Of a DNA stretch of 64,000 nucleotides, positions 1 to 64,000 are shown in pieces. Numbering within the stretch: the first letter of the stretch is position 1; every line of letters starts with the position of its first letter. Source of the DNA: Rhizobium sp. C4 (GTDB lineage: Bacteria > Pseudomonadota > Alphaproteobacteria > Rhizobiales > Rhizobiaceae); the NCBI RefSeq assembly GCF_021026315.1, contig NZ_JAJNCX010000002.1, forward strand, positions 434,001 through 498,000, read 5' to 3'. The notes beneath the pieces were generated by a model. That model was not told the origin of the DNA. It did no database searches and saw only the letters and a program-made list of their open reading frames with translations. A program made the position numbers and the translations under genes.

Positions 1-329
1 AGATCGAATCCCTGCCGCAGGGGCTGGCGACGATCGTCGCCAACAACAACACGTTGCTTTCGACCGGTCAGCGTCGCCGGCTGCTCGCCGCGCGTGTGAT
101 CTGCCGGCGCCCCAGGCTGATGCTGTTCGACGAGATCACCGCCAATCTCGATGCCGGCACCGAGAAGGCGCTTCTTGAGGCGATCTGCCCGCTGCCGGGC
201 GCCAAGATCTTCGTGACGCACAGCGAGCGGCTGCTGGACTATGTCGATCGCGCCTATCGCCTGCAGGGTGGCAGGCTTGAGCCGGTCGTGGTGGAGCCGC
301 CGGTCAACAGGCGTGCCGCGAAGAAGTGA
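1..329 (+). CDS. Peptide/bacteriocin-type ABC exporter, C-terminal fragment
   Basis: The gene enters from the left edge; the reading frame is open from base 3 and ends with TGA at 327-329. The visible part is the end of an ABC nucleotide-binding domain. It has the signature motif LSTGQRRRLLAAR, a Walker B segment LMLFDEITANLD, and the H-loop in IFVTHSER. The signature has T where most family members have G (LSGGQ). The run IESLPQGLATIVANNN before the signature resembles CvaB/RaxB-type exporters that cleave and export double-glycine-leader peptides, but the peptidase and membrane domains lie outside the window. A double-glycine peptide (5121-5228) and a TolC-like protein (5721-7019) nearby support that role by inference. 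The ATPase assignment is firm; the peptide-exporter subtype is probable. Confidence 0.8.
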   Translation, partial: IESLPQGLATIVANNNTLLSTGQRRRLLAARVICRRPRLMLFDEITANLDAGTEKALLEAICPLPGAKIFVTHSERLLDYVDRAYRLQGGRLEPVVVEPPVNRRAAKK

Positions 330-338
330 CGCAGGCCC

Positions 339-1931
339 TCAGGCACAAAGCTGCTCTGTCTGCTCCTCAGCCTCGACGTGTTGGATGATGTCGAGGCTCA
401 TGATCTCACCCAGTTCCTTTGAGGCGACAATTCCCTGCACGAAGGGACGATTGTGCATGAGGAACGGGATCGCTCCGAAATAGAGATTTCCCGCAAATGG
501 TTCGGGGGCGCGCAGAGCGAAGCTCTTGTGCAGGCGAGGGATGGTCTGCCCGTCCTCTTGCAGCGCGCGGCGCAGGCTTGGAAACCGGATGTCCTCGACG
601 GTCTGGGGCTTTTGCCCCGTTGCGTCGATGAAGACATCGAATTCATCGCTCCCCTCCGGCGAGGAAATCATCGTCGTTTCACTCCCCTTCACAATCTCGT
701 AGTCCTCGGAGAGCGTCTGAACCTTCAGGATCCCCGCATCCCGCAGGGCCAGCAGGCGTCGAATGGATTCAGGTGGGACGGCGGCGTAATTGTCGACGAA
801 GACGCGCTTCAGGCCGCGGTCGAACCGCACGCGATCTTCCTCCGACAGTTGCGCCACGATCGTCTCGACAGGCTCATGCATCCGCAGGATCGCATAGCGC
901 CACGGCACCGTGATCCGGTGCTCCTTGTTGCGCACCACTTCATTCAGGTTCTTCCGCGCCCAGCGGAAGGGATCAGACTCCGCGCGCTCGGCAAAATAGG
1001 CATCCGCGAAACTGTCCGCGCTCAGGTGGTGAAGGTCGGTCTTGGCCGCATAGGCGGGGTCGGCCAGCGCGAGTTCATCGCGGAAGAGGGAAAAGACGGC
1101 ATCCAGTGCTTCCGTCTGTTGCACGCAATCTTCGAGAGCGGGCTCCGTCATGCGTTCGAGGGGAAGATACGGTATTGGGCAGTAAAAGTCGGCTTCCGGC
1201 AGCAGGCCGTTGCGGGACATCATGGTGATCGTGAGGCCGGGATTTTCGAGCGTGAACCGGAGGTCCTCCTTGTCCCATTCAAACTGACCGTGCTGACAGA
1301 CGACGGCCAGTGCCGCATCAATGGCGCTGAGCGAGGTTCCGAGAATGCCGATCTTGCAGGCAGGGACTTCCGTTCCGATCAAGCCCGTCCACGGGTTGGC
1401 GAAATAGTGGTCGTCGTCCTGCGTGGGCTCGAAGTCGTGGCCCGTTGCCAGGATCAGCTTGTCAAAGCGCTGGGCGTGACGGCCTTCGGCTGTGTCGACC
1501 CGGAAACGCGTGCCTTCCGCCACGATGTCCACGACTTCAAGCCGCTCAACCAGGCGAATTGTGTGACCCTGTTCACGCCCGATGCGGATCAGCTCCAGCA
1601 ACTCATCGTGAAGATAGCAGCCGAGGAGCAGTCTCGGAGCAAACAGGCGATCGTTCAGCATGTCCTGTGTGATGCCGTAGCTCTCAAGGATGCGCGGCTC
1701 GCAGCCCTGCATCCATTGCAGAAATGTCTGGGTCAGGGGCGGTATTTCGATACTGGCGATATTGGCCAGCATCAGCCTATTGGCGCCGTCGCGGGAATAG
1801 GGCGTTCCGGCGCCTGCCCATTCGCCCTTGTCGAAGATCGTTATCGTCAGGGGCTGCGGGCAGCGGATCAATTCGGCAAGGGTGTAGAGCCCGGTCGGGC
1901 CGCAGCCGACAATCCCGATTTCGCAGTTCAT
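339..1931 (-). CDS. FAD/NAD(P)-binding protein (pyridine-nucleotide-disulphide-oxidoreductase-like)
   Basis: A 530-residue soluble protein. The N-terminus has a dinucleotide-binding signature IGIVGCGPTGLY, followed by FDKGEWAGAGTPYS, typical of the large FAD-NAD(P)-binding family often annotated as hypothetical. A second nucleotide-binding loop is seen in KIGILGTSLSAIDAAL. The start is placed at the ATG at 1931 because the Rossmann motif begins just after it; a longer frame to 2024 adds 31 residues with no recognisable content. It converges with the exporter fragment, only nine bases apart. The protein at 59460-60815 belongs to the same family. The substrate is unknown. It could be a tailoring or redox partner of the peptide locus, but nothing in the sequence proves this. 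Confidence 0.75.
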   Translation of the reverse strand: MNCEIGIVGCGPTGLYTLAELIRCPQPLTITIFDKGEWAGAGTPYSRDGANRLMLANIASIEIPPLTQTFLQWMQGCEPRILESYGITQDMLNDRLFAPRLLLGCYLHDELLELIRIGREQGHTIRLVERLEVVDIVAEGTRFRVDTAEGRHAQRFDKLILATGHDFEPTQDDDHYFANPWTGLIGTEVPACKIGILGTSLSAIDAALAVVCQHGQFEWDKEDLRFTLENPGLTITMMSRNGLLPEADFYCPIPYLPLERMTEPALEDCVQQTEALDAVFSLFRDELALADPAYAAKTDLHHLSADSFADAYFAERAESDPFRWARKNLNEVVRNKEHRITVPWRYAILRMHEPVETIVAQLSEEDRVRFDRGLKRVFVDNYAAVPPESIRRLLALRDAGILKVQTLSEDYEIVKGSETTMISSPEGSDEFDVFIDATGQKPQTVEDIRFPSLRRALQEDGQTIPRLHKSFALRAPEPFAGNLYFGAIPFLMHNRPFVQGIVASKELGEIMSLDIIQHVEAEEQTEQLCA

Positions 1932-2121
1932 GTGATTGCTCCCAAAAACACGAAACGGCCGGTGAACCCGTTGGTTCCGTGTGTCGCCGGTCGGCAGGCG
2001 CTGGACGACGGCGACTGTGTGCAATGGGCTGTGCGGTGCGCCGTCATGGATGAATTCACTTTACAAATGTGCTAAATGTTGTGAAGTATGAGGCCTGAAG
2101 ATCACAACGAGGTCAAAGTTC

Positions 2122-3111
2122 TTGTCCGCGCTCCGTTTTGCCACACGCCTGAATTCCTTTGCCTCCAATCCTGGCGCCGAATGGCCTGACCTGAAGGGTA
2201 AGCCGACAGTTCTCCAGATGGCGGCACGCGCTGCCAAGGTTGATGGATTGACGGATCTCGATCTGAACTATCCCGACCATGTCGGCGAAAAACCCGGCGA
2301 TCTGGCCCGAAAGATTGGTGATCTTGGCTTGTCGATCAACGGCTTTGCCATGCGCTACTATACCAACCCTGCTTTCAAGCTCGGGGCGTTCACCCATCCT
2401 GATGCGAAGGTTCGGCGCGAGGCTATCGATCTGACCAAGGCCGGCATTGATGCGGCGCGCGAGGCGGGCTCCAGCCTGATGACGATCTGGCTCGGGCAGG
2501 ACGGGTTCGACTATGCCTTCCAGGCAGATTACGATCGCCTTTGGCAATACGAAATCGACGGAATTCGTGAAGTCTGCGCCCATGATCCGGACTGCATGAT
2601 CTCCATCGAATACAAGCCCAACGAGCCGCGCTCCTACAGCCTGATGCCGGACTGCGCGACAACGCTGCTCGCGATCCGCGATGTTGCTGCTGCCAATCTT
2701 GGCGTGACGCTCGATTTCGCGCATGTGCTTTACGCCGATGAGCAGCCTGCCTTTGCCGCCGCGCTGATCGCCCGCCACAGCAAGCTTTTGGGCGTGCATC
2801 TGAACGACGGCTATTCGAAGCGGGACGACGGCCTGATGGTGGGCGCGGTGCACTCCGTGCAGACGATCGAACTGCTCCGCCAGATCCGGCGCGACGGCTA
2901 TCAGGGTGCGATCTATTTCGATACGTTCCCCGACATGACGGGGCTTGATCCCGCACATGAATGCGAGGTCAATATCAGGACAGTCAGGCGCATGCTGCAG
3001 GTGGCTGATCGTCTCGATGGCAACAATCTGCTGGCGGCCGCAACCGAGCGGCAGGACGCCGTCTCGGCACAGGCAATCGTGCAGGAGGCGATGCTGGGGC
3101 CGCTGGCATAG
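2122..3111 (+). CDS. Sugar phosphate isomerase/epimerase (xylose isomerase-like TIM barrel)
   Basis: A 329-residue soluble protein that reads as an AP-endonuclease-2/xylose-isomerase-like TIM barrel. Supporting segments are DLDLNYPDHV near the N-terminus, the metal-site-like ISIEYKPNEPRSYSL, LGVTLDFAHVLYADEQ and GVHLNDGYSKRDDGLMVG. These carry the Glu, Asp and His residues expected to bind a divalent metal. The start is TTG at 2122, preceded by GAGGT about eight bases upstream; no in-frame ATG fits. It heads an operon with an RpiR-type regulator and a PfkB kinase, so it probably isomerises or epimerises a sugar that the kinase phosphorylates. No transporter is adjacent. The exact sugar cannot be read from the sequence. 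Confidence 0.75.
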   Translation: MSALRFATRLNSFASNPGAEWPDLKGKPTVLQMAARAAKVDGLTDLDLNYPDHVGEKPGDLARKIGDLGLSINGFAMRYYTNPAFKLGAFTHPDAKVRREAIDLTKAGIDAAREAGSSLMTIWLGQDGFDYAFQADYDRLWQYEIDGIREVCAHDPDCMISIEYKPNEPRSYSLMPDCATTLLAIRDVAAANLGVTLDFAHVLYADEQPAFAAALIARHSKLLGVHLNDGYSKRDDGLMVGAVHSVQTIELLRQIRRDGYQGAIYFDTFPDMTGLDPAHECEVNIRTVRRMLQVADRLDGNNLLAAATERQDAVSAQAIVQEAMLGPLA

Positions 3112-3143
3112 CGATGCGGGCCACACATGGAGGCGAACCTGCG

Positions 3144-4019
3144 ATGATGGCTGACAATCTCGATCCAAAGGCGGTCGGCGCTCATATCCGCATGCGGTTG
3201 CCGCTGCTGACGCCGCTTGAGGCGAAAGTGGTCGAGACCGTCTACGCCTTCCGCAATTTCGGTCCGGAAACTTCGCTGAAGAAGGTCGCCACCGAGGCGG
3301 GGGTGTCGGAGGCGATGGTCGTCAAGATATCCAAGAAGCTCGGCTTTTCCGGCTACCGGCAGTTTCGAGCGGCCCTTGTCGGCTACAATGCGCTTCCGAC
3401 CGCCGAGATGCATCACGAGCTGTCTCCGGATGATACCTCCCGGGACATCGTCCAGAAGGTATTCCGCGCCTCCATCCAGGCACTTGAAGAGACGCTGGCC
3501 ATCCTGGACATCGCAGCCTTCGACCGGGCGGCGGATCTGATCCATGCTGCGCGCCAGCTGGATTTCTATGGCGTGGGCGGTTCGGCGCAGATTGCGCGTG
3601 ATGTATCGCACAAGTTTCTTCGGATCGGCGTGCGCGCCGGCGTCTTCGATGATGCGCACATGATGCTGATGTCTGCGGCGCTGCTGGGTGCCGAGGACAC
3701 GGCCATCGGCTTTTCCCATTCGGGCAACACGATGGCGGTGATCGAGGCGCTTCAGCTTGCGCGGCGCAATGGTGCGCGCACGATTGCCATCACCAATTAC
3801 GACAGTTCGCCGCTCGCGAGGTTGGCGGACGTCGTGCTCTGCTCGACCGCGCAAGGCTCGCCGCTCATTGGCGAAAACGCCGCCGCGCGGATCGCCCAGC
3901 TCAACATTCTCGACGCGCTCTTTGTTGCCGTGGCCCAGCGCGATTATCGCGCCGCCGGCTCGAACCTGGAAAAGACCATGGCCGCCGTGACGTCCAAGCG
4001 CAAGGAGAGGTTCCTGTGA
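3144..4019 (+). CDS. RpiR/MurR-family transcriptional regulator with SIS domain
   Basis: A 291-residue regulator. The N-terminal RpiR helix-turn-helix is visible in SLKKVATEAGVSEAMVVKISKK followed by LGFSGYRQFR. The C-terminal SIS sugar-phosphate-binding domain is visible in LDFYGVGGSAQIARDVSHKF and GFSHSGNTMAVIEALQLAR. The ATG at 3144 has a GGAGG ten bases upstream; a further in-frame ATG at 3114 lacks a good site. It lies between the isomerase and the kinase and overlaps the kinase start by the TGATG junction. By family knowledge it should sense a phosphosugar made by the neighbouring enzymes and control this operon. Confidence 0.88.
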   Translation: MMADNLDPKAVGAHIRMRLPLLTPLEAKVVETVYAFRNFGPETSLKKVATEAGVSEAMVVKISKKLGFSGYRQFRAALVGYNALPTAEMHHELSPDDTSRDIVQKVFRASIQALEETLAILDIAAFDRAADLIHAARQLDFYGVGGSAQIARDVSHKFLRIGVRAGVFDDAHMMLMSAALLGAEDTAIGFSHSGNTMAVIEALQLARRNGARTIAITNYDSSPLARLADVVLCSTAQGSPLIGENAAARIAQLNILDALFVAVAQRDYRAAGSNLEKTMAAVTSKRKERFL

Positions 4020-4894
4020 TGATAAACGCCCCCGCCATCGTGGTCTTCGGCAGCCTGCATTATGACATCATCGTCAAAGGACCGGCGCGACCGCGCAAGG
4101 GAGAGACCCTGATCGGCGAGGCGTGGAACCCCGCCTGTGGTGGGAAGGGCGGCAACCAGGCGGTTTCCGCCGCCCGAAAGGGCGTGCGGTCTGCGATGAT
4201 CGGGGCCGTCGCCGACGACGCGTTTGGAGGGGCGCTGCTCGCGCATCTCGATCAGCACGGTGTCGAGAGGCAACATGTTCGTGTGCTTGAAGGGGCGGGC
4301 ACCGGCATGAGCGTCGCGCTCTTCGATGCCGAGGGCGACTACGGCGCCGTTGTCGTCTCTGGCAGCAATCTCAGACTGGGGCGCGAGGATGTCGAGGCCG
4401 CCGCCGCGCTGTTTGCGCCCGGAAACATTCTTCTCCTTCAGAACGAGGTTCCTGAGGCCGGCAATATCCTTGCCGCGTCTGCCATGAAGCGGGCCGGAGG
4501 CAGGGTGATCCTGAATGCGGCGCCGGCGAAGCCGCTTTCTCCGGAGCTTGCCGCGCTGGTGGATATCCTGGTCGTCAACGCGCTGGAGGCTGAGGCATTG
4601 GCGGGTTGTGCTGCAATCGAGGGCCTGCAGGACGCGCTGGTCGCCGCAAGGATGCTGTCACGCGACTTCGGGACTGCCGTGGTAACCGCGGGTGGCGAAG
4701 GGGTGGCCTATGCGGTGAGGGACGGTCGCGAAGGCTGCATCCCCGCCATCAAGGTCAAGCTTGTGAGTACGCATGGGGCGGGAGACGAGTTCATTGGCGC
4801 CCTGGCATCCGAACTTCTGTTGGGGCGGGACATCGGGCAGGCGCTGGAGGTTGCGAACCGGGCTGCCGCGGCGCTGGTCAGCCGGGAGCGATAG
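4019..4894 (+). CDS. PfkB-family sugar kinase (ribokinase-like)
   Basis: A kinase of about 291 residues in the PfkB/ribokinase family. The first PfkB signature is seen in ACGGKGGNQAVSAARKG, and the ATP/anion-hole signature in THGAGDEFIGALASE, where the catalytic Asp of GAGD is kept. The more usual DTTGAGD is STHGAGD here. The ATG at 4019 overlaps the regulator's stop codon; a GTG at 4016 is an alternative, and AAGGAGAGG at 4001-4009 serves either. It is the last gene of the operon. It likely phosphorylates the sugar handled by the upstream TIM-barrel enzyme, giving a ligand for the SIS domain of the regulator. Confidence 0.85.
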   Translation: MINAPAIVVFGSLHYDIIVKGPARPRKGETLIGEAWNPACGGKGGNQAVSAARKGVRSAMIGAVADDAFGGALLAHLDQHGVERQHVRVLEGAGTGMSVALFDAEGDYGAVVVSGSNLRLGREDVEAAAALFAPGNILLLQNEVPEAGNILAASAMKRAGGRVILNAAPAKPLSPELAALVDILVVNALEAEALAGCAAIEGLQDALVAARMLSRDFGTAVVTAGGEGVAYAVRDGREGCIPAIKVKLVSTHGAGDEFIGALASELLLGRDIGQALEVANRAAAALVSRER

Positions 4895-5042
4895 GTCGGA
4901 GGAGGCGCTTCGTATCTCCACGACGAGGACCCCATGCTTCCGGCGGAGGTATAGTCAGGCGATCCTCAGACCGGACATCAGATATATTTCGAACTCCGCA
5001 GAAAATATTTGAAGGATGTTGATCAAATCAGTTTTCGCACAC

Positions 5043-5075
5043 AAAAAAGCTGACCTGACGACTGTCAGGCCAGCT
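5043..5075 (-). terminator. Intrinsic terminator of the double-glycine peptide gene
   Basis: Read on the minus strand this is a 12-position stem with one mismatch (arms 5064-5075 and 5048-5059), a four-base loop and a run of six T. It begins 46 bases after the stop codon of the peptide gene. It is a textbook rho-independent terminator and supports the peptide as a separately transcribed gene. Confidence 0.85.
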
Positions 5076-5120
5076 TCGCAAGTTCGTCTTCCGCTCGAAA
5101 ACGAGTGGCGGAACGAGAAC

Positions 5121-5228
5121 TTAGCTGCACTTGCTGGAGCAAGCCGGAGCCGGCTTGCAAACCGGCTTCGGGGCGCAATGCGTGCCGCCAACAACAGTCT
5201 TCATCTCTGCGAGGTTCAGGGTCTTCAT
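5121..5228 (-). CDS. Double-glycine-leader, Cys/Pro-rich 35-residue secreted peptide precursor
   Basis: A short gene read directly from the minus strand. The leader is MKTLNLAEMKTVVGG and the predicted core is THCAPKPVCKPAPACSSKCS, then TAA. The leader matches the double-glycine consensus at every key place: Leu at -12, Glu at -8, Met at -7, Val at -4, Gly-Gly at -2/-1. The 20-residue core is cationic (three Lys, one His) and has four Cys (core positions 3, 9, 15, 19) and four Pro. A GGAG lies eight bases before the ATG at 5228. An upstream in-frame ATG would add ten residues but lacks a ribosome site. A strong terminator follows. Known double-glycine peptides are cut and exported by C39-peptidase ABC transporters with TolC; both partners appear in the vicinity. 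The product may be a microcin-like bacteriocin or a signalling or metal-binding peptide. I do not recognise the family. Confidence 0.8.
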   Translation of the reverse strand: MKTLNLAEMKTVVGGTHCAPKPVCKPAPACSSKCS

Positions 5229-5720
5229 TTGATTTTCTCCACTGGTTTCCGGCTTCATCGGTCGACCGGCAAATTTATATTCCATTAATCATATCTTGAA
5301 TCAACAAGTTTTTTCGTAATTAAACCAAAGCCTTGAAAGAAAATATCTATAGTCCGCTATGGAGTTTAACGTAGCGTTAACCATTGCCGGGTGCGGCCCA
5401 ATGGGAAGGTGGCGCCCGGCCCGCCAGGGTTTCATGCGCTTTAGCAAGTTTGTCATCGCAGTTGAGGTCAGTGTGGGGCGCACTTGTCCTCCCAAAATCT
5501 GGCGTTGTGGATGTTTCTTCATTCACCCGCCCGGTCGAGCCGCGCCCGCTGGTTGAGGTGTCCGTGCTAGCCCAATATTCCATTTATTATATATTAACTG
5601 CAAATATGGATATTTACTCGATCTAAAAAGCGGAAAAGCATTGTTTTAGAATATACTCAAGAAAAGGTTTGAGTTATGGCGCGTGCGTGTCAGTTGCCGG
5701 AACGTCGTGGGAGGAAGCGG
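5229..5720 (+). promoter_or_regulatory. AT-rich divergent control region between peptide gene and TolC-like gene
   Basis: This 490-base stretch has no convincing gene. It is visibly richer in A+T than its surroundings, especially near 5265-5360 and 5570-5675, as expected for divergent promoters and perhaps for acquired DNA. On the minus strand a TTGATT element with an AT-rich -10-like segment lies about 30-60 bases before the peptide start; this promoter guess is weak. Short open frames here show no leader or family features. Confidence 0.4.
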
Positions 5721-7019
5721 ATGTTTCGTCTCGCCCTGACGCTCGGACTGGTTGTCACCGCTGCCTTTGCCGCGGCCGAAGAGATGGAATGGGTCAACGT
5801 CTCCGATTTCAAGTTGAGACTCGGCCAGGACAAGGTCTTGCAGGATCTGGCGCGAACCGAATTGCGGCTGACGCAGGCCCAACTCTTTCCCAAGGTGACG
5901 GCGGGCACGGATTGGGTGATCGATGGGAAGACGGAATATTCTCCCGACATCACGCAGGTTCCGAACAGCAGCTATGCGACGAAAGACCCGTCTTCGGTCG
6001 GCCTTGAGGTCTCCTGGCGGCTCTTTGACGGGCTGAAAAACCTGAATGACATCAATGCGGCGCGGGAGAAGGTGGCGGCCACCGTGGAAGCCTCGCTCGA
6101 TACCAGGCAGAAGCTGCTTGTGGAGCGGGCGGAAAAGATGCTGGCGCTGACGCGCGACCGCACGATCCTCGCCTCCAGCAAACGCGCGGTGGTGCGCCAG
6201 CAGGACGCTCTCAATATTTCCAGACAGATGCTGACCGATGGTCTGATGACTCAATCGGACGTCGCCATTGCCGCGTCCGAGCTGGAGAACCTGCGCGCGC
6301 TCAACGAGCAGGCGTCGCGGCAGCTGGCAAACAGCGAGCTCGCCTTCGAGAAGTTCAATGGCTTTCGGGCGCCTGCCAAGCTCGACGTCGCAGCTGCGAA
6401 GCTGAAGCTGCCGGCGTCCGCGACGGATGCCGCCGACCGTGCCATGGCCAATTCCCCGCTGCCGAAAATGGCGGCGCACCTGCAGACGGCGGCGGACTTC
6501 AGCGTCGAGTCCGCCCGTGGTGCCTTCTTCCCGACCATCGATCTCGTCGGGAAATACACGCGCACCTTCGATCCCACGCCAGCGGTCAAGACCGTCAACA
6601 ACTATGCGCTTCTCCTCAGGATGAGGCTGCCGATCTTTGATGCGACCCTGCAGCCCAATCTGGATCGTGCCCGCGCCGAGGCGCTTCAGAAATCCTATGA
6701 CCGGCAGGACACGGTCCTGAGCGTGACGACGGGCGCGCGCAAATACTTCAATGACTACAAGTCGCTCAGATCCCAGGTTGGTCGGCTCGAGGCGCGCGTG
6801 AAGGAAGCGGCGAAGGCGCAGACGGCCATGCAGGAGGAGATGAAGGCGGGGCTGCATACCGTTCTCGATCTCATCCAGACCCAGCGCAATCTGATCTCGG
6901 CCGAACAGAGCCTCGCGGATGCCAGATATCTGCGTGACATGTCGGCCTTCAATCTTCTCGGAACGATGGGCGATCTCGACGATGGATCGTTCGACGGCGG
7001 GACGCAGAAGATGTTCTGA
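5721..7019 (+). CDS. TolC-family outer-membrane efflux/secretion protein
   Basis: A 432-residue outer-membrane channel subunit. The signal peptide is MFRLALTLGLVVTAAFA followed by AAEE. The ATG at 5721 is chosen because it opens this signal peptide and has GGGAGG just upstream; an ATG at 5676 would add 15 charged residues. The body shows the repeated long coiled helices of TolC proteins, with paired segments such as RLTQAQLFPKVTAGTDW and SVESARGAFFPTIDLVGKY (the two beta-barrel strands of each half) and GLMTQSDVAIAASELENLRA. Family members form the trimeric outer-membrane exit duct for type I secretion or efflux. Its divergent position to a double-glycine peptide and the nearby exporter ATPase suggest peptide export. 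The membrane-fusion partner is not in the window. Confidence 0.88.
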   Translation: MFRLALTLGLVVTAAFAAAEEMEWVNVSDFKLRLGQDKVLQDLARTELRLTQAQLFPKVTAGTDWVIDGKTEYSPDITQVPNSSYATKDPSSVGLEVSWRLFDGLKNLNDINAAREKVAATVEASLDTRQKLLVERAEKMLALTRDRTILASSKRAVVRQQDALNISRQMLTDGLMTQSDVAIAASELENLRALNEQASRQLANSELAFEKFNGFRAPAKLDVAAAKLKLPASATDAADRAMANSPLPKMAAHLQTAADFSVESARGAFFPTIDLVGKYTRTFDPTPAVKTVNNYALLLRMRLPIFDATLQPNLDRARAEALQKSYDRQDTVLSVTTGARKYFNDYKSLRSQVGRLEARVKEAAKAQTAMQEEMKAGLHTVLDLIQTQRNLISAEQSLADARYLRDMSAFNLLGTMGDLDDGSFDGGTQKMF

Positions 7020-7488
7020 TCGGGACGTGTCCTTACGCGCTCCGTGACGGCGAATGCCGCCGCCTTTCTACCAGCAGGGCAAAACAAAACCGCCGACCCG
7101 GATGCGCTCAATTCGGCAGCAGTCACGGTTCGGCGGCGTTGTTGCGAGCGCCATTCATTGGGCGCTATCATTTTAAGTCCCCTCTGGACCTGCCAGAATA
7201 GAAGCACGAACCGTGCCAAGTCCGAAACCGTAGTAATTCCGGGCATTTTGACAGGTTGCCAGCGCCAATTGCGGACGATCTGCTTACAGGCTGTGCCGCA
7301 TCTTTGCCCAATGCCCATCTTTTGATCATCGCTTCGGGGTTCGGCACTGCGGGTCGACAGTGTCCGCGCTGGAAGACAGGACGGAGCATTGCGGAATTCT
7401 TGCTGAAACTCGTTCATTTCCGCTTGCCGCACGGAGCTCGCCCGCGTTACCAGCATGGGACAGGACTTAAGGGTTGGGATCAGGGCGC
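7020..7488. other. Intergenic region, no gene recognised
   Basis: About 470 bases between the TolC-like gene and the LacI regulator. The open frames here have no recognisable domains, and I found no clear terminator, repeat or RNA element. It presumably contains the LacI promoter. Confidence 0.4.
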
Positions 7489-8514
7489 TTGAAAGCGAGC
7501 ATAAAGGACATTGCCGCACGGGCAGGGACATCGGTCTCGACCGTCTCGCGTGCGCTGAACAAGTCCGGCTACGTCTCGCCCGACGTCCGAGCACGCGTCG
7601 AAGAGGCCGTGCGCGACCTCAATTACACGCCGAGCAAGGACGCGCGCATGATGCGCGGTGCGCCGAGCCGTGTTGTGGGGCTGATGCTGCCGGCGGTCGA
7701 CGTTCCCTTCTTCGGTATTCTGGCACAGGCCATCGAGCAGGCGCTTTTCCAGAAAGGGTATCAGACCCTCATCTGCTGCACCTCCGAAAATCTGGATCAC
7801 GAGATGCGCTATGTCTCCATGCTGCTGTCGCAGCGGGTGGATGGCGTCATCGTGGCGAGCGCATTTGGCGACGACGCGCATTTCGAGGCCTTTGTCGAGG
7901 CGGGCGTTCCGCTTGTCGCGATCGACCGTGATCTTGGCCGCTTTGCCGACCACGTCGTCACCGCCGATCATGAGGCGGGCGGGCGGTTGATGGTGCGGCA
8001 CCTTGCTGCCCTGGGGCATCGCCGGATCGGCGTCATTGGCGCACCGGCGCATAGCCAGTCGATCAAGGTGCGATTGCAGTCGATCAGGGATGAAATGGTG
8101 GCCCTGGGTCTGGAGCCTGCGGCCGTTGCGCTCGGCGAGGAGCATACGTTTGCCGCTGCCTATGACAGGGCGCGCTCCATCATGGAGAAGGATCCGGACG
8201 TCACCGCCATCATCGGCATGACGGACATCGCCGCCATTGCCGCCATCCATGCCGTTCACGACTGCGGGCGTTCGGTCCCGGGTGACATCTCGGTCATCGG
8301 TTTCGACGATCTGCCGGAAGCCGCCTATGTCATTCCCAGCCTGACGACTGTTTCACAGCCGATCCGGGAGATCGGCGAGCAGGCAGCCCAGGTCATCGAG
8401 GCGGCGATCAGCCAGCGCCGGGGCGGCGAGGGGGAAACGGGCGACGTGGTCACCCGCCTGCCTGTGAGGCTGGTGGAGCGGCAATCGACCGGGCCGGTGC
8501 GTGGCTCGGTCTGA
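7489..8514 (+). CDS. LacI-family transcriptional regulator (polyol/sugar operon)
   Basis: A repressor of about 341 residues. The LacI helix-turn-helix is at the very N-terminus, SIKDIAARAGTSVSTVSRAL followed by NKSGYVSPDVRARV, with the hinge region after it. A periplasmic-binding-like effector domain follows (VVGLMLPAVDVPFFGILAQAIEQ, VIVASAFGD, VPLVAIDRDL, ISVIGFDDLPEAAYVIPSLTTV). TTG at 7489 places the HTH at the usual distance from the start; TTG at 7474 would add five residues. The gene converges on the catabolic operon 8523-14091. Two LacI-type operators lie upstream of that operon (14108-14121 and 14164-14177), which I infer are its targets. Confidence 0.88.
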   Translation: MKASIKDIAARAGTSVSTVSRALNKSGYVSPDVRARVEEAVRDLNYTPSKDARMMRGAPSRVVGLMLPAVDVPFFGILAQAIEQALFQKGYQTLICCTSENLDHEMRYVSMLLSQRVDGVIVASAFGDDAHFEAFVEAGVPLVAIDRDLGRFADHVVTADHEAGGRLMVRHLAALGHRRIGVIGAPAHSQSIKVRLQSIRDEMVALGLEPAAVALGEEHTFAAAYDRARSIMEKDPDVTAIIGMTDIAAIAAIHAVHDCGRSVPGDISVIGFDDLPEAAYVIPSLTTVSQPIREIGEQAAQVIEAAISQRRGGEGETGDVVTRLPVRLVERQSTGPVRGSV

Positions 8515-8522
8515 CCGGGCCT

Positions 8523-9539
8523 TCATGGCCTGACGATCACCTTGATCTCGCCACGCTCCGGCTGGCTGCCAACGACGCTGGCCACGTCTTCAAGGCCGAT
8601 CGTGCGTGTCACCAGCCTGTCGAGATCCAGAGCGCCGCTGGCGACGAGTGCGGCGGCACGCTCATGCGTGAATGGGTTGAGATAGGCCGGACGCAGTTCG
8701 ACCTCGCTGACGAGCAGATCGAAAGGCGTCACTGCCACCTCCATGCCTGCCGGCGCTACGCCGAACAGTACGAACGTCCCGCCGCGCCGGGTCATCCTGA
8801 GCCCGGTCTGGAAGGTTTCTGCGACGCCGGCGCATTCGATGGTGACATCCACGCCACCCTGCGTCAGCGCCTTGACCTCGGCCACCGTATCGGTCGCGGA
8901 CGGATCGAGCGCATCCGTTGCGCCGAGCTGCAGCGCGGTCTCGCGCCGCGAGGCTTGCCGGGTGATCAGGATGATACGGCTGGCACCTTCAAGACGTGCC
9001 AGTTGCACCATCAGCAGCCCGATGACCCCGCCGCCGAGGATGGCGACGCTGTCACCCGTCCTGATCCTTGCCTTGTCGATGGCATGCAGGCAGCAGGCAA
9101 GCGGCTCGGAGAAGGCGCCGTGGACCGGATCGAGGTTTGCGGGCAGTAGAAATGCCTGCGCCTCGGGCACGGCGGCATATTCGGCAAAGCCGCCGTCACG
9201 CGTCACGCCGATTGCGGTCAGCCTCTCGCAGAGATTGGGCCGCGCATTGCGGCAGGCGCTGCAGGTGCCGCAGGCGATGTTGGGATCGATGGTGACGAGT
9301 TCGCCACCCGAAAAGCGGGTGACGCCGGCGCCGATGGCCTCGACAGTGCCGGAAAATTCGTGACCGAGTGTCACCGGAATGGCGGTCGGGTACTCGCCCT
9401 TGAACATGTGGCGGTCGGACCCGCAAATGCCTGCCGCGAGGACCTTCACGAGGATTTCCCCAGGTCCTGCGGTTGGCTTGTCGACCATTCGAAGCGCCAT
9501 CGAGCCGGTAGCCTCGAGCCGCGCAGCCTTCATTGTCAT
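8523..9539 (-). CDS. Zinc-dependent alcohol/polyol dehydrogenase (MDR family)
   Basis: A 338-residue medium-chain dehydrogenase. The catalytic-zinc region has AAGICGSDRHMFKGE and TLGHEFSGTV. The structural-zinc lobe has four Cys in CGTCSACRNARPNLC. The NAD(P)-binding fold shows AILGGGVIGLLMVQLA. The ATG at 9539 is preceded by GGGAGGAG, so the longer frame to 9614 is rejected. It is the last gene of the leftward operon with an SDR, a kinase, an isomerase, a Gfo/Idh protein and an aldolase. It probably oxidises a sugar alcohol or interconverts a hydroxyl and ketone of the same substrate. The substrate is not determinable from sequence. Confidence 0.88.
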   Translation of the reverse strand: MTMKAARLEATGSMALRMVDKPTAGPGEILVKVLAAGICGSDRHMFKGEYPTAIPVTLGHEFSGTVEAIGAGVTRFSGGELVTIDPNIACGTCSACRNARPNLCERLTAIGVTRDGGFAEYAAVPEAQAFLLPANLDPVHGAFSEPLACCLHAIDKARIRTGDSVAILGGGVIGLLMVQLARLEGASRIILITRQASRRETALQLGATDALDPSATDTVAEVKALTQGGVDVTIECAGVAETFQTGLRMTRRGGTFVLFGVAPAGMEVAVTPFDLLVSEVELRPAYLNPFTHERAAALVASGALDLDRLVTRTIGLEDVASVVGSQPERGEIKVIVRP

Positions 9540-9577
9540 TTTATCTCTCCTCCCAGAACCTCTCCTTGAGGTGAAAT

Positions 9578-10357
9578 TCAGCTCATCACGTTGCCGCCGT
9601 CGACATTGTAGCATTGCGCCACGATATAGGCCGCGTCCGGCCCGGCGAGGAATGCTGCCATGGCCGCCTGTTCCGACGGATAGCCGAAGCGTCCTGCCGG
9701 CACGGCCGCTGCGACCCGCTTCTTGACGTCACCGGGCTGCAGACCCTCGCGCGCGCCGAGCTTGGCATCGACGACATCCCACATGGGCGTATCGACCACA
9801 CCGGGCGCAATCGCATTCACATTGATGCCATGGCGGATGAGATCGAGCCCCATGCTCTGCGTGATCGAAATGACTGCTGCCTTGGAGGCGCAATAGGCGA
9901 CCGCCGGACCCTCGCCACGCCGTCCCGCCTGCGAGGAGAAATTGATGATGCGCCCGCCCTGGCCACGTTCGGCCATGTGCCGGGCAACCGCTTGGCTCAT
10001 AAAGATGGTGCCTTCGATATTGACCTGAAAGACGCGGGATGTCCGCTCGCGGGTCATTTCGAGGATGGACTGGACATCGTAGATGCCCGCCGCATTGACG
10101 AGAATGTCGATGCCGCCCGTGGCTTCGACAGCGTGCCGGACGACGTTCTCGATGCTTTCCTGCCGCGTCACGTCCAGGCTGAGACCCAGCGCACCACCGC
10201 CGATTTCGGCGGCGACCGCCTCGCAGCGTGCCGCGTCCAGATCGGCGGCGACGACGCGTGCGCCGTCTTCGGCAAACCGCTGGCAGACGGCCTTGCCGAT
10301 GCCGCTCGCGCCGCCGGTGACGATGGCCACCTTGCCGGTGAGTTTTCCTGTTGTCAT
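9578..10357 (-). CDS. SDR-family oxidoreductase, sorbitol (polyol) dehydrogenase-like
   Basis: A 259-residue short-chain dehydrogenase. The cofactor motif is VTGGASGIG, the structural motif is LVNAAGIY, and the catalytic Tyr and Lys are in AYCASKAA, with a Ser in NFSSQAGRRGEG. Segments such as IINFSSQAGRRGE, LIRHGINVNAIAPGVVD and AAYIVAQCYNVDGGNVMS closely resemble Rhodobacter SmoS-type sorbitol dehydrogenases as I recall them. GGGAGGAG precedes the ATG. It lies between the PfkB kinase and the Zn dehydrogenase. Two different dehydrogenases in one operon suggest a polyol oxidised at two positions, or two related polyols. Confidence 0.88.
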   Translation of the reverse strand: MTTGKLTGKVAIVTGGASGIGKAVCQRFAEDGARVVAADLDAARCEAVAAEIGGGALGLSLDVTRQESIENVVRHAVEATGGIDILVNAAGIYDVQSILEMTRERTSRVFQVNIEGTIFMSQAVARHMAERGQGGRIINFSSQAGRRGEGPAVAYCASKAAVISITQSMGLDLIRHGINVNAIAPGVVDTPMWDVVDAKLGAREGLQPGDVKKRVAAAVPAGRFGYPSEQAAMAAFLAGPDAAYIVAQCYNVDGGNVMS

Positions 10358-10379
10358 GTTCGCTCCTCCCTGGCGTTTG

Positions 10380-11417
10380 TCATGCGTTCTCTTCGCGTTC
10401 CTTCAGCAACACGTCCATCGTCGGGATGCCGTCCGTTGCGGTTGCTCCCGTCAGGCAATGGGCTGCGGCGCGGTGCGCGATCGCGGCGGTCTTCTCGCGG
10501 CTCCAGCCCTCGTGCAGCCCAAAGAGGGTGGTGGCGCAGAAGGCGTCGCCGGCACCTACGGGGCTGACGATCTTTTCCGGTGGTACGCGCAGCGACCGCG
10601 TGATCAGCGGCGCGTCGTTCACCGACTGCCAGAGCGACAGTTCCGGTGCATGGATGACGACGTTCTTCCGAACGCCGAGTTCGATCAGCGTTTCGGCGGC
10701 ATGCTGCATCAGTTGGAGATCGAGATGGCCGTTCACTTTGCGCAAGGGCAATTGGGCAACGCGGCCGGCCTCCACCTCATTGATAATGGCGTGATCGCAC
10801 CAGGGCAGGCTGGCGCTCACTTCGGCCGCAAAATCCGGGTTCTCGCTGGAGACGAAATCCACCGCCGTTTCGAGGCCGGAAGCCTTGGCCCGTTCGAGCA
10901 GGCGGCTCGCGCCGGTGCGTCCCGTTCCATCCAGCCGGTCAAGGCCCGGCAGCAGCATGAGGTAGCCGAGATAGAAGAGCCGGTAGCCGGCGCCTGCGAA
11001 CTGTGCGGGATCAATCGTATCCGCATTGAGCCTGGCGCTTGCACCGCCATGATAGAAGAAGGTGCGGCTGCGGCCCGGTAGGCTCATGACATGGGTATGG
11101 CTGGTGGCCGCTTCGCTCGTCCGCTGAACCGCGGCGATGTTGACGCCCGCTGCTGCAACACGCTGGGCCAGAAGATCGCCGTCTGCGTCGGCGCCCGTCA
11201 GGCCGGCAAGCGCCACGCGGGCGGGCAGGCCAAGCGAGGCCAGATCGCAGGCGACATTGACGGCACCGCCGCCAACGCCCACGTCCTGATGCAGGATCTC
11301 GGCAAGATTGCCTTCCTCCGGCCAGTAAGAGAGCGTGTGGACGCGATCAACGATCAGGTTGCCGGCGCAGACGATGCCGCCTCTTTCTGCCTTTTTCGTT
11401 TCCTCCCCAAACGACAT
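10380..11417 (-). CDS. PfkB-family carbohydrate kinase
   Basis: A 345-residue sugar kinase. The N-terminal part shows IVCAGNLIVDRVHTLSYWPEEG and VGVGGGAVNVACDLASLGLP (first PfkB signature). The C-terminal part shows SPVGAGDAFCATTLFGLHEG with the catalytic Asp of GAGD. The ATG at 11417 overlaps the stop of the upstream isomerase (TGATG) and has AAGGAG before it; the frame to 11438 is longer but lacks support. It probably phosphorylates a ketose produced by the operon's dehydrogenases or isomerase, so that the class I aldolase can cleave it. Confidence 0.87.
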   Translation of the reverse strand: MSFGEETKKAERGGIVCAGNLIVDRVHTLSYWPEEGNLAEILHQDVGVGGGAVNVACDLASLGLPARVALAGLTGADADGDLLAQRVAAAGVNIAAVQRTSEAATSHTHVMSLPGRSRTFFYHGGASARLNADTIDPAQFAGAGYRLFYLGYLMLLPGLDRLDGTGRTGASRLLERAKASGLETAVDFVSSENPDFAAEVSASLPWCDHAIINEVEAGRVAQLPLRKVNGHLDLQLMQHAAETLIELGVRKNVVIHAPELSLWQSVNDAPLITRSLRVPPEKIVSPVGAGDAFCATTLFGLHEGWSREKTAAIAHRAAAHCLTGATATDGIPTMDVLLKEREENA

Positions 11418-12088
11418 CAGGCAACTCCTTCGTTCCACAAGGGTCTGAGAGGCGGCTCGTCCTCCTCGATCTCCGAGAAGCGGCCGACAGGCTCCAGAAA
11501 GAAATTGTCGGTGCGGTCGTCATTGACCTGACTGACTTCGCCGACCAGAACCGGCCCGTCGCCGGGCCTGCCATAGAAGCGGTGGTAGAGGCCGGGCATG
11601 ATGGTGACGCTTTCGCCGGGGCGAAGCTCCAGCGGTTGCCATTGGGTCAATCTGCGATGGATCCCGTCGACCGGAACGATGATGTCGGCGTCGCTGAGAT
11701 CGCCGTCGGCATTCGTTGCCGAGAACTCGATGACCAGCGTGCCGCCCGCCCGGTTGATGATGTCTTCCATCTTGGCCTTGTGGCGATGTGTGGGAGTGAG
11801 TTGCCCTTCTTCCACGAAAAGCAGCTTTTCTGCGTAGCTGCGCTCGCCTTCGGTGCCGGCAATGCCATTGCGGAGACAGAAGAGCGTCAAGCCGCATTCG
11901 GAGAAGCGCCCCAGACCGAAATCGGTCACATCCCAGCCGAGCTGGCGGCTGCGGAGATAGGCCGCTACCTCCGGCTCCGCCGCGAAGTCTTTGGCTACCC
12001 AGCCGCCCCAGACGGGAAGCGACCAGGAGAAGCGGTCGAGCATCGCCTGCGCGGTCCTCAGTGCCTCGTTGATCTCCGAGCGTTTCAT
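11417..12088 (-). CDS. D-lyxose isomerase-family cupin sugar isomerase
   Basis: A 223-residue protein of the size and pattern of bacterial D-lyxose/D-mannose isomerases with a cupin fold. The metal site is visible in TPTHRHKAKMEDIINRAGG (two His and a Glu) and in IMPGLYHRFYG (third His). The N-terminal WGGWVAKDFAAEPEVAAY and LGWDVTDFGLGRF also fit the family. The ATG at 12088 overlaps the previous stop by ATGA; the frame extends to 12250 but only as a shadow of the upstream gene. It should interconvert an aldose and ketose (lyxose/xylulose or mannose/fructose, or analogues), giving substrate to the adjacent kinase. Confidence 0.82.
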   Translation of the reverse strand: MKRSEINEALRTAQAMLDRFSWSLPVWGGWVAKDFAAEPEVAAYLRSRQLGWDVTDFGLGRFSECGLTLFCLRNGIAGTEGERSYAEKLLFVEEGQLTPTHRHKAKMEDIINRAGGTLVIEFSATNADGDLSDADIIVPVDGIHRRLTQWQPLELRPGESVTIMPGLYHRFYGRPGDGPVLVGEVSQVNDDRTDNFFLEPVGRFSEIEEDEPPLRPLWNEGVA

Positions 12089-13242
12089 GCGGCAAGCCCG
12101 GCTGCGTAATCGACCGTGACGACGCGGTTTTCGCTGCCGGAAACGAGCGCCGCCGTCAGCACCGCGTGATGGGCTGCCGCCTCGTCCGGAGTTGCACAGT
12201 GGAAGCCGTTGGCCTTGTTGCCGGCCAGCTCGTCGACAAAGGCCGCCCACATCTGCTGGATCGCATCGATGAAACCGAACTCGAAGATCTTGCCGGTAAT
12301 GGTGGGGAAGAGCGAGTCATATCCCAGATCTTCCGTATTCCACGACTGGCGGCCACCTTCATAATCCATCCACTGCCACTGACGCGGCTGCTTGGTGGAG
12401 AAGAAGGCGCTCTTGTTCATGCCGAGTACGCGAATGTACCAGGTGTTGGACTCGCCGGGGGCGATGCGGCAGGTTTTGAGCAGCATCGGGAAGTCCTGGC
12501 TGCCTGTCTGGACCCGCGTGCTGATTGCCGCATTGTCCCAGGTGGTGCAGGGCGCCATGCCGCCCTTGCCATCGGGGCGTTCCGTGACGCGCTTCACAAG
12601 CTGCGCATGAACGGTTTGCGGCATCCAGCCGAGACGCAGCGGCACATGCAGGACATGCATGCCGAGATCGCCCATGCAGCCATAGTCGCCGTTGATATGC
12701 TCCATGCGCTTCCAGTTGATCGGCTTCTTGCGATCGAGGTCGGAGGAATGCAGGAAACCGGCTTCCACTTCGATGATATCGCCGAAAGCGCCCGCATTGG
12801 CCATCTGGATGACCTTCTGCGCGCCGGGGAAGAAGGGCATTTCCGACGAGCAGCGGACGATGAGATCCGGCCGCCTGGCGAGTGCTGCCATGATCGCCCG
12901 GTTCTGCATGAGATCCATGCCGAAGGGCTTTTCGCCCAGCAGATGTTTGCCGGCTTCGAGGATCGCGATGTAGAATTCCTGATGAAGCACATGCGGGACG
13001 GCGCAATAGATCGCGTCGACATCCGGATTGGCGAGCAGCTCGTGATAGTTCGTCGTGCGCTGCTTGACGGTCGGCACGTTGTCGGCGAACCAGTCCATCA
13101 GGCTGGCATTCGTGTCGCATACGGCGACGATTTCCGGCCGGGCGGCCGGATTGGAAAGATGCAGCCAGCGGGCTGCGGCACTGGCAAATTCACGCCCCAT
13201 CAGCCCGCAGCCGATGACGCCGAAGCGGAAAACCTTGGTCAT
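12085..13242 (-). CDS. Gfo/Idh/MocA-family oxidoreductase
   Basis: A 385-residue NAD(P)-dependent oxidoreductase. The Rossmann motif is FGVIGCGLMGREFA, and the family motif EKP is in LLGEKPFGMDL. The C-terminal half includes NGDYGCMGDLGMHVLHVPLRLGW, which carries the conserved D and H of the catalytic loop (DxxxH). The AAGGAAG before the ATG supports the start. It overlaps the isomerase gene by four bases, so the two are translationally coupled. It likely oxidises a sugar or polyol ring hydroxyl. It is not part of the Gfo/Idh group at 41577-46097. Confidence 0.88.
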   Translation of the reverse strand: MTKVFRFGVIGCGLMGREFASAAARWLHLSNPAARPEIVAVCDTNASLMDWFADNVPTVKQRTTNYHELLANPDVDAIYCAVPHVLHQEFYIAILEAGKHLLGEKPFGMDLMQNRAIMAALARRPDLIVRCSSEMPFFPGAQKVIQMANAGAFGDIIEVEAGFLHSSDLDRKKPINWKRMEHINGDYGCMGDLGMHVLHVPLRLGWMPQTVHAQLVKRVTERPDGKGGMAPCTTWDNAAISTRVQTGSQDFPMLLKTCRIAPGESNTWYIRVLGMNKSAFFSTKQPRQWQWMDYEGGRQSWNTEDLGYDSLFPTITGKIFEFGFIDAIQQMWAAFVDELAGNKANGFHCATPDEAAAHHAVLTAALVSGSENRVVTVDYAAGLAA

Positions 13243-13266
13243 GATCTTGCTTCCTTGTCTTCCGCG

Positions 13267-14091
13267 TCAGCCGATATGCTTGGCTGCGGCCTCAGCCGAC
13301 GCACCATCATGCACGATGGCCATCAGCGCCTTGGTCATGCCGTTCGGGTTGGGATGCTGGATGACGTTGCGGCCATAGACGATGCCGCGCGCACCCTGCT
13401 TCATCAGCAATTCCGTTCGGGCGAGAAGTTCAGCATCGCTGACGCGACCGCCGCCGCGCACGAGGAGGGGAAGGCCCTGCGCGATCTCGATGACGCGGTG
13501 GTATTCCTCGACATTCTCGCAGGGGTCGGCCTTGATGATGTCGGCGCCGAGTTCGACGGCCTGACGCACCAGCGGCATGATCTTGTCGATCTGGCCGTCG
13601 ACCATATAGGCGCCGTGGGAATTGTCCTTCATGACCAGCGGCTCGACCATCAGCGGCATGCCGTAGATTTCGCATTCGCGCTTCAAGGCATTCACGTTGC
13701 GAATGCAGGCGCGGTAAACTTCCGGCTGGTTCGGCAGCATGAGGATGTTGACGACCACGCAGGCCGCATCCAGCACGACGCCCTGTTCGACCGCGCGGTC
13801 GATGACTTCGGAGAAGAGAAGCTCGGGCAGGGGATTGCCATAGACATTGGCAATATCCGTGCGCATGACGAGCGCCGGGCGGTCCTTGCCGGGAATGGCC
13901 TGAAGGATCGGGGCAGTGCCCGGCGGCAGCTGGATGGCATCCGGCTTGGCTTCGGCAATCACGTGGATAGCTTTACGCATATCCTCGATGCCCGGAAGAA
14001 ATGTCTTCTCGTTGAACATGCCGTGGTCGATCGCCACGTCAAAGCAATTTCCAGATACGCCAAAAAGGCGGTTGATCCGCGCCTGTTTCAT
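13267..14091 (-). CDS. Class I (Schiff-base) aldolase, DhnA/LsrF/DeoC-like
   Basis: A 274-residue aldolase. FDVAIDHGMFN near the N-terminus and VELGADIIKADPCENVEEYH carry the Asp and the Schiff-base Lys expected in the archaeal-type class I fructose-bisphosphate aldolase/LsrF family. VRGGGRVSDAELL and GARGIVYGRNVIQHPNP form the phosphate-binding end. GGGAGG precedes the ATG at 14091. It is the first gene of the leftward operon. It probably cleaves the phosphorylated ketose made by the kinase. The LacI-type operators lie directly upstream of it. Confidence 0.86.
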   Translation of the reverse strand: MKQARINRLFGVSGNCFDVAIDHGMFNEKTFLPGIEDMRKAIHVIAEAKPDAIQLPPGTAPILQAIPGKDRPALVMRTDIANVYGNPLPELLFSEVIDRAVEQGVVLDAACVVVNILMLPNQPEVYRACIRNVNALKRECEIYGMPLMVEPLVMKDNSHGAYMVDGQIDKIMPLVRQAVELGADIIKADPCENVEEYHRVIEIAQGLPLLVRGGGRVSDAELLARTELLMKQGARGIVYGRNVIQHPNPNGMTKALMAIVHDGASAEAAAKHIG

Positions 14092-14107
14092 CGATGTCCT
14101 CCCAATG

Positions 14108-14121
14108 TGGTATCGTTTTCA
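14108..14121. promoter_or_regulatory. LacI-type operator O1
   Basis: TGGTATCGTTTTCA, a CG-centred imperfect palindrome of the LacI-family type, lies just upstream of the aldolase gene. It is the inverted copy, with one difference, of the site at 14164-14177. Confidence 0.6.
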
Positions 14122-14163
14122 CATTCATCTCACCCGAAGACCTGGCGGATGTCAATAGGAATG

Positions 14164-14177
14164 TGGAAACGATACCA
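14164..14177. promoter_or_regulatory. LacI-type operator O2
   Basis: TGGAAACGATACCA fits the LacI-family pattern TGG-N-A-N-CG-N-T-N-CCA. Its centre is 56 bases from that of O1, and the two form a 21-base inverted repeat (14105-14125 and 14160-14180) with one mismatch. The gap to the rightward aldehyde dehydrogenase start is about 190 bases, so either or both directions could be controlled. Confidence 0.62.
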
Positions 14178-14370
14178 CATCGATTTTGAATGGGAAGGGT
14201 TCAGACGCCAGGGCGAAGGGCTCTGCTTCCAAACACTCTAGGCGGCGCTTTTGTCTCAGATGTGCAACGAACGACCCCATGCACCGATCGCGATATCTCG
14301 ACGAATATAACGGTATTGGTGAATATGGGGGCCTGCCGGTTGGAGTGAGCCCGGCCCAAAGGAGGAAACC

Positions 14371-15879
14371 ATGCTTCATCAGAAGATCATCGAGACGCCG
14401 TTCAAGGTCCGTTATGGCAATTTCATTGGCGGCGAATGGCGCGAGCCGGTGTCCGGCCGCTATTTTGAAAACACGACGCCGGTCAATGGCGGTCTGCTGT
14501 GCGAAGTCGCACGCTCCGACGAAAAGGACATCGAGGCAGCGCTCGACGCAGCCCATGCCGCCAAGGATAAATGGGGCCGCACCTCGACCACAGAGCGCGC
14601 CAATATCCTGAACAAGATTGCCGACCGCATGGAAGCCAATCTCAAGACGCTGGCCGAAGCCGAGACCTGGGACAATGGCAAGCCGCTGCGCGAAACCATG
14701 GCTGCCGACATTCCGCTGGCGATCGACCATTTCCGTTATTTCGCGGCCGCCATCCGCGCGCAGGAAGGCTCGATCGGCGAAGTCGATCACGACACGATCG
14801 CCTATCACTTCCATGAGCCGCTGGGCGTTGTCGGCCAGATCATTCCGTGGAACTTCCCGATCCTGATGGCCGCCTGGAAGGTGGCACCGGCTCTTGCCGC
14901 CGGCAATTGCGTGGTGCTGAAGCCTGCCGAGCAGACACCGGCCTCAATCCTCGTGCTTGCCGACATCATCGGCGACCTTCTGCCGCCGGGCGTGTTCAAC
15001 ATCGTCAACGGCTTCGGTCTTGAAGCCGGCAAGCCGCTCGCATCCAGCCCGCGCATTTCCAAGATTGCTTTCACCGGCGAGACTTCGACGGGCCGGCTGA
15101 TCATGCAATATGCCTCGCAGAACCTGATCCCGGTGACGCTCGAACTCGGCGGCAAGTCGCCGAACATCTTCTTCGCCGACGTTATGGCGGAAGACGACGA
15201 CTATCTCGACAAGGCGCTGGAAGGCTTTGCGATGTTCGCGCTGAACCAGGGCGAGGTTTGCACCTGCCCGAGCCGCGCGCTCGTGCATGAATCCATCTAT
15301 GAACGCTTCATGGAAAAGGCGATTGCCCGCGTGAACAAGATCGTGCAGGGCAACCCGCTCGACATGTCGACCATGATCGGCGCGCAGGCCTCCTCCGAAC
15401 AACTCCACAAGATCCTCTCCTATATCGAAATCGGCAAGGGCGAGGGCGCTGAACTGCTGACCGGCGGCGAGCGCAATGTGCTTGGCGGCGATCTGGCGGA
15501 AGGCTTCTATGTCAAGCCGACCGTGTTCCGCGGCAACAACAAGATGCGCATCTTCCAGGAAGAAATCTTCGGGCCGGTTCTCTCGGTCACGACCTTCAAG
15601 ACCGACGAGGAAGCGCTCTCGATTGCCAATGACACGCTCTATGGCCTCGGTGCCGGCGTGTGGAGCCGCGATGCAAACCGCTGCTACAATTTCGGCCGGG
15701 GCATCCAGGCCGGTCGCGTCTGGATCAACAACTACCACGCCTATCCGGCGCATGCCGCCTTTGGTGGCTACAAGCAGTCGGGCATCGGTCGCGAAACGCA
15801 CAAGATGATGCTCGATCACTATCAGCAGACCAAGAACATGCTGGTCTCCTACTCTCCCAAGGCGCTCGGTTTCTTCTGA
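14371..15879 (+). CDS. NAD-dependent aldehyde dehydrogenase (AldB/ExaC-like)
   Basis: A 502-residue aldehyde dehydrogenase. Conserved parts are [20 protein letters not shown] (cofactor and active-site Asn), [12 protein letters not shown] (general-base Glu), and [18 protein letters not shown], where the catalytic Cys sits. The [10 protein letters not shown] segment follows. The form [11 protein letters not shown] and the downstream DUF779 gene mark the AldB/ExaC group, which includes acetaldehyde and chloroacetaldehyde dehydrogenases. AAAGGAGG lies just before the ATG. It is divergent from the polyol operon and shares the intergenic region holding the LacI operators. Confidence 0.92.
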
Positions 15880-15947
15880 GAACCGGGTTATGACACGGCG
15901 GGCTTCCGGGAAACCGGAGGCCCGTTTGGCATTTGGGGAGGGGAGAC

Positions 15948-16307
15948 ATGGTTCAGGAACTTGAAGGCCAGCATGTCCGCGCGACAGAGGCGGCACTTGA
16001 TCTCATCGCGGAAATCCGCCGCGATCATCCCGATATTCTGTTTCACCAATCGGGCGGATGCTGCGATGGCTCGTCGCCCATGTGCTATCCGGCGGGTGAA
16101 TTTCTGATCGGCGATAATGATGTTCTGCTCGGCCAGATCGGCGGCGCGCCGTTCTACATGTCGGCGGCGCAATACGCGGCCTGGCAATCGCCGGACCTGA
16201 TTGTGGATGCCATTCCCGGTCGCGGCGGCATGTTCTCGCTGGACAATGGGCGCGAGCGCCGCTTCCTGCTTGTGTCCGGTATTTGCATGACGGAAGCGGC
16301 AAAATAG
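15948..16307 (+). CDS. DUF779-family protein, aldehyde dehydrogenase partner
   Basis: A 119-residue protein containing FHQSGGCCDGSSPMCYPAGEF, with three closely spaced Cys, and VDAIPGRGGMFSLDNGRERRFL. These are the marks of DUF779, a small family of unknown function that is repeatedly encoded next to AldB/ExaC aldehyde dehydrogenases. The ATG at 15948 has GGGAGGGGAG upstream. The Cys cluster suggests metal or thiol chemistry, but the function is unknown. Confidence 0.88.
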   Translation: MVQELEGQHVRATEAALDLIAEIRRDHPDILFHQSGGCCDGSSPMCYPAGEFLIGDNDVLLGQIGGAPFYMSAAQYAAWQSPDLIVDAIPGRGGMFSLDNGRERRFLLVSGICMTEAAK

Positions 16308-16354
16308 ATGCCGTATGGCATTTATTCATGTCATAATGGCCAAAAAGACATGAA
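16308..16354. terminator. Probable bidirectional terminator region
   Basis: Two inverted repeats follow the DUF779 stop: ATGCC-GTAT-GGCAT (16308-16321) with a short T-rich tail, and TTCATGTC/GACATGAA (16325-16332 and 16347-16354). They lie between convergent genes. The second repeat has a run of five A on its inner side, so either strand could use it. The assignment as a terminator is moderate. Confidence 0.45.
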
Positions 16355-16371
16355 ATATGAGCTGTATTCGC

Positions 16372-17886
16372 TCAGATCACGCTGCAAACCGTCTTCGTCT
16401 CCAGGTAATTGTCGAGCCCTTGCGCGCCATTCTCATAGCCCCAACCGGACTGCTTGTGTCCACCCTTGGGCAGTTCCGGCGAGAAGTATGAGTGGCAGTT
16501 GATCCACACCGTCCCTGACCTGATCCGCCCGGCCAGTCGATGCGCCGATGACAGGTCCTGCGTCCACACGCTGCCGGCGAGGCCATAGTCCGTATCATTG
16601 GCGAAGGCGATCGCTTCTTCGACATCATCGAAGGGCGTGACGGCGACGACGGGGCCGAAAATTTCCTCCCGCATCATCCGCATGTCGGGCCTGACGCCCG
16701 TGACGACGGTCGGCTCGAAGAACGTTCCGAACTCTCCGGCCTGCGCACCGCCCGAGGCGATCTCCGCGCCCTCGCTACGGCCTTCGGCAATGAAGCCCGC
16801 AACGCGGTCCGCCTGCTTGCGATTGACGAGCGGGCCGAGGTCCGTCTTCTCGTCCAGTCCGTGGCCGAGCACCAGCTTGCCCGCCGAGTTCGCCAGACCC
16901 TCGACCAGCTGGTCGCAGATGCTGCGATGCGCGTAGACGCGCGAGCCGGCGACGCAGACCTGACCCGAGTTTGAAAAGATGCCGCGCGCAATGCCCGGAA
17001 CCGCGAGCGCCATATCCGCATCGGGCATGACGATGGCCGGCGACTTGCCGCCCAGCTCCAGCGTCAGCTTCTTGAGATTGCCGGCTGCGGCTTTCACGAT
17101 CAGCTTGCCGACCTCGGTCGAGCCGGTAAAGCCGATCTTGTCCACATCCGGATGGGCGGTCAGCGCCGCGCCCACGGTTTCACCGAAGCCGGTGACGATG
17201 TTGACGACACCCGCCGGCAGGCCTGCCTCCAGCATCAATTCGCCGAGGCGAAGGGCGGTGAGAGAGGTTTCTTCGGCCGGCTTCAGCACGAGTGTGCAGC
17301 CAGCGGCGAGCGCCGGTGCCAGCTTCATCGCTGCCATCAGCATGGGCGAGTTCCACGGCGTGATGGCGGCCACCACGCCGATTGGTTCGCGCACCGTGTA
17401 AGCGAAAATCTGTTTGCCCTCAGGCTGATAGGCAATCGACGTGGGAATGGTCGTGCCGAGAATTTTCGTGCAATAGCCGGCGTAATAGCGGAACTGTTCG
17501 GCCGATGCCGGGATTTCGCCGAAACGGCCGGTGCGGTAGCTCTTGCCCTGATCGAGCGTTTCCAGTTCGGCCAGTTCCTCGACATGGGCGTCGATCAGGT
17601 CTGCGATCTTCCAGAGCAGCTTGCCACGCGCCGAGGGTGTCAGCCCGAGCCAGGCAGCGCCTGTCAGTGCCTTGCGGGCGCTCGCCACGGCCTCATCAAC
17701 ATCGGCGGCCGTCGCTTCGGCCAGATCGGCCAGCTTTCGGCCGGAGGCGGGGTCGAAGGTTTCGAAACGGGCACCGCCTGACGCATCGCGCCAGCGTCCG
17801 TCGATCAGGATTTGTTTGGCGGCGCGCGCCAGAAACGCCTTGGCACCGTCCGTACGAGGCTCGATCGTGTTGATGGCTATGGTCAT
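16372..17886 (-). CDS. Aldehyde dehydrogenase (betaine-aldehyde-type)
   Basis: A 504-residue aldehyde dehydrogenase with [33 protein letters not shown] (Glu) and NSGQVCVAGSRVYAHRSI (catalytic Cys), then EEIFGPVVAV. The ATG at 17886 overlaps the upstream 2Fe-2S gene by ATGA and has AGGAGA before it; the frame to 17955 is a shadow. It is the last gene of the leftward purine-type operon. It could oxidise an aldehyde released by the ThDP decarboxylase or the GMC oxidoreductase, or formaldehyde-like products of oxidative dealkylation. The substrate is inference. Confidence 0.9.
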   Translation of the reverse strand: MTIAINTIEPRTDGAKAFLARAAKQILIDGRWRDASGGARFETFDPASGRKLADLAEATAADVDEAVASARKALTGAAWLGLTPSARGKLLWKIADLIDAHVEELAELETLDQGKSYRTGRFGEIPASAEQFRYYAGYCTKILGTTIPTSIAYQPEGKQIFAYTVREPIGVVAAITPWNSPMLMAAMKLAPALAAGCTLVLKPAEETSLTALRLGELMLEAGLPAGVVNIVTGFGETVGAALTAHPDVDKIGFTGSTEVGKLIVKAAAGNLKKLTLELGGKSPAIVMPDADMALAVPGIARGIFSNSGQVCVAGSRVYAHRSICDQLVEGLANSAGKLVLGHGLDEKTDLGPLVNRKQADRVAGFIAEGRSEGAEIASGGAQAGEFGTFFEPTVVTGVRPDMRMMREEIFGPVVAVTPFDDVEEAIAFANDTDYGLAGSVWTQDLSSAHRLAGRIRSGTVWINCHSYFSPELPKGGHKQSGWGYENGAQGLDNYLETKTVCSVI

Positions 17887-18356
17887 TTCAAGGTCTCCTG
17901 CACCATCCGGGCGGCACTTAGCGCGCCACGGATGATGGAATGATAGCCGGTGCACCGGCAGATATTGCCTTCAAGGCCCTTGCGGATGTCGTCTTCGCTC
18001 GGGCTCGGATTTTCCTTCAGAAGCGCGACCAGCGCCATGACGAAGCCGGGCGCACAGTAGCCGCATTGGAACGCATTTTCGGCGGCCAGCGCCTTGCGGA
18101 TGGTCGCGGCCAGCGGGTCCGCATCAAGCCCCTCGGTGGTGATCACCGTGGCACCCTCAAGCTGGAATGCCATGGTGAGGCAGGCATTGGCCGTCTTGCC
18201 GTCGATCAGCACCAGACAGGCGCCGCAACGGCCGATGGAACAGGCCTCCTTCGTCGCGGTCATCGCCATGTTGTCACGCAGCAGCGTGACGAGCGGCGTT
18301 TCCGGCGGGCAGGTGATTGCGCGCGCTTCGCCATTGAGCGTGAAACCGATCGTCAT
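17883..18356 (-). CDS. 2Fe-2S subunit of xanthine dehydrogenase/CO-dehydrogenase-type oxidase (CoxS-like)
   Basis: A 157-residue iron-sulfur subunit. The plant-type cluster is in CSIGRCGACLVLIDG followed by NAC, and the second cluster is in FQCGYCAPGFVMAL and GNICRCTGYHSI. This is the standard four-motif pattern for the small subunit of molybdenum hydroxylases. It overlaps the fused FAD/molybdopterin gene upstream by four bases and the aldehyde dehydrogenase downstream by four bases. It passes electrons from molybdopterin to FAD in the enzyme at 18353-21493. Confidence 0.93.
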   Translation of the reverse strand: MTIGFTLNGEARAITCPPETPLVTLLRDNMAMTATKEACSIGRCGACLVLIDGKTANACLTMAFQLEGATVITTEGLDADPLAATIRKALAAENAFQCGYCAPGFVMALVALLKENPSPSEDDIRKGLEGNICRCTGYHSIIRGALSAARMVQETLK

Positions 18357-21300
18357 TGCCCCTCCTCCAATGCTGCAAGGATTGTCTCGGTCGGGAAGGG
18401 GGTGACTGTCGGCATATGTCCGATCGCCGCGAAGACCGCGTTTGCAATGGCCGGTGTGACCGCGCCGATGCCAAGCTCGCCGACGCCGCGCGGACCATAG
18501 ATGTCGCCCTCGGCAAGGCTTTCGAGCGCGAAGGACTGCATGTGCTTCGGGGCGTCCTGAATGCCGGGCAGCATATAGGTGTCGAGATTGGCCGAGAGAT
18601 ATAGCCCCTCCCGCATCGGACTGTCTTCCGTCAGCGTGAAGCCAAGACCCTGCACGGCACCGCCTTCGATCTGGCCGAGATAGGCGGCGAGATCCATCAC
18701 GGGGCCGGCTGCCGTGTGCTGATGAAGATCAAGCACGCGGACTTCGCCGGTCACACGGCTGATGGCGACGCGGGCAAGGGCTGCGCCGAACGCGAAGATC
18801 AGACGGGCATTGCTTGCGGTGTAGTCATTCTTCGGAAATTCATAAGTGACTGTAACGCTGGGCAAATCCTCTTCGTCGAGCTGATCGGCAAGTTGCTTGT
18901 AGGTCAGCAGGATGTCGCCACTGTTCGTCCCCCGCTCGATGAACCCGCCTGGGGCAAGCGCCAGCATATTCGGCTCGCGGCCGAGCACGCGGCCTGCGGC
19001 GCTGCGCATCTGGCCGGCAAAGTCGGGTGCGGCAAGGCGCGTCGAGGCCCAGACAACATAGGTGCCGCGCGACGCCGTGGTCGAGCCGGATTCGGGAGCT
19101 CTCGCGGTGTCGCCAATGACGGCCGCCACATCGTCCCGTGCGCAGCCGAGTTCCGCCGCGACCGTTGCCTTGACCAGTGTCATCAACCCTTGTCCGAGTT
19201 CATCCAGACCGAATCCGCCTTCGATCATGCCGGGCCTGGAGAGCGAAAGCCGACCACCGGACGGGTCTGGAACAACGGAGCCGAGGCCATTGCCCTGATA
19301 GTTCAGGGCCATCCCCGTGCCGATGATCCATTCTTCGTCAGCCGCCAAACCCAGCGGCCGGGTCCATAGTTCGGAATTTACAGCCGCTGCCAGCATCTCG
19401 TCGGCGCGCTCAGTTGGTGCCACTAACTGCCCGAGATAGCCGGCCATGCCGGGCTTCCGGAGGTTTCTGCGACGAATTTCCGCTGCCGTCAGGCCGCATG
19501 CGGCCGCCAGTTTGTCCATTTGGCATTCGACGGCATAGGTCATCTGATTTGCGCCGAAGCCGCGGAAGGCGCCGCACACGCCGTTATTCGTATAGGCAAG
19601 CCGGCCATGTGTTCGCACATTGTCGATGACGTAGGGGCCGGCCGCGTGTTCCAATGCCGTTTCGAGAACGCCCGGTCCCAGGGAGGCGTAAGCGCCAGCC
19701 TCCGCCAGCACCTCGACCTTCTGGGCGACAAGCCTGCCTTCGCTATCGATAGCCGTTTTCATGCGAATCGACATCGGATTCCGCTTCTGCCCGGCCAGGA
19801 CGGATTCCGCGCGGGAGAGGTGAAGCCGGACCGGCTTGCGGCTTTTCAGGGCCAGCAGTGCCAAAGCTGGCTGCACCGTCAGTTCGTCCTTGCCTCCAAA
19901 GGCCCCTCCGGTTGGCGATGTCACGACGCGGATCTTGTCCTCCGCCATGCCAAGGATGCGGGAAAGCTGCATCCGGTCGCGTCCGCCGTGCTGACCGCCT
20001 GCCAACATGTGCAGTGTGCCTTCGTCATCGACATAGGCGTGGCCGCCTTCGGTTTCCATGAAGCCATGCATCTGGCGCGGGGTGACATAGGTCGTTTCGA
20101 CGATATGCGCCGCGCCGGCAAAGCCGGCCGCTATGTCACCTCTGGCAAAATGCAGTTCGCGTTGCAGGTTGCCGCCGGCATGGATAGACGGTGCATCGGG
20201 TCGAAGGGCTTCTTCCGGGTCGGTCACGATCGGCAGCGGCTGATAATCGACCTTGATCAGCGCCAGCGCCCGCTCAGCCGTTTCGCTATCGATAGCTGCG
20301 ACGGCCGCGACTGCGTCGCCGGCATAGCGAACCGTGTCGAAGCAGAGCGCGGGCTGATCCTGCACGACAATGCCGAAGGCGTTGAGGCCGTTGATGTCGC
20401 GGTGGGTGACGACGGCGGCAACGCCCGGCAGCGCTTCGGCCGCCGACGTGTCGATGGAGAGGATGCGCGCATGTGGCACACCGGCGCGCAAGATGCGCCC
20501 AACCAGCATGTCGGAGCGTCTCGAATCTGTCAGATAGAGAAGATTGCCTGATATTTTGGCATCAATATCCGGCCTCTGATGCCAAACGGCAGTCGCATTC
20601 TCGCGCGCAAGCCGAATTTCACCTTCCTGTGCCGGCATTGAGGCTAGGGCGCTCTGCACCGGGAAGGTCTTGCGTCCGGGCAGGTCGCCGCCGAGGCCGT
20701 GCACGATGGCATTGGCTGCGATCCTCTTTCGATAGTCTGCGGAGCGGAATGCATCCGTTGGTGCGGAAATCGTCTCCATCAGGCAATCATGCAGCGCGCG
20801 CCAATTGATGGCCTTCAGGTTGCTCCCATTGAGAAGCGCTTCGGCCTGTCTTAGCCGCGTGGGTGGAACGATGCCGCCGCCGACCGTGAGGCGGGCATCG
20901 AGAATATCGCCCTCCGCGCTAGTCGAAAGACGTGCGGCCGCGTTGATCACACTGGGCGTAAAGGCGGCGCGGAGGCCGATCTTGCGGAACAGCCATCGTT
21001 CATTCTGGCCCTGCAGTGGGAGGAGGATCCGGGTGAGGATTCCATCCTTCGGATGCATGGCGAGCCATTGGGCGATGTCCATCTCCGTGGGGCCATCGAG
21101 TGTGAGCCATTCAAGCCGGGCGTCCAGTGCAATCAGCGCCGGCAGAAGACACCCGGTCATGCCGGCAATATTCCCGCCGAGCGTCGCCCGGTTGCGGATC
21201 GACGGGCCGGCGACCTTGCTGAGCGCGTCGTGAAGCAGGGGGACATGGCCTGAGATTGCGGGGTCGCGCAGAAGTTCAGAAAGCGTTGCCAGCGGACCGA

Positions 21301-21493
21301 TGAGGATGGCCTCCGCGCTTTCGGTGACAGCTTTCAGCTCGGAAATCCGGGCGAGATTGATGAGTCTGGCCGGTTTAGCTAAGCCCTTTGCCCAGTCCAG
21401 TTGCAGCGCTGTTCCCCCGGCGCAGAAGCGGCTTTCACATTCGGTGTGAAGCGCCAGTGCCTGGGACAGCGATGCGGGGGAGACGACCTCCAT
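18353..21493 (-). CDS. Fused FAD-binding (CoxM) and molybdopterin (CoxL) xanthine dehydrogenase-type protein
   Basis: A 1046-residue protein that joins two subunits usually encoded separately. Residues about 1-290 are the FAD-binding medium subunit (FCAGGTALQLDW, RNRATLGGNIAG). From about residue 300 onward it is the molybdopterin large subunit (SDMLVGRILRAGVPHARILS, SPTGGAFGGKDE, GAFRGFGANQ, and near the end YGPRGVGELGIGAVTPAIANA with the active-site Glu). It overlaps the small-subunit gene downstream and the oxygenase gene upstream by a TGATG or ATGA junction. By context it probably hydroxylates a purine or another N-heterocycle in the cytoplasm. The M-L fusion is the unusual point. Confidence 0.9.
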   Translation of the reverse strand: MEVVSPASLSQALALHTECESRFCAGGTALQLDWAKGLAKPARLINLARISELKAVTESAEAILIGPLATLSELLRDPAISGHVPLLHDALSKVAGPSIRNRATLGGNIAGMTGCLLPALIALDARLEWLTLDGPTEMDIAQWLAMHPKDGILTRILLPLQGQNERWLFRKIGLRAAFTPSVINAAARLSTSAEGDILDARLTVGGGIVPPTRLRQAEALLNGSNLKAINWRALHDCLMETISAPTDAFRSADYRKRIAANAIVHGLGGDLPGRKTFPVQSALASMPAQEGEIRLARENATAVWHQRPDIDAKISGNLLYLTDSRRSDMLVGRILRAGVPHARILSIDTSAAEALPGVAAVVTHRDINGLNAFGIVVQDQPALCFDTVRYAGDAVAAVAAIDSETAERALALIKVDYQPLPIVTDPEEALRPDAPSIHAGGNLQRELHFARGDIAAGFAGAAHIVETTYVTPRQMHGFMETEGGHAYVDDEGTLHMLAGGQHGGRDRMQLSRILGMAEDKIRVVTSPTGGAFGGKDELTVQPALALLALKSRKPVRLHLSRAESVLAGQKRNPMSIRMKTAIDSEGRLVAQKVEVLAEAGAYASLGPGVLETALEHAAGPYVIDNVRTHGRLAYTNNGVCGAFRGFGANQMTYAVECQMDKLAAACGLTAAEIRRRNLRKPGMAGYLGQLVAPTERADEMLAAAVNSELWTRPLGLAADEEWIIGTGMALNYQGNGLGSVVPDPSGGRLSLSRPGMIEGGFGLDELGQGLMTLVKATVAAELGCARDDVAAVIGDTARAPESGSTTASRGTYVVWASTRLAAPDFAGQMRSAAGRVLGREPNMLALAPGGFIERGTNSGDILLTYKQLADQLDEEDLPSVTVTYEFPKNDYTASNARLIFAFGAALARVAISRVTGEVRVLDLHQHTAAGPVMDLAAYLGQIEGGAVQGLGFTLTEDSPMREGLYLSANLDTYMLPGIQDAPKHMQSFALESLAEGDIYGPRGVGELGIGAVTPAIANAVFAAIGHMPTVTPFPTETILAALEEGQ

Positions 21494-22362
21494 CAGGCGC
21501 TGCCTGCCGTCGTGCCGAAGCGAATGCCTTTCTCCTTTAGCCAGCGACGATAGGCGATGGACGAGGAGTCGGCGCGGGTCGGAATTTCCGCGCGCGGCTC
21601 CAGCGGCATCAGAAGCGGGCGCTGGTTTTCGACGATGATCCGGTCCTGCATGAAGATCACCTGCTCGAACTTCAGCAATGCATTGTCCGAGGAAATCGGA
21701 TCGACCAGATACATGACCGGCTGTGCCCGGCAGAGCCCGTCTTCCATCGGCTGGATGAACAGCGCGATGGCGTCGAGCCGGTTCGGGGAGGTCGGGCAGA
21801 CGCGATAGAGCATGACGACGAAGGGCGAGGGGACGCGATAGGTCAGATGCACGAAGTCGCCCTTGTCCTCGGTCGCGGCAATACGCGGCTGGAAGAAGGT
21901 GCAGTTCGTCGCCCAGACCTCATCCACGTCGCGGCGGATTTCGCTCGCATAGCCCGGAACTTCCGTATGCGGCTCGGAGCCGAGAATATCGGTGTGCACG
22001 AAGGGGAAATGCGCCATGTCGAGAAAGTTCTCGACCACGCGCAGGCCAGACGCCCGCATCGTCACCCAGCCGCAGAGTACGAAGCGGCGGTCGTCTTCGT
22101 CGGCTTCGGCGATGTGGACGATATCCTTCGTCGGGTTGCCCAGCGTGGTGAACAGGCAGCCATAGCGAACCTTCACGGGAAGCGCTGGCCCCCGCGCGCC
22201 GTCATCGAGAACTTCACGCACCAGCGGCTCGCGGTCGGGTCCGATGCCATACTCGATGGCCTGACCGAGAAGCTTTGTCGTTACCATCGGCTGCGTCAGG
22301 TCGCCGGCCGTTGCGATGGCATACCAGTCGTCGAGTGCGATCCTGTCGGTGGTTCTTGCCAT
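21493..22362 (-). CDS. Rieske-less ring-hydroxylating/N-demethylating oxygenase catalytic protein (NdmC-like), copy 1
   Basis: A 289-residue protein with only the mononuclear-iron catalytic domain of a Rieske oxygenase. The iron site is in ENFLDMAHFPFVHTDILG: bridging Asp, then His and His in the D-x2-H-x4-H pattern. A likely third carboxylate ligand is in FMQDRIIVENQRP. The C-terminus SIAYRRWLKEKG resembles that of NdmA-type demethylases. No C-x-H and C-x2-H Rieske motif exists anywhere in the protein; its N-terminal half is a short remnant. The ATG at 22362 has GAAGG upstream, and the longer frame to 22470 is rejected. It would need electrons from a Rieske protein in trans, for which 29983-30660 is the candidate. 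Confidence 0.82.
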   Translation of the reverse strand: MARTTDRIALDDWYAIATAGDLTQPMVTTKLLGQAIEYGIGPDREPLVREVLDDGARGPALPVKVRYGCLFTTLGNPTKDIVHIAEADEDDRRFVLCGWVTMRASGLRVVENFLDMAHFPFVHTDILGSEPHTEVPGYASEIRRDVDEVWATNCTFFQPRIAATEDKGDFVHLTYRVPSPFVVMLYRVCPTSPNRLDAIALFIQPMEDGLCRAQPVMYLVDPISSDNALLKFEQVIFMQDRIIVENQRPLLMPLEPRAEIPTRADSSSIAYRRWLKEKGIRFGTTAGSA

Positions 22363-22372
22363 GGTCACACCT

Positions 22373-23749
22373 TCAGCCTTCCGTCCATTGCTTGGTGCCG
22401 CCGCCATTCGCTGCCAGCCATTCGGCGCGGCGGGCGAAATGGTCGGGTGCCATCCTGCGGACATTTCCAATGATGTAGTCGAGATCGACTTCCGTCAGGC
22501 GGCCGTCCTCCACGATGATTTCCCCATCCACCATGGTCATGACGACATCGCTGCCGCGCACCGCGTGGACGAGATTGTGCTGGAGATTGAAATAGCGACC
22601 TTCGCCGAAAAGCGGCGTCATGCGCGGTGTGGAGGTGTCGACGGCGATGATGTCGGCGCGCTTGCCGACCTCGATGGAGCCGATTTCGTGGTCGAGGCCG
22701 ATGGCCTTGGCACCGAGGATGGTGGCCATGCGCAGGCATTGCCAGCTGTCCATGGCGGCCGCATCCCGGTGACGCAGCTTGCCGAGCAGCGAGGCCACCT
22801 TCATCTCCTCGAACATGTCGAAATTGTTGTTCTCCTTCTCGCCATCCGTGCCGATGCCGACGGGCACGCCCAGCGCCAGCATGTCGGAGATTGGCGCAAT
22901 CCCGGAGGCGAGCTTCATGTTGGAGACGGGATTATGCGCCACGGAGACGGGATATTTGGCAATCAGCTCGATCTCTGACGGGTCGAGCCAGACGGCGTGT
23001 GCAATCATCGTGCGCGGGGTTTCGAAGAAGCCGAGGTCTTCCAGCGCAAACATCGGCCGCTTGCCGTAGCGGTTGACGAATTCCTCGACCTCGATATCGG
23101 CTTCGGAGCAATGGGTGTGGAAACCTGTCTGGTGCTTCTTCGCCAAGGCGATGGCGCGCTGTTGGCCCGCCTCGTCGGCATAGAAAAGATGTTCCAGCCC
23201 GACCCAGACATTGATGCGGCCATTGGCCTTTCGATGCCATTGCTCGATCATCGCCTCGTTCATGTCGAGCGTGTCGAAATAGTGGTAATCCGGATGCTCG
23301 CCGACATAAGGAACGGCGACAAGGCGGGTGCCGACCGCTTCGGCCGCCGTCGCGCTCCCCTCCATGAAGCGCCACATGTCGACGACGGTCGTGGTGCCGG
23401 CGAGCGCGGATTCGGCATAGCAGAGGAAGGAGGCGGCTTCCGCCTCATGCGGACGGAGGACCCGGTGCATGGGGTTGATATGCTGCGTCAGCCAGTCCCA
23501 GACCGGCAGATGCTCGGCCGTGCCGCGCAGGAAGCCGGAATGCGCGTGGGCGTTGATGAGCCCCGGCATCAGCACGGCGTTTTCAATCTTTGTCACCTCG
23601 AAGTCGGGGTGTGCTGCCTTGACGGTCTCCAATGGGCCGACGTCGAGAATGCGGCCATCTTCGATGGCCACGGCGCCATGGGTGATGACGCTGTTGTTGG
23701 CATCCATGGTGAGGAGAAATTCGGCTGTCAGGATGCGGCCTGAAGTCAT
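22373..23749 (-). CDS. Amidohydrolase/deaminase (SAH/MTA deaminase and 8-oxoguanine deaminase-like)
   Basis: A 458-residue metal-dependent amidohydrolase. Metal-site motifs are NAHAHSGFLRG, HTHCSEAD, MIAHAVWLDPSEIELIA, and VGIGTDGEKENNN with the catalytic Asp. VAHNPVSNMKLASGIAP is the hallmark of the MTA/SAH deaminase, TrzN and 8-oxoguanine deaminase group, which remove an amino or similar group from purines and triazines. It lies 11 bases upstream of oxygenase copy 1 in the same operon. A deaminated purine-like substrate fits the locus, but the exact substrate is unknown. Confidence 0.87.
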   Translation of the reverse strand: MTSGRILTAEFLLTMDANNSVITHGAVAIEDGRILDVGPLETVKAAHPDFEVTKIENAVLMPGLINAHAHSGFLRGTAEHLPVWDWLTQHINPMHRVLRPHEAEAASFLCYAESALAGTTTVVDMWRFMEGSATAAEAVGTRLVAVPYVGEHPDYHYFDTLDMNEAMIEQWHRKANGRINVWVGLEHLFYADEAGQQRAIALAKKHQTGFHTHCSEADIEVEEFVNRYGKRPMFALEDLGFFETPRTMIAHAVWLDPSEIELIAKYPVSVAHNPVSNMKLASGIAPISDMLALGVPVGIGTDGEKENNNFDMFEEMKVASLLGKLRHRDAAAMDSWQCLRMATILGAKAIGLDHEIGSIEVGKRADIIAVDTSTPRMTPLFGEGRYFNLQHNLVHAVRGSDVVMTMVDGEIIVEDGRLTEVDLDYIIGNVRRMAPDHFARRAEWLAANGGGTKQWTEG

Positions 23750-23786
23750 TTGATGTGTCCTTCCGTCGCGGCGCTTCCGGCCGGGT

Positions 23787-25343
23787 TCAATCCTGTCCGG
23801 TGAGGAAATCGGCGGCGCGTTCGCCGATCATCGTCACGGGGGCATGGGTGTTGCAGGTGGGGATGATCGGGATCACCGAGGCATCCGAAATGGTAAGACC
23901 GTCGAGGCCGTGGACCTTGAGGCGTGGATCGACGACCGAGAGAGCATCGCGCCCCATCTTGGCCGTGCCGCTGGTGTGGAAGAATGTGCCGCAGGCATTG
24001 CGGATGAATTCGACCGTTTCGGCCTTGCTCAGCCGCCGCTCCGGCGCTGCAAAGCCGGCGAAGAGATCGCTAAAGGCCTTTGTTTCGGCGAGGTCCATGA
24101 TCGTGCCGACGGCAGAGACCAGTGCTTCGAGATCTTGCCGCTCTGCGAGATAATTCGGCTGGATGTCCAGCGGGCCGAACGGGTCGGAGGACAGCATGCG
24201 CAAATGGCCGACGCTCTTCGAATGCATCAGCCCGACGCCCATCGAGAAGACCTCGCCCGAGGTGTCGTAGAGTTCGCGAACGCGCGGTTCGGCGCTATTG
24301 CCCTGAACCGGGAAGGCATGGACATCGGCTTGCACGAGGTCGGGTCGCGATTTCCAGTTCAGCATCGTGCCGCCGCCATTGTCGCGCGGCTCGCCAAGCG
24401 GCTGCTTTGCCTTGCAGACGATCGCCTGCACCAGCGGGTGGTCCTGCAGGTTCTTGCCCACGCCCGGCAGCGCGTGGCGAACAGGAATGCCGAGCGGTGC
24501 AAGCTCGGCCGGGTCGCCGATGCCGGAGAGCATGAGAATACGCGGCGTGTTGATGGCGCCGGCGGAGAGTATGACCTGCGTCGTCGCGCGCGTTTCGACC
24601 GGCTGGCCATCGACCAGATGGCGAATGCCGGTGCAGGTCGTGCCATCCAGCAGGAGGGTGAGCACATGGCTGCCGGTCAGCACTGTCAGGCGCGGGTTGC
24701 TGAGGATGGGTTTCAGATAGCCATCAGCGGAGCTGAAACGGCGGCCTTCGGCGATATTGAAATTGGAAGGCGCTGCCCCCTCATTCGTCTCGCCATTCGG
24801 ATCGGCAATGGCGCGGATGCCGACATCTCCAGCGCCTTCGAGCATGGCACTCGCGACCGGGTGAAGATTGCGGCTCGTCGTGAGCCGCAACGGACCGCCC
24901 GCACCGCGAAAGGTGGTTTCGCCGCCTTCCCAATCTTCCGCGCGCTTGAAATAGGGCAGGACCGAGGACCAGCCCCATCCATCGCAGCCGGCGGCGTCCC
25001 AGGCGTCATAATCAGCCGGATTGCCGCGATACCACATCAGCGCATTGATGGCCGAAGAGCCGCCCAGAACCTTGCCGCGCGGAATGCCGATCGTGCGGCC
25101 ATTGACCAGCGGCGAGGGGGTATAGTCATAGCCCCAGTCGAAGCGGCTGCGGCCGAGCGGCACCCAGGCGGCCGGATCTTCGATCTCCGGCACGCCGAAG
25201 CCGGTCTCGCCGGCCTCGATGAGGAGCACTGTCGCATCCGTACGCTCGATCAGCCGCCGCACCACCGGCAGGCCGCCAGAGCCAGCACCGACGACGATAT
25301 AGTCGTAGGCCTTTTCAAGCGGTCTGGCGGAAAGGGTGCTCAC
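23787..25343 (-). CDS. GMC-family FAD oxidoreductase (choline/alcohol dehydrogenase-like)
   Basis: A 518-residue flavoprotein. The FAD-binding motif is YIVVGAGSGGLPVVRRL, the family signature is PRGKVLGGSSAINALMWYRG, and the second signature is VILSAGAINTPRILMLSGIG. The active-site His is in TFFHTSGTAKMG. The second catalytic position, usually Asn in NTNAPT, reads NTHAPVTMIGERAADF. Family members oxidise primary alcohols or amines to aldehydes. In this operon it may oxidise a side chain of the imported compound, with the aldehyde dehydrogenase at 16372-17886 completing the step. Confidence 0.88.
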   Translation of the reverse strand: MSTLSARPLEKAYDYIVVGAGSGGLPVVRRLIERTDATVLLIEAGETGFGVPEIEDPAAWVPLGRSRFDWGYDYTPSPLVNGRTIGIPRGKVLGGSSAINALMWYRGNPADYDAWDAAGCDGWGWSSVLPYFKRAEDWEGGETTFRGAGGPLRLTTSRNLHPVASAMLEGAGDVGIRAIADPNGETNEGAAPSNFNIAEGRRFSSADGYLKPILSNPRLTVLTGSHVLTLLLDGTTCTGIRHLVDGQPVETRATTQVILSAGAINTPRILMLSGIGDPAELAPLGIPVRHALPGVGKNLQDHPLVQAIVCKAKQPLGEPRDNGGGTMLNWKSRPDLVQADVHAFPVQGNSAEPRVRELYDTSGEVFSMGVGLMHSKSVGHLRMLSSDPFGPLDIQPNYLAERQDLEALVSAVGTIMDLAETKAFSDLFAGFAAPERRLSKAETVEFIRNACGTFFHTSGTAKMGRDALSVVDPRLKVHGLDGLTISDASVIPIIPTCNTHAPVTMIGERAADFLTGQD

Positions 25344-25358
25344 GGTGTCTGACGCTCC

Positions 25359-25967
25359 TCAGTTATGCTCGCTCGGGCCCATGATGACGATACCTTCGGT
25401 CGCCTCGACATGGCGGACGAAGATGTATTTGTCCTCGCGGCCGTCCGAATGCTTGCGCTTGATGTCCGGCTGGACGGTGCCCGCCACCTTGGCGACGACG
25501 ATATAGGGTACATCCGCCTTGAGGCCGGCTTCGCAATGGGCTTCGAACTCTTCAAGCGTGCGGGCCGTGTAGGCCTGCTCGACGCCGGCGCCGCGGGCAA
25601 TTGCTGCGATATCGACGCGGCCGGAGGCCGTATGCGTCGGCGGGCCGCCGATCGACTGGTAGCATTCATTGTCCCAGACGACCGTGAAGAGGTTCTTCGG
25701 CTGCTCGTTGCCAAGCGTGGCCAGAATGCCGAGGTTGAACATCATGCCGCCATCCGTATCGAGCGAGATGATGCGGCGATGCGGCAGGCCCGCTGCCAGC
25801 CCGAAGGCCTGCGGTGTCACGCAGCCAAGCTGCTGCTGGAACAGGCTCGCCTCGCGCATATGCGGCGCGGCATTGTACCATTCATCCACCGAGGCCCCGA
25901 GCGAGAGGATGACCAGCTCGTCCTTCAGCCGCGCGGCCAGAAGCTTCATGCAATCATAGCGCTTCAT
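25359..25967 (-). CDS. ThDP-dependent decarboxylase, beta (pyrophosphate-binding) subunit
   Basis: A 202-residue protein with the ThDP pyrophosphate-binding motif in ISLDTDGGMMFNLGILATLG, followed by VVWDNECYQSIGG. Its length and pattern match the ComE-like beta subunit of sulfopyruvate or phosphonopyruvate decarboxylases. It overlaps the alpha-subunit gene by four bases (ATGA). The pair should decarboxylate a 2-oxo acid to an aldehyde. No phosphonate gene is nearby, and sulfonate genes lie only further away, so the true substrate may be a 2-oxo acid derived from the purine-like compound. Confidence 0.83.
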   Translation of the reverse strand: MKRYDCMKLLAARLKDELVILSLGASVDEWYNAAPHMREASLFQQQLGCVTPQAFGLAAGLPHRRIISLDTDGGMMFNLGILATLGNEQPKNLFTVVWDNECYQSIGGPPTHTASGRVDIAAIARGAGVEQAYTARTLEEFEAHCEAGLKADVPYIVVAKVAGTVQPDIKRKHSDGREDKYIFVRHVEATEGIVIMGPSEHN

Positions 25968-26464
25968 CGAACGATCTCCCCGCCAAGGGCAATCGCCGAA
26001 TGGTAATAGGCATTGTAGGACCAGTTATAGGCGTCAACGATCGACTGTTCGATGGCGTCTTCCTCGCGCACGATGCGATAGGGGATGCGCAGCGCATTCA
26101 GCACCGGCTCCATGGTGATGCCATGCGGGATCGCCCACCAATTGTTCTCGCCGAGTTCGCCGCGATAGCTCATCAGCATGACGACCGGGATGCCGGCGCC
26201 GAGACCCATGCGGGCCAGCGGTTCGACAGAAGCGCGAAGACCGGAATTCTCCATGATCAGCGCGGCGCGCTTGCCGGACAGGAACACGCCGCCGCAGATG
26301 GCAGCGCCTTCGCCCTCATTGGTGACGCGGATCGTGCGGATATCGGGATCGGCATCGAGCGCGGGATAAAGCTGTTTGAAAAGCGAATCCGGCAGATAGC
26401 AGACGATGCTGACGCCCGCCCGCTTGAGCCCCCGGATGACCGCATCGACGGATGATTGCTTCAT
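25964..26464 (-). CDS. ThDP-dependent decarboxylase, alpha (PYR) subunit
   Basis: A 166-residue protein with the PYR-domain pattern of ThDP enzymes: GVSIVCYLPDSLFKQLYPAL, then RVTNEGEGAAICGGVFLSG with the cofactor-activating Glu, and LIMENSGLRASVEPLARM. This matches the ComD-like alpha subunit of sulfopyruvate decarboxylase. It is translated just before the beta subunit. Splitting the PYR and PP domains onto two genes is normal for this family. Confidence 0.83.
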   Translation of the reverse strand: MKQSSVDAVIRGLKRAGVSIVCYLPDSLFKQLYPALDADPDIRTIRVTNEGEGAAICGGVFLSGKRAALIMENSGLRASVEPLARMGLGAGIPVVMLMSYRGELGENNWWAIPHGITMEPVLNALRIPYRIVREEDAIEQSIVDAYNWSYNAYYHSAIALGGEIVR

Positions 26465-26568
26465 GTCATGTCCTCTGTTCGGCTTGAGGAAAGCAAATGC
26501 GAGATGTGCCGAATAGACGGTATTTTCTGGTGAGATCGTTGCGCTGAATGCAACAACTTGAGCCCTGC

Positions 26569-27489
26569 CTATTCCGCCATCCCGACGATCAATTGTTCGA
26601 GCAGTCGGCCGAGTGCGAGCGCGGCATCCGACATTTCCTTTTCGGGCCGGGAGAGCAGCGTCAGCTTGCGCGGCGGCAGGCGCGGATCGATGAGAGGCAC
26701 GAATTTGATCGTACCGTCGATCAGCTCCTGTTCGACACCGACGCGGGTCTGCAACACCAGTCCGAGACCACGTTTGGCCAATTCCACCATCAGGCTGATC
26801 GAATTGGTGCGCGTACGGCTCTGGATATCGACCAGCGACCGGCTGAAGGCCTCTTCCACGGAAGAGCCGAGCGTCAGGCTGGCGTCCGACAGGATGACCT
26901 TCTGGTTGGCGAGGTCGAAGAGCTTGAGTGTGGCGCGTTCCGCCTTGTCGCTGCCCGGCAGCGCCAGCACGCCAAGTGGCAGCGAAATCGAGGTGATGCG
27001 CCGCACGGCGCGGGGTGCGCGGACATCGAAGATGATGGCGAGATCGCTTTCACCTTCAGCAATGGCATTGCAGGCGGCCTGCGAACTCATCACCTTCACA
27101 TCGACCGAGACATCCGGATGCTTGCTCCAGAAGGCCTCCAGCGCGCGCGGCATCAGACCACGCGCAACACTCTCTACTACGGCAATCGACACCGTGCCGC
27201 GATGCAGCCCATGCAATTGGTCGATCTCGTTGCAGGCACGGCCGAGCTCGGAGAGTGCGGCGCGGGCGCGATAGAGAAGCAGTTCGCCCGCCGAGGTCAG
27301 CTTCAGCCGCTGGCGCACCCGCTCGAACAGCGGGGTGCCGAACTCCTCCTCCATCTGCCGGATCACGCGGCTGATCGAGGAGGGGGCGACATTGAGCGAC
27401 AGCGCGGCCTGGCGGATCGAGCCCAGTCTCGCCACCAGCTGGAAATAATGGATCCGGGCGGGGACGAGGCCGAGGCGATAGGGGTCCAT
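26569..27489 (-). CDS. LysR-family transcriptional regulator
   Basis: A 306-residue regulator. The N-terminal winged HTH is in FQLVARLGSIRQAALSLN followed by VAPSSISRVIRQMEEEFG, then a substrate-binding-like domain (GTVSIAVVESVARGLMPRAL, ELAKRGLGLVLQTRVGVE). It lies seven bases downstream of adenine deaminase and upstream of the ThDP genes, so it is embedded in the leftward operon. It probably senses a substrate or intermediate of this pathway and acts at the divergent promoter region 30926-31420. No T-N11-A box could be assigned confidently. Confidence 0.88.
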   Translation of the reverse strand: MDPYRLGLVPARIHYFQLVARLGSIRQAALSLNVAPSSISRVIRQMEEEFGTPLFERVRQRLKLTSAGELLLYRARAALSELGRACNEIDQLHGLHRGTVSIAVVESVARGLMPRALEAFWSKHPDVSVDVKVMSSQAACNAIAEGESDLAIIFDVRAPRAVRRITSISLPLGVLALPGSDKAERATLKLFDLANQKVILSDASLTLGSSVEEAFSRSLVDIQSRTRTNSISLMVELAKRGLGLVLQTRVGVEQELIDGTIKFVPLIDPRLPPRKLTLLSRPEKEMSDAALALGRLLEQLIVGMAE

Positions 27490-27496
27490 GGCGGCC

Positions 27497-29296
27497 TCAG
27501 ACGGGCTCGAACAGCGGCACGATTTCCATCTGCGGCACCGTCACCAGACCCATGTCGGTGATGCGGATTTCCGGGATAACCGACAGCGGGATCAGGTTGA
27601 AGCCCATATAGGGAATGGTGCAGCCGGCCTTGTCCCACTCCACCTTCAGTGCCTGCACTTCCTTGGCCACTTCATGCACGCGCTTGTCGGAGAGGAGACC
27701 GGCGATCGGCAGCGGCACGATGGCTGTCACCTTGCCGTCCTGCACGACGCAGGCGCCGCCCTGATGCTCCTCGATGGCGCGCAGCGCCACCTGCATGTCG
27801 GCCTCGTTGGTGCCGGCGAGGATGATATTGTGGCTGTCATGGCCGACGGAGGAGGCAACCGCGCCGCTCTTCAGCGAGAAGTTGGACAGCAGCCCATAGG
27901 CAACATTGCCGGCCGACTTGCCGTGACGCTCGACCACGGTCACGAAGCAGAGGCCATGTCGTTCGAAATGCGTCTGCCAGTCGTTGGCGGGCTCCAGCTC
28001 GACCTTCACATGGCCGAGAATGATGCCGGGAAGTTCGGTCTTGATCGTGTTGGCGATGACCTTTTCCGTCGGCAGTTCCGGCGTCAGCTTGATGGACTTC
28101 GGCAGCTTGACGGTGTGATAGGCGGCTTCCGGGTAGCGCCACGGCTTGGACAGCGTTTCGTCCAGCAACGGCGTGATCTTCTTCTGGTCGACCATCAGCT
28201 CGCCGCCATACCAGGTGGAGATCGGGTTGAGGTCGTCATCCAGCATGACGAGATCGGCGCGGCGACCGCCGCCCATGCCGCCGAAATCGCCTTCCATGCC
28301 GAAGCGCGTTGCGCCATGCAGCGAGCCCATGGACCAGGCCTGTTCGCGCGACATGCCGGCCTTGCGCGCCTCGCGCACCACCCAGTCGAGGCCGAAGGTC
28401 AGGAGGTCGTCGGCATCGCGGTCGTCGGTGCAGACGGCAATGCGCTTGTGCGACGCGCCAAGCTCGGTGACGGTCTTGATGGCCAGCGGCAGCGAATGCC
28501 ACGGCGTCGTCGGCGGGCCACCGCGCAGGAAGAGCCAGATGCCGGCCTCCAGCATGTCGTCGGCGATTTCGCGGTCGATCGCCTCATGCGTGTCGGTGAC
28601 GCCGGAGGCGGCGTATGCTGCGACGAATTCGCGGCCATAGACATGGCCGCTGACCGGTTTGCCGCGGGAAAGCGCTGCGGCGATGATGGCGTGGCTGCGC
28701 TCATCGCCCATGGCGACCGGCACGAAATCCATCTTCTCGCCAAGGGCTGCGGCTTCCGGCCACTTGTCGAAGATCGCGGCAATCTTTTCCGGCGTCAGGT
28801 CGCCGCCGGCAGTTTCCAGTTCAGGCGATGTGGCCGGCACGGTGGAGGGGACGGTGAGGAAGATCGAGAGCGGCGCATGGCGCGCGTCTTCCAGCATTGC
28901 CTCGACGCCGGCGACGTCCATCACGTTGCCGATTTCGTGGCTGTCACAGAAGATCGAGGTCGTGCCGTTCAACAGGGCGGCCTCGGCATAGGCGCAGGCC
29001 GTGACCATGCTCGATTCGATATGGATATGCGGATCGACCAGACCCGGCGCGATGATGCCGCCCCTGGCATCATAAAGCTTGGCGCCGCCTGCCTTATAGG
29101 TGCCGGCCGGCTTGACGGCGGCGATGCGGCCGCCGGAGATCCAGACTTCACGGTCAGGCAGGATGCGCTCCGAATAGGTGGAAAGCACCCGCGCGCCCTG
29201 GATGACGAGGTCCGGCGCTGTGCGACCGGAGGCGACATCCGCGAGCTTGCGGGTCATCGTTGCCAGCGGTGCAACGGAAAAGCGGGTGATGGCCAT
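27497..29296 (-). CDS. ade: Adenine deaminase
   Basis: A 599-residue protein of full length for bacterial adenine deaminase. Metal-site motifs are [39 protein letters not shown], and [13 protein letters not shown]. The C-terminal domain has [20 protein letters not shown]. Family members convert adenine to hypoxanthine and ammonia in the cytoplasm. It sits between the GST-like gene and the LysR gene. Its presence with guanine deaminase and a BMP-type importer is the main evidence that this locus handles purines. Confidence 0.92.
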
Positions 29297-29350
29297 CTCA
29301 GAACTCCTTGTGATCGCGACAGTCTGGCCTTTCCGGCCTGAATGCCTGCC

Positions 29351-29983
29351 TTAATGATAGTCCGGAATGCCCGGCATGGTGATGAAGCCGGGAAGCCGGC
29401 GGAAACGGCGAAGCCACAGGCGCAGTGCCGGAAACTCCTCGTGGTCAATGTTGAAATCGCGCGACAGCGCGAAGCTCGGGATCAAAGCCAGATCGGCAAT
29501 CGTCGGATAATCGGCGGCAAACCACTCTTTGCCCTCGATGTGGCGCAGCGTCATGTGGTCGTCCATAATGCGGAAGGCAGCGCGCGCGTCGGCCTTCAAC
29601 CGCTCCAGATGGCCGCCAACGGCAAAGACGGCAACTTCCCGCGCCTTCACGGCCGCCTGCAACGGGCCGGCGGCAAAACCCAGCCACATCATGGTCGTCG
29701 AAAAATCGGGGCGGTCGATGGGGAGCCATTTGCCCGAGGCATCGTTGTGTCTGGCAAGATGGGCAAGGATCGCTTCGGCGCCGAAGAGAACCGTGTCGCC
29801 CTGCTTGATGAAGGGCAGCGTGCCGCACGGGTTCAGTGCCAGAAGCGCCGGCGACTTTTCCTCGCGGCCCGGCAGCATGTTGACCGAATAGACATCATGC
29901 TCAATGCCGAGCATGGAAAGCAGAAGGCGGACGCGATAGCTGTTTTCGTCCAGTTCATAATTGTAGAGCGTCAGGGCGGACAT
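29351..29983 (-). CDS. Glutathione S-transferase-like protein, partner of the Rieske protein
   Basis: A 210-residue GST-fold protein. The thioredoxin-like N-terminus is LTLYNYELDENSYRVRLLLS, with the cis-Pro segment NPCGTLPFIK and then FGAEAILAHLAR. The all-helical C-terminal half ends with IADLALIPSFALSRDFNID. It overlaps the stop of the Rieske gene by the TGATG junction, so the two are co-translated. In the caffeine pathway of Pseudomonas putida CBB5, the GST-like NdmE is needed in a complex with Rieske-less NdmC and NdmD. A similar scaffolding role is inferred here. A conventional glutathione-dependent role is the alternative. Confidence 0.85.
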   Translation of the reverse strand: MSALTLYNYELDENSYRVRLLLSMLGIEHDVYSVNMLPGREEKSPALLALNPCGTLPFIKQGDTVLFGAEAILAHLARHNDASGKWLPIDRPDFSTTMMWLGFAAGPLQAAVKAREVAVFAVGGHLERLKADARAAFRIMDDHMTLRHIEGKEWFAADYPTIADLALIPSFALSRDFNIDHEEFPALRLWLRRFRRLPGFITMPGIPDYH

Positions 29984-30660
29984 CAGGCGACCTCGGCAAG
30001 GGGTGTTTCAAGGGCGAGGCGAAGGGCCTGCGCATAGCGGGCAAGGGCGGCGATCGGCGCGCCTTCGTTTGCCATCAGGTGCAGCGCGAGCTTAGCGTCG
30101 CCCATGGACTGGATGGCGACCAGAAGCCGGGTCGCGCCGGCAGTCAGAGATATGTAATTCTCTGAGATCGTTTCGATTTTCGGCGCGTCGCTCACGCCGG
30201 GCAGCGGCGTTGCAGCCAGGATCGCGAGCGCCTTCTCCATTGTGCAGTCTGCATAAAGGCTTCGCACCGGAACAAGTCCGGCAATCTCGGCCGGCAGGAG
30301 GGCCGGGTCTGCCTCCGTGGTCGAGCCTGCCCAGATGATGCCGTTGCGTTCGGCGCTGGCGAAGGTCTGCATGCGGATGGTCTGCGGCACGTCCAGCTGC
30401 GGATGCGCCGGGATGTGGCGGCATTGACCGGCCGTGTCATATTGCCAGCCATGATAGAGGCAGGCGAGGTGATCGCCGCGCACGAAGCCGAAGCTCATGC
30501 GCATGCCGCGATGCGGACAGCGGTCTTCCCAGACATGCGCCTTGCCGCTGGAATCGCGCCAGACCACCAGTTCGGCGCCGTTCACGACCGCGCCCGTCGA
30601 GGTGCTGGGATCAACCATGTTCGACAATGCGACCGGTGACCAGATGGGTTGAGGTGTCAT
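29983..30660 (-). CDS. Stand-alone Rieske 2Fe-2S protein detached from its oxygenase
   Basis: A 225-residue protein. The Rieske centre is in DRCPHRGMRMSFG and LACLYHGWQYD: Cys48-x-His50, then Cys67-x2-His70. The sequence from there (AGQCRHIPAHPQ, NGIIWAG) matches the N-terminal Rieske domain of NdmA/VanA-type oxygenases. The last 100 or so residues have no D-x2-H-x4-H iron site, so the catalytic domain is absent. Two proteins with only that domain are encoded at 21493-22362 and 36326-37183. I infer that this protein carries electrons to one or both of them. It is not fused to a reductase, unlike NdmD. Confidence 0.88.
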   Translation of the reverse strand: MTPQPIWSPVALSNMVDPSTSTGAVVNGAELVVWRDSSGKAHVWEDRCPHRGMRMSFGFVRGDHLACLYHGWQYDTAGQCRHIPAHPQLDVPQTIRMQTFASAERNGIIWAGSTTEADPALLPAEIAGLVPVRSLYADCTMEKALAILAATPLPGVSDAPKIETISENYISLTAGATRLLVAIQSMGDAKLALHLMANEGAPIAALARYAQALRLALETPLAEVA

Positions 30661-30673
30661 TGTTGAGTCCCCT

Positions 30674-30925
30674 TCAAATATTGCCGGCCGGAGCGATGTC
30701 CCGCCGCGTCACGTCCTGAATGATGCAATCATATGGGCCAAGGCTGCAGGCCATTTCGAACATGTCGACCAGTGCCTCGTCGCCCGTGACGGTCACGTCG
30801 AAAAAGCGGTCGCTGGCGGCCCCGAAATCGATCCCCAGAGACAGCCGATTGGCCCGGTGCTGGGCAAATTGCCGAAAACTCGCCTGCACGAGAGCGCCGG
30901 AAAATACGAATGCGACCTCAGCCAA
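30674..30925 (-). CDS. Small acylphosphatase-like protein at the head of the Rieske operon
   Basis: An 83-residue protein starting at TTG (30925), with GGGAGG seven bases upstream, and ending 13 bases before the Rieske gene. The pattern FVFSGALVQASFRQFAQHRANRLSLGI, then DVTVTGDEALVDMFEMACSLG, resembles the ferredoxin-like acylphosphatase fold (phosphate loop and Arg in VQASFR). The conserved catalytic Asn region is not evident, so it may be a non-catalytic or diverged member. Its role is unknown. Its place as first gene suggests it matters to the oxygenase system. Confidence 0.6.
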   Translation of the reverse strand: MAEVAFVFSGALVQASFRQFAQHRANRLSLGIDFGAASDRFFDVTVTGDEALVDMFEMACSLGPYDCIIQDVTRRDIAPAGNI

Positions 30926-31420
30926 GGTCGTGCCTCCCGGATTGGGTATCGTGTCGCGCCTGTTGTTCTGCTTCCGTCATCTGACCGCCAAATTGGCATT
31001 CGCGAATGCAAATGCACAAAATTTAATCATGCTCTATTATTGATCACTTTACCGACAGGTCGGATGGCTTTTCAAGCGGTTTTTTCGTCGCACTTGTTGC
31101 TTATTGCGCATCAAACTCGACGAATTTTTTCGTCTATGCGGAACAACTGGCTTTTGAAAATCTCAGGTCCGGCAGCGGTTTCAGCGTTGAAAGGGTCGAA
31201 TTTACGCCGGCTTTCCCGCCTTTTTGCCGACACGAGAAAGTGTGGCGGCGTGCCTGCTGAACGTGCACCGGTTTGTGTGTTCTGCACGGCAGGGTAGACG
31301 GAGTTCAATTCGGCCTTTCTGGCACGGATATTGCTGAATGTCACCAGACGGCATTCGCTTGAGGCCCGGGCAACCGGTTCCGGCAGGCGAGATGTTCAAA
31401 CCAACGAAACAGGGGTTCAC
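30926..31420. promoter_or_regulatory. Divergent control region of the purine-type locus, with palindrome
   Basis: About 495 bases separate the leftward and rightward operons. A perfect 14-base palindrome, GCATTCGCGAATGC, lies at 30996-31009. The flanks extend the symmetry by three further bases on each side after one mismatch. It is a likely operator near the leftward promoter. The rest is comparatively AT-rich; no purine riboswitch core or convincing small gene was recognised. Confidence 0.5.
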
Positions 31421-32545
31421 ATGATCGACATACGCAATCTATCCCGTCGCGGATTCTTGAACATGACGGCGGCCGGCGGTGCAGCCGCTCTGATGTCGGG
31501 CACGCTTGCCCGTCCGTCCTTCGCCGCCGCAGCGCCCTTGCCGGCCGTGAAGGAAGAGGATGCCATCATCGGCTTCGGCCATGTCGGCCCCGTAACCGAC
31601 GAAGGCTGGACCTGGGCGCACCATCAGGGTGTTCTTGCAGTCAAGGAAAAGTATCCGAAGCTGAAGAAGATCCTCGAAGTCGAAAACGTTCCCTATTCGG
31701 CCGATGCGACGCGCACCTATCGCCAGTTCGTCAGCGAAGGCGCGAACATGATCTTCGACACCTCCTCGACGGGTGACTTCCTGCATGAAGTCGTCAAGAA
31801 GTCGCCGAAGGTCGCCTTCATGGAATGCGACGGCCGCACCGACATGCCGAACCTCGGCTGGTACTATCTGGCACACTGGTATCCGACCTATGTCATCGGC
31901 GTTGCCGCCGGCATGATGTCGAAGACCGGCAAGCTCGGCTACGTCGCCTCCTTCCCGGTTCCGTCCGTCTTCTCCGGCACGAACGCCTTCCTGATGGGCG
32001 CGCGCTCGGTCAATCCGAAGGCAACGCTGCAGACCATCGTCATCAACTCCTGGTTCGACCCGCAGGCTGCTGCCCAGGCCGGCACGGCGCTGATCGACAA
32101 TGGCTGCGACTTCCTCTTCGGCATCATGGACGAGGCCGCCTATCTTCAGGTTGCCGAAAAGCGCGGCGTATGGGCTGCCATGTGGAACACGGATATCCGT
32201 CGCTACGGCCCGAACTCCTACGTGTCTTCCGTCGTCATCGACTTCAAGGATTTCTATGTCGATCAGGTCGGCCAGCGCCTCGCCGGCAAGTGGACACCCT
32301 CGCAGACCATCCTTTCCATGGGCAAGGGTATCGACCGCGACAAATGGGGCGAGAAGGTTCCGGCCGAAGTCGCCAAGGCAGCTGATGCCGTGCGCGACAA
32401 GATCCTTGGTGGCTGGTCGCCGTTTACCGGCGAACTCAAGGATGCCAAGGGCAATGTGAAGGTTCCCGCCGGCAAGACCATGTCGGAAGTCGAACTCTAC
32501 CACTGGGATTGGTCGATCGAAGGCGTTTCGGGCCTTTCGAGCTGA
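31421..32545 (+). CDS. BMP-family ABC transporter substrate-binding protein (nucleoside/purine type)
   Basis: A 374-residue periplasmic binding protein. The start at 31421 opens a Tat signal, NLSRRGFLNMTAAGGAAALMSG, ending near SFAAAAP. The mature part shows IIGFGHVGPVTDEGWTWAHHQG, which is the BMP/PnrA-type lipoprotein fold start, GANMIFDTSSTGDF, and NSWFDPQAAAQAGTALIDNG. The family binds purine nucleosides and related compounds. It heads the rightward operon with its ATPase and two permeases. Since deaminases of adenine and guanine are nearby, a purine base, nucleoside or modified purine is the likely ligand. Confidence 0.92.
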   Translation: MIDIRNLSRRGFLNMTAAGGAAALMSGTLARPSFAAAAPLPAVKEEDAIIGFGHVGPVTDEGWTWAHHQGVLAVKEKYPKLKKILEVENVPYSADATRTYRQFVSEGANMIFDTSSTGDFLHEVVKKSPKVAFMECDGRTDMPNLGWYYLAHWYPTYVIGVAAGMMSKTGKLGYVASFPVPSVFSGTNAFLMGARSVNPKATLQTIVINSWFDPQAAAQAGTALIDNGCDFLFGIMDEAAYLQVAEKRGVWAAMWNTDIRRYGPNSYVSSVVIDFKDFYVDQVGQRLAGKWTPSQTILSMGKGIDRDKWGEKVPAEVAKAADAVRDKILGGWSPFTGELKDAKGNVKVPAGKTMSEVELYHWDWSIEGVSGLSS

Positions 32546-32555
32546 TCCAACTTGC

Positions 32556-32584
32556 GAGCGGCCCGGTTTCGCGCCGGGCCGCTC
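32556..32584 (+). terminator. GC-rich hairpin after the binding-protein gene
   Basis: A perfect 11-bp stem (32556-32566 with 32574-32584), loop of seven bases, lies 10 bases after the stop and before the ATPase gene, followed by AGCCGTTTTCTT. It probably acts as a partial terminator or mRNA-stabilising hairpin so that the binding protein is made in excess. Confidence 0.7.
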
Positions 32585-32640
32585 AGCCGTTTTCTTGTCG
32601 TTTCGGCACCTCCAACGATAGCCCGATCGGTCTTCCGCGC

Positions 32641-34221
32641 ATGCAAGATGAAATTCCAGCCGCCGCCTCATCGCCAGGGACGCCGCCGCGCGTCTACCTG
32701 AAGGGGATTGCCAAGTATTTTCCGGGCGTGATCGCCAATGAGAATGTCGATATCGAGGTTCTGCCGGGCGAAATCCATGCGCTTCTGGGCGAGAATGGTG
32801 CCGGCAAATCGACGCTGATGAATATCCTCACCGGCATTTACCAGCCGGATGCGGGTGAGATCATCATCGATGGCTATGCCCGGCAGTTTGCTTCGCCTGT
32901 CCAGGCAATCGCCGCCGGCATCGGCATGGTGCACCAGCATTTCAAGCTGGTGCAGGCCTTCACGGTGGCCGAAAACATTCATCTCGGCTGGGATGAAACG
33001 CCGAAGCGCACCTCTGCCGCCGTTCTGGAGGCGCGCACCGCGGAGCTTGCCAAGACATTCAATCTTCAGGTCAAGCCCGGTGCGCGGGTCAGTGAACTTT
33101 CGACCGGCGAACAGCAGCGTGTCGAAATCCTGCGCGTGCTGTCACGCCGTGCCAAGATCCTGATCCTTGATGAACCTACCGCCGTTCTGACGCCGGCGGA
33201 AGCGCGAGAGCTTTTCCGGGCGCTGCGCGACTTCGTTTCGCATGGCAATTCGGTGATCTTCATCAGCCACAAGCTGGATGAAGTGCTGGAAATCTCCGAC
33301 CGCATCAGCATTCTGCGCCAGGGCCGCAAGATCGCGACCGAGAAGGCCGCAGACTGCAATCCGCGCATGCTTGCCAAGCTCATGGTGGGCCGCGATATCG
33401 TTCTGGACGACATGCGCGAGCGCGCCGCGAATGCCAAGCCGATGTCTGCTGAGCCAGTGCTGAAGGTCTCGGGTCTATCCGCGCTGGGCGACAATGGCCT
33501 GACGGCGCTGCATGATCTCAATTTCTCGCTCCGCGCCGGCGAAATCCTCGGCATTGCAGGCGTTGCCGGCAATGGTCAGCGGGAGTTGAGCCAGGTGCTG
33601 ACCGGTGTCCGCCCCGCGTCTACCGGCGACATCATGATTGCCGGCAAGACGATGGCGGGTCTGAAGGCCGGCGAATTTGCCGCTGCCGGCATCGGTCATA
33701 TCCCGGAAGATCGCCTGCATAGCGGCCTCGCGCCCGCCATGTCGATCACCACCAATGCCGTGATGCGCGAATATGGCAAGCCGCCGGTTGCCAAGGGTGG
33801 CTTCTTCAGCCGCGAGGCGGCGGGGAAGTTGGCTCGCGAAATTGCCGGTGCTGCCGACGTCGCGATACCCGATTTCGCCATGCCGATCCGCAATCTCTCC
33901 GGCGGCAACCAGCAGCGCCTTGTCGCGCGCCGCGAGATGCGCATTGCCGAGCGCATCCTTGTCGCCGCCTATCCGAGCCGGGGGCTCGATGTCGGCGCGA
34001 TCAATACGATGCTGCGCTACATCGTCGAGCTGCGCGACGCGGGCGCGGGCGTGGTGCTCATTTCCGAAGAGCTGGAGGAACTGCTGAACCTCTCCGACCG
34101 CATTGCCGTGCTTTATGAAGGCCGCATCATGGGAATTCTTGACAACAACAATCTCGATATTGACGAGATCGGCCTGATGATGGGCGGGCGGGCGCATGTC
34201 GGCGCAGGGGAGGCCGCCTGA
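32641..34221 (+). CDS. Nucleoside/purine ABC transporter ATP-binding protein (two NBDs)
   Basis: A 526-residue tandem ATPase. The first domain has LLGENGAGKSTLMNILTG (Walker A), VSELSTGEQQRVEILRVLSR (signature, with STGEQ) and ILILDEPTAVLTP (Walker B). The second domain has a non-standard P-loop region (LGIAGVAGNGQRELSQVLTG) and a full signature NLSGGNQQRLVARREM. This double-domain layout matches sugar and nucleoside ATPases of the RbsA/BMP type. The ATG at 32641 follows the hairpin. It energises uptake with the permeases at 34221-36203. Confidence 0.92.
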   Translation: MQDEIPAAASSPGTPPRVYLKGIAKYFPGVIANENVDIEVLPGEIHALLGENGAGKSTLMNILTGIYQPDAGEIIIDGYARQFASPVQAIAAGIGMVHQHFKLVQAFTVAENIHLGWDETPKRTSAAVLEARTAELAKTFNLQVKPGARVSELSTGEQQRVEILRVLSRRAKILILDEPTAVLTPAEARELFRALRDFVSHGNSVIFISHKLDEVLEISDRISILRQGRKIATEKAADCNPRMLAKLMVGRDIVLDDMRERAANAKPMSAEPVLKVSGLSALGDNGLTALHDLNFSLRAGEILGIAGVAGNGQRELSQVLTGVRPASTGDIMIAGKTMAGLKAGEFAAAGIGHIPEDRLHSGLAPAMSITTNAVMREYGKPPVAKGGFFSREAAGKLAREIAGAADVAIPDFAMPIRNLSGGNQQRLVARREMRIAERILVAAYPSRGLDVGAINTMLRYIVELRDAGAGVVLISEELEELLNLSDRIAVLYEGRIMGILDNNNLDIDEIGLMMGGRAHVGAGEAA

Positions 34222-35258
34222 TGGCCTATCGCATTCAACGTCTCCCGTCCTCGACGCCACTGATCGCCTTTGCCGCCCGCGTGATCGCAGTTGTTCTGGC
34301 GCTGCTCGTCACGGCGCTGATCCTGGCAATCAGCGGGCATGACCCGATCGATCTTGCCGGGCAGGTGCTCTCCTCCTCTCTGCTCGACAGTTTCGGCCTT
34401 CAGGATCTCGGCGTGATCTTCATTCCGCTGATGCTGACGGGGCTTTCCGTCGCCGTCGCTCAGCAGATTGGCGCCTGGAATATCGGGGCTGAAGGGCAGT
34501 TCTATGCCGGTGCCTTCGCCGCGACCGCCATCGGTCTTTTCATTCCGGCACCAGATTGGCTGAGCCTGATCCTGATGGTGATCGGCGGCTTTGCGGCTGG
34601 GGCCATCTGGATTCTCGTGCCGACGCTCGCCAAGGCCTATGCGGATGTCAGCGAGTTGATCTCGACGCTGCTTCTCAATTTCGTTGCGGCGCTGATGGTC
34701 TATTATGTGGCGACCGGGCCTTGGCACGATCGGATGACCAATTCCTCGACGCCGAAGGTCGGGGCCGAAATTCCGGAATTCTGGGGCGCCATCCACTGGG
34801 GCTTCCCCATTGCCATTGTCTTTGCGATCGTTCTCGCTCTGGTCTTGAGCAACACGAAATGGGGCTATGAGGTCCGGCTTTCCGGCTCCAACCCGTCTGC
34901 GGCCGAATATGCCGGCATACCCGTTCGCCGGCATCTGATCATGGTCATGCTGCTTTCGGGCGCGATTGCCGGCTTTGCCGGCATGCTGGAAGTGGCCGGC
35001 ACGGTGCATCGCCTGCAAGGCGGGATTTCCAACAATTACGGCTATATCGGCATCATGGTCGCGGTTCTGGCGCGCGGCTCGCTGGTCGGCGTCATCTTTG
35101 CCGGGGCCTTCATGGCCTTCATCCAGAATTCCGGCATCATCCTGCAAACGCAGGGTCTCACGACATCGGCCGTGCTTGCCATGACGGGCCTCATCCTCTT
35201 CCTGACGGCAATCGGCGAAGAGCTTTCCTATTATCGCATCACCCGAGACAAGGTTTAG
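34221..35258 (+). CDS. Nucleoside/purine ABC transporter permease 1
   Basis: A 345-residue integral membrane protein with about eight to ten hydrophobic segments (VIAVVLALLVTALILAI, DLGVIFIPLMLTGLSVAVA, LSLILMVIGGFAAGAIWILV). The family segment VAQQIGAWNIGAEGQFYAGAF is a mark of BMP-type nucleoside permeases. The ATG overlaps the ATPase stop by one base, so the genes are coupled. It forms the membrane channel with the second permease. Confidence 0.92.
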   Translation: MAYRIQRLPSSTPLIAFAARVIAVVLALLVTALILAISGHDPIDLAGQVLSSSLLDSFGLQDLGVIFIPLMLTGLSVAVAQQIGAWNIGAEGQFYAGAFAATAIGLFIPAPDWLSLILMVIGGFAAGAIWILVPTLAKAYADVSELISTLLLNFVAALMVYYVATGPWHDRMTNSSTPKVGAEIPEFWGAIHWGFPIAIVFAIVLALVLSNTKWGYEVRLSGSNPSAAEYAGIPVRRHLIMVMLLSGAIAGFAGMLEVAGTVHRLQGGISNNYGYIGIMVAVLARGSLVGVIFAGAFMAFIQNSGIILQTQGLTTSAVLAMTGLILFLTAIGEELSYYRITRDKV

Positions 35259-35267
35259 GAGAGCGTC

Positions 35268-36203
35268 ATGGATCTGATTACCGGACTGCTGACAACCGCG
35301 TTTCTCGCCGGCGGCGTGCTGGCGCTGGCGGCCATTGGTGAAGTGCTGGCCGAGCGCGTCGGCGTCGTCAATCTCGGCGTCGAGGGCTTGATGGCCATGG
35401 GCGCCGTCACAGGCATTGCTGCCGTTTCGGCAACGCATTCGCCGGTGCTGGGTTTCCTCGCCGCGCTTGCCGTGGGCGCGCTCTTCGGCGCGGCCTTCGC
35501 TTTCGCCACCGTCATGATCAAGGCAAACCAGGTGCTTTGCGGCCTCGCCCTGACGCTGATGGGCACAGGCCTTGCCCAGACGATCGGCCGTGGCTATTCC
35601 GGCATGCCGGCGGCGGCGACTTTCCAGCCGATTACCATACCGCTGCTGTCCGACATTCCGGTTCTCGGCAAAGCCTTCTTCTCGCAGAATATCCTGATTT
35701 ATCTCATCTATCTGATCCTGCCGATCGGGCTCAGCTATCTGATGTTCTACACCCGCCACGGCATGAACATGCGCGCAGTCGGCGAAAACCCGGCAGCTGC
35801 CGATGCGGCGGGCATATCGGTCAACACGATGCGCTTCTGCTACGTGACGGCGGGTGCGGCACTTGCCGGCGGAGCCGGGGCCTATCTGACGCTCGCCTTC
35901 GTACCCTCCTGGTCGGATGGCGTGATTGCCGGACGCGGCTGGATCGCCGTCGCGCTGGTCATTTTTGCGGGCTACCGGCCGGGCATGGCGGCGCTTTCCG
36001 GCCTGCTTTTCGGTCTGATCACCGCGCTCGGGTTTGTCGGGCAGGCGAGGGGCTGGCCGATTGCGCCGGCCTTCCTCTCCATGCTGCCTTATCTCGGAAC
36101 GCTTGGCTTCATCATCGTGCCGGTCATCGCCTGGCAGAAGATGCGCCGCGCCATGGCGGCCCCGGCAGCACTGGGCGAGCCCTATTATCGAAATGTGCGC
36201 TAG
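35268..36203 (+). CDS. Nucleoside/purine ABC transporter permease 2
   Basis: A 311-residue membrane protein, paralogous in fold to permease 1, with the family segment EVLAERVGVVNLGVEGLMAMGAV near the N-terminus and GMNMRAVGENPAAADAAGISV in the cytoplasmic loop. About eight hydrophobic segments are visible. AGGAGAG precedes the ATG, nine bases after permease 1. It completes the importer. Confidence 0.92.
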   Translation: MDLITGLLTTAFLAGGVLALAAIGEVLAERVGVVNLGVEGLMAMGAVTGIAAVSATHSPVLGFLAALAVGALFGAAFAFATVMIKANQVLCGLALTLMGTGLAQTIGRGYSGMPAAATFQPITIPLLSDIPVLGKAFFSQNILIYLIYLILPIGLSYLMFYTRHGMNMRAVGENPAAADAAGISVNTMRFCYVTAGAALAGGAGAYLTLAFVPSWSDGVIAGRGWIAVALVIFAGYRPGMAALSGLLFGLITALGFVGQARGWPIAPAFLSMLPYLGTLGFIIVPVIAWQKMRRAMAAPAALGEPYYRNVR

Positions 36204-36243
36204 CTGAGTGCCTGCGACGCGATTAAAGTAACTGAATGTCGAA

Positions 36244-36277
36244 TGCGCCCCAAGCCGACTAGATGTCGGGTGGCGCA
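36244..36277 (+). other. Nested hairpin between permease 2 and oxygenase copy 2
   Basis: An outer 6-bp stem (36244-36249 with 36272-36277) encloses an inner 5-bp stem (36255-36259 with 36265-36269). Both stems are perfect. There is no T-run, so it is more likely an RNA structure that attenuates or stabilises transcripts than a strong terminator. Confidence 0.45.
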
Positions 36278-36325
36278 GCGATCAACTAACATTTTAGAAT
36301 GCGGTCCGCTGGAAAGGGTAAGATC

Positions 36326-37183
36326 ATGGTTCAGGCAAGTGACAAGGCGTCCATTGATCAGTGGTATGTTATCGATACTGAAGCACAGATCCCCTTTGGG
36401 ACGTCAAGTAACCGGCTGCTGGGCTTCGACCTCAAGGTGGTGCGCAGCAAGACGGACGGTGTGACGGTCTATTGTGCCGGTCGTGACGAAGCACTGCCGA
36501 TCCGCCAGCGCTTCGGTTTCATCTGGACAACGCTTGGCACGCCGGAGCGCGACGTATTCCCGATGCCGGAAGCCGATGAGCCTGATAGGCGCTATGTGCC
36601 CTGCGGCGTGGTGGCCGTGAACGCCTCAGGCCTTCGCATTGTCGAGAACTTCCTCGACATGGCGCATTTCCCCTTCGTCCATACGGATATCCTGGGCTCC
36701 GAACCGCATACCGAAGTCGAGCATTACAATGTCGAGATCCGTCGTGACGTGGACGAGGTCTGGGCGACAAATTGCCAGTTCTTCCAGCCGCAGGCAGCCC
36801 TGTCGGCAAAGGAGGGCATCATGACGCAATATATCTATCGCGTGATGACGCCGTTCACGACGCTGCTTTACAAGACCTGCCCGAATTCGGCCAATCGCTG
36901 GGATCTGATCTGCCTCTTCGTGCAGCCCGTCGATGTCGACCGCTGCCGTGCGCATCCGGTCATGTATCTGATCGATGATGTCTCGACGACCAGCTCGCTG
37001 ATCGAGTTCCAGCAGCTCATCTTCCTTCAGGACCGCATCATTCTGGAAAACCAGCGCCCGGTTCTCTTGCCGCTGGAGCCACGCTCGGAAATACCGACAC
37101 GGGCGGATGCCTCCTCCATCGCCTATCGCCGCTGGCTGAAGGAAAAAGGCGTGACCTACGGCACCAGCCTTCAAGCCGCGTGA
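36326..37183 (+). CDS. Rieske-less oxygenase catalytic protein (NdmC-like), copy 2
   Basis: A 285-residue paralogue of 21493-22362, read in the opposite arm of the locus. It keeps the iron site ENFLDMAHFPFVHTDILG and the segment EIRRDVDEVWATNCQFFQP almost unchanged, and also FLQDRIILENQRPVLLP and SIAYRRWLKEKG at the end. It likewise lacks any Rieske Cys/His pairs. The ATG at 36326 follows AAAGGG and opens the conserved start DQWYVIDTEAQ. It lies just after the importer and overlaps the guanine deaminase gene, which points to oxidation of an imported purine. Copies 1 and 2 may form a heteromer or have different substrates. Confidence 0.82.
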   Translation: MVQASDKASIDQWYVIDTEAQIPFGTSSNRLLGFDLKVVRSKTDGVTVYCAGRDEALPIRQRFGFIWTTLGTPERDVFPMPEADEPDRRYVPCGVVAVNASGLRIVENFLDMAHFPFVHTDILGSEPHTEVEHYNVEIRRDVDEVWATNCQFFQPQAALSAKEGIMTQYIYRVMTPFTTLLYKTCPNSANRWDLICLFVQPVDVDRCRAHPVMYLIDDVSTTSSLIEFQQLIFLQDRIILENQRPVLLPLEPRSEIPTRADASSIAYRRWLKEKGVTYGTSLQAA

Positions 37184-38577
37184 CAGCGATGATGCTGAGA
37201 AATGCATGGCTGCTTGCCAGAGGTTTCCACGCGCCCGTGTGTGGCGACGTTGAGGTTCTGGACGACACGCTGATCGAGATCGATGCGGATGGTGTCATTG
37301 GTGACGTCGTTCGCCCGACCGAAGCCCGATATGAAGTGCTGAAGTCCGCGATCGAAGGGCAGGGCATTCTGCATCGACTGCCGGAGGGCTGCTATATCCT
37401 GCCCGGCTTTGTCGATTGCCATGTCCATGCGCCGCAATATCCGCAGCTGGGCTCGGCGCTGGATGTGCCGCTGGAAGTGTGGCTCCACAAATACACGTTC
37501 CCCCTTGAGGCGCGCTTTGCCGATCTCGCCTATGCGCGCCGCGCTTATGATCTGCTGGTGGCCGATCTGCTTGCGAATGGAACGACGACGGCGCTCTATT
37601 TCGCGACCATCCATCAGGAGGCGACGCGGCTGCTCGCCGATATCTGCCTTGAGAAAGGCCAGCGTGCGCTGGTCGGCAAGGTGGCGATGGATCATCCCGA
37701 AAACTGCCCGGACTATTATCGCGACGCCTCGCCAGAGGCTGCCGTGGAGGGCACGCGGGCGCTGATCGACTATATCTTTGCCCATCCCGACAATGCGAGC
37801 GGCCTCGTGAAGCCGGTCATTACTCCGCGCTTCATTCCCGCCTGCACCGATGCGGCGCTGGAGGGCCTGGGGCAATTGGCGCAGGAATGCGGCTGCCATG
37901 TGCAGACCCATTGTTCGGAGAGCGATTGGGCGCATGGCTATGTGCTGGAGCGCCACGGCATGACCGATGCCGCTAGCCTTGATCGCTTCGGCCTTCTCGG
38001 ACGGCGGACGATGCTGGCGCATTCCAACTTCCTGACGGCCTCGGATATGGAGTTGCTGAAAGTCCGTGAGGCGGCTGTCGCGCATTGCCCGCTTTCCAAT
38101 TCCTTCTTCGCCGGCGCCGTGTTTCCGCTCCGCGCCGCGCTGGAAAAGGGGCTCCATATCGGCCTCGGCACGGATATTTCCGGCGGCCCCAGCGCCTCCA
38201 TGTTCGAGGCGAGCCGCAATGCGATCACGGTTTCGCGGATGCTGGAAACGGGTGTCGATCCGCAAAAGAGTGCGGCCGAGCGCGCGTCCGGTGCCCCTGC
38301 ACGGATCGATTTCCGCCATGCGTTCCATGTCGCAACCGCCGGCGGAGCGAAGGCGCTGGACCTGCCTGTGGGGCAATTTGCGCCGGGCTATGCCTTCGAT
38401 GCGATGCTGATCGATTGCAACGCGCCCGGCGGCACGATCCGCCTGTGGGATGAGGCGGAGACGAGCGATGATCTCTTGCAGCGGATCATCTTCACCGCGT
38501 CAAAGGGCAATATCGCCCAGGTCTGGGTGGCTGGCCGGGCGGTGGCCGGAACCGGGATTGCCGATCAGGCCGCGTGA
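37180..38577 (+). CDS. guaD: Guanine deaminase
   Basis: A protein of about 465 residues. Family marks are LPGFVDCHVHAPQYPQLGSA, EVWLHKYTFPLEARFAD, VQTHCSESDWAHGYV, MLAHSNFLT, AVAHCPLSNSFF and IGLGTDISGGPSASMFEA, which hold the His, Glu and Asp of the zinc site. GTG at 37180 overlaps the previous stop; the ATG at 37189 or 37192 could also be used, with no clear ribosome site for any. It converts guanine to xanthine, which the molybdenum hydroxylase in the leftward arm could then act on. Confidence 0.9.
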   Translation: MTAMMLRNAWLLARGFHAPVCGDVEVLDDTLIEIDADGVIGDVVRPTEARYEVLKSAIEGQGILHRLPEGCYILPGFVDCHVHAPQYPQLGSALDVPLEVWLHKYTFPLEARFADLAYARRAYDLLVADLLANGTTTALYFATIHQEATRLLADICLEKGQRALVGKVAMDHPENCPDYYRDASPEAAVEGTRALIDYIFAHPDNASGLVKPVITPRFIPACTDAALEGLGQLAQECGCHVQTHCSESDWAHGYVLERHGMTDAASLDRFGLLGRRTMLAHSNFLTASDMELLKVREAAVAHCPLSNSFFAGAVFPLRAALEKGLHIGLGTDISGGPSASMFEASRNAITVSRMLETGVDPQKSAAERASGAPARIDFRHAFHVATAGGAKALDLPVGQFAPGYAFDAMLIDCNAPGGTIRLWDEAETSDDLLQRIIFTASKGNIAQVWVAGRAVAGTGIADQAA

Positions 38578-38639
38578 CGCGAAAACCGTCCGAAGGCGCA
38601 CCTTCCGCATCCGGAATCTCGCGCCGCCGCGCGCCGTCC

Positions 38640-39533
38640 TCAGGGCACTTCTTTTCCGATTGCCAGCGTGTAGAGTTCAAACCAGGTCTGCCGGTCGATT
38701 TCGACCTTGGCAGCCTCGCCGATCTTCGCGATACGGGAAAGATTGTTGGTGCCGAGCACGGGCGCGATGCGGGCCGGATGTGCCAGCAGCCAGGCAACGG
38801 CCACGGCGGTTTCGGCAACGCCCTGTTCGCCGGCGATCCGCTTGAGTGCGGCGCTCAGCGCCGGCTTCGAACCATCCATCAGCCCGCCACCGCCAAGCGG
38901 CGACCATGCCATCGGCACGATCAGGCGTTCCTGCAGATAGGCGAGATCACCGTTGGTGAACGGGTCCGTGCAGGCGAGGCTCAGTTCGATCTGGTTGACG
39001 ACAAGGTTCTGCTCCATGGACGATTGCAGCAGCGAGAAATCCCAGGGGCGGAAATTGGAGACGCCGACGGCGCGCACCTTGCCCGATGCGACCAGTGCGT
39101 CCAGCGCCGTGCCGGTCTCGTCCGGGTCCATGAAAGGATCGGGGCGATGGATCAGCAGGAGGTCGACATGATCGGTGCCGAGTTCCTTCAGCGAGGCCTC
39201 GAGGGATGTGGTGATGTGGGCCGCACTCGTGTCGTAATATTTGAGGCGTGCAGCGGAATGCCGTCCGGCCGGCACGACGATATCGCATTTGGTGACGATC
39301 TCGATCTGGTCGCGCAGCGACGGCGTTGCCTTCAGCACGCGGCCGAACAGGCCTTCGACCGTGTAGCCGCCATAGATGTCGGCATGGTCCATCGTCGTGA
39401 TGCCCTGCGCAAGGCAGGCGTCGAGCTTGGCGCGGATATGCGCATCCGACGTATCCGTGTCATCGCCCAGCCGCCACATGCCGTAGACGAGGCGGCTGAA
39501 GGTGAGATCGTGTGTAATATCAATGCGTTCCAT
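38640..39533 (-). CDS. Aldo-keto reductase (coupled to the SsuD-type monooxygenase)
   Basis: A 297-residue AKR with the barrel pattern GMWRLGDDTDTSDA, TTMDHADIYGGYTVE (Asp and Tyr of the catalytic tetrad), IEIVTKCDIVV (Lys), and DLLLIHRPDP (His). The C-terminal cofactor loop is VLGTNNLSRI. It resembles the YdhF group. The start codon overlaps the stop of the monooxygenase by TGATG, so the two proteins are made together. Its likely job is to reduce the aldehyde formed when the monooxygenase removes sulfite from a sulfonate. Confidence 0.88.
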   Translation of the reverse strand: MERIDITHDLTFSRLVYGMWRLGDDTDTSDAHIRAKLDACLAQGITTMDHADIYGGYTVEGLFGRVLKATPSLRDQIEIVTKCDIVVPAGRHSAARLKYYDTSAAHITTSLEASLKELGTDHVDLLLIHRPDPFMDPDETGTALDALVASGKVRAVGVSNFRPWDFSLLQSSMEQNLVVNQIELSLACTDPFTNGDLAYLQERLIVPMAWSPLGGGGLMDGSKPALSAALKRIAGEQGVAETAVAVAWLLAHPARIAPVLGTNNLSRIAKIGEAAKVEIDRQTWFELYTLAIGKEVP

Positions 39534-40690
39534 CAGCGGCGAACTCCGGTTCCAAGAGGTGTCGCCGGGGTTTCGGCGGGCACACGTCCATATTCATGCG
39601 GCAGCGAACAGGTTTTCAGCTGCGGCAGAACCTTGGTGCCGAAATATTGCGCTTCGTCAAGATGCGGATAGCCGGACAGGATGAAAGCGCGGATGCCCAT
39701 CTTGCGATAGGCCTCCAGTTCGGACAGCACCTGATCGGTCGAACCGACGATCGCGGCCCCGCAGCCGGAGCGCGCCCGGCCGATGCCGGTCCAGAGATGC
39801 GGCTCGATATAGCCGAACTGGTCGGCCAGCTCGCGTGCGCGGGCCTGATGCGCCACGCCGAGCGAAATGGAATCATGCGCCCGCTCGCGGATCAGCTTGC
39901 CATATTCGTCGTCGAGCCTGGATACGAGGTGTTCTGCATAGTCCCGCGCTTCCTTCTCGGTGTCGCGGACGATCATGTGGACGCGCAGACCGTAGTCCAG
40001 CGTGCGGCCATGGGCAGCGGCGCGGGCGTGGACCGCCTTCATCCGCTCGGCGAGCTGTTCCTTCGTCTCCGGCCACATGAGATAGACGTCGCATTGCGCG
40101 CCGCAAAGCTCCAGCGCGTCGGGCGAATAGCCGCCGAAATAGAGCAGCGGGCCACCATTCTGCTGATAGGGCCTTGCAGGGTCGGTCGGCACGTTCTTGA
40201 AGTTATAAACCTCGCCCTCGAAGTCGATCCTGTCGCGCGTCCAGGCCTGGCGCAGGATTTCCACGACCTCGTGGCTGCGCCTGTAGCGGAAGGCGCTGTC
40301 GGCCACTTCGCCCGGGAAGTCGGAGGAGATGACATTCAGCGTCAGCCGGCCCTTCAGCATGTGGTCAAGCGTTGCGACCGTGCGCGCCAGCATGATCGGC
40401 TGCATCTCGCCGCAGCGGATGGCCGCCAGCATGTTGATCTTTTCGGTGATGGGCGCACACGCCGCGACGAAGGAGAGCGTATCCTGGCCCACCTGATAGG
40501 AGGAGGGGCAGAGAATGTTGCGGAAGCCTAAGCTTTCCGCCGTCTTCACGATGTCCGAGCAATGCTCGAAGCTGGAGCGCAGGTTCCCATCGGGTACGCC
40601 GAGATATTCATAGTCATCGGAACACAGAGCGGCGAACCACGACACTTCGGCGGCGTCGAGATCTGCGGATGTGACGGGAACGACCGTCAT
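39533..40690 (-). CDS. LLM-class FMNH2-dependent monooxygenase, SsuD (alkanesulfonate) type
   Basis: A 385-residue flavin-dependent monooxygenase. The C-terminal two-thirds follow SsuD closely: PLLYFGGYSPDALEL, CDVYLMWPETKEQLAERM, LRVHMIVRDT with the His in the SsuD-His228 position, LWTGIGRARSGCG, and FILSGYPHLDEAQYFG with the Tyr of the Tyr331 position. The loop carrying Cys54 in E. coli SsuD reads CPSSYQVGQD, with Val at that place. The family cleaves C-S bonds of sulfonates with reduced FMN and oxygen. No flavin reductase gene is adjacent; the MsuE-like protein at 61051 could serve. It heads an operon with the aldo-keto reductase. Confidence 0.88.
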   Translation of the reverse strand: MTVVPVTSADLDAAEVSWFAALCSDDYEYLGVPDGNLRSSFEHCSDIVKTAESLGFRNILCPSSYQVGQDTLSFVAACAPITEKINMLAAIRCGEMQPIMLARTVATLDHMLKGRLTLNVISSDFPGEVADSAFRYRRSHEVVEILRQAWTRDRIDFEGEVYNFKNVPTDPARPYQQNGGPLLYFGGYSPDALELCGAQCDVYLMWPETKEQLAERMKAVHARAAAHGRTLDYGLRVHMIVRDTEKEARDYAEHLVSRLDDEYGKLIRERAHDSISLGVAHQARARELADQFGYIEPHLWTGIGRARSGCGAAIVGSTDQVLSELEAYRKMGIRAFILSGYPHLDEAQYFGTKVLPQLKTCSLPHEYGRVPAETPATPLGTGVRR

Positions 40691-40726
40691 GATTTTCCTC
40701 CCGGAGGTGCATTTTTCTCTTGCGTA

Positions 40727-40742
40727 ACATCAAGCTTGTTGT
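40727..40742. promoter_or_regulatory. Candidate GntR operator in the divergent promoter
   Basis: ACATCAAGCTTGTTGT, a palindrome with a single mismatched pair around CAAGCTTG, lies between the monooxygenase start (40690) and the GntR start (40853). Its place fits an autoregulatory operator. The link to GntR is inference. Confidence 0.4.
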
Positions 40743-40852
40743 AGATCAATGGTGTATCAATTTTTGCAGCATCGCCCCCGGATGTCGGTACGACACGTCG
40801 GAAAGGACGATGCGCCAGGAATAGTTTCGGCGGTTGGGAGGTCGCGGAAGCC

Positions 40853-41557
40853 ATGAATTCGACCGCAGGCAGCCTGCCCATCTATATCCAGATCGCCGAG
40901 CTTCTGGTGCGCGACATCGCTGCCAATCGGCTGATCGACGGTGAGCGTTTGCCGCCCGAGCGCGACATGGCGGCGGAGCTTGGAATCGCTGTAGGAACGC
41001 TGCGCAAAGCCTTGGCCGAATTGGAAAAACGCGGGCTTCTTGAGCGTCGGCAAGGCTCCGGCAATTACATTCGCGCCGTCAGCAATCCGCAAAGCGTCTA
41101 CGCCATGTTCCGCCTCGAACTGATCGAGGGCGGTGGCCTGCCGACGGCGGAAATCCTCAGTGTCGTGCGCCGCGAGAAGCCGGCGGATTTGCCGGACTTC
41201 GGTAAGTCATCCGAGGCCTGGCGCATCCGTCGCCTGCGCCGGCTCTCCGGCAAGCCCGCGGCGCTGGAGGAGATCTGGCTTGATGCCGGCGCCGCAGTGG
41301 GCTTCAAGGTCGAGGACCTGTCGGAATCGCTCTATCTCTATTATCGCCAGAAGCTCAAGCTCTGGATCGTGCGGGCGGAAGACCGCATGGGCCTTGGTTT
41401 CGTACCCGAATGGCGGCCGGACGAATTCGGCATGCCCGCCGGCGCGCCCGCGCCGCAGGTGCTGCGTATCAGTCATGACCAGCGTGGCGGCAAGGTGGAA
41501 GTCTCCCACACATGGTTTGACCCGGAAATCGCCCGCTATGTGGCGCGACTGAAATAG
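40853..41557 (+). CDS. GntR/HutC-family regulator with UTRA domain
   Basis: A 234-residue regulator. The winged HTH is in GERLPPERDMAAELGIAVGT followed by LRKALAELEKRGLLERRQGSG. The UTRA ligand domain follows (AWRIRRLRRLSGKPAALEEIWL, DLSESLYLYYRQKLKLWIVRAED). It is divergent from the monooxygenase operon and 19 bases upstream of a Gfo/Idh gene. It likely controls both and responds to a sugar or sulfosugar. Confidence 0.88.
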   Translation: MNSTAGSLPIYIQIAELLVRDIAANRLIDGERLPPERDMAAELGIAVGTLRKALAELEKRGLLERRQGSGNYIRAVSNPQSVYAMFRLELIEGGGLPTAEILSVVRREKPADLPDFGKSSEAWRIRRLRRLSGKPAALEEIWLDAGAAVGFKVEDLSESLYLYYRQKLKLWIVRAEDRMGLGFVPEWRPDEFGMPAGAPAPQVLRISHDQRGGKVEVSHTWFDPEIARYVARLK

Positions 41558-41576
41558 ACAGACAGCAGGAAGTCCA

Positions 41577-42692
41577 ATGACGACGTTGAATTACGGATTG
41601 ATCGGTTGCGGCATGATGGGGCAGGAGCATTTGCGCAATATTGCGCTTCTACCCGATGCGAGCGTTGCCGCCATTTTCGAGCCGGATGCCGGGATGCGCG
41701 CGATTGCCGCCGAGATGGCGCCGGGTGCCGCGATGGTCAATTCGATTGCCGATGTTCTGGCGGTCGATGCGGTCAACTGCCTGCTGATCGTCAGCCCGAA
41801 CTACATGCATCTGCGCCAACTTGAAGAGATCGCGGCAATCCGCCCGCTGCCCATTCTCTGCGAAAAGCCGCTTTTTACCGATCCGGACGATGCGCCGCGT
41901 CTCGCAGCCCTTCGTGCCGCTTACCCCGCGCCGATCTGGGTGGCGATGGAATATCGTTACATGCCGCCCGTTGCCCGGCTAGTGGAAGAGGCGGAGGCCG
42001 CGACTGGCGGCATCAGGATGCTGACCATTCGCGAGCATCGTTTTCCGTTCCTGGAAAAGGTCGGCGACTGGAACCGCTTCAACCGCAATACAGGCGGCAC
42101 ACTGGTCGAAAAATGCTGTCATTTCTTTGACTTGATGCGCTTCATTCTGAAATCGGATCCGGTGCGTGTCATGGCCTCGGGAGGCCAGTCGGTGAACCAT
42201 CTGGACGAGGTCTATGACGGCAAGCGCTCCGATATCTGGGACAATGCCTATGTGATCGTCGATTTCGCCTCCGGCGCACGCGCCATGCTGGAACTCTGCA
42301 TGTTTGCCGAGGGCGCCCGCTATCAGGAGGAGATTTCCGCCGTCGGGCCGAAGGGCAAGATCGAGGCGCATGTGCCGGGGCCGGGGCGCTTCTGGCCCGA
42401 CCATCTCGGCGAGCCGCCGGTGCCGCAGGTTGTCGTCTCGCCGCGCGAGCCGAAGGGGCCGCGACTGGTCGAAATCCCGGTTGATCAGCAACTGCTCGCC
42501 GCCGGCGATCACAACGGCTCGACCTTCTATCAGCATCAGCGCTTCCAGCGCGCCGCTCTTGGCGCGCAGCCGGTCGAGGTGACGCTGGAGGATGGCTGGT
42601 GGGCGGTCGCCATGGGCATGGCCGCGCAGCAGTCGGCAGCAACAGGCGAGGCGGTGCGTCTCGATCAGGTTGCCTACGGGGTCAAGCGTTGA
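41577..42692 (+). CDS. Gfo/Idh/MocA-family oxidoreductase (GntR operon)
   Basis: A 371-residue protein with NYGLIGCGMMGQEHLRN (Rossmann), ILCEKPLFTD (EKP motif) and GTLVEKCCHFFDLMRFI, where the substrate-binding Lys and His usually lie. It follows the GntR gene by 19 bases on the plus strand and converges with the Gfo/Idh set on the minus strand. The substrate is unknown, but a sugar hydroxyl is likely. Confidence 0.87.
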   Translation: MTTLNYGLIGCGMMGQEHLRNIALLPDASVAAIFEPDAGMRAIAAEMAPGAAMVNSIADVLAVDAVNCLLIVSPNYMHLRQLEEIAAIRPLPILCEKPLFTDPDDAPRLAALRAAYPAPIWVAMEYRYMPPVARLVEEAEAATGGIRMLTIREHRFPFLEKVGDWNRFNRNTGGTLVEKCCHFFDLMRFILKSDPVRVMASGGQSVNHLDEVYDGKRSDIWDNAYVIVDFASGARAMLELCMFAEGARYQEEISAVGPKGKIEAHVPGPGRFWPDHLGEPPVPQVVVSPREPKGPRLVEIPVDQQLLAAGDHNGSTFYQHQRFQRAALGAQPVEVTLEDGWWAVAMGMAAQQSAATGEAVRLDQVAYGVKR

Positions 42693-42709
42693 GCCGCGCA
42701 CTCAGGTGA

Positions 42710-43777
42710 TTATGGCAGCCAGCCGTCCGAAAGCGCGTGATCGCGAGCCAGCGGAAGGCTGACAAACCTGCCGTTGCGGGCGGAATCGTAGATCGCCGTC
42801 ATCAGCTCGATGGAATGGCGCCCTTCCACCATCGTGGGCAGGAAGACGTCCTTTCCTTCGGTCAGATGCGCGTGGATGTCCATGAACATGCCGGTAAATC
42901 GCCGTTCGGTGTCGGGGTAGAGCGCGACGATCGCGTCGATCTCCGCCTGGCGCGCCGGATCCGTGGCCAGAAACGTCCAGTTGCCTCCGCCGATATGATA
43001 GGCCTCGGTATCCGAGGTCATCATGACATGTTCGAAGCAGGCGCGGAACCGCGAGGTGTTGCCGGCCGCGCCCAGCGTCAGGGATGAGGTCACCAGGGCG
43101 CCGTCGCCGGTCCGCATGATGATTGCGCCGCAATCCTCCGTCTCGATCGGGTTGACGCGCGTGTCGAGGAAGGCGGCAACTTCGACAACCTCGCCGGTCA
43201 GATGCGTGGCCAGATTGTGGATGTGGCAGGCGTGGCTGACGATTGCTCCTCCAAGCTCGCCCTTCCACATCCCGCGCCATTTCTGCGCATAATAGTCGGC
43301 GCCGCGCTGCCAGTGGGTTTCCAGCGACAGCGTATAGGCCTTGCCCAAGAGCCCGCGTGTTTTCAACGCATGGGCTGCGCGATAGCCCGCGCCGTAACGG
43401 TATTGAAAGACCGGAAAGACCTGCTTTCCGATGCGCTTTGCGGCATCGATCATCCGGTCGACATCGGCGAGAGAGCCGGAGATCGGCTTCTCGCAGATCA
43501 CATGCTTGCCGGCTTCCAGCGCCGCAAGCGAAATGGGCGCATGCAGGTGTGGCGGCAGGCAGTTGTCGATGATGTCGATGTCCGGGTCGGCAAATGCTTC
43601 CGCCATATCGGCGATGGCGCGGCAGCCGGGCATCAGCTCCACCACGTCCTGCGCCCTGTCGATATTGAGATCGCAGACATAGCGGATGTCGAAGAGATGC
43701 ATGAGCTTGGCATAGGCGATCATGTGGTTCTTGCCGATGCCGGCGCCGATAATGGCCACGCGAAGACGTGTTGTCAC
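42710..43777 (-). CDS. Gfo/Idh/MocA-family oxidoreductase (glycan locus, third)
   Basis: A 355-residue protein with VAIIGAGIGKNHMIAYAKL, HVICEKPISGSLADV and GGAIVSHACHIHNLATHLTGE. It is the last gene of the long leftward glycan operon, overlapping the preceding Gfo/Idh gene by four bases. Members of this family in glycan loci often oxidise C3 of glycosides or act on uronates. The exact activity is unknown. Confidence 0.87.
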   Translation of the reverse strand: MTTRLRVAIIGAGIGKNHMIAYAKLMHLFDIRYVCDLNIDRAQDVVELMPGCRAIADMAEAFADPDIDIIDNCLPPHLHAPISLAALEAGKHVICEKPISGSLADVDRMIDAAKRIGKQVFPVFQYRYGAGYRAAHALKTRGLLGKAYTLSLETHWQRGADYYAQKWRGMWKGELGGAIVSHACHIHNLATHLTGEVVEVAAFLDTRVNPIETEDCGAIIMRTGDGALVTSSLTLGAAGNTSRFRACFEHVMMTSDTEAYHIGGGNWTFLATDPARQAEIDAIVALYPDTERRFTGMFMDIHAHLTEGKDVFLPTMVEGRHSIELMTAIYDSARNGRFVSLPLARDHALSDGWLP

Positions 43778-44796
43778 TTGTTAGCTCCGTTTTCTGCGAT
43801 TGCCTGCGCTGTCAGCGCCAGTTCGGTGGCCATGAAGGCATGGGCCTGGGTCATCGCCGTTTCGGTGCGCGCTTCGATATCGCTGGCGAAGTGGCCGAAA
43901 TAGGGGAGGCCGGTGCCCGTTGCGTCGAAGCGTTGCACGCCCCCGCCATTCACCAGAAAGACATGGTCGCCGCCCGGTTGGCCAGCAATATCAATGTATT
44001 TTCTGAGCTCGATATAGCCGTCTGTGCCCAGAATGGTCATGCGGCCGTCGCCCCAGACCGGCAGGCCCGATGGCGTCAGCCAGTCGACGCGGTGATAGCC
44101 GCGCCCGCCATTGCCTTCGAGCAGCACTTCGCCAAAATCCTGGAAGTCGGGCCTGTCCGGATTGGCGACATTGCCGGTAAAGGCGCTGACGATCCGGGCT
44201 TCCGTCGAACCGGTGAAATGCAGGAACTGGTCGAATTGATGGGCGCAGATGTCGGTCAGGATGCCGCCCGTCTTCTGCCGCTCCCAGAACCAGGCCGGGC
44301 GGGCTGACGGATTGGCGCGGTGCGGACCGAGGCCGACGGTCTGCACGACCTTGCCGATGCGGCCTTCGGCAATCAGCCGATCGGCCAGCGTGTTGCTCTC
44401 CACGCAGAAGCGCTCCGAAAAGCAGACACTCCATATGCGGCCGGTCTCCGCGACAGTCCGGCGGATATCGGCAAGCTGTTGCAGGCTGACGCAGCCGGGC
44501 TTGTCGACCATGACATCCTTGCCATGGCGCATGGCCGTGATGGCGACCGCGGCGCGCTCGCTGTTGATGCCGGAGCACAGGATCAGATGGATGCTCTTGT
44601 CTTCCAGGATTTCGGCTTCGGTCTTTTCGGGGACGTGGGGGTAGGTGGCCTGAAACTCGGCACGCGTGTGTTCCGGTGTCTCCGGCCCGGTCGCCCACGC
44701 AGCAAACACACCACCGGCTTTGAGCATGCCGTTCAGCATGTCGTAGATATGGCCATGATCGATCCCGATCACGCCAATCTTCAGTTGGGATGCCAT
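43774..44796 (-). CDS. Gfo/Idh/MocA-family oxidoreductase (glycan locus, second)
   Basis: A 340-residue protein. The dinucleotide-binding region IGVIGIDHGHIYDMLNGML departs from the usual GxGxxG (GIDHGH), as in some non-canonical members. The EKP motif is replaced by DVMVDKPGCVSLQ. The motif GGILTDICAHQFDQFLHF holds the active-site D and H. It overlaps the next gene by four bases and follows the previous by five. Confidence 0.84.
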   Translation of the reverse strand: MASQLKIGVIGIDHGHIYDMLNGMLKAGGVFAAWATGPETPEHTRAEFQATYPHVPEKTEAEILEDKSIHLILCSGINSERAAVAITAMRHGKDVMVDKPGCVSLQQLADIRRTVAETGRIWSVCFSERFCVESNTLADRLIAEGRIGKVVQTVGLGPHRANPSARPAWFWERQKTGGILTDICAHQFDQFLHFTGSTEARIVSAFTGNVANPDRPDFQDFGEVLLEGNGGRGYHRVDWLTPSGLPVWGDGRMTILGTDGYIELRKYIDIAGQPGGDHVFLVNGGGVQRFDATGTGLPYFGHFASDIEARTETAMTQAHAFMATELALTAQAIAENGANK

Positions 44797-44801
44797 GGTC
44801 T

Positions 44802-46097
44802 TTACCGGTCCAGCTTCAACCCGCGCGCACGCAGCATGGTGGGAATATGGACCAGCGAACCGGTCTCGATCGAAGCGTTGGCGGCAATGCCGGTGAGGAT
44901 GGACCAGGCGCCGCCGATGTGATCGGAGGCCCGCTGATAGCGGTCCGGCTCCTGATTGTCCGGATCGAAGATATAGCCGAGCATCAGCGGATCGGCCCCG
45001 CCGTGATCGCCTTCGCCGGCCGGCACGTCGAGCATGCGCGGCGGCTCTCCGGCCAGATGAAGCTCCGTGGTGATCGCGTCCTTGTCGGCATGGTCGCGCA
45101 CGCCGCCGAAGACGCCGTGAACCTCGACATGGCGATGCGTGAGTTCGCCCTTGGTGCCGTGGAACTTGATTTCCAGTCCTTCCCAGGGCGAATAGGCGGT
45201 CAGCGTGTAATTGGCGGTGGCGCCGGAAGCGTAGCGGATATGGGCCTGCACCGTGTCCTCGATGCCGATCTCCTCATCGAAGACGCAGAGGTCGCGGAAA
45301 TAGCCGTCTTCGTTTTCCGCATCGAGATAGAGACTGCGCAGGTTTTCGTCGCCGTCGAGATCGAGGCGGAAGACGCAGCGATCGAAGGCGGGACAGCCAT
45401 GACAGCGCGGGCCGTGATCCGACAGGCCAAGCTCCACTGCCGTTTCCGGCCTGTAGAAGACGCGCCGGCCTGTCGCCAGAACGTCCGTCGGCACCGAGCC
45501 TAGCCACCAGTTGAGCAGGTCGAAGTGATGCGTCGACTTGTGGACGAGGAGGCCGCCGGAATTCTCTTTCTGCCGATGCCAGCGGCGGAAATAGTCGGCG
45601 CCGTGAACCCGGTCGAGATGCCAGCGGAAATCGACGGCAGTGATCGTGCCGATGATGCCCGAGGAGAGTAGCTCCTTGATCTGCGTGCGCGCGGGCGAAT
45701 AGCGGTAGTTGAAGGTGACCTTCACTTTCCGACCCGTTCGTGCCTGGGCATCGATGATGTGTTTCAGCCTCGAAAGGTCGATGGTCAGCGGCTTTTCGCA
45801 GATCACGTCGCATCCGGCCTCGAAGGCGCGCACGATATAGTCGGAATGCAGGAAGTCCGGCGTCGTGACGACGACCGTGTCCGGCTTCTGCTCGTCGAGA
45901 AGCCGGTCGAAATCGGCGGCGAGATAGGTTGCGACACCATTCGTTCCCGGCTTGTCGATCGCCTTCGCGGCTTCGCCGAGCCTGTGGGCATTGCTGTCGC
46001 ACAGCGCGACGATCTCATGCCTGTCGGAATAATCCTCGGTGACTGAATCGCGGAACATCTTGTGCCGCGATCCGCACCCCACGATGGCAATCTTCAT
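44802..46097 (-). CDS. Gfo/Idh/MocA-family oxidoreductase (glycan locus, first)
   Basis: A 431-residue protein, longer than usual, with [33 protein letters not shown] and NSGGLLVHKSTHHFDLLNWW. It also has HGPRCHGCPAFDRCVF, a Cys-rich insert that could bind metal. It overlaps the transporter ATPase gene by four bases (ATGA), tying oxidation to import of the same sugar. Confidence 0.87.
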   Translation of the reverse strand: MKIAIVGCGSRHKMFRDSVTEDYSDRHEIVALCDSNAHRLGEAAKAIDKPGTNGVATYLAADFDRLLDEQKPDTVVVTTPDFLHSDYIVRAFEAGCDVICEKPLTIDLSRLKHIIDAQARTGRKVKVTFNYRYSPARTQIKELLSSGIIGTITAVDFRWHLDRVHGADYFRRWHRQKENSGGLLVHKSTHHFDLLNWWLGSVPTDVLATGRRVFYRPETAVELGLSDHGPRCHGCPAFDRCVFRLDLDGDENLRSLYLDAENEDGYFRDLCVFDEEIGIEDTVQAHIRYASGATANYTLTAYSPWEGLEIKFHGTKGELTHRHVEVHGVFGGVRDHADKDAITTELHLAGEPPRMLDVPAGEGDHGGADPLMLGYIFDPDNQEPDRYQRASDHIGGAWSILTGIAANASIETGSLVHIPTMLRARGLKLDR

Positions 46098-47188
46098 TGC
46101 AAGAGACCCTCATGCTGGAGTGGCTCGACACGCTGGCCGTTGCTGTCGAAATAGTGGATGTCGGAGAGTTCGAAGCCGACGGTGACGGTGTCTCCGGCTT
46201 TGGTCGCGCCTTGCTCCTTGCCGCTGACCAGCAGGATCTGGCCGGAGGCGAGCTGGACGTGAAGCAGCGTTTCGTTTCCGAGATATTCGACAAGCCTGAC
46301 CGTGCCTTCCGCCTGGACCGCGCCGGTTCCCAGCGCGATGGAGCCGGGACGCACGCAGACGGTGATTGCGGTATCCGTCGTGGAAAGGGCTGGGATGCGG
46401 AATGGGCGGAAGCCTCGCGCGGTCGCCTCCAGTCCGTCATTGCCCTGTGTCAGCCGGGCCTCGATCATGTTGATCTTCGGCGAGCCGATGAAGCCGGCGA
46501 CGAAGAGGTTCTGGGGCCGGGTATAGAGTTCCTGGGGCGTGCCAACCTGCTCGATCTTGCCGGCACGGAGCACCACGATGCGGCTTGCCAGCGTCATGGC
46601 TTCCACCTGGTCGTGGGTGACATAGATCATGGTGGTGCCGAGACGGGCATAGAGCGAGGCAAGCTCGGCGCGCATCTGCACGCGCAATTCCGCATCGAGG
46701 TTGGAAAGCGGCTCGTCGAAAAGGAAGAGCTTGGGTTCGCGCACGATGGCGCGGCCGATGGCGACGCGCTGCTTCTGCCCGCCTGAAAGCTGGCGCGGCT
46801 TGCGGTCGAGCAGCTTTTCGATCTGCAGGATGCGCGCTGCCTCGGCAACGCGGCGCTCCACCTCGGCGCGCGGAACCTTCATGTTCTCCAGCCCGAAGGC
46901 CAGGTTCTTGGCGACCGTCATATGCGGATAGAGCGCGTAGCTCTGGAACACCATCGACAGTTCGCGCTTGGAGGCGGGCAGGTCGTTGACGACGCGCCCG
47001 TCCATGGCGATCGTGCCGTCGGTGATGTCCTCGAGCCCCGCGATCATGCGCAGAAGGGTCGACTTGCCGCAGCCTGAAGGGCCGACGAGAACCAGAAACT
47101 CGCCGTCGCGCACGTCAAGGTTCAGGTCCTGGATGATGGAGAGGGCACCGTAGCGTTTGCCGGTGTTTCGAAGGGTCAATCCTACCAT
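46094..47188 (-). CDS. CUT1-type sugar ABC transporter ATP-binding protein (MalK/UgpC-like)
   Basis: A 364-residue ATPase. Walker A is in [18 protein letters not shown], the signature is [17 protein letters not shown], and Walker B is [18 protein letters not shown]-terminal OB-type regulatory domain follows ([10 protein letters not shown]). The ATG at 47188 begins the conserved start; the frame to 47632 is only a shadow. It serves the permeases and binding protein upstream. Confidence 0.92.
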
Positions 47189-47199
47189 TGCCTGATATC

Positions 47200-48117
47200 C
47201 TATTTCATCCCTGTGGTCGCGATGCCGCGGATGATGAGCTTCTGAAAGAGAACGAAGAAGATGATGACCGGGACCAGCGAGGTGACGGACATCGCGAACA
47301 TCTGCCCGAAGGCCGATTCCCCTTGCGAGTCGACGAAAAGCCGCAGCGCCAGCGGCACCGTGAACGTCTTGATGTCGTTGAGGTAGATCAGCGGCCCGAG
47401 GAAGTCTTCCCAGATCCAGATGAAGGAGAAGATCGCCGCCGTTCCCATCGCCGGCAACGACAGGGGCAGGATGATCCGCCAGTAGATCTTGAAGGGCGAG
47501 CAGCCGTCGATTTCCGCCGCTTCGTCCAGCTCGCGCGGCAGTTGCCGGAAGAACTGGATCATCAGGAAGACGAAGAAGACGTCGGAGGCGAGAAACTTCG
47601 GCACGATCAGCGGCAGATAGGTGTTCACCCATCCGAGCTTCAGGAATTCCACATACTGGGGAATGAGGACCACATGATAGGGGATCATGAGGGTCAGCAT
47701 CATCAGCGCGAAGAAGAAATTCCGCCCGTTGAACCGCAGCCGCGCAAAGGCATAGGCCGCAAAGGAACAGGAGAGCAGGTTGCCGATGACGGAGAGGCCC
47801 GTCACGATGGCCGAATTGATGTAGAATACCGAAAACGACATCGGCAGGGCGTTCCAGCCCTTCGTGTAGTTGTCGAACTGGAACACTGTCGGCCAGAGCG
47901 AAAGCGACGTGAAGATTTCGTTCTCGGGTTTGACCGATGCGGAGAGCAGCCAGAACAGCGGATAGAGCATCACGCAGGAGGCTGCGATCAGGAAAGCGTG
48001 CTTCAGCAGACGTCCGCGCCGTGCCTGCGCCTCCCGCCGCTGCCGCATGACGGCGGCAATCGCGGCGGCTTCGGCGAGCTGGCGGTCGAATGCCGGGTCA
48101 GTCGCGTTCGTTTTCAT
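47200..48117 (-). CDS. Sugar ABC transporter permease 2 (MalG-like)
   Basis: A 305-residue membrane protein with about six hydrophobic segments and the permease EAA loop ELDEAAEIDGCSPFKIYWRIILP. The ATG at 48117 lies inside the end of the permease 1 gene (20-base overlap). It pairs with permease 1 as the oligosaccharide channel. Confidence 0.9.
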   Translation of the reverse strand: MKTNATDPAFDRQLAEAAAIAAVMRQRREAQARRGRLLKHAFLIAASCVMLYPLFWLLSASVKPENEIFTSLSLWPTVFQFDNYTKGWNALPMSFSVFYINSAIVTGLSVIGNLLSCSFAAYAFARLRFNGRNFFFALMMLTLMIPYHVVLIPQYVEFLKLGWVNTYLPLIVPKFLASDVFFVFLMIQFFRQLPRELDEAAEIDGCSPFKIYWRIILPLSLPAMGTAAIFSFIWIWEDFLGPLIYLNDIKTFTVPLALRLFVDSQGESAFGQMFAMSVTSLVPVIIFFVLFQKLIIRGIATTGMK

Positions 48118-48991
48118 AATGCACCCAGTATTTCGAAGAGAGGAAGGCAAGTCCGGTGAAGACCGCGATGATGACCAGCAGCACCCAGGCAAGCGCCGAG
48201 GCGTAGCCCATGCGGAAGAAGCTGAAGGCCTCGTTGAAGAGATAGACGGTGTAGAACAGCAGGCTGTCTGCCGGTGCGCCATTGCCATGCGAAATGATGA
48301 AGACGCTGGAGAAGGTCTTGAACGCGTCAATCGTCTGCAGGACGAGGTTGAAGAAAATCACCGGGGCGAGCAGCGGCAGCGTGATGCGGGTGAACTGCCG
48401 CCATGCCGGCGTCCCGTCGATTTCGGCGGCCTCATAGAGATCCTTCGGAATGGATCTCAGACCCGCCAGGAAGATCAGCATCGGTGAGCCGAACTGCCAC
48501 ATTGCCAGAACGACAAGGGTGTAGAGCGAGGTATTGGGATCGGTGATCCAGGATGGTCCGTCAATGCCGACGAAGGACAGAACCGCATTGACCGCGCCGT
48601 CCTTGGCAAAAAGCTGGCGCCAGAGGATGGCGATGGCGATGGAGGAGCCGAGCAGCGACGGGAGATAGAAGATCGCCCGGTAAAGGCTGATCGAGCGGAG
48701 CCCCTTGTCGAGGATCATCGCCACAGCCAGGGCCATGATCAATCGGGCCGGCACGGCCAGAGCCACATAGCTGAAGGTCACGTGCAGCGCCTTCCAGAAA
48801 CGCCGGTCGCGCGTGAACATATAGACGTAATTGTCCCAGCCGACCCAGCGCGGCGCACTGACCATGTCGTATTTTGTGAAGGACAGATAGAGCGAGGCCA
48901 GAATGGGGCCAAGCGTCAGAAGGAAAAAGCCAATCAGCCACGGCAATAGAAATGTGTAGCCTGGTGCGTTCCGGGTGATGAAGCGTCTCAT
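48098..48991 (-). CDS. Sugar ABC transporter permease 1 (MalF-like)
   Basis: A 297-residue membrane protein with FLLPWLIGFFLLTLGPILASLY at the N-terminus and the EAA loop DLYEAAEIDGTPAWRQFTRITLP. About six membrane segments are seen. It follows the binding-protein gene after a large hairpin. Confidence 0.9.
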   Translation of the reverse strand: MRRFITRNAPGYTFLLPWLIGFFLLTLGPILASLYLSFTKYDMVSAPRWVGWDNYVYMFTRDRRFWKALHVTFSYVALAVPARLIMALAVAMILDKGLRSISLYRAIFYLPSLLGSSIAIAILWRQLFAKDGAVNAVLSFVGIDGPSWITDPNTSLYTLVVLAMWQFGSPMLIFLAGLRSIPKDLYEAAEIDGTPAWRQFTRITLPLLAPVIFFNLVLQTIDAFKTFSSVFIISHGNGAPADSLLFYTVYLFNEAFSFFRMGYASALAWVLLVIIAVFTGLAFLSSKYWVHYENERD

Positions 48992-49014
48992 GAAGCGGCC
49001 TCTGTCTCGAAGAT

Positions 49015-49051
49015 CCGGATCCCGAACCTGAAGTGTCAGTTCGGGATCCGG
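49015..49051 (-). terminator. Strong hairpin between binding protein and permease 1
   Basis: A perfect 13-bp stem (49015-49027 with 49039-49051) with an 11-base loop. On the minus strand it starts 11 bases after the binding-protein stop. No T-run follows, so it may act as a partial terminator or as protection against 3' decay. Confidence 0.7.
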
Positions 49052-49062
49052 TATGATGCCTG

Positions 49063-50346
49063 TCAGCGTGCGCGATCGACGATGTCCTGCGCATCCTGGA
49101 TGAACTGCCCGGCCGCCTCGGCCGGCTTGATCTTGTCGAGAACGACTTCGGAGGCGGTGCGGGTGAAGAGCTCATAGACTTCGCCGGCGCCCTTGGGTTC
49201 GGGCAGCGGAAGCTTGCCGACCCGATCCTGAATCGCATCGAAGAAGGCAACGGCGTCCTTTTCGGTGTCGCTCAGTGTCGGTTTGAGGGCAGCACGCACC
49301 TTGGGCGAGCAGGGAATGCCGCGTTCCAGACCGAGGACCTGCGTCGATTCCGGGTCGTTGACCCAGTCGTTCATGTAGGCAATCGCCGCGTCGACATCCT
49401 TGACGTCGCGCGTCAGGGACATGAACATCGAAGGCTTGATGTACTGGCCATAGGGCCCATCCTTCTTGTGCGGGAACATGGCGGCGCCCACCTTGTCCTT
49501 CATCAGTGCCTGGATGCCGACCATCTGGTTCGACCAGAACTGCGAGATCGCGGTGCCGCCCGTGACGATGCCGGTTTCGCTGAGCGGCGGGTTGATGACC
49601 ACCGTGCGATCCTTGCCCGAGACAACGCCGGCCTTGCGCATCTGCGCCCAATAGTCCCAGAAGCTCGCAATATCGTCTGCCGTGGCGGTGACCTTGCCGT
49701 CGGCGTCATAGAATTCGCGGCCGTTCTGGCGGACCCAGACCTGCATGATGTCGACCGATGTCGAGAGATCGTCCGATCCCTTCATCTTGCCGCCCGATGC
49801 GGAGGTGATCTTTTCGCAGATCGCGGGGAAGTCCTCGCGCGTCCAGTTGATCACGTCCGCGGTGATGCCCGCATCCGCGAAGGCCTTGTTGTTGTAGACG
49901 AGGACCTGGCTGTTGGAGCCGATGTTGAGGCCGTAGAGCTTGCCGTCAACCTTGCCGCCGGAGAGCGGGGCCGCATCGAAATCGGCGAGCATCAGCGTCT
50001 TGCCGACATATTCATCGAGCGGCTTCAGCGCGCCGCGATGGACGTACTCGAACAGGTAGCGGTAGTCCATCTGGATCAGGTCGGCCATGTTGCTGCCGGC
50101 CGTCTGTGTGGCCATTTTCGTCCAGTAATCCTTCCAGCCGATGGTCTCGCCGGAGACCTTGATCCCGGCATGGTGCTTCTGGAACAGATCGATGACGGCG
50201 AATGTCCGCTTGTCGCGCTCGGGGTTACCCCACCAGAAATGGCGGATCGTCCGCTCGGCGGCAAAGCCGGGGATTGCCGACATGGCCGATGCGGCGGCGG
50301 CTGCCCCCATCGTTCCCAGCAGGGTTCTTCTCGTAATCTTGGTCAT
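49063..50346 (-). CDS. Sugar ABC transporter substrate-binding protein (CUT1 family)
   Basis: A 427-residue periplasmic binding protein. A Tat-like signal, KITRRTLLGTMGAAAAASAM, ends near GFAAERTIRHFWWGNPERDK. The mature part has ADLIQMDYRYLFEYVHRGAL and TWP-less family features typical of oligosaccharide binders. By context (GH105, GH38, GH28) it binds a plant cell-wall oligosaccharide, perhaps a pectic or rhamnogalacturonan fragment. Confidence 0.9.
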   Translation of the reverse strand: MTKITRRTLLGTMGAAAAASAMSAIPGFAAERTIRHFWWGNPERDKRTFAVIDLFQKHHAGIKVSGETIGWKDYWTKMATQTAGSNMADLIQMDYRYLFEYVHRGALKPLDEYVGKTLMLADFDAAPLSGGKVDGKLYGLNIGSNSQVLVYNNKAFADAGITADVINWTREDFPAICEKITSASGGKMKGSDDLSTSVDIMQVWVRQNGREFYDADGKVTATADDIASFWDYWAQMRKAGVVSGKDRTVVINPPLSETGIVTGGTAISQFWSNQMVGIQALMKDKVGAAMFPHKKDGPYGQYIKPSMFMSLTRDVKDVDAAIAYMNDWVNDPESTQVLGLERGIPCSPKVRAALKPTLSDTEKDAVAFFDAIQDRVGKLPLPEPKGAGEVYELFTRTASEVVLDKIKPAEAAGQFIQDAQDIVDRAR

Positions 50347-50470
50347 TCACTCCTCCTCCTTGTAACAGGTGACAAATCCAAAGCGGACGTGTCCCTTCTC
50401 CTCCGTTGACGGGAAGGCCGGGTCCTCAACCCTGGCGATCCCGGTTCCTTTCAGTCCCGATCACCGGCCC

Positions 50471-50487
50471 GCATCGCGAGGCGATGC
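50471..50487 (-). other. Short GC-rich hairpin between GH105 and binding-protein genes
   Basis: GCATCGC-GAG-GCGATGC, a perfect 7-bp stem with a three-base loop, in the 157-base gap. It may be a processing or attenuation site; no T-run follows. Confidence 0.35.
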
Positions 50488-50503
50488 CGGGTACGGCACC
50501 TTC

Positions 50504-51613
50504 TCATCCGGCAGCACTCATCCGGGGTTTGGCGTCGCCTTCGAACTCCGACAGCGCCTGCACGAGCATCAGCATCGTGAGCGCCTGGCCGTAAGGTGCG
50601 GGCACGTTCGGGATCTTGCGGTAGAAATCGAGATCGTGGCCCATCGGAGTGCCGTCCGACACCTCAAGCACGATGCCGTCGCCGCCGATGCGCTTGACCA
50701 CCGCGTCATAGGCCTTGTCCGCAACGGTGCGGAAACTGTGCGGCAGCAGCCCCATCTCCACGGCGCGGCTGATGCCGTAGGAAAAACCGGCGGTGGCCGA
50801 GCTTTCCAGCGGCGCGTTGGGGTCGTCGAGCAAGGTGCAGAACATGCCGTCGGGCTTTTGCAGTCCGGCAATCGCCGTTGCCTGCGCGCGCAGAACGGAC
50901 GTCAGGAAGCGGGCGGCGAAGGGCGGAATGTCATCGCCGACGAGGCCGAAAAGCTCGGGGATCGCAACGGTGACCCAGCAATTGCCGCGCGCCCAGAAGG
51001 CCTTGGCGAAATTGTGCCGGCCATTGAAGTTCCAGCCGTGATACCAGAGGCCCGTCACCGGATCGGAGAGATAGCGGGTGTGGACGAGAAACTGATGAAT
51101 GGCCTCGTCGATCCAGTCCTTGCGGCCGAAGCGCTTGCCGGCCTTGGCCAGGAACAGGCAGGTCATGAAGAGCGTGTCGTCCCAAAGCTCGCCGTCATTC
51201 GCGCGCTCCTTGACGACGTGCTGGAACCCGCCATCCTCGGTCCGCGCAAGGCCTGTCATCAGCCAGTCGGCCCAGTCCTGGACAAGCGCCTCCCAGTCGG
51301 GGCGCTGCACATGATCGATCAGACAGGCGAGGGGGAGCATCGGCGAGGTCGAGTTGACCTGGCGCGGCGGCAGGCCCCGCCCGATCTGCCAGTCATACCA
51401 GGCGGCGATGGACCCGATGAGTTCGTTGTCACCCGATGCTTCCGCATGGCGCACGAGACCATACAGGCCGACGCCCACCTCCCAGTCCCATTCCTCGAAC
51501 TGGATGGTGATCTTGTCGTCAAGGAGCGGTGCGGTCTCGTTCATGCCTTTCAGGCGCGCCAGACCCGTGGCGACGCTGGAAAGGAGATTGGAAACCGCTT
51601 CGGCATTCTTCAT
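50504..51613 (-). CDS. GH105 (YteR-like) unsaturated glucuronyl/galacturonyl hydrolase
   Basis: A 369-residue cytoplasmic protein, alpha6/alpha6 barrel type. The catalytic Asp region is GELWDDTLFMTCLFLAKAGK, and the segment WDWEVGVGLYGLVRHAE and WFARGNCW-like RGNCWVTVAIPEL fit GH105/GH88. Family members remove a 4,5-unsaturated uronic acid from rhamnogalacturonan or related oligomers left by lyases. The ATG at 51613 is preferred to 51643. No signal peptide is seen, so it acts after import. Confidence 0.85.
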   Translation of the reverse strand: MKNAEAVSNLLSSVATGLARLKGMNETAPLLDDKITIQFEEWDWEVGVGLYGLVRHAEASGDNELIGSIAAWYDWQIGRGLPPRQVNSTSPMLPLACLIDHVQRPDWEALVQDWADWLMTGLARTEDGGFQHVVKERANDGELWDDTLFMTCLFLAKAGKRFGRKDWIDEAIHQFLVHTRYLSDPVTGLWYHGWNFNGRHNFAKAFWARGNCWVTVAIPELFGLVGDDIPPFAARFLTSVLRAQATAIAGLQKPDGMFCTLLDDPNAPLESSATAGFSYGISRAVEMGLLPHSFRTVADKAYDAVVKRIGGDGIVLEVSDGTPMGHDLDFYRKIPNVPAPYGQALTMLMLVQALSEFEGDAKPRMSAAG

Positions 51614-51727
51614 GGCTGCGACCTTATGCAATGAGTTTGACAACGACGGGGTTGAGAGGGCGTTCAGCGCCCGCTTTGAGACAGCCCTGTCGAAAGATCC
51701 GGTTCGTGAGGGTGAACAACTGTCCCA

Positions 51728-54700
51728 TCATTGGCTCACACTCCTTGCGAGCCGGAGGGAGCGGATTTCGAACGGGGCGAAATCGAGCCGCAGTTCGCGT
51801 CCCGCATGGACAAGCGGTCTGGCGTCCCGTTCCAGCAGGTCCACCTCGGCTGCATCGCCGAAATGATCCGGCAGCATGAGGCTGACGCTCGCTCGGCTGC
51901 CTTGCGTTTCCCAAAGCCGGACAATGAGGTCGTCGCTTTTCTCGGCCTTCTTGACGCTTTCCACCGCAACGCCACTGCCTTCGAGGTCGAACAGGGATGC
52001 TGCCTCTTGCGCCAAACCCTCGCCGCCGCCGCGATAAAGACGCAAGGGCGCGTTGAAGGCTTCCGCGACCGCGGGGACGCCCTGGCCTTCAAACAGGCCG
52101 TGATGCACATGGATCGCGTAGCGGAAGCGATGCTCGCCCTGATCGGCCTCCGGCCAGGGATAGGTGGGTGACCTGAGCAGCGTCAGGCGCAGAAGACCAT
52201 CCTTGGCGTCATAACCGTATTTGCAGTCGTTGATCAGCGCGACGCCGAAATCCGGCTCGGACATGTCGACCCAGCGATGCATGACGGTCTCGAAGCGAGC
52301 CTGATCCCATGAGGTGTTGCGGTGTGTGGGGCGGCGGACATGGCCGAACTGGATTTCGGCTGTTGTTTCCCTGGCAAAGACATTGATCGGAAACGCGGCC
52401 TTGACCAGCGTGTTGCTCTGGCGCCATTCGATGAAAGTGTCGATCTCGACGGTCGATGCGCCCGCTTCCAGCGAGATGACCTGCACGATGCTGGACTGCT
52501 CGTAGCGCCAGACAAAGCGGAGCGCCGCACGGTAGGGTCCCGTCTCGACCACGTTGACGGATTGGAGATCGTCGATCTCCCAGCTTTGATCTTCGAAACT
52601 GTCGTCAATGTCCCAGGCGTCGTATTGCGCCGGCATGTCGCGGAAGGCGACGAGGCGATTGGCGAGTTCGCCGGGCGTCACAGCCTCGCGACCGGTCGAC
52701 TTGTCGACGATCGAGCTGATGCGGCCCTTCTTGTCGAAGCTGACCGAAAGACGTTCGTTTTCAAGGTGCGTCTGGGAAACCGAAAGGCCACCGGTGCCCT
52801 CGGCGGACGGGCCGGGCTGCGCAGCACCGATCAGGACGCCAAGTGCCGGGATGTCTTTCACCGGGCCAGCCTGCTGCCTGCTGCCGTCGGCGCGGGTGAT
52901 TGTCTGGGTCGGCACGTTTGTCCCGCCGAATGCCAGTTGAAGCGCGGCATCGCCGTCGATCGTCACCAGCCCCTCGCGGCGATGGCCGAGCGGATTGGCC
53001 ACCAGGATTTCGCCGTCGCCGGCAAAGGCCGATACGAGTTCGTCGCGCAGCCGCGCGGCCCCGGCGAAGAATTCCGCATAGTCGCGATCGCTGTCAACGA
53101 AGACCGCGCCGATCGAGGAGCCAGGCAGGATGTCGTGGAACTGGTTCAGGAGAACGATGCGCCACAGGCGATGCAAGGCCTCGGCAGGATAGGCCGTTCC
53201 CCGCTTGACCATTGCCAGCACGGCCAGCGCCTCAAGCTCGCGGAGCGTCTGTTCGGCGAGGCGGTTGTTACGTTTGTTCTTGGCGACCGAGGTCAGCGTG
53301 CCGCGATGGAATTCGAGATAGAGTTCGCCGTCCCAGGTCGGGAAGTCGGCCGGGTTTTCTGTCATCCGTTGCTGCAGACGCTCGAAGAAGGGGCGCATCC
53401 GGTCGTGCACCACCGTCGGGCAGCCCGGAATGCCCTTTTCCATTCTGCGGATGTTTTCCAGCATCTCGCGCGTCGGCCCGCCGCCGCCGTCGCCGTGGCC
53501 ATAGACGACGAAGAGCTCGTTGTTCAGCGCCTTCTGCCCATGCCGCTTCCAGGCGCCCATGATGTGCGTCGGCTTGAGGTCCGGACAATAGGTCGTGTTG
53601 ATGCCGGTCGAAGTGTAGGGCTGGGTCGTCAGGAAATAGGTTGCGACCTTCGTGCCATCGACGCCCTTCCACCAGAAGGTTTCGAAGGGCATGCGGTTGG
53701 TGTCGTTCCAGCTCATCTTGTGGGTGATGAACGTGTCGATGCCGGCAAGCTTCATCAGCTGCGGCAAGGCCGGCGAATAGCCGAACGTGTCGGGAAGCCA
53801 CATGATACGCGGGCGCACCGCGAACCGTTCCTCGTGATAGGCAACGCCGTGCAGGATATGGCGGACGAAGGACTCGCCGCTGGTGATGTTGGCGTCCGGC
53901 TCGAGCCACAGCGCGCCTTCGATCTCGAACGCACCCTGTTTGACCTTCTCGCGAACCCGCTCGAAAAGCTCCGGATAGTCCTCTTCAAGATAATCCAGAA
54001 GGACGCCCTGATTGAACATGAAGCGGTAGTCCGGATACTGATCCATCAGATTGAGGGCGGTGGCGATGGACCTCGCCGTTTTTTGCCGCGTCTCCCGGAC
54101 GCGCCAAAGCCATGCGACGTCGATATGGGTGTAGCCGGTGACGGTGATCACGGGCTTTTCCGAAAAATCCGTCGCCTGATAGATGGTCTCCGCAATTACC
54201 TCGGCTGCCCGAAGCGATGTTTCGAAGCGCTCCGCGTCCGCCGGGCGGAAATCGATTGCCGCGAGTGCGCCATCAATGCGGTTGAAGATGAATTCGCGGC
54301 GCGGATCGTCTTCGGCGAGCAGCCTTGCGACATCCAGCGGTGCGCGCAGATCATAATAGAGCTTTTCGGCGAGAGGATCGTGGATCATCAGGCGGCAGGC
54401 GAAACCCAGCTGCCGCCGGTCTTCGATCGTGCCCACCTCAATCAGGACGCGGTGGACCTGGCCTGCCACGGCTCGCTCTGCCAGCAGAACTTCACGGTGA
54501 TTGCCATCGCCACCCTGGACGATCTGGCCGTCGATGCGGGTCAGCAATTGCGGATCGGAACGCCCCATGACGTTGCCGAACTGAGCTTCGACCTTGAGGA
54601 ACACCCGCTTGCCGTCAACCTGCTCCGGCATGACGACCGAGCCGGCGAACCAGAAATACCCGTCGGGCTCACCCCAGACGAGATCCGGTCCGGCATCCAT

Positions 54701-54847
54701 CCAGCCGTCACCTGTGCCGGCAACCACGTCTGCGCGGTCCCGGTCTTCGGCACGCCGGAACTTGAGCGGCACATCGGCGGCAACCGGCAAGAAGACGCGC
54801 TCTCGCAATTCCGCAAGCAGCCGATCGAATTTTTGCAAGCGCCGCAT
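51728..54847 (-). CDS. GH38 alpha-mannosidase
   Basis: A 1039-residue enzyme of full GH38 length. The zinc site opens with TGYTHIDVAWLW (His241, Asp243). The nucleophile region is MWLPDTFGYSPALPQLMKLAG (Asp353). Further motifs are THKMSWNDTNRMPFETFWWKG and LNQFHDILPGSSIGAV with a zinc-ligand His and Asp. The ATG at 54847 has GGGAGG upstream. No signal peptide, so cytoplasmic. It is probably the first gene of the leftward glycan operon. Members hydrolyse alpha-mannosides, and an alpha-mannose-containing oligosaccharide is plausible, though other sugars cannot be excluded. Confidence 0.93.
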   Translation of the reverse strand: MRRLQKFDRLLAELRERVFLPVAADVPLKFRRAEDRDRADVVAGTGDGWMDAGPDLVWGEPDGYFWFAGSVVMPEQVDGKRVFLKVEAQFGNVMGRSDPQLLTRIDGQIVQGGDGNHREVLLAERAVAGQVHRVLIEVGTIEDRRQLGFACRLMIHDPLAEKLYYDLRAPLDVARLLAEDDPRREFIFNRIDGALAAIDFRPADAERFETSLRAAEVIAETIYQATDFSEKPVITVTGYTHIDVAWLWRVRETRQKTARSIATALNLMDQYPDYRFMFNQGVLLDYLEEDYPELFERVREKVKQGAFEIEGALWLEPDANITSGESFVRHILHGVAYHEERFAVRPRIMWLPDTFGYSPALPQLMKLAGIDTFITHKMSWNDTNRMPFETFWWKGVDGTKVATYFLTTQPYTSTGINTTYCPDLKPTHIMGAWKRHGQKALNNELFVVYGHGDGGGGPTREMLENIRRMEKGIPGCPTVVHDRMRPFFERLQQRMTENPADFPTWDGELYLEFHRGTLTSVAKNKRNNRLAEQTLRELEALAVLAMVKRGTAYPAEALHRLWRIVLLNQFHDILPGSSIGAVFVDSDRDYAEFFAGAARLRDELVSAFAGDGEILVANPLGHRREGLVTIDGDAALQLAFGGTNVPTQTITRADGSRQQAGPVKDIPALGVLIGAAQPGPSAEGTGGLSVSQTHLENERLSVSFDKKGRISSIVDKSTGREAVTPGELANRLVAFRDMPAQYDAWDIDDSFEDQSWEIDDLQSVNVVETGPYRAALRFVWRYEQSSIVQVISLEAGASTVEIDTFIEWRQSNTLVKAAFPINVFARETTAEIQFGHVRRPTHRNTSWDQARFETVMHRWVDMSEPDFGVALINDCKYGYDAKDGLLRLTLLRSPTYPWPEADQGEHRFRYAIHVHHGLFEGQGVPAVAEAFNAPLRLYRGGGEGLAQEAASLFDLEGSGVAVESVKKAEKSDDLIVRLWETQGSRASVSLMLPDHFGDAAEVDLLERDARPLVHAGRELRLDFAPFEIRSLRLARSVSQ

Positions 54848-54901
54848 TCAGCCTCCCGATGCCACCGTGAAGTGGCCCTCCCGAGCGCTGGAAAAATCTA
54901 T

Positions 54902-54914
54902 TGAAATATTTTCA
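54902..54914. promoter_or_regulatory. LacI-type palindrome, site A (GH38 promoter)
   Basis: TGAAATATTTTCA, perfect TGAAA/TTTCA arms, 55 bases before the GH38 start. It matches sites B, C and D nearby. Confidence 0.6.
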
Positions 54915-54985
54915 TTAACTCAGCGTTCTGAAGCCAGAATATTCAATGGCGGGGAAGAGCGCAAGACGACTTCTACGGCAAAATC

Positions 54986-55017
54986 AAAAAATCAGCCTGC
55001 CGAACAAGAAGGCTGAT
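54986..55017 (-). terminator. Intrinsic terminator of the LacI gene
   Basis: On the minus strand a perfect 7-bp stem (55011-55017 with 54991-54997), 13-base loop, then a T-run, starts 29 bases after the LacI stop. Confidence 0.75.
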
Positions 55018-55019
55018 AA

Positions 55020-55032
55020 TGAAAATTTTTCA
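55020..55032. promoter_or_regulatory. LacI-type palindrome, site B
   Basis: TGAAAATTTTTCA, perfect TGAAA/TTTCA arms, between LacI and GH38. It could form a loop pair with site A, 118 bases away. Confidence 0.5.
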
Positions 55033-55045
55033 ATCTTAATTTTGC

Positions 55046-56098
55046 TTATGTTCTCTTCTCGGGTGCCTGGGCAACGCTGGCGCGGACGACCAGGCTGCAT
55101 CCGAGTTCCAGTCGTTGTGTGGCGCGATCCGGATCGCTGGCGACGATATTCTGCTCCAGCAGCGCAAGGGCTGACGGCCCCATCTGGTGGATGGGCACGC
55201 GGATTGTGGTCAGCGGCGGATCGAGGAGTTCGCCGAGCGTCACGCCGTCAAACCCCATGACGGAAACATCGCCCGGGACTGAAAGGCCGGCGGCAGAGAG
55301 GCCGCGGAGCGCGCCGATCGCCAGATTGTCCGCCGCGCAGAAAATCGCCGTGACGCCATTCATGCCGCCATGGTCGGCGATCCACCGGGTGATGGCCTCC
55401 TCGGCACATTGCGGCTCGTATCCGCTGGCGCGCAGGATGCAGGCGTCGTCCATCGGCAACCCGTTGCTGCGGAAGGCGTCGATGAAGCCCTCATGCCTGC
55501 GCAGCACCGTCGCCCGGTTGCCCCATGTGACGTGTAGGATCCTGCGGTGTCCCTTGGAAATCAGATGGTTGGTGGCATGTCTTGCAGCAAAGCGGTTGGA
55601 TGGCACGACGCTGTCGATGCACATGTCCTGATCTTCACCATTCATCAGGACGGCGGGGATTCCCGACATTCTGATGCCGCTCAGAAACTCCCGTCCATCT
55701 TCGGCAATGACGATGATCCCGTCGGCGTTTGCATCCCTGGCGGCGCTGACGACGCCGCTGACCTCCAACCGGTCCTCGGGCGAATAGGGCACGAGCTTGA
55801 CTCCCAGCCGTTCGCATTCGCGGGCCAGTCCGCTCAGCATAGTCCAGGAGAAGAGATTGATATCGTTATGCGGAAGCTGATCCTTGTGGACGGCGAGGAG
55901 GACCGTGCCGAGCGTCGCGATCGTCGCCTTGGCCTTTCGTTCCGCCAGGTAGCCAAGGCGCTGGGCTACCGCGAGGACCCGGAGGCGAACCTCGTTCGAG
56001 ATCTGGGCGGTCCCGTTCAGGGCGTGGGATACGGTCGATATTGCGACCCCTGCCTCCCGCGCGACGTCCTTGATGCCAATCTTGCCGGTCCCAGCCAT
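55046..56098 (-). CDS. LacI-family transcriptional regulator (glycan locus)
   Basis: A 350-residue repressor. The HTH is GIKDVAREAGVAISTVSHAL followed by NGTAQISNEVRLRV. The effector domain shows GIIVIAEDGREFLSGIRM, VSVMGFDGVTLGELLDPPLTTIRV. It lies between GH38 and the divergent GH28 and is flanked on both sides by TGAAA-N3-TTTCA-like palindromes, which I infer it binds. Confidence 0.9.
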   Translation of the reverse strand: MAGTGKIGIKDVAREAGVAISTVSHALNGTAQISNEVRLRVLAVAQRLGYLAERKAKATIATLGTVLLAVHKDQLPHNDINLFSWTMLSGLARECERLGVKLVPYSPEDRLEVSGVVSAARDANADGIIVIAEDGREFLSGIRMSGIPAVLMNGEDQDMCIDSVVPSNRFAARHATNHLISKGHRRILHVTWGNRATVLRRHEGFIDAFRSNGLPMDDACILRASGYEPQCAEEAITRWIADHGGMNGVTAIFCAADNLAIGALRGLSAAGLSVPGDVSVMGFDGVTLGELLDPPLTTIRVPIHQMGPSALALLEQNIVASDPDRATQRLELGCSLVVRASVAQAPEKRT

Positions 56099-56162
56099 TT
56101 GCTTCTGTCTTCCCCATGATGTGTCCGATTTACTCGGTGACTTGGCTGACTATATCAAATCA

Positions 56163-56175
56163 TGAAAAAATTTCA
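56163..56175. promoter_or_regulatory. LacI-type palindrome, site C (LacI promoter)
   Basis: TGAAAAAATTTCA, perfect arms, about 65 bases before the LacI start, in the region divergent to GH28. Confidence 0.6.
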
Positions 56176-56282
56176 AGTAAAACAGCGGTGTTTGAAACAG
56201 GGCCAAAACGCAATTTCGATCTTGCTGGGATTTCGCCGGCAGTTTAACGATACGGCGGGGGGCGACGGAGGAATGGCGTCTC

Positions 56283-56301
56283 TTTTCATGAAAATATTTT
56301 C
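56283..56301. promoter_or_regulatory. LacI-type palindrome cluster, site D (GH28 promoter)
   Basis: Two overlapping palindromes, TTTTCATGAAAA (56283-56294) and GAAAATATTTTC (56290-56301), lie just upstream of GH28. The second shares the core of sites A to C but ends in C rather than CA. Confidence 0.5.
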
Positions 56302-56318
56302 TTTTTCAGGGTGATCAA

Positions 56319-57641
56319 GTGGACTTGTGTATCGATGCGGCCCCGGGAGATGTCACGGCAAGGCTCCAGAATTCCATCGACCGGATATCGGCTGCCGGCG
56401 GCGGGCGACTGGTCTTGATGGCGGGAGAACATGTTTGCGCCGGGCTCAGGCTGAGGAGCGGCGTGGAGGTGCATCTGAGCGAAGGCGCTGTCTTGAAGCC
56501 CGTCCCGAACTATGATCGCTATGCGCACACGACCGTCGAAAGCGTTGCGGAGGAAAGCAATCGTGCGATGTTCGTTGCCGAAAACGAAACGGCGATCAGC
56601 ATTTCCGGTCCTGGTCTGATTGACGCCGGGGGGAGTGCGTTCATTGACGGGGATCTGCCGGAGATGGGAACATGGATGCCGCGCCGGTTCCGTCCGCGCG
56701 TTCTGGTCCTTGATCGCTGCAAGGATATCGTCCTTTCCGGTTTCACGGTGGTCAATTCTCCGATGTGGACGCTGCATGCGATCGACTGTGCGCAGATCGT
56801 GGTGCGCGACGTCACCGTCGACAACGACCGGCGGATGCCCAACACCGATGGTTTCGTTGTCGATGCCTGCCGTGATGTGCTGATCGAACGCAGCACGTTT
56901 CGCACCGCCGACGACGGGATCGTGCTCAAGACCACCGCGCGTCCCGATGGAATGGCCGCAGGCGTCTGCCGCGACATCCGCATCCTGGGCTGCACGGTGG
57001 AGAGCAAGTCCTGCGCCATCAAGATCGGCACCGAAAGCCATGGTGACGTCATGTATGTGGTCGCGGATCATTGCGTGATCGAGAAGTCCAATCGCGGGCT
57101 GGGCATCTTTTCGCGCGACGGTGGCGCCATTACCAATGTGCGCTTCTCCAATATCGTGCTCGATTGCGCAGAGACGCGCGACGGCTTCTGGGGGTCCGGC
57201 GAGGCGCTGACCGTCAACGTTGTCGATCGGAAGCCCGATGTGAAGCCCGCCGGACGTGTCGCCAATCTCGTCGTCGAGAATGTGACAGGCGCCATGGAAG
57301 GCGCAATCAACCTCTTTGCCGAACGACCTGGGATGATCGACAACGTCAGGCTCAGCAATATCGCGATCGACCAGCGCAAGGGCGTGCTGGGCACGGCGGA
57401 AAGCTATGATCTTCGTCCCGGCGCTGCCGATCTCGTCCCCGCACCCGAAGCGGAAGGCCGGGCCAATGCGTGGGTCAAGGATGCCAGCGGCAAGGTCGTC
57501 GGGCTGGTTCCCTATCCCGGGGGCCTGCCGGGCCTCTACGCACACAATGTCGAAGGTTTGAAACTGGAAAACGTGTCCTTCTTCCGCCCCGTGCCGCTGC
57601 CGCAGGGCTGGAACGGCGAGGATGTCGTGATTTCAGCCTGA
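56319..57641 (+). CDS. GH28-family glycosidase (polygalacturonase-like)
   Basis: A 440-residue right-handed beta-helix enzyme. Active-site motifs are MPNTDGFVVDACRDV, FRTADDGIVLKTTARP (Asp pair), KIGTESHGDVMYVV (the usual GHG reads SHG). The start is GTG at 56319 after AGGGTG. No signal peptide is visible, so it probably acts in the cytoplasm on imported oligomers, unlike secreted polygalacturonases. It is divergent from LacI and probably controlled by it. Confidence 0.86.
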   Translation: MDLCIDAAPGDVTARLQNSIDRISAAGGGRLVLMAGEHVCAGLRLRSGVEVHLSEGAVLKPVPNYDRYAHTTVESVAEESNRAMFVAENETAISISGPGLIDAGGSAFIDGDLPEMGTWMPRRFRPRVLVLDRCKDIVLSGFTVVNSPMWTLHAIDCAQIVVRDVTVDNDRRMPNTDGFVVDACRDVLIERSTFRTADDGIVLKTTARPDGMAAGVCRDIRILGCTVESKSCAIKIGTESHGDVMYVVADHCVIEKSNRGLGIFSRDGGAITNVRFSNIVLDCAETRDGFWGSGEALTVNVVDRKPDVKPAGRVANLVVENVTGAMEGAINLFAERPGMIDNVRLSNIAIDQRKGVLGTAESYDLRPGAADLVPAPEAEGRANAWVKDASGKVVGLVPYPGGLPGLYAHNVEGLKLENVSFFRPVPLPQGWNGEDVVISA

Positions 57642-58026
57642 CCGCTCTTTCGCGTCCTTTGGGGATCCCGGCGATTCTTCGCTGCTGAAATGAGGGCGAC
57701 ACCGGGGTGAGTCGCGTCTGCATGGTGCGGCTCACGCCGTTCCTTTGCCTATGAACCGGTCCAATCCGCACTGAAATGCCCGGGCGGAGCGTCAGCCAAG
57801 GCGGACGTTCCGGCGCGCGGCCTCGAACGCGGCGGAGGGAATCGAGAGCGGTCTGGCTTGGGGCTGGAGGGGGCGGACCGGAAAAGCTTTCCCTCGGGCC
57901 GGCGTTGGGGGACGCATAAATTCCCCCAGCGGCGCCATTCTGAGAAGAAGTATATCTATAAATTTTATATACAATAATGTTGAATGTGCTCACATCCGGC
58001 CGGTCCGGACAATCGAGGAGTACATC
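57642..58026. other. Intergenic region with hairpin and palindrome
   Basis: No gene seen. A hairpin of nine pairs (57707-57715 with 57727-57735, one T-G wobble) may end GH28 transcription, though no T-run follows. An AT-rich palindrome GTATAT/ATATAC with an 11-base spacer at 57950-57972 lies about 55 bases before the Lrp-type gene and may be its autoregulatory site. Confidence 0.4.
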
Positions 58027-58491
58027 ATGGACCTGATCGACCGTAAGATCATTGCCGCACTTCAAGCCGACGCGACGCTCTCCGTCGCGCAGATCGCCGA
58101 ACAGGTGGCATTGTCTCAGACGCCGTGCTGGAAACGCATCCAGAAGCTGGAGCAGAGCGGTATCATTCTGCGCCGTGTTGCACTGATCTCGCCTGAAGCC
58201 GTCGGGCTCGGGCTGACGGTCTTTGTCGCGATCGAGGCGGCCGATCACAGTCCACAGTGGCGCGACAGGTTCTCGGAGACGATCGGAGCCATGCCGGAGG
58301 TGATGGAAATTCACCGTATGGCCGGGGAGATCGACTACATGCTCAAGGTCGCAGTTGCCGACATGGCCTCTTTCGATGCGTTCTATCGGCGGCTGACGGA
58401 GGCCGTCGCTTTGAAGAACGTGACCTCGCACTTTGCGATGGAGCGGATCAAGAGCACGACTGCCTATCCGGTGGATACGGTCCACCGGTGA
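58027..58491 (+). CDS. Lrp/AsnC-family regulator, DecR-like (cysteine-responsive)
   Basis: A 154-residue regulator. The HTH is in LSVAQIAEQVALSQTPCWKR followed by IQKLEQSG, then the RAM ligand domain (GLGLTVFVAIEAADHS, MAGEIDYMLKVAVADMASFDAFYRRL, TSHFAMERIKSTTAYPV). The shared runs TPCWKR, RMAGE-DY and SFAME-like FAMERIK closely resemble E. coli DecR, which responds to cysteine. Its place beside a sulfur block supports a thiol or cysteine signal. Confidence 0.87.
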   Translation: MDLIDRKIIAALQADATLSVAQIAEQVALSQTPCWKRIQKLEQSGIILRRVALISPEAVGLGLTVFVAIEAADHSPQWRDRFSETIGAMPEVMEIHRMAGEIDYMLKVAVADMASFDAFYRRLTEAVALKNVTSHFAMERIKSTTAYPVDTVHR

Positions 58492-58559
58492 GCGCGCCGC
58501 GTTTTCGCCTCAAAGGAGATGAATTTTCTCCTAATCGCGTCAGAAAGAGAATTTACAAA

Positions 58560-58578
58560 GTCTACAACTGTACTAGAC
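58560..58578. promoter_or_regulatory. Candidate Rrf2 operator, site 1
   Basis: GTCTACAACTGTACTAGAC, arms GTCTA/TAGAC with a nine-base spacer, lies 45 bases before the small membrane peptide gene. The same arms and spacing occur at 61010-61028. Confidence 0.65.
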
Positions 58579-58623
58579 TAATTCGCGTTCAAAGCTGCAT
58601 TCAACCCTGAACGGGAGGTTGCC

Positions 58624-58773
58624 GTGACGACAAGACAGACGACGAATTCGCATATCAAGATGAGTCAGAACTTCAGCGGGCACGCCCTTGCGCGAGCCCT
58701 GGGCTGGATGGCGTTCCTGGCTGCCTATGGTGTGGTTGCGGTTCTAGTTCTGAAGCCCGGAGCGTTTTTCTGA
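58624..58773 (+). CDS. Small 49-residue single-span membrane protein
   Basis: A short gene not covered by standard length cut-offs. GTG at 58624 has GGGAGG seven bases upstream. The product is a soluble N-terminal half, VTTRQTTNSHIKMSQNFSGH, then a membrane span GWMAFLAAYGVVAVLVL, and ends KPGAFF. It sits between a candidate Rrf2 operator and the Rrf2 gene. It may be a small membrane partner of a sulfur transporter or sensor. The family is not recognised. Confidence 0.6.
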   Translation: MTTRQTTNSHIKMSQNFSGHALARALGWMAFLAAYGVVAVLVLKPGAFF

Positions 58774-58960
58774 CGGGCGTGAAAGTCGGGGCGGCGGGCT
58801 GTTGACCCGAAGTCCGCCTCGCAAACCGCAAGCTCACCAGGCAGTCGAGATAATCGGCGGAGACCTGCGATGCACGAGTTCGAGACGAGAGTAACGAAGG
58901 TAGGCAGTCGGGCGCATGTGTCGCGCCCGGGGCTTTGTTGCCGAAAGGATTTGCAGACCA

Positions 58961-59419
58961 ATGCTCACCATGAAGGGCAAATATGGTTTGAAGGCGCTTC
59001 ACTATCTGTCGGGCATCCCGGAAGGGACCGTCGCGCAGTCGGTGGAAATCGCCGAGACATACGGCATGTCGAAGAAATTTCTCGACGCGATCCTGGCCGA
59101 TCTGCGCAATGGCGGCTTTGTCGAGACTCGCAAGGGCAGGAGCGGGGGCTATCGCCTGGCGCATCGCCCCGAGGAGATCATGGTGGGCCATGCCTTGCGC
59201 GTTCTCGACGGACCGCTGGCTCCGATCAGTTGCGCCAGCCGAACAGCCTATCAACGCTGCAGCGATTGCGCCGACGAGGCGACATGCGCCGTGCGCCTGT
59301 CGATGCTGGAGGTCCGCGAGGCGATTGCCTCAGTCCTCGATACGAAGTCGCTGGCCGACATGAGTGCCATGGTCGAAGCTGCGCGCATCGACGCGGAAGA
59401 GTTTCTGGAAATATCCTGA
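58961..59419 (+). CDS. Rrf2-family transcriptional regulator
   Basis: A 152-residue regulator. The N-terminal winged HTH is in MKGKYGLKALHYLSGIPEG and IAETYGMSKKFLDAILADL, then GGFVETRKGRSGGYRLA. Four Cys (SCAS, RCSDC, ATC) lie where Rrf2 proteins such as IscR, NsrR and RirA bind iron-sulfur clusters, but the spacing here is CASRTAYQRCSDCADEATC. The ATG at 58961 has AAAGGAT before it. The GTCTA-N9-TAGAC sites at 58560 and 61010 are its probable targets, so it could govern sulfur-source genes. Confidence 0.88.
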   Translation: MLTMKGKYGLKALHYLSGIPEGTVAQSVEIAETYGMSKKFLDAILADLRNGGFVETRKGRSGGYRLAHRPEEIMVGHALRVLDGPLAPISCASRTAYQRCSDCADEATCAVRLSMLEVREAIASVLDTKSLADMSAMVEAARIDAEEFLEIS

Positions 59420-59459
59420 GCGGAGCCATGCGGTTTCCGTTCCAACCCGGGAGGCGGAA

Positions 59460-60815
59460 ATGACGCATCACATCGTAATTGCAGGCGGCGGAGCCAGTGG
59501 GGCCATCATGGCGGCCAATCTGTTCCGGCTTGGCGATGGCGCGCTGCGCGTCACACTGGTCGAGGCGAGCGGCGAGATCGGCAAGGGTCTGGCCTATTCG
59601 ACCAACAATCCCTCGCATCTCTTCAATGTGCGCGCCGCACAGCTCAGCGCGTTTTCGGGCACGCCCGATCATTTTGAACGCTGGCTGGCGATTGCCTATC
59701 CGCAGATCGCCCGCAACGGCCCCTTCGTGCCGCGCGGCATTTATGGCGAATATCTCGAGGCGGCGCTGCGCGAGACGGCGCCCGTCGGCAAGTTTCGCGT
59801 CCTGAGCCAGGCCTGCGTCGGCATGCGCCAACTCGAAAATGGTGTCGAGGTGACGCTGGCCGACGGTTCGTCGCTGCCCGCGCATTTTGCCGTCGTAGCA
59901 ACCGGCTTCGGCATGCAGAAACCGAATGAGGGTTTGCTTTCCAATCCGTGGAACGACCCGCTGCCCGAGGACAAGGACGCGCGCGTTCTGATTGTCGGCA
60001 CCGGGCTGACCATGGTCGATACCGTCCTGTCGCTTCTCGACAACGGACACAGGGGCAAGATTATCGCCGTGTCGCGGCGCGGTCTGCTGTCGCAGCGCCA
60101 TGCGCTTCATCGCCCGCTGCAGCTCTCCACCGCCGATATACCGCTCGGCGCGAGCATCCATTATCTCAGCCGCTGGCTCACCGATCTTGTCCGCACGCAT
60201 GTGGCAAACGGGGGCGACTGGCGCGATGTCATGGACGGCATGCGCCCGCATATCCAGGCGGTGTGGAGGTATCTGCCGACGGAATCACGTCAGCGCTTCC
60301 TGCGGCATGCTGCAGCCTTCTGGGACATTCACCGCCACCGCATGCCGCCCGCGCAGGCCGAACGCATCGACGCTGTGCTGGAGAGCGGTCAGCTTGAGAT
60401 CGTCAAGGGCCGGTTCGTTTCGGCCACTCGATGCGGCACCCGCCTGTTTGCCGATATCGTGCGGTCGGGCTGGGACGAGCCGCAACCCTTCAAGGCTGAC
60501 GTCATCTATGACTGCCGTGGCGTGCGCCGTCGTGCGGATCAGACGTTGCCGGGCCTTCCCGGCGCGCTTGTCGAAGCCGGTGCGGCGCGGCTCGAGAAAC
60601 TCGGCCTCGGCCTGGAATTCGATCGCAATTGCGCGCTGGTCAACCGGGAAGGCGAGCCATCTGCCCGCATCTTCGGCATCGGCCCGGTGACGCTCGGAAC
60701 GTTCTGGGAATCGATTGCCGTTCCGGATATCCGCGAACAGGCACGTCTGATCGCCGAGAAGATTGCTTCCGGCGGGCGGGTGGCCCCGCGCAATTCCCTG
60801 GCCAGCCTGCCGTAA
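59460..60815 (+). CDS. FAD/NAD(P)-binding protein (sulfur block)
   Basis: A 451-residue protein with IVIAGGGASGAIMAANLFRLG and a second nucleotide loop RVLIVGTGLTMVDTVLSLL. YSTNNPSHLFNVRAAQLSAF matches the same family as 339-1931. The ATG at 59460 follows GGGAGG. It may transfer electrons for sulfur-compound oxidation together with the FMN reductase downstream; its substrate is unknown. Confidence 0.82.
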   Translation: MTHHIVIAGGGASGAIMAANLFRLGDGALRVTLVEASGEIGKGLAYSTNNPSHLFNVRAAQLSAFSGTPDHFERWLAIAYPQIARNGPFVPRGIYGEYLEAALRETAPVGKFRVLSQACVGMRQLENGVEVTLADGSSLPAHFAVVATGFGMQKPNEGLLSNPWNDPLPEDKDARVLIVGTGLTMVDTVLSLLDNGHRGKIIAVSRRGLLSQRHALHRPLQLSTADIPLGASIHYLSRWLTDLVRTHVANGGDWRDVMDGMRPHIQAVWRYLPTESRQRFLRHAAAFWDIHRHRMPPAQAERIDAVLESGQLEIVKGRFVSATRCGTRLFADIVRSGWDEPQPFKADVIYDCRGVRRRADQTLPGLPGALVEAGAARLEKLGLGLEFDRNCALVNREGEPSARIFGIGPVTLGTFWESIAVPDIREQARLIAEKIASGGRVAPRNSLASLP

Positions 60816-61009
60816 AGGTCACGCCAAATTCCGCATCCAGGGCTTCGGGGCCGGGTTCCTTGTCAGGAGGTCCCCGGCCCCGCGGCTTTTCGCAATGAGG
60901 GACGCAAAATCGCGGAGAGAAATTCTATCGCGGACGTGGCACGCGAGAGATCAGCGCATCTCTTGGCACCCCCGAATATGGAATGGACGGAAAAGCTTTC
61001 GCGGGCTTA

Positions 61010-61028
61010 GTCTATCAATACGATAGAC
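61010..61028. promoter_or_regulatory. Candidate Rrf2 operator, site 2 (msuE promoter)
   Basis: GTCTATCAATACGATAGAC, a perfect 7-bp inverted repeat with a five-base centre, lies 22 bases before the FMN reductase start. It shares the arms and the nine-base inner spacing with 58560-58578. Confidence 0.72.
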
Positions 61029-61050
61029 ATTAAACGCGAAGGAAATGCAC

Positions 61051-61683
61051 ATGTCCGCGACCTCGTCCAAGATCGGGCCCAAGATCGGTATCGTCGGCCT
61101 TTCCGGCAGCTTCAGCAGCCCGTCCAAGACCCGCGCGCTGGCGGAAGAGGCTGTTCGCCGCGCCGCCACCCGGTTTGACAAGAGCGCCGAGGTTTATGAT
61201 CTCGGACAGCTCGGCCACGAACTCGGTCATGCCCGCAGCTTCGCCGATCTCGGCGAAGAGGCCCGCCGCATTGTCGACCAGATTGTGCAGGCCAAGGCGC
61301 TGGTCATTGCAAGCCCCGTCTACAAGGGCAGCTATCCGGGCCTGTTCAAGCATCTCTTCGACCTCATCGATCCCACCTGGCTTGCCGGCAAGCCGATCCT
61401 GCTGGCAGCCACCGGCGGCGGCGAGAAGCATGCGCTGATCATCGAGCACCAGCTGCGCCCGCTCTTTGCCTTCTTCGAAGCCCAGACGCTGGCAACCGGC
61501 GTCTATGTGTCGGAGCGCGACTTCGCAGATGGCCGCATCGTCAACCAGGCGGTTCTCGACCGGCTGGATCGCGCGGTCGAGCAGTTCGGCCCCTATCTGC
61601 GCGAGCCCCGCCAGCAGGAACGCAGCCTTGCCCCTGTGAGCCATCTGCGCCTGCATCAGGAAGCGCTCGCGGCAGGCTTCTGA
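61051..61683 (+). CDS. msuE: FMN reductase, MsuE-like
   Basis: A 210-residue NAD(P)H-dependent FMN reductase. GIVGLSGSFSSPSKTRALAEEA is the flavodoxin-like phosphate loop, and VIASPVYKGSYPGLFKHLFDLI and PILLAATGGGEKHALIIEHQLRPLF fit MsuE/SsuE. The ATG at 61051 has GAAGGA seven bases upstream. It supplies reduced FMN to the monooxygenase downstream and possibly to the SsuD-type enzyme at 39533. It heads an operon that continues past the window. Confidence 0.9.
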   Translation: MSATSSKIGPKIGIVGLSGSFSSPSKTRALAEEAVRRAATRFDKSAEVYDLGQLGHELGHARSFADLGEEARRIVDQIVQAKALVIASPVYKGSYPGLFKHLFDLIDPTWLAGKPILLAATGGGEKHALIIEHQLRPLFAFFEAQTLATGVYVSERDFADGRIVNQAVLDRLDRAVEQFGPYLREPRQQERSLAPVSHLRLHQEALAAGF

Positions 61684-61767
61684 ATACCCTTCAAGACATC
61701 CAAGAAGCGGCGCCAGCGCGGAGAGGCGAGGCCTGCCGAGACCCTCAACTCCATGGAGATCAAGATC

Positions 61768-63120
61768 ATGACACGCAAGATTAGGTTAGGTGCATTTCTT
61801 CCCGGCGGCGGCCAGCATATCGCGGCCTGGCGTCACCCAGACCAGCCGGCGGATGGTGCCACCAGTTTCGAATTCCACAAGCAGCTGGCGCAGACGGCAG
61901 AACGCGGCCTCTTCGACGCCTACTTTCTGGCCGATGGCCTGGCCATTGCCTTTGGCGGCGGCATCGAGGGCGGCAATGCCAGGGTGGCGGGCTTCGAGCC
62001 GGTCACGCTCTTCTCGGCGCTGGCGCCGTTTACCACGCATCTCGGCTTCATCGCCACGGCCTCCACGACCTACGAGGAGCCCTATAATCTTGCCCGCAAG
62101 TTCGCCTCGCTTGACCTCATTTCCGATGGCCGCGCCGGCTGGAACGTGGTGACGACGGCGACCGAATCCGCTGCGCAGAACTTCAACCTCGACCAGCAGC
62201 ACCCGCACGCCTTCCGCTATCGCCGCGCCGGCGAATTCGTCGAAGTGGTGAAGAAGCTCTGGGACAGTTTCGAAGACGATGCCTTCATTCGCGACCGCGC
62301 CACCGGCCGTTTCTTCGACCCCAACAAGGTGCATTACACCAATCACCGCGGAGAGCATTTCAAGGTCCGCGGGCCGCTCAATGTCTCGCGCTCTGCACAA
62401 GGCCATCCGGTCATCGTGCAGGCCGGCCAGTCGGATGACGGCCGCGGGCTAGCCGCCCAGACGGCGGAAGTCATCTTCACCGCACATCAGCACATCGAGA
62501 CGGCGCAGGAATTCTATCGCGACATCAAGAACCGCGCCCGTGGTCTTGGCCGCAATCCGGATCACGTTCTGATCATGCCCGGTGTCTCGCCCTTCATCGG
62601 CCGCACGCTGGACGAGGCGAAGGAGAAATACGAGCGCCTGACCAGCCTCATCCTGGAGGAAGACGGTCTTGCCCTGATCAAGGGTCTCACCGGCGGCGAG
62701 CTCGACCTGACGGGTGCCGATCTTGACGGCCCGCTGCCGCCGGCCCCGCCGACGGAGGGCATGAAGAGCCGCCAGACACTCATCCGCCAGATTGCGGACG
62801 AGAACAACTTCACCATCCGTCAGCTCTACCAGTGGGTCGCCTCGGCACGCGGTCATTTCACCATCGTCGGTACGCCGGCAACGATTGCCGACACGCTGCA
62901 GGAATGGTTCGAGAACGAGGCCGCTGATGGCTTCAACATCCTGCCGCCCTGGCTGCCGACCGGTCTCAACGACTTCGTCGACCTCGTCATTCCGGAGCTT
63001 CAGCGCCGCGGGCTCTTCCGCACCGAATACGAAGGCAAGACGCTGCGCGAAAATCTCGGCCTGCCTTTCCCGCAGAACCGCTGGACGCTCGCCGAAGGCG
63101 CGGTCCAGGCCGCCGAATAA
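61768..63120 (+). CDS. NtaA/SnaA/DszA-family FMNH2-dependent monooxygenase
   Basis: A 450-residue LLM-class monooxygenase. LGAFLPGGGQHIAAWRHPDQ, DAYFLADGLAIAFGG, SDGRAGWNVVTTATESAAQNF and HPVIVQAGQSDDGRGLAAQTAE are characteristic. The ATG at 61768 has GGAGA upstream. The family includes nitrilotriacetate, dibenzothiophene-sulfone and dimethyl-sulfide monooxygenases. With MsuE and an SsuC-like permease beside it, a sulfur compound is the likely substrate. Confidence 0.9.
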   Translation: MTRKIRLGAFLPGGGQHIAAWRHPDQPADGATSFEFHKQLAQTAERGLFDAYFLADGLAIAFGGGIEGGNARVAGFEPVTLFSALAPFTTHLGFIATASTTYEEPYNLARKFASLDLISDGRAGWNVVTTATESAAQNFNLDQQHPHAFRYRRAGEFVEVVKKLWDSFEDDAFIRDRATGRFFDPNKVHYTNHRGEHFKVRGPLNVSRSAQGHPVIVQAGQSDDGRGLAAQTAEVIFTAHQHIETAQEFYRDIKNRARGLGRNPDHVLIMPGVSPFIGRTLDEAKEKYERLTSLILEEDGLALIKGLTGGELDLTGADLDGPLPPAPPTEGMKSRQTLIRQIADENNFTIRQLYQWVASARGHFTIVGTPATIADTLQEWFENEAADGFNILPPWLPTGLNDFVDLVIPELQRRGLFRTEYEGKTLRENLGLPFPQNRWTLAEGAVQAAE

Positions 63121-63150
63121 ACCGACAGACACGGATCAGAGGACACTCCC

Positions 63151-64000
63151 ATGGCGCTCGATATCGAACAGTCGTTTCCGCTGAAGGCCAGCTCCCTGCA
63201 AACCGGCTCTCCAAGGGCTGCCACCCTGAAGGCCAGCCCGTCGCAAGCGGGCGGGCAGCACGCCGGACAGGCCGGCCCCGCCTTCTCCACGGTGGGCCGG
63301 CTTGTCCGGGGCGGTGTGCAGGGCGCTTTCGTGCGCTACGGTTCGATCATCGCGCTTGCCATCCTCTGGCAGGTCGCGGCAACCGCCGGGTGGATCAACC
63401 CGGCGGTGATCCCGCCGCTCGACCGCATCTTCGAAGCGCTGACCAATGGTTTCATTTCAGGCCCGCTCTGGCGCGATCTCGCCATCAGCCTGCAGCGCTC
63501 CGGGATCGCCTTTGCCGCAGCGGTCGCCATCGGCATTCCGCTCGGCCTGTTCATGGGCGAGATCCGCCTTGTCGAACGCGCGCTTGATCCGATCCTGCAG
63601 CTGCTGCGCCAGACCTCGGCGCTGGCGCTTTATCCGGTCTTCATCCTGCTGCTGGGGCTCGGTGAAACCTCCAAGGTCTTCGTCATCTTCTGGGCGACCC
63701 TGTTTCCGATCTTGCTTGCCACCATTGGCGGCGTGAAACAGGCAGACCCGAAGCTGATCGAGATGGCCCGCGTCTACGGCGCCCGCCGGCGGCATATCTT
63801 CCGCAGTGTCGTTCTGCCGGGCGCTCTGCCGCAGATCTTCGTCGGCCTGCGCCTCAGCGCCACCACCGCGCTGCTCCTGCTGATTGCCGCCGAAATGATC
63901 GGCGCCAATAGCGGCCTCGGCTTCCAGGTGATGAACGCCCAATACAATTTCCAGATCCCGCTGATGTTCGGCGCCATCCTGCTGCTCGCAGCCCTTGGCC
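63151..64000 (+). CDS. Aliphatic-sulfonate-type ABC transporter permease, SsuC-like (runs off the window)
   Basis: The gene starts at ATG 63151, after AGAGGA, and is still open at the right edge (283 codons visible). An N-terminal cytoplasmic stretch of about 55 residues is followed by a membrane domain (GSIIALAILWQVAATAGW, AFAAAVAIGIPLGLFMG, FVIFWATLFPILLATIGG) and the EAA loop KLIEMARVYGARRRHIFRSV. It fits the SsuC/TauC family for sulfonate or related sulfur uptake. The long soluble N-terminus is unusual for this family. Confidence 0.88.
   Translation, partial: MALDIEQSFPLKASSLQTGSPRAATLKASPSQAGGQHAGQAGPAFSTVGRLVRGGVQGAFVRYGSIIALAILWQVAATAGWINPAVIPPLDRIFEALTNGFISGPLWRDLAISLQRSGIAFAAAVAIGIPLGLFMGEIRLVERALDPILQLLRQTSALALYPVFILLLGLGETSKVFVIFWATLFPILLATIGGVKQADPKLIEMARVYGARRRHIFRSVVLPGALPQIFVGLRLSATTALLLLIAAEMIGANSGLGFQVMNAQYNFQIPLMFGAILLLAALG

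Follow-up and report, generated by a model that had tools for sequence, protein, structure and literature searches.

The closest described relative of the locus analysed here is the NdmC-NdmD-NdmE system of Pseudomonas putida CBB5. According to PMC4408171, NdmC lacks a Rieske cluster, NdmD has one more than usual, and NdmE is a GST-like protein for which a structural role is postulated; the system is reported to N7-demethylate 7-methylxanthine, and NdmCDE is presented there as the first reported split-off Rieske domain fused to a reductase. The structural role of NdmE is repeated in PMC8055839. Ordinary Rieske oxygenases (ROs), according to PMC12445004, are trimers with electron transfer between subunits. 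In these enzymes a single chain holds both the cluster and the iron, so the two cannot be changed independently. Rieske-type ferredoxins such as CarAc and the naphthalene dioxygenase ferredoxin are free Rieske electron carriers, and the oxygenases that they serve retain a Rieske cluster of their own.

The locus described here lies in a window of 64,000 nucleotides, the whole stretch of Rhizobium sp. C4 DNA that was analysed (Table 1). It shares with NdmCDE a cluster-less catalytic protein, a Rieske centre placed elsewhere and a GST-like third protein, but its Rieske subunit, R, is free, with no fused reductase; this likeness was measured via Paraburkholderia caffeinilytica proteins (~38-46% identity) rather than on the CBB5 sequences themselves. 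The models of R and of CatB, one of the two catalytic subunits (C), superpose over the whole chain on VanA/SxtT-type ROs (SxtT, GxtA, NdmA and DMO in the PDB), which are single chains with both centres, whereas here the centres are on separate proteins. A four-gene operon on a Paracoccus alcaliphilus plasmid (L212) has a free R, a C, a GST-like protein and a BMP-type importer, as here, but also its own PDR/VanB-type reductase gene, of which tblastn found no relative in the window. Rieske-type ferredoxins are free carriers like R, but their PDB chains are single domains of 103 and 115 aa, in contrast to the 225 aa of R with a second unit at 129-218 in its model, and their partner oxygenases carry their own cluster, whereas C has no Rieske ligands. 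NdmCDE is a close precedent, to which our analysis adds the unfused version, the apparently vestigial halves and a small partner protein. In the literature that we searched, no title or abstract opening describes an unfused form or vestigial halves, and a search including acylphosphatase returned no matching paper.

The Rieske and catalytic centres on separate proteins

The initial annotation had placed a Rieske motif on a 225-residue protein and the catalytic sites on two other proteins of the locus. Plus-strand frame 1 of the R interval (29983-30660) is interrupted by stops, and the R ORF is on the minus strand. R consists of a Rieske domain at about residues 7-112, with C48, H50, C67 and H70, followed by residues 113-225. 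Pfam matched the Rieske family at residues 7-90 (E 1.1e-22) and no second family at E 0.1, and direct reading found C at 48, H at 50, C at 67 and H at 70, exactly where the ligands had been located. The N/E-x-x-D-x-x-H-x(3-5)-H motif was searched for in the protein and is absent, in agreement with the claim that R has no catalytic iron site, and the chain terminates at 225 aa with no reductase fused on, free and fused forms being separate clades. Both catalytic proteins match VanA_C (E 8.5e-15 and 4.1e-23), with KshA_C weaker and Rieske giving no match, so the claim that they are catalytic-only also held; NFLDMAHFPFVH is present in both CatA and CatB. An alternative CatB start, ATG at 36299, would give 294 aa. 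The precedent invoked, NdmC with a Rieske domain fused to the reductase in NdmD, agrees with PMC4408171. The sequence evidence supports the interpretation as a separate Rieske protein with the catalytic sites on two others, all unfused. Beyond it, the arrangement is widespread, the paralogues look complementarily decayed, and an acylphosphatase-like protein accompanies the system.

Table 1. Features of the locus in the window
Feature	Position	Strand	Basis
Xanthine-dehydrogenase-like subunits (iron-sulfur subunit 17883-18356; fused FAD and molybdenum subunits 18353-21493)	17883..21493	minus	matches below equivalog cut-offs
CatA, catalytic subunit A, 289 aa	21493..22362	minus	VanA_C fold, without Rieske ligands
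TRZ/ATZ-type amidohydrolase, directly before CatA	22373..23749	minus	PF01979; NCBIfam matches below cut-off
GMC oxidoreductase and two-subunit TPP decarboxylase-like pair	23787..26464	minus	Pfam; co-occurrence with CatA
LysR-type regulator	26569..27489	minus	PF03466 and PF00126
Adenine-deaminase-like protein	27497..29296	minus	Adenine_deam_C 7.8e-51; TIGR01178 351 bits, cut-off of 472.5 not reached
GST-like protein (NdmE-like)	29351..29983	minus	GST_N/GST_C Pfam
R, Rieske subunit, 225 aa	29983..30660	minus	Pfam Rieske; ligands read off; whole-chain fold match
Acylphosphatase-like small protein, 83 aa from TTG at 30925	30674..30925	minus	family profile; genome co-occurrence
BMP-type ABC importer	31331..36203	plus	ORFs; same annotated order in similar locus L214
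Importer binding protein	31331-32545
Importer ATPase	32509-34221
Importer permeases	34221-35258 and 35268-36203		PF02653 for the former; position alone for the latter
CatB, catalytic subunit B, 285 aa	36326..37183	plus	VanA_C; Rieske shell without cluster loops
Guanine deaminase	37180..38577	plus	TIGR02967, 411 bits vs cut-off 375.4

The genes around R are closely packed: the GST-like start codon and the R stop overlap by one base at 29983, and the small-protein stop sits 13 bases ahead of the R start codon. Guanine deaminase adjoins CatB, with a four-base overlap with the CatB stop, and exceeds its family cut-off, whereas the adenine deaminase, the xanthine dehydrogenase parts and the second amidohydrolase are family-level matches only. 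The TPP pair matches sulfopyruvate decarboxylase families below their cut-offs. The FAD and molybdenum subunits of the xanthine-dehydrogenase-like enzyme are joined in a single ORF of 1046 aa.

Free and fused forms among relatives

Among 297 genomes of the same family, our own included, 53 contain a free-standing relative of R, 23 a fused-type long open frame (582-853 aa) and three both. Of the 54 free-Rieske rows, 46 were read with neighbourhoods of up to ~10 kb per side, our own window apart and with G019, G175, G202, G194, G273, G287 and G169 left out. A Rieske-less catalytic protein lies near R in all 46 loci, a GST-like protein in 45, the exception (L089) having a deletion that spans the C end and the GST start, and a separate reductase in 5; in L086 the C gene is broken, with 189 aa remaining. 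A scan of named genomes, with a total of at least 80 loci, yielded a best 80 that span Rhizobium, Agrobacterium, Bradyrhizobium, Celeribacter, Methylorubrum, Gluconacetobacter and others. The GST is found in 80/80 of them, a catalytic protein near R in 78/80, the two others being on contigs under 9 kb, and a reductase in 3/80; in 17 of them R is followed directly by C on the same strand. The split Rieske oxygenase arrangement is widespread, and the finding proposes a function for genes annotated 'Rieske (2Fe-2S) protein' and similar on rhizobial plasmids.

In the family and named sets, which overlap in part, R has the Rieske but no catalytic motif in 46/46 and 80/80 (best named) rows, and C has the catalytic but no Rieske motif in 76/76 rows, fused-locus C included, and in 113/113 rows from the best named loci. 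None of the 126 R rows and none of the 189 C rows has both motifs on one protein. C48, H50, C67 and H70 are invariant in 47/47 R rows (six fused ones among them), as are N108, D111, H114, H119 and D236 in 50/50 C rows (ten from fused loci). From RO structures we take D111 to be the bridging Asp and H114, H119 and D236 to be the iron ligands, so that the iron site in C is presumably a 2-His-1-carboxylate plus the Asp of N-x-x-D. There is one R per locus, and two C occur in 35 of the best 80 named loci and 16 of the 46 family loci (51/126 locus rows). The seven fused loci that we read likewise have two catalytic proteins, together with the Rieske-reductase fusion, a GST-like protein and importer genes, which is the NdmCDE layout. 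The catalytic-only subunit of L212 (7665-8540) is annotated '(2Fe-2S)-binding protein' despite having no cluster ligands.

The Rieske and C trees were built without 12 near-duplicate loci and the outgroup ROs L044-L046; L054, L043, L198, L204, L207 and short C rows were additionally excluded from the C tree. In the Rieske tree, rooted on 22 complete ROs whose long branches the program flagged, the domains of both forms group together (100/97), with a fused branch (97/89) sister to a free branch (95/83). R thus represents an unfused lineage that is sister to the NdmC-NdmD-NdmE type, and NdmD becomes one fused branch alongside it. The C-subunit tree was poorly resolved, with bootstrap values that had not settled and a scattered outgroup, the CatA and four-gene groups being visible. 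In the reductase tree, a 95/93 branch unites the four-gene reductases, those of NdmD and a further one (L216), which is no more than suggestive.

In a Cupriavidus plasmid (L213, 6860-8727), overlapping Rieske and reductase ORFs resemble a broken NdmD-type fusion, and a Klebsiella pneumoniae plasmid record (L215, 4131-7411) has NdmC-, NdmD- and NdmE-like genes amid insertion sequences.

Two apparently worn oxygenase chains and a probable small partner

Profile comparison placed CatB residues 10-107 on the Rieske fold and the R profile with the cluster stretch missing (probability 97, E 1.2e-10), a clear indication that C retains the shell of a Rieske domain without the cluster loops. The CatB model matched SxtT/GxtA chains with a TM of 0.81-0.87, and the best PDB sequence match of CatB is SxtT or SxtDIOX/GxtA. 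In R, residues ~113-225 are probably a degenerate RO catalytic fold. Its AlphaFold2 model (pLDDT 95.0) has a strand-helix-four strands-helix unit at 129-218 and, compared with whole RO chains in the PDB, found SxtT/GxtA first, with a TM of 0.69-0.76 over 266-282 columns; among the 50 matches listed, the TM by query length was 0.62-0.78 with a loose rmsd of 4.4-8.2. As the Rieske domain makes up half of R, that half alone could not yield the TM seen. Comparison of the C-terminal half with the RO catalytic fold by hhalign was weak (probabilities 44, 19, 71, 73 and 60), and the vestigial catalytic half of R is supported mainly by the model.

Conservation in the two chains is reciprocal. Mean pairwise identity in R (41 rows) falls from 56.6% for the Rieske half to 26.7% for the C-terminal half, and in C (40 rows) it rises from 37.1% for the shell to 65.4% for the catalytic half. 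The dN/dS values from four same-genus loci were 0.05-0.09 in the Rieske half of R and 0.22-0.31 in the other half, and, for the two C, 0.05-0.18 in the shell and 0.00-0.02 in the catalytic half. All of these values are below 1, so the worn halves still look selected, which together with the reciprocal conservation favours doubling with complementary loss over a simple cut. R and C look like two complete RO paralogues with complementary decay, not one cut chain. When the worn half of R is aligned with the middle of NdmD-like proteins, identity across the full stretch is 26-28%, suggesting that NdmD probably has that half too.

The acylphosphatase-like protein appears to be a fourth part of the system, overlooked in the initial annotation, and would be a previously unrecognised protein partner. 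Its 83-residue ORF is present in 122/128 split loci and in 0/10 NdmCDE-type fused loci (stretches of 11.8-19.5 kb). In 112 loci it shares the strand of R and begins no more than 400 bases ahead of it, in eight four-gene-type loci it lies ~8 kb downstream and in two it is on the opposite strand; the six split loci without it include L181 and L212, which are short stretches, and L062 (genome G113). For whole-genome counts we set the small protein at 1e-21 (family) or 1e-15 (order), free R at E <= 6.3e-33 in the family and 4.3e-32 in the order, provided that its open frame did not exceed 400 aa, and the fused form at an open frame of 570-1023 aa (23 genomes in the family and 21 in the order, the fused protein sequence being read in some of these). 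The small protein is found in 51/53 family genomes with free R and 0/244 others, and order-wide in 40/41 and 0/356. Fused-only genomes have it in 0/20 (family) and 0/21 (order) cases, and it is present in all three genomes that combine the two forms. The family misses are G085, where the stretch directly ahead of R gives a weaker match (6e-13), and G011, with no match, and the order-wide miss is G515. Ordinary acylphosphatases, present in many genomes at weaker E (5e-13 and up), were left out of the counts. The family and order counts are not independent tests: some genomes, including at least 5 of those with free R, occur in both samples, and loci of such genomes went into the profile, A3. 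Fisher values calculated on these counts take no account of kinship. The small-protein gene of G113 is on another contig, in a 20-kb stretch that matches none of R, C and GST, and G306 carries it on a different contig from R, so mere neighbourhood cannot account for the whole co-occurrence.

PF00708 touched 24/32 members of the small family at E 0.5 (best 1.2e-9), and the window protein is under its cut-off (14.3-14.6 vs 22.5 bits). Searched against the PDB, the small-family profile found acylphosphatases (best 3.9e-7), which align with it over positions 4-78 of 85. Unlike in acylphosphatases, the Arg position holds Arg in only 2/32 members and the Asn position holds Asn in 0/32; we take these positions to be the catalytic residues of acylphosphatases. 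The window protein keeps the Arg and has Ala at the Asn position. That it is an adaptor or assembly factor is our guess. Its counterpart in a similar record (L214) is annotated as a hypothetical protein.

Electron supply, substrate and alternative readings

Electron supply to R may depend on the rest of the genome. With NdmD-type, four-gene-type and VanB-type reductases as queries, tblastn of the window gave no match at 1e-3, and Pfam on ten further window ORFs found FAD-, FMN- and NAD-binding proteins and no RO-type reductase. R, C, GST and a reductase of their own form one operon in L057, L083-L086 and the Paracoccus alcaliphilus plasmid. The own genome contains five matches to the four-gene-type reductase, all outside the window and each with a different oxygenase or a Rieske ORF no further than ~1.3 kb away; a haem N-demethylase is among these neighbouring oxygenases. 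A dedicated orphan reductase of the four-gene type in this genome was considered and rejected, as all five matches adjoin other oxygenase or Rieske ORFs; with these neighbours and none of the five in the window, we infer a shared reductase. Among 28 split-locus genomes, 18 have a four-gene-type reductase at E 1e-30, and the 26 without a local reductase divide into 16 with and 10 without such a match, the latter counting against the proposal. R would be supplied by a reductase encoded elsewhere and common to other systems.

The purine setting and the nearest relatives hint at the substrate. CatB, R and the GST-like protein are 45.9%, 37.6% and 38.5% identical, respectively, to those of the P. 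caffeinilytica cluster (L211), which also contains formaldehyde genes, and the identity of CatB to the NdmC-type protein of such a cluster makes purine N-demethylation the likeliest reaction of the catalytic subunits. CatA-like proteins occur with GMC and TPP genes in 17/17 family loci, GMC and TPP being absent from the other 29 by identity thresholds; in the best 80 named loci, CatA-like, GMC and TPP are all present in 35, none in 43 and partial in 2. Plain N-demethylation does not account for the GMC and TPP genes travelling with CatA. With these genes alongside, the CatA substrate may bear a larger side chain.

We consider it probable that the locus encodes a Rieske oxygenase made of two decayed RO chains. 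R would come from a complete RO chain that kept its cluster while the catalytic half shrank, and C from one whose iron site survived while its Rieske half was stripped of the cluster loops. R would receive electrons from the reductase encoded elsewhere and pass them from its [2Fe-2S] cluster directly to the mononuclear iron of a docked C, the equivalent step in an ordinary RO crossing to the neighbouring subunit of the trimer. A single R most likely works with CatA as well as CatB, and these two would oxidise N-alkylated purines, probably stripping N-methyl groups, in a setting with putative purine deaminases, xanthine dehydrogenase and a purine-type importer nearby; the GST-like and acylphosphatase-like proteins may be non-catalytic assembly or docking partners. 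If this is true, the separate RO-shaped halves would let cluster docking and the contribution of the neighbouring subunit be tested directly, and the system would show how one electron-transfer subunit can be common to several catalytic ones.

A more elaborate form of this proposal is possible, though we hold it only tentatively and rather doubt it. It is a four-part oxygenase that arose by RO doubling and complementary decay, in which the dead-catalytic R and the cluster-less C would occupy different places of one mixed RO assembly, R would be common to interchangeable C, and an obligate pseudo-acylphosphatase, substituting for the NdmD fusion, would hold, load or gate the electron supply of the free Rieske subunit.

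R could instead be a soluble Rieske-type ferredoxin shuttling electrons from the reductase to C, the split being a three-component RO whose oxygenase lost its cluster. As in a shared carrier, R has no fused reductase and is present in a single copy while C reaches two per locus, and Rieske ferredoxins are among its PDB matches, but they are far down (2qpz at 5.8e-5, 1vck at 6.1e-4), whereas the best sequence matches are RO chains (2.7e-23), with SxtT or SxtDIOX/GxtA on top. R, which in the family set is unfused and 200-245 aa long, is also about twice the size of a ferredoxin, with a second half that models as RO-like, and it is 32-41% identical over ~111-180 residues to the Rieske part of long fused-type frames, so we regard the ferredoxin as unlikely. 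Somewhat less improbable is that the catalytic subunits of our preferred two-chain oxygenase hydroxylate a purine C-H, for example at C8, instead of N-demethylating. The amidohydrolase of a three-gene operon (L094) has 8-oxoguanine deaminase as its best NCBIfam match, at 364.7 bits and below the cut-off of 532, and would fit such a product; against it, among proteins whose reaction has been reported, those nearest to C are NdmC-like, CatB being 45.9% identical to the one of L211, and PMC4408171 reports N7-demethylation of 7-methylxanthine by NdmCDE.

CatA and CatB are 7.6 and 5.7 kb from R in the window, and the two kinds of protein might be unrelated neighbours, R serving another enzyme and C being a repurposed non-oxygenase fold. 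We think this highly improbable, as C is near R in 46/46 family loci and 78 of the best 80 named loci, directly downstream on the same strand in 17 of the latter, the iron-site residues are kept in 50/50 rows and the catalytic half of C has a dN/dS of 0.00-0.02 in the four same-genus loci. That R is an NdmD-type fusion turned pseudogene or misassembled, for which the apparent broken fusion on the Cupriavidus plasmid could speak, deserves next to no weight: the same split is seen across genera in the 46 family and best 80 named loci, dN/dS is well under 1, and the fused forms are a separate clade. For the same reasons, recurrence of the split in relatives and separation of the fused clade, we rejected a frameshifted fusion; the gene following R is GST-like and shares one base with its stop. 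The two-chain oxygenase with a common R remains our preferred reading.

Elsewhere in the window, at 61045-63120, a luciferase-like monooxygenase (PF00296) has an FMN reductase (PF03358) next to it; this flavin-dependent pair has no connection with the split oxygenase.
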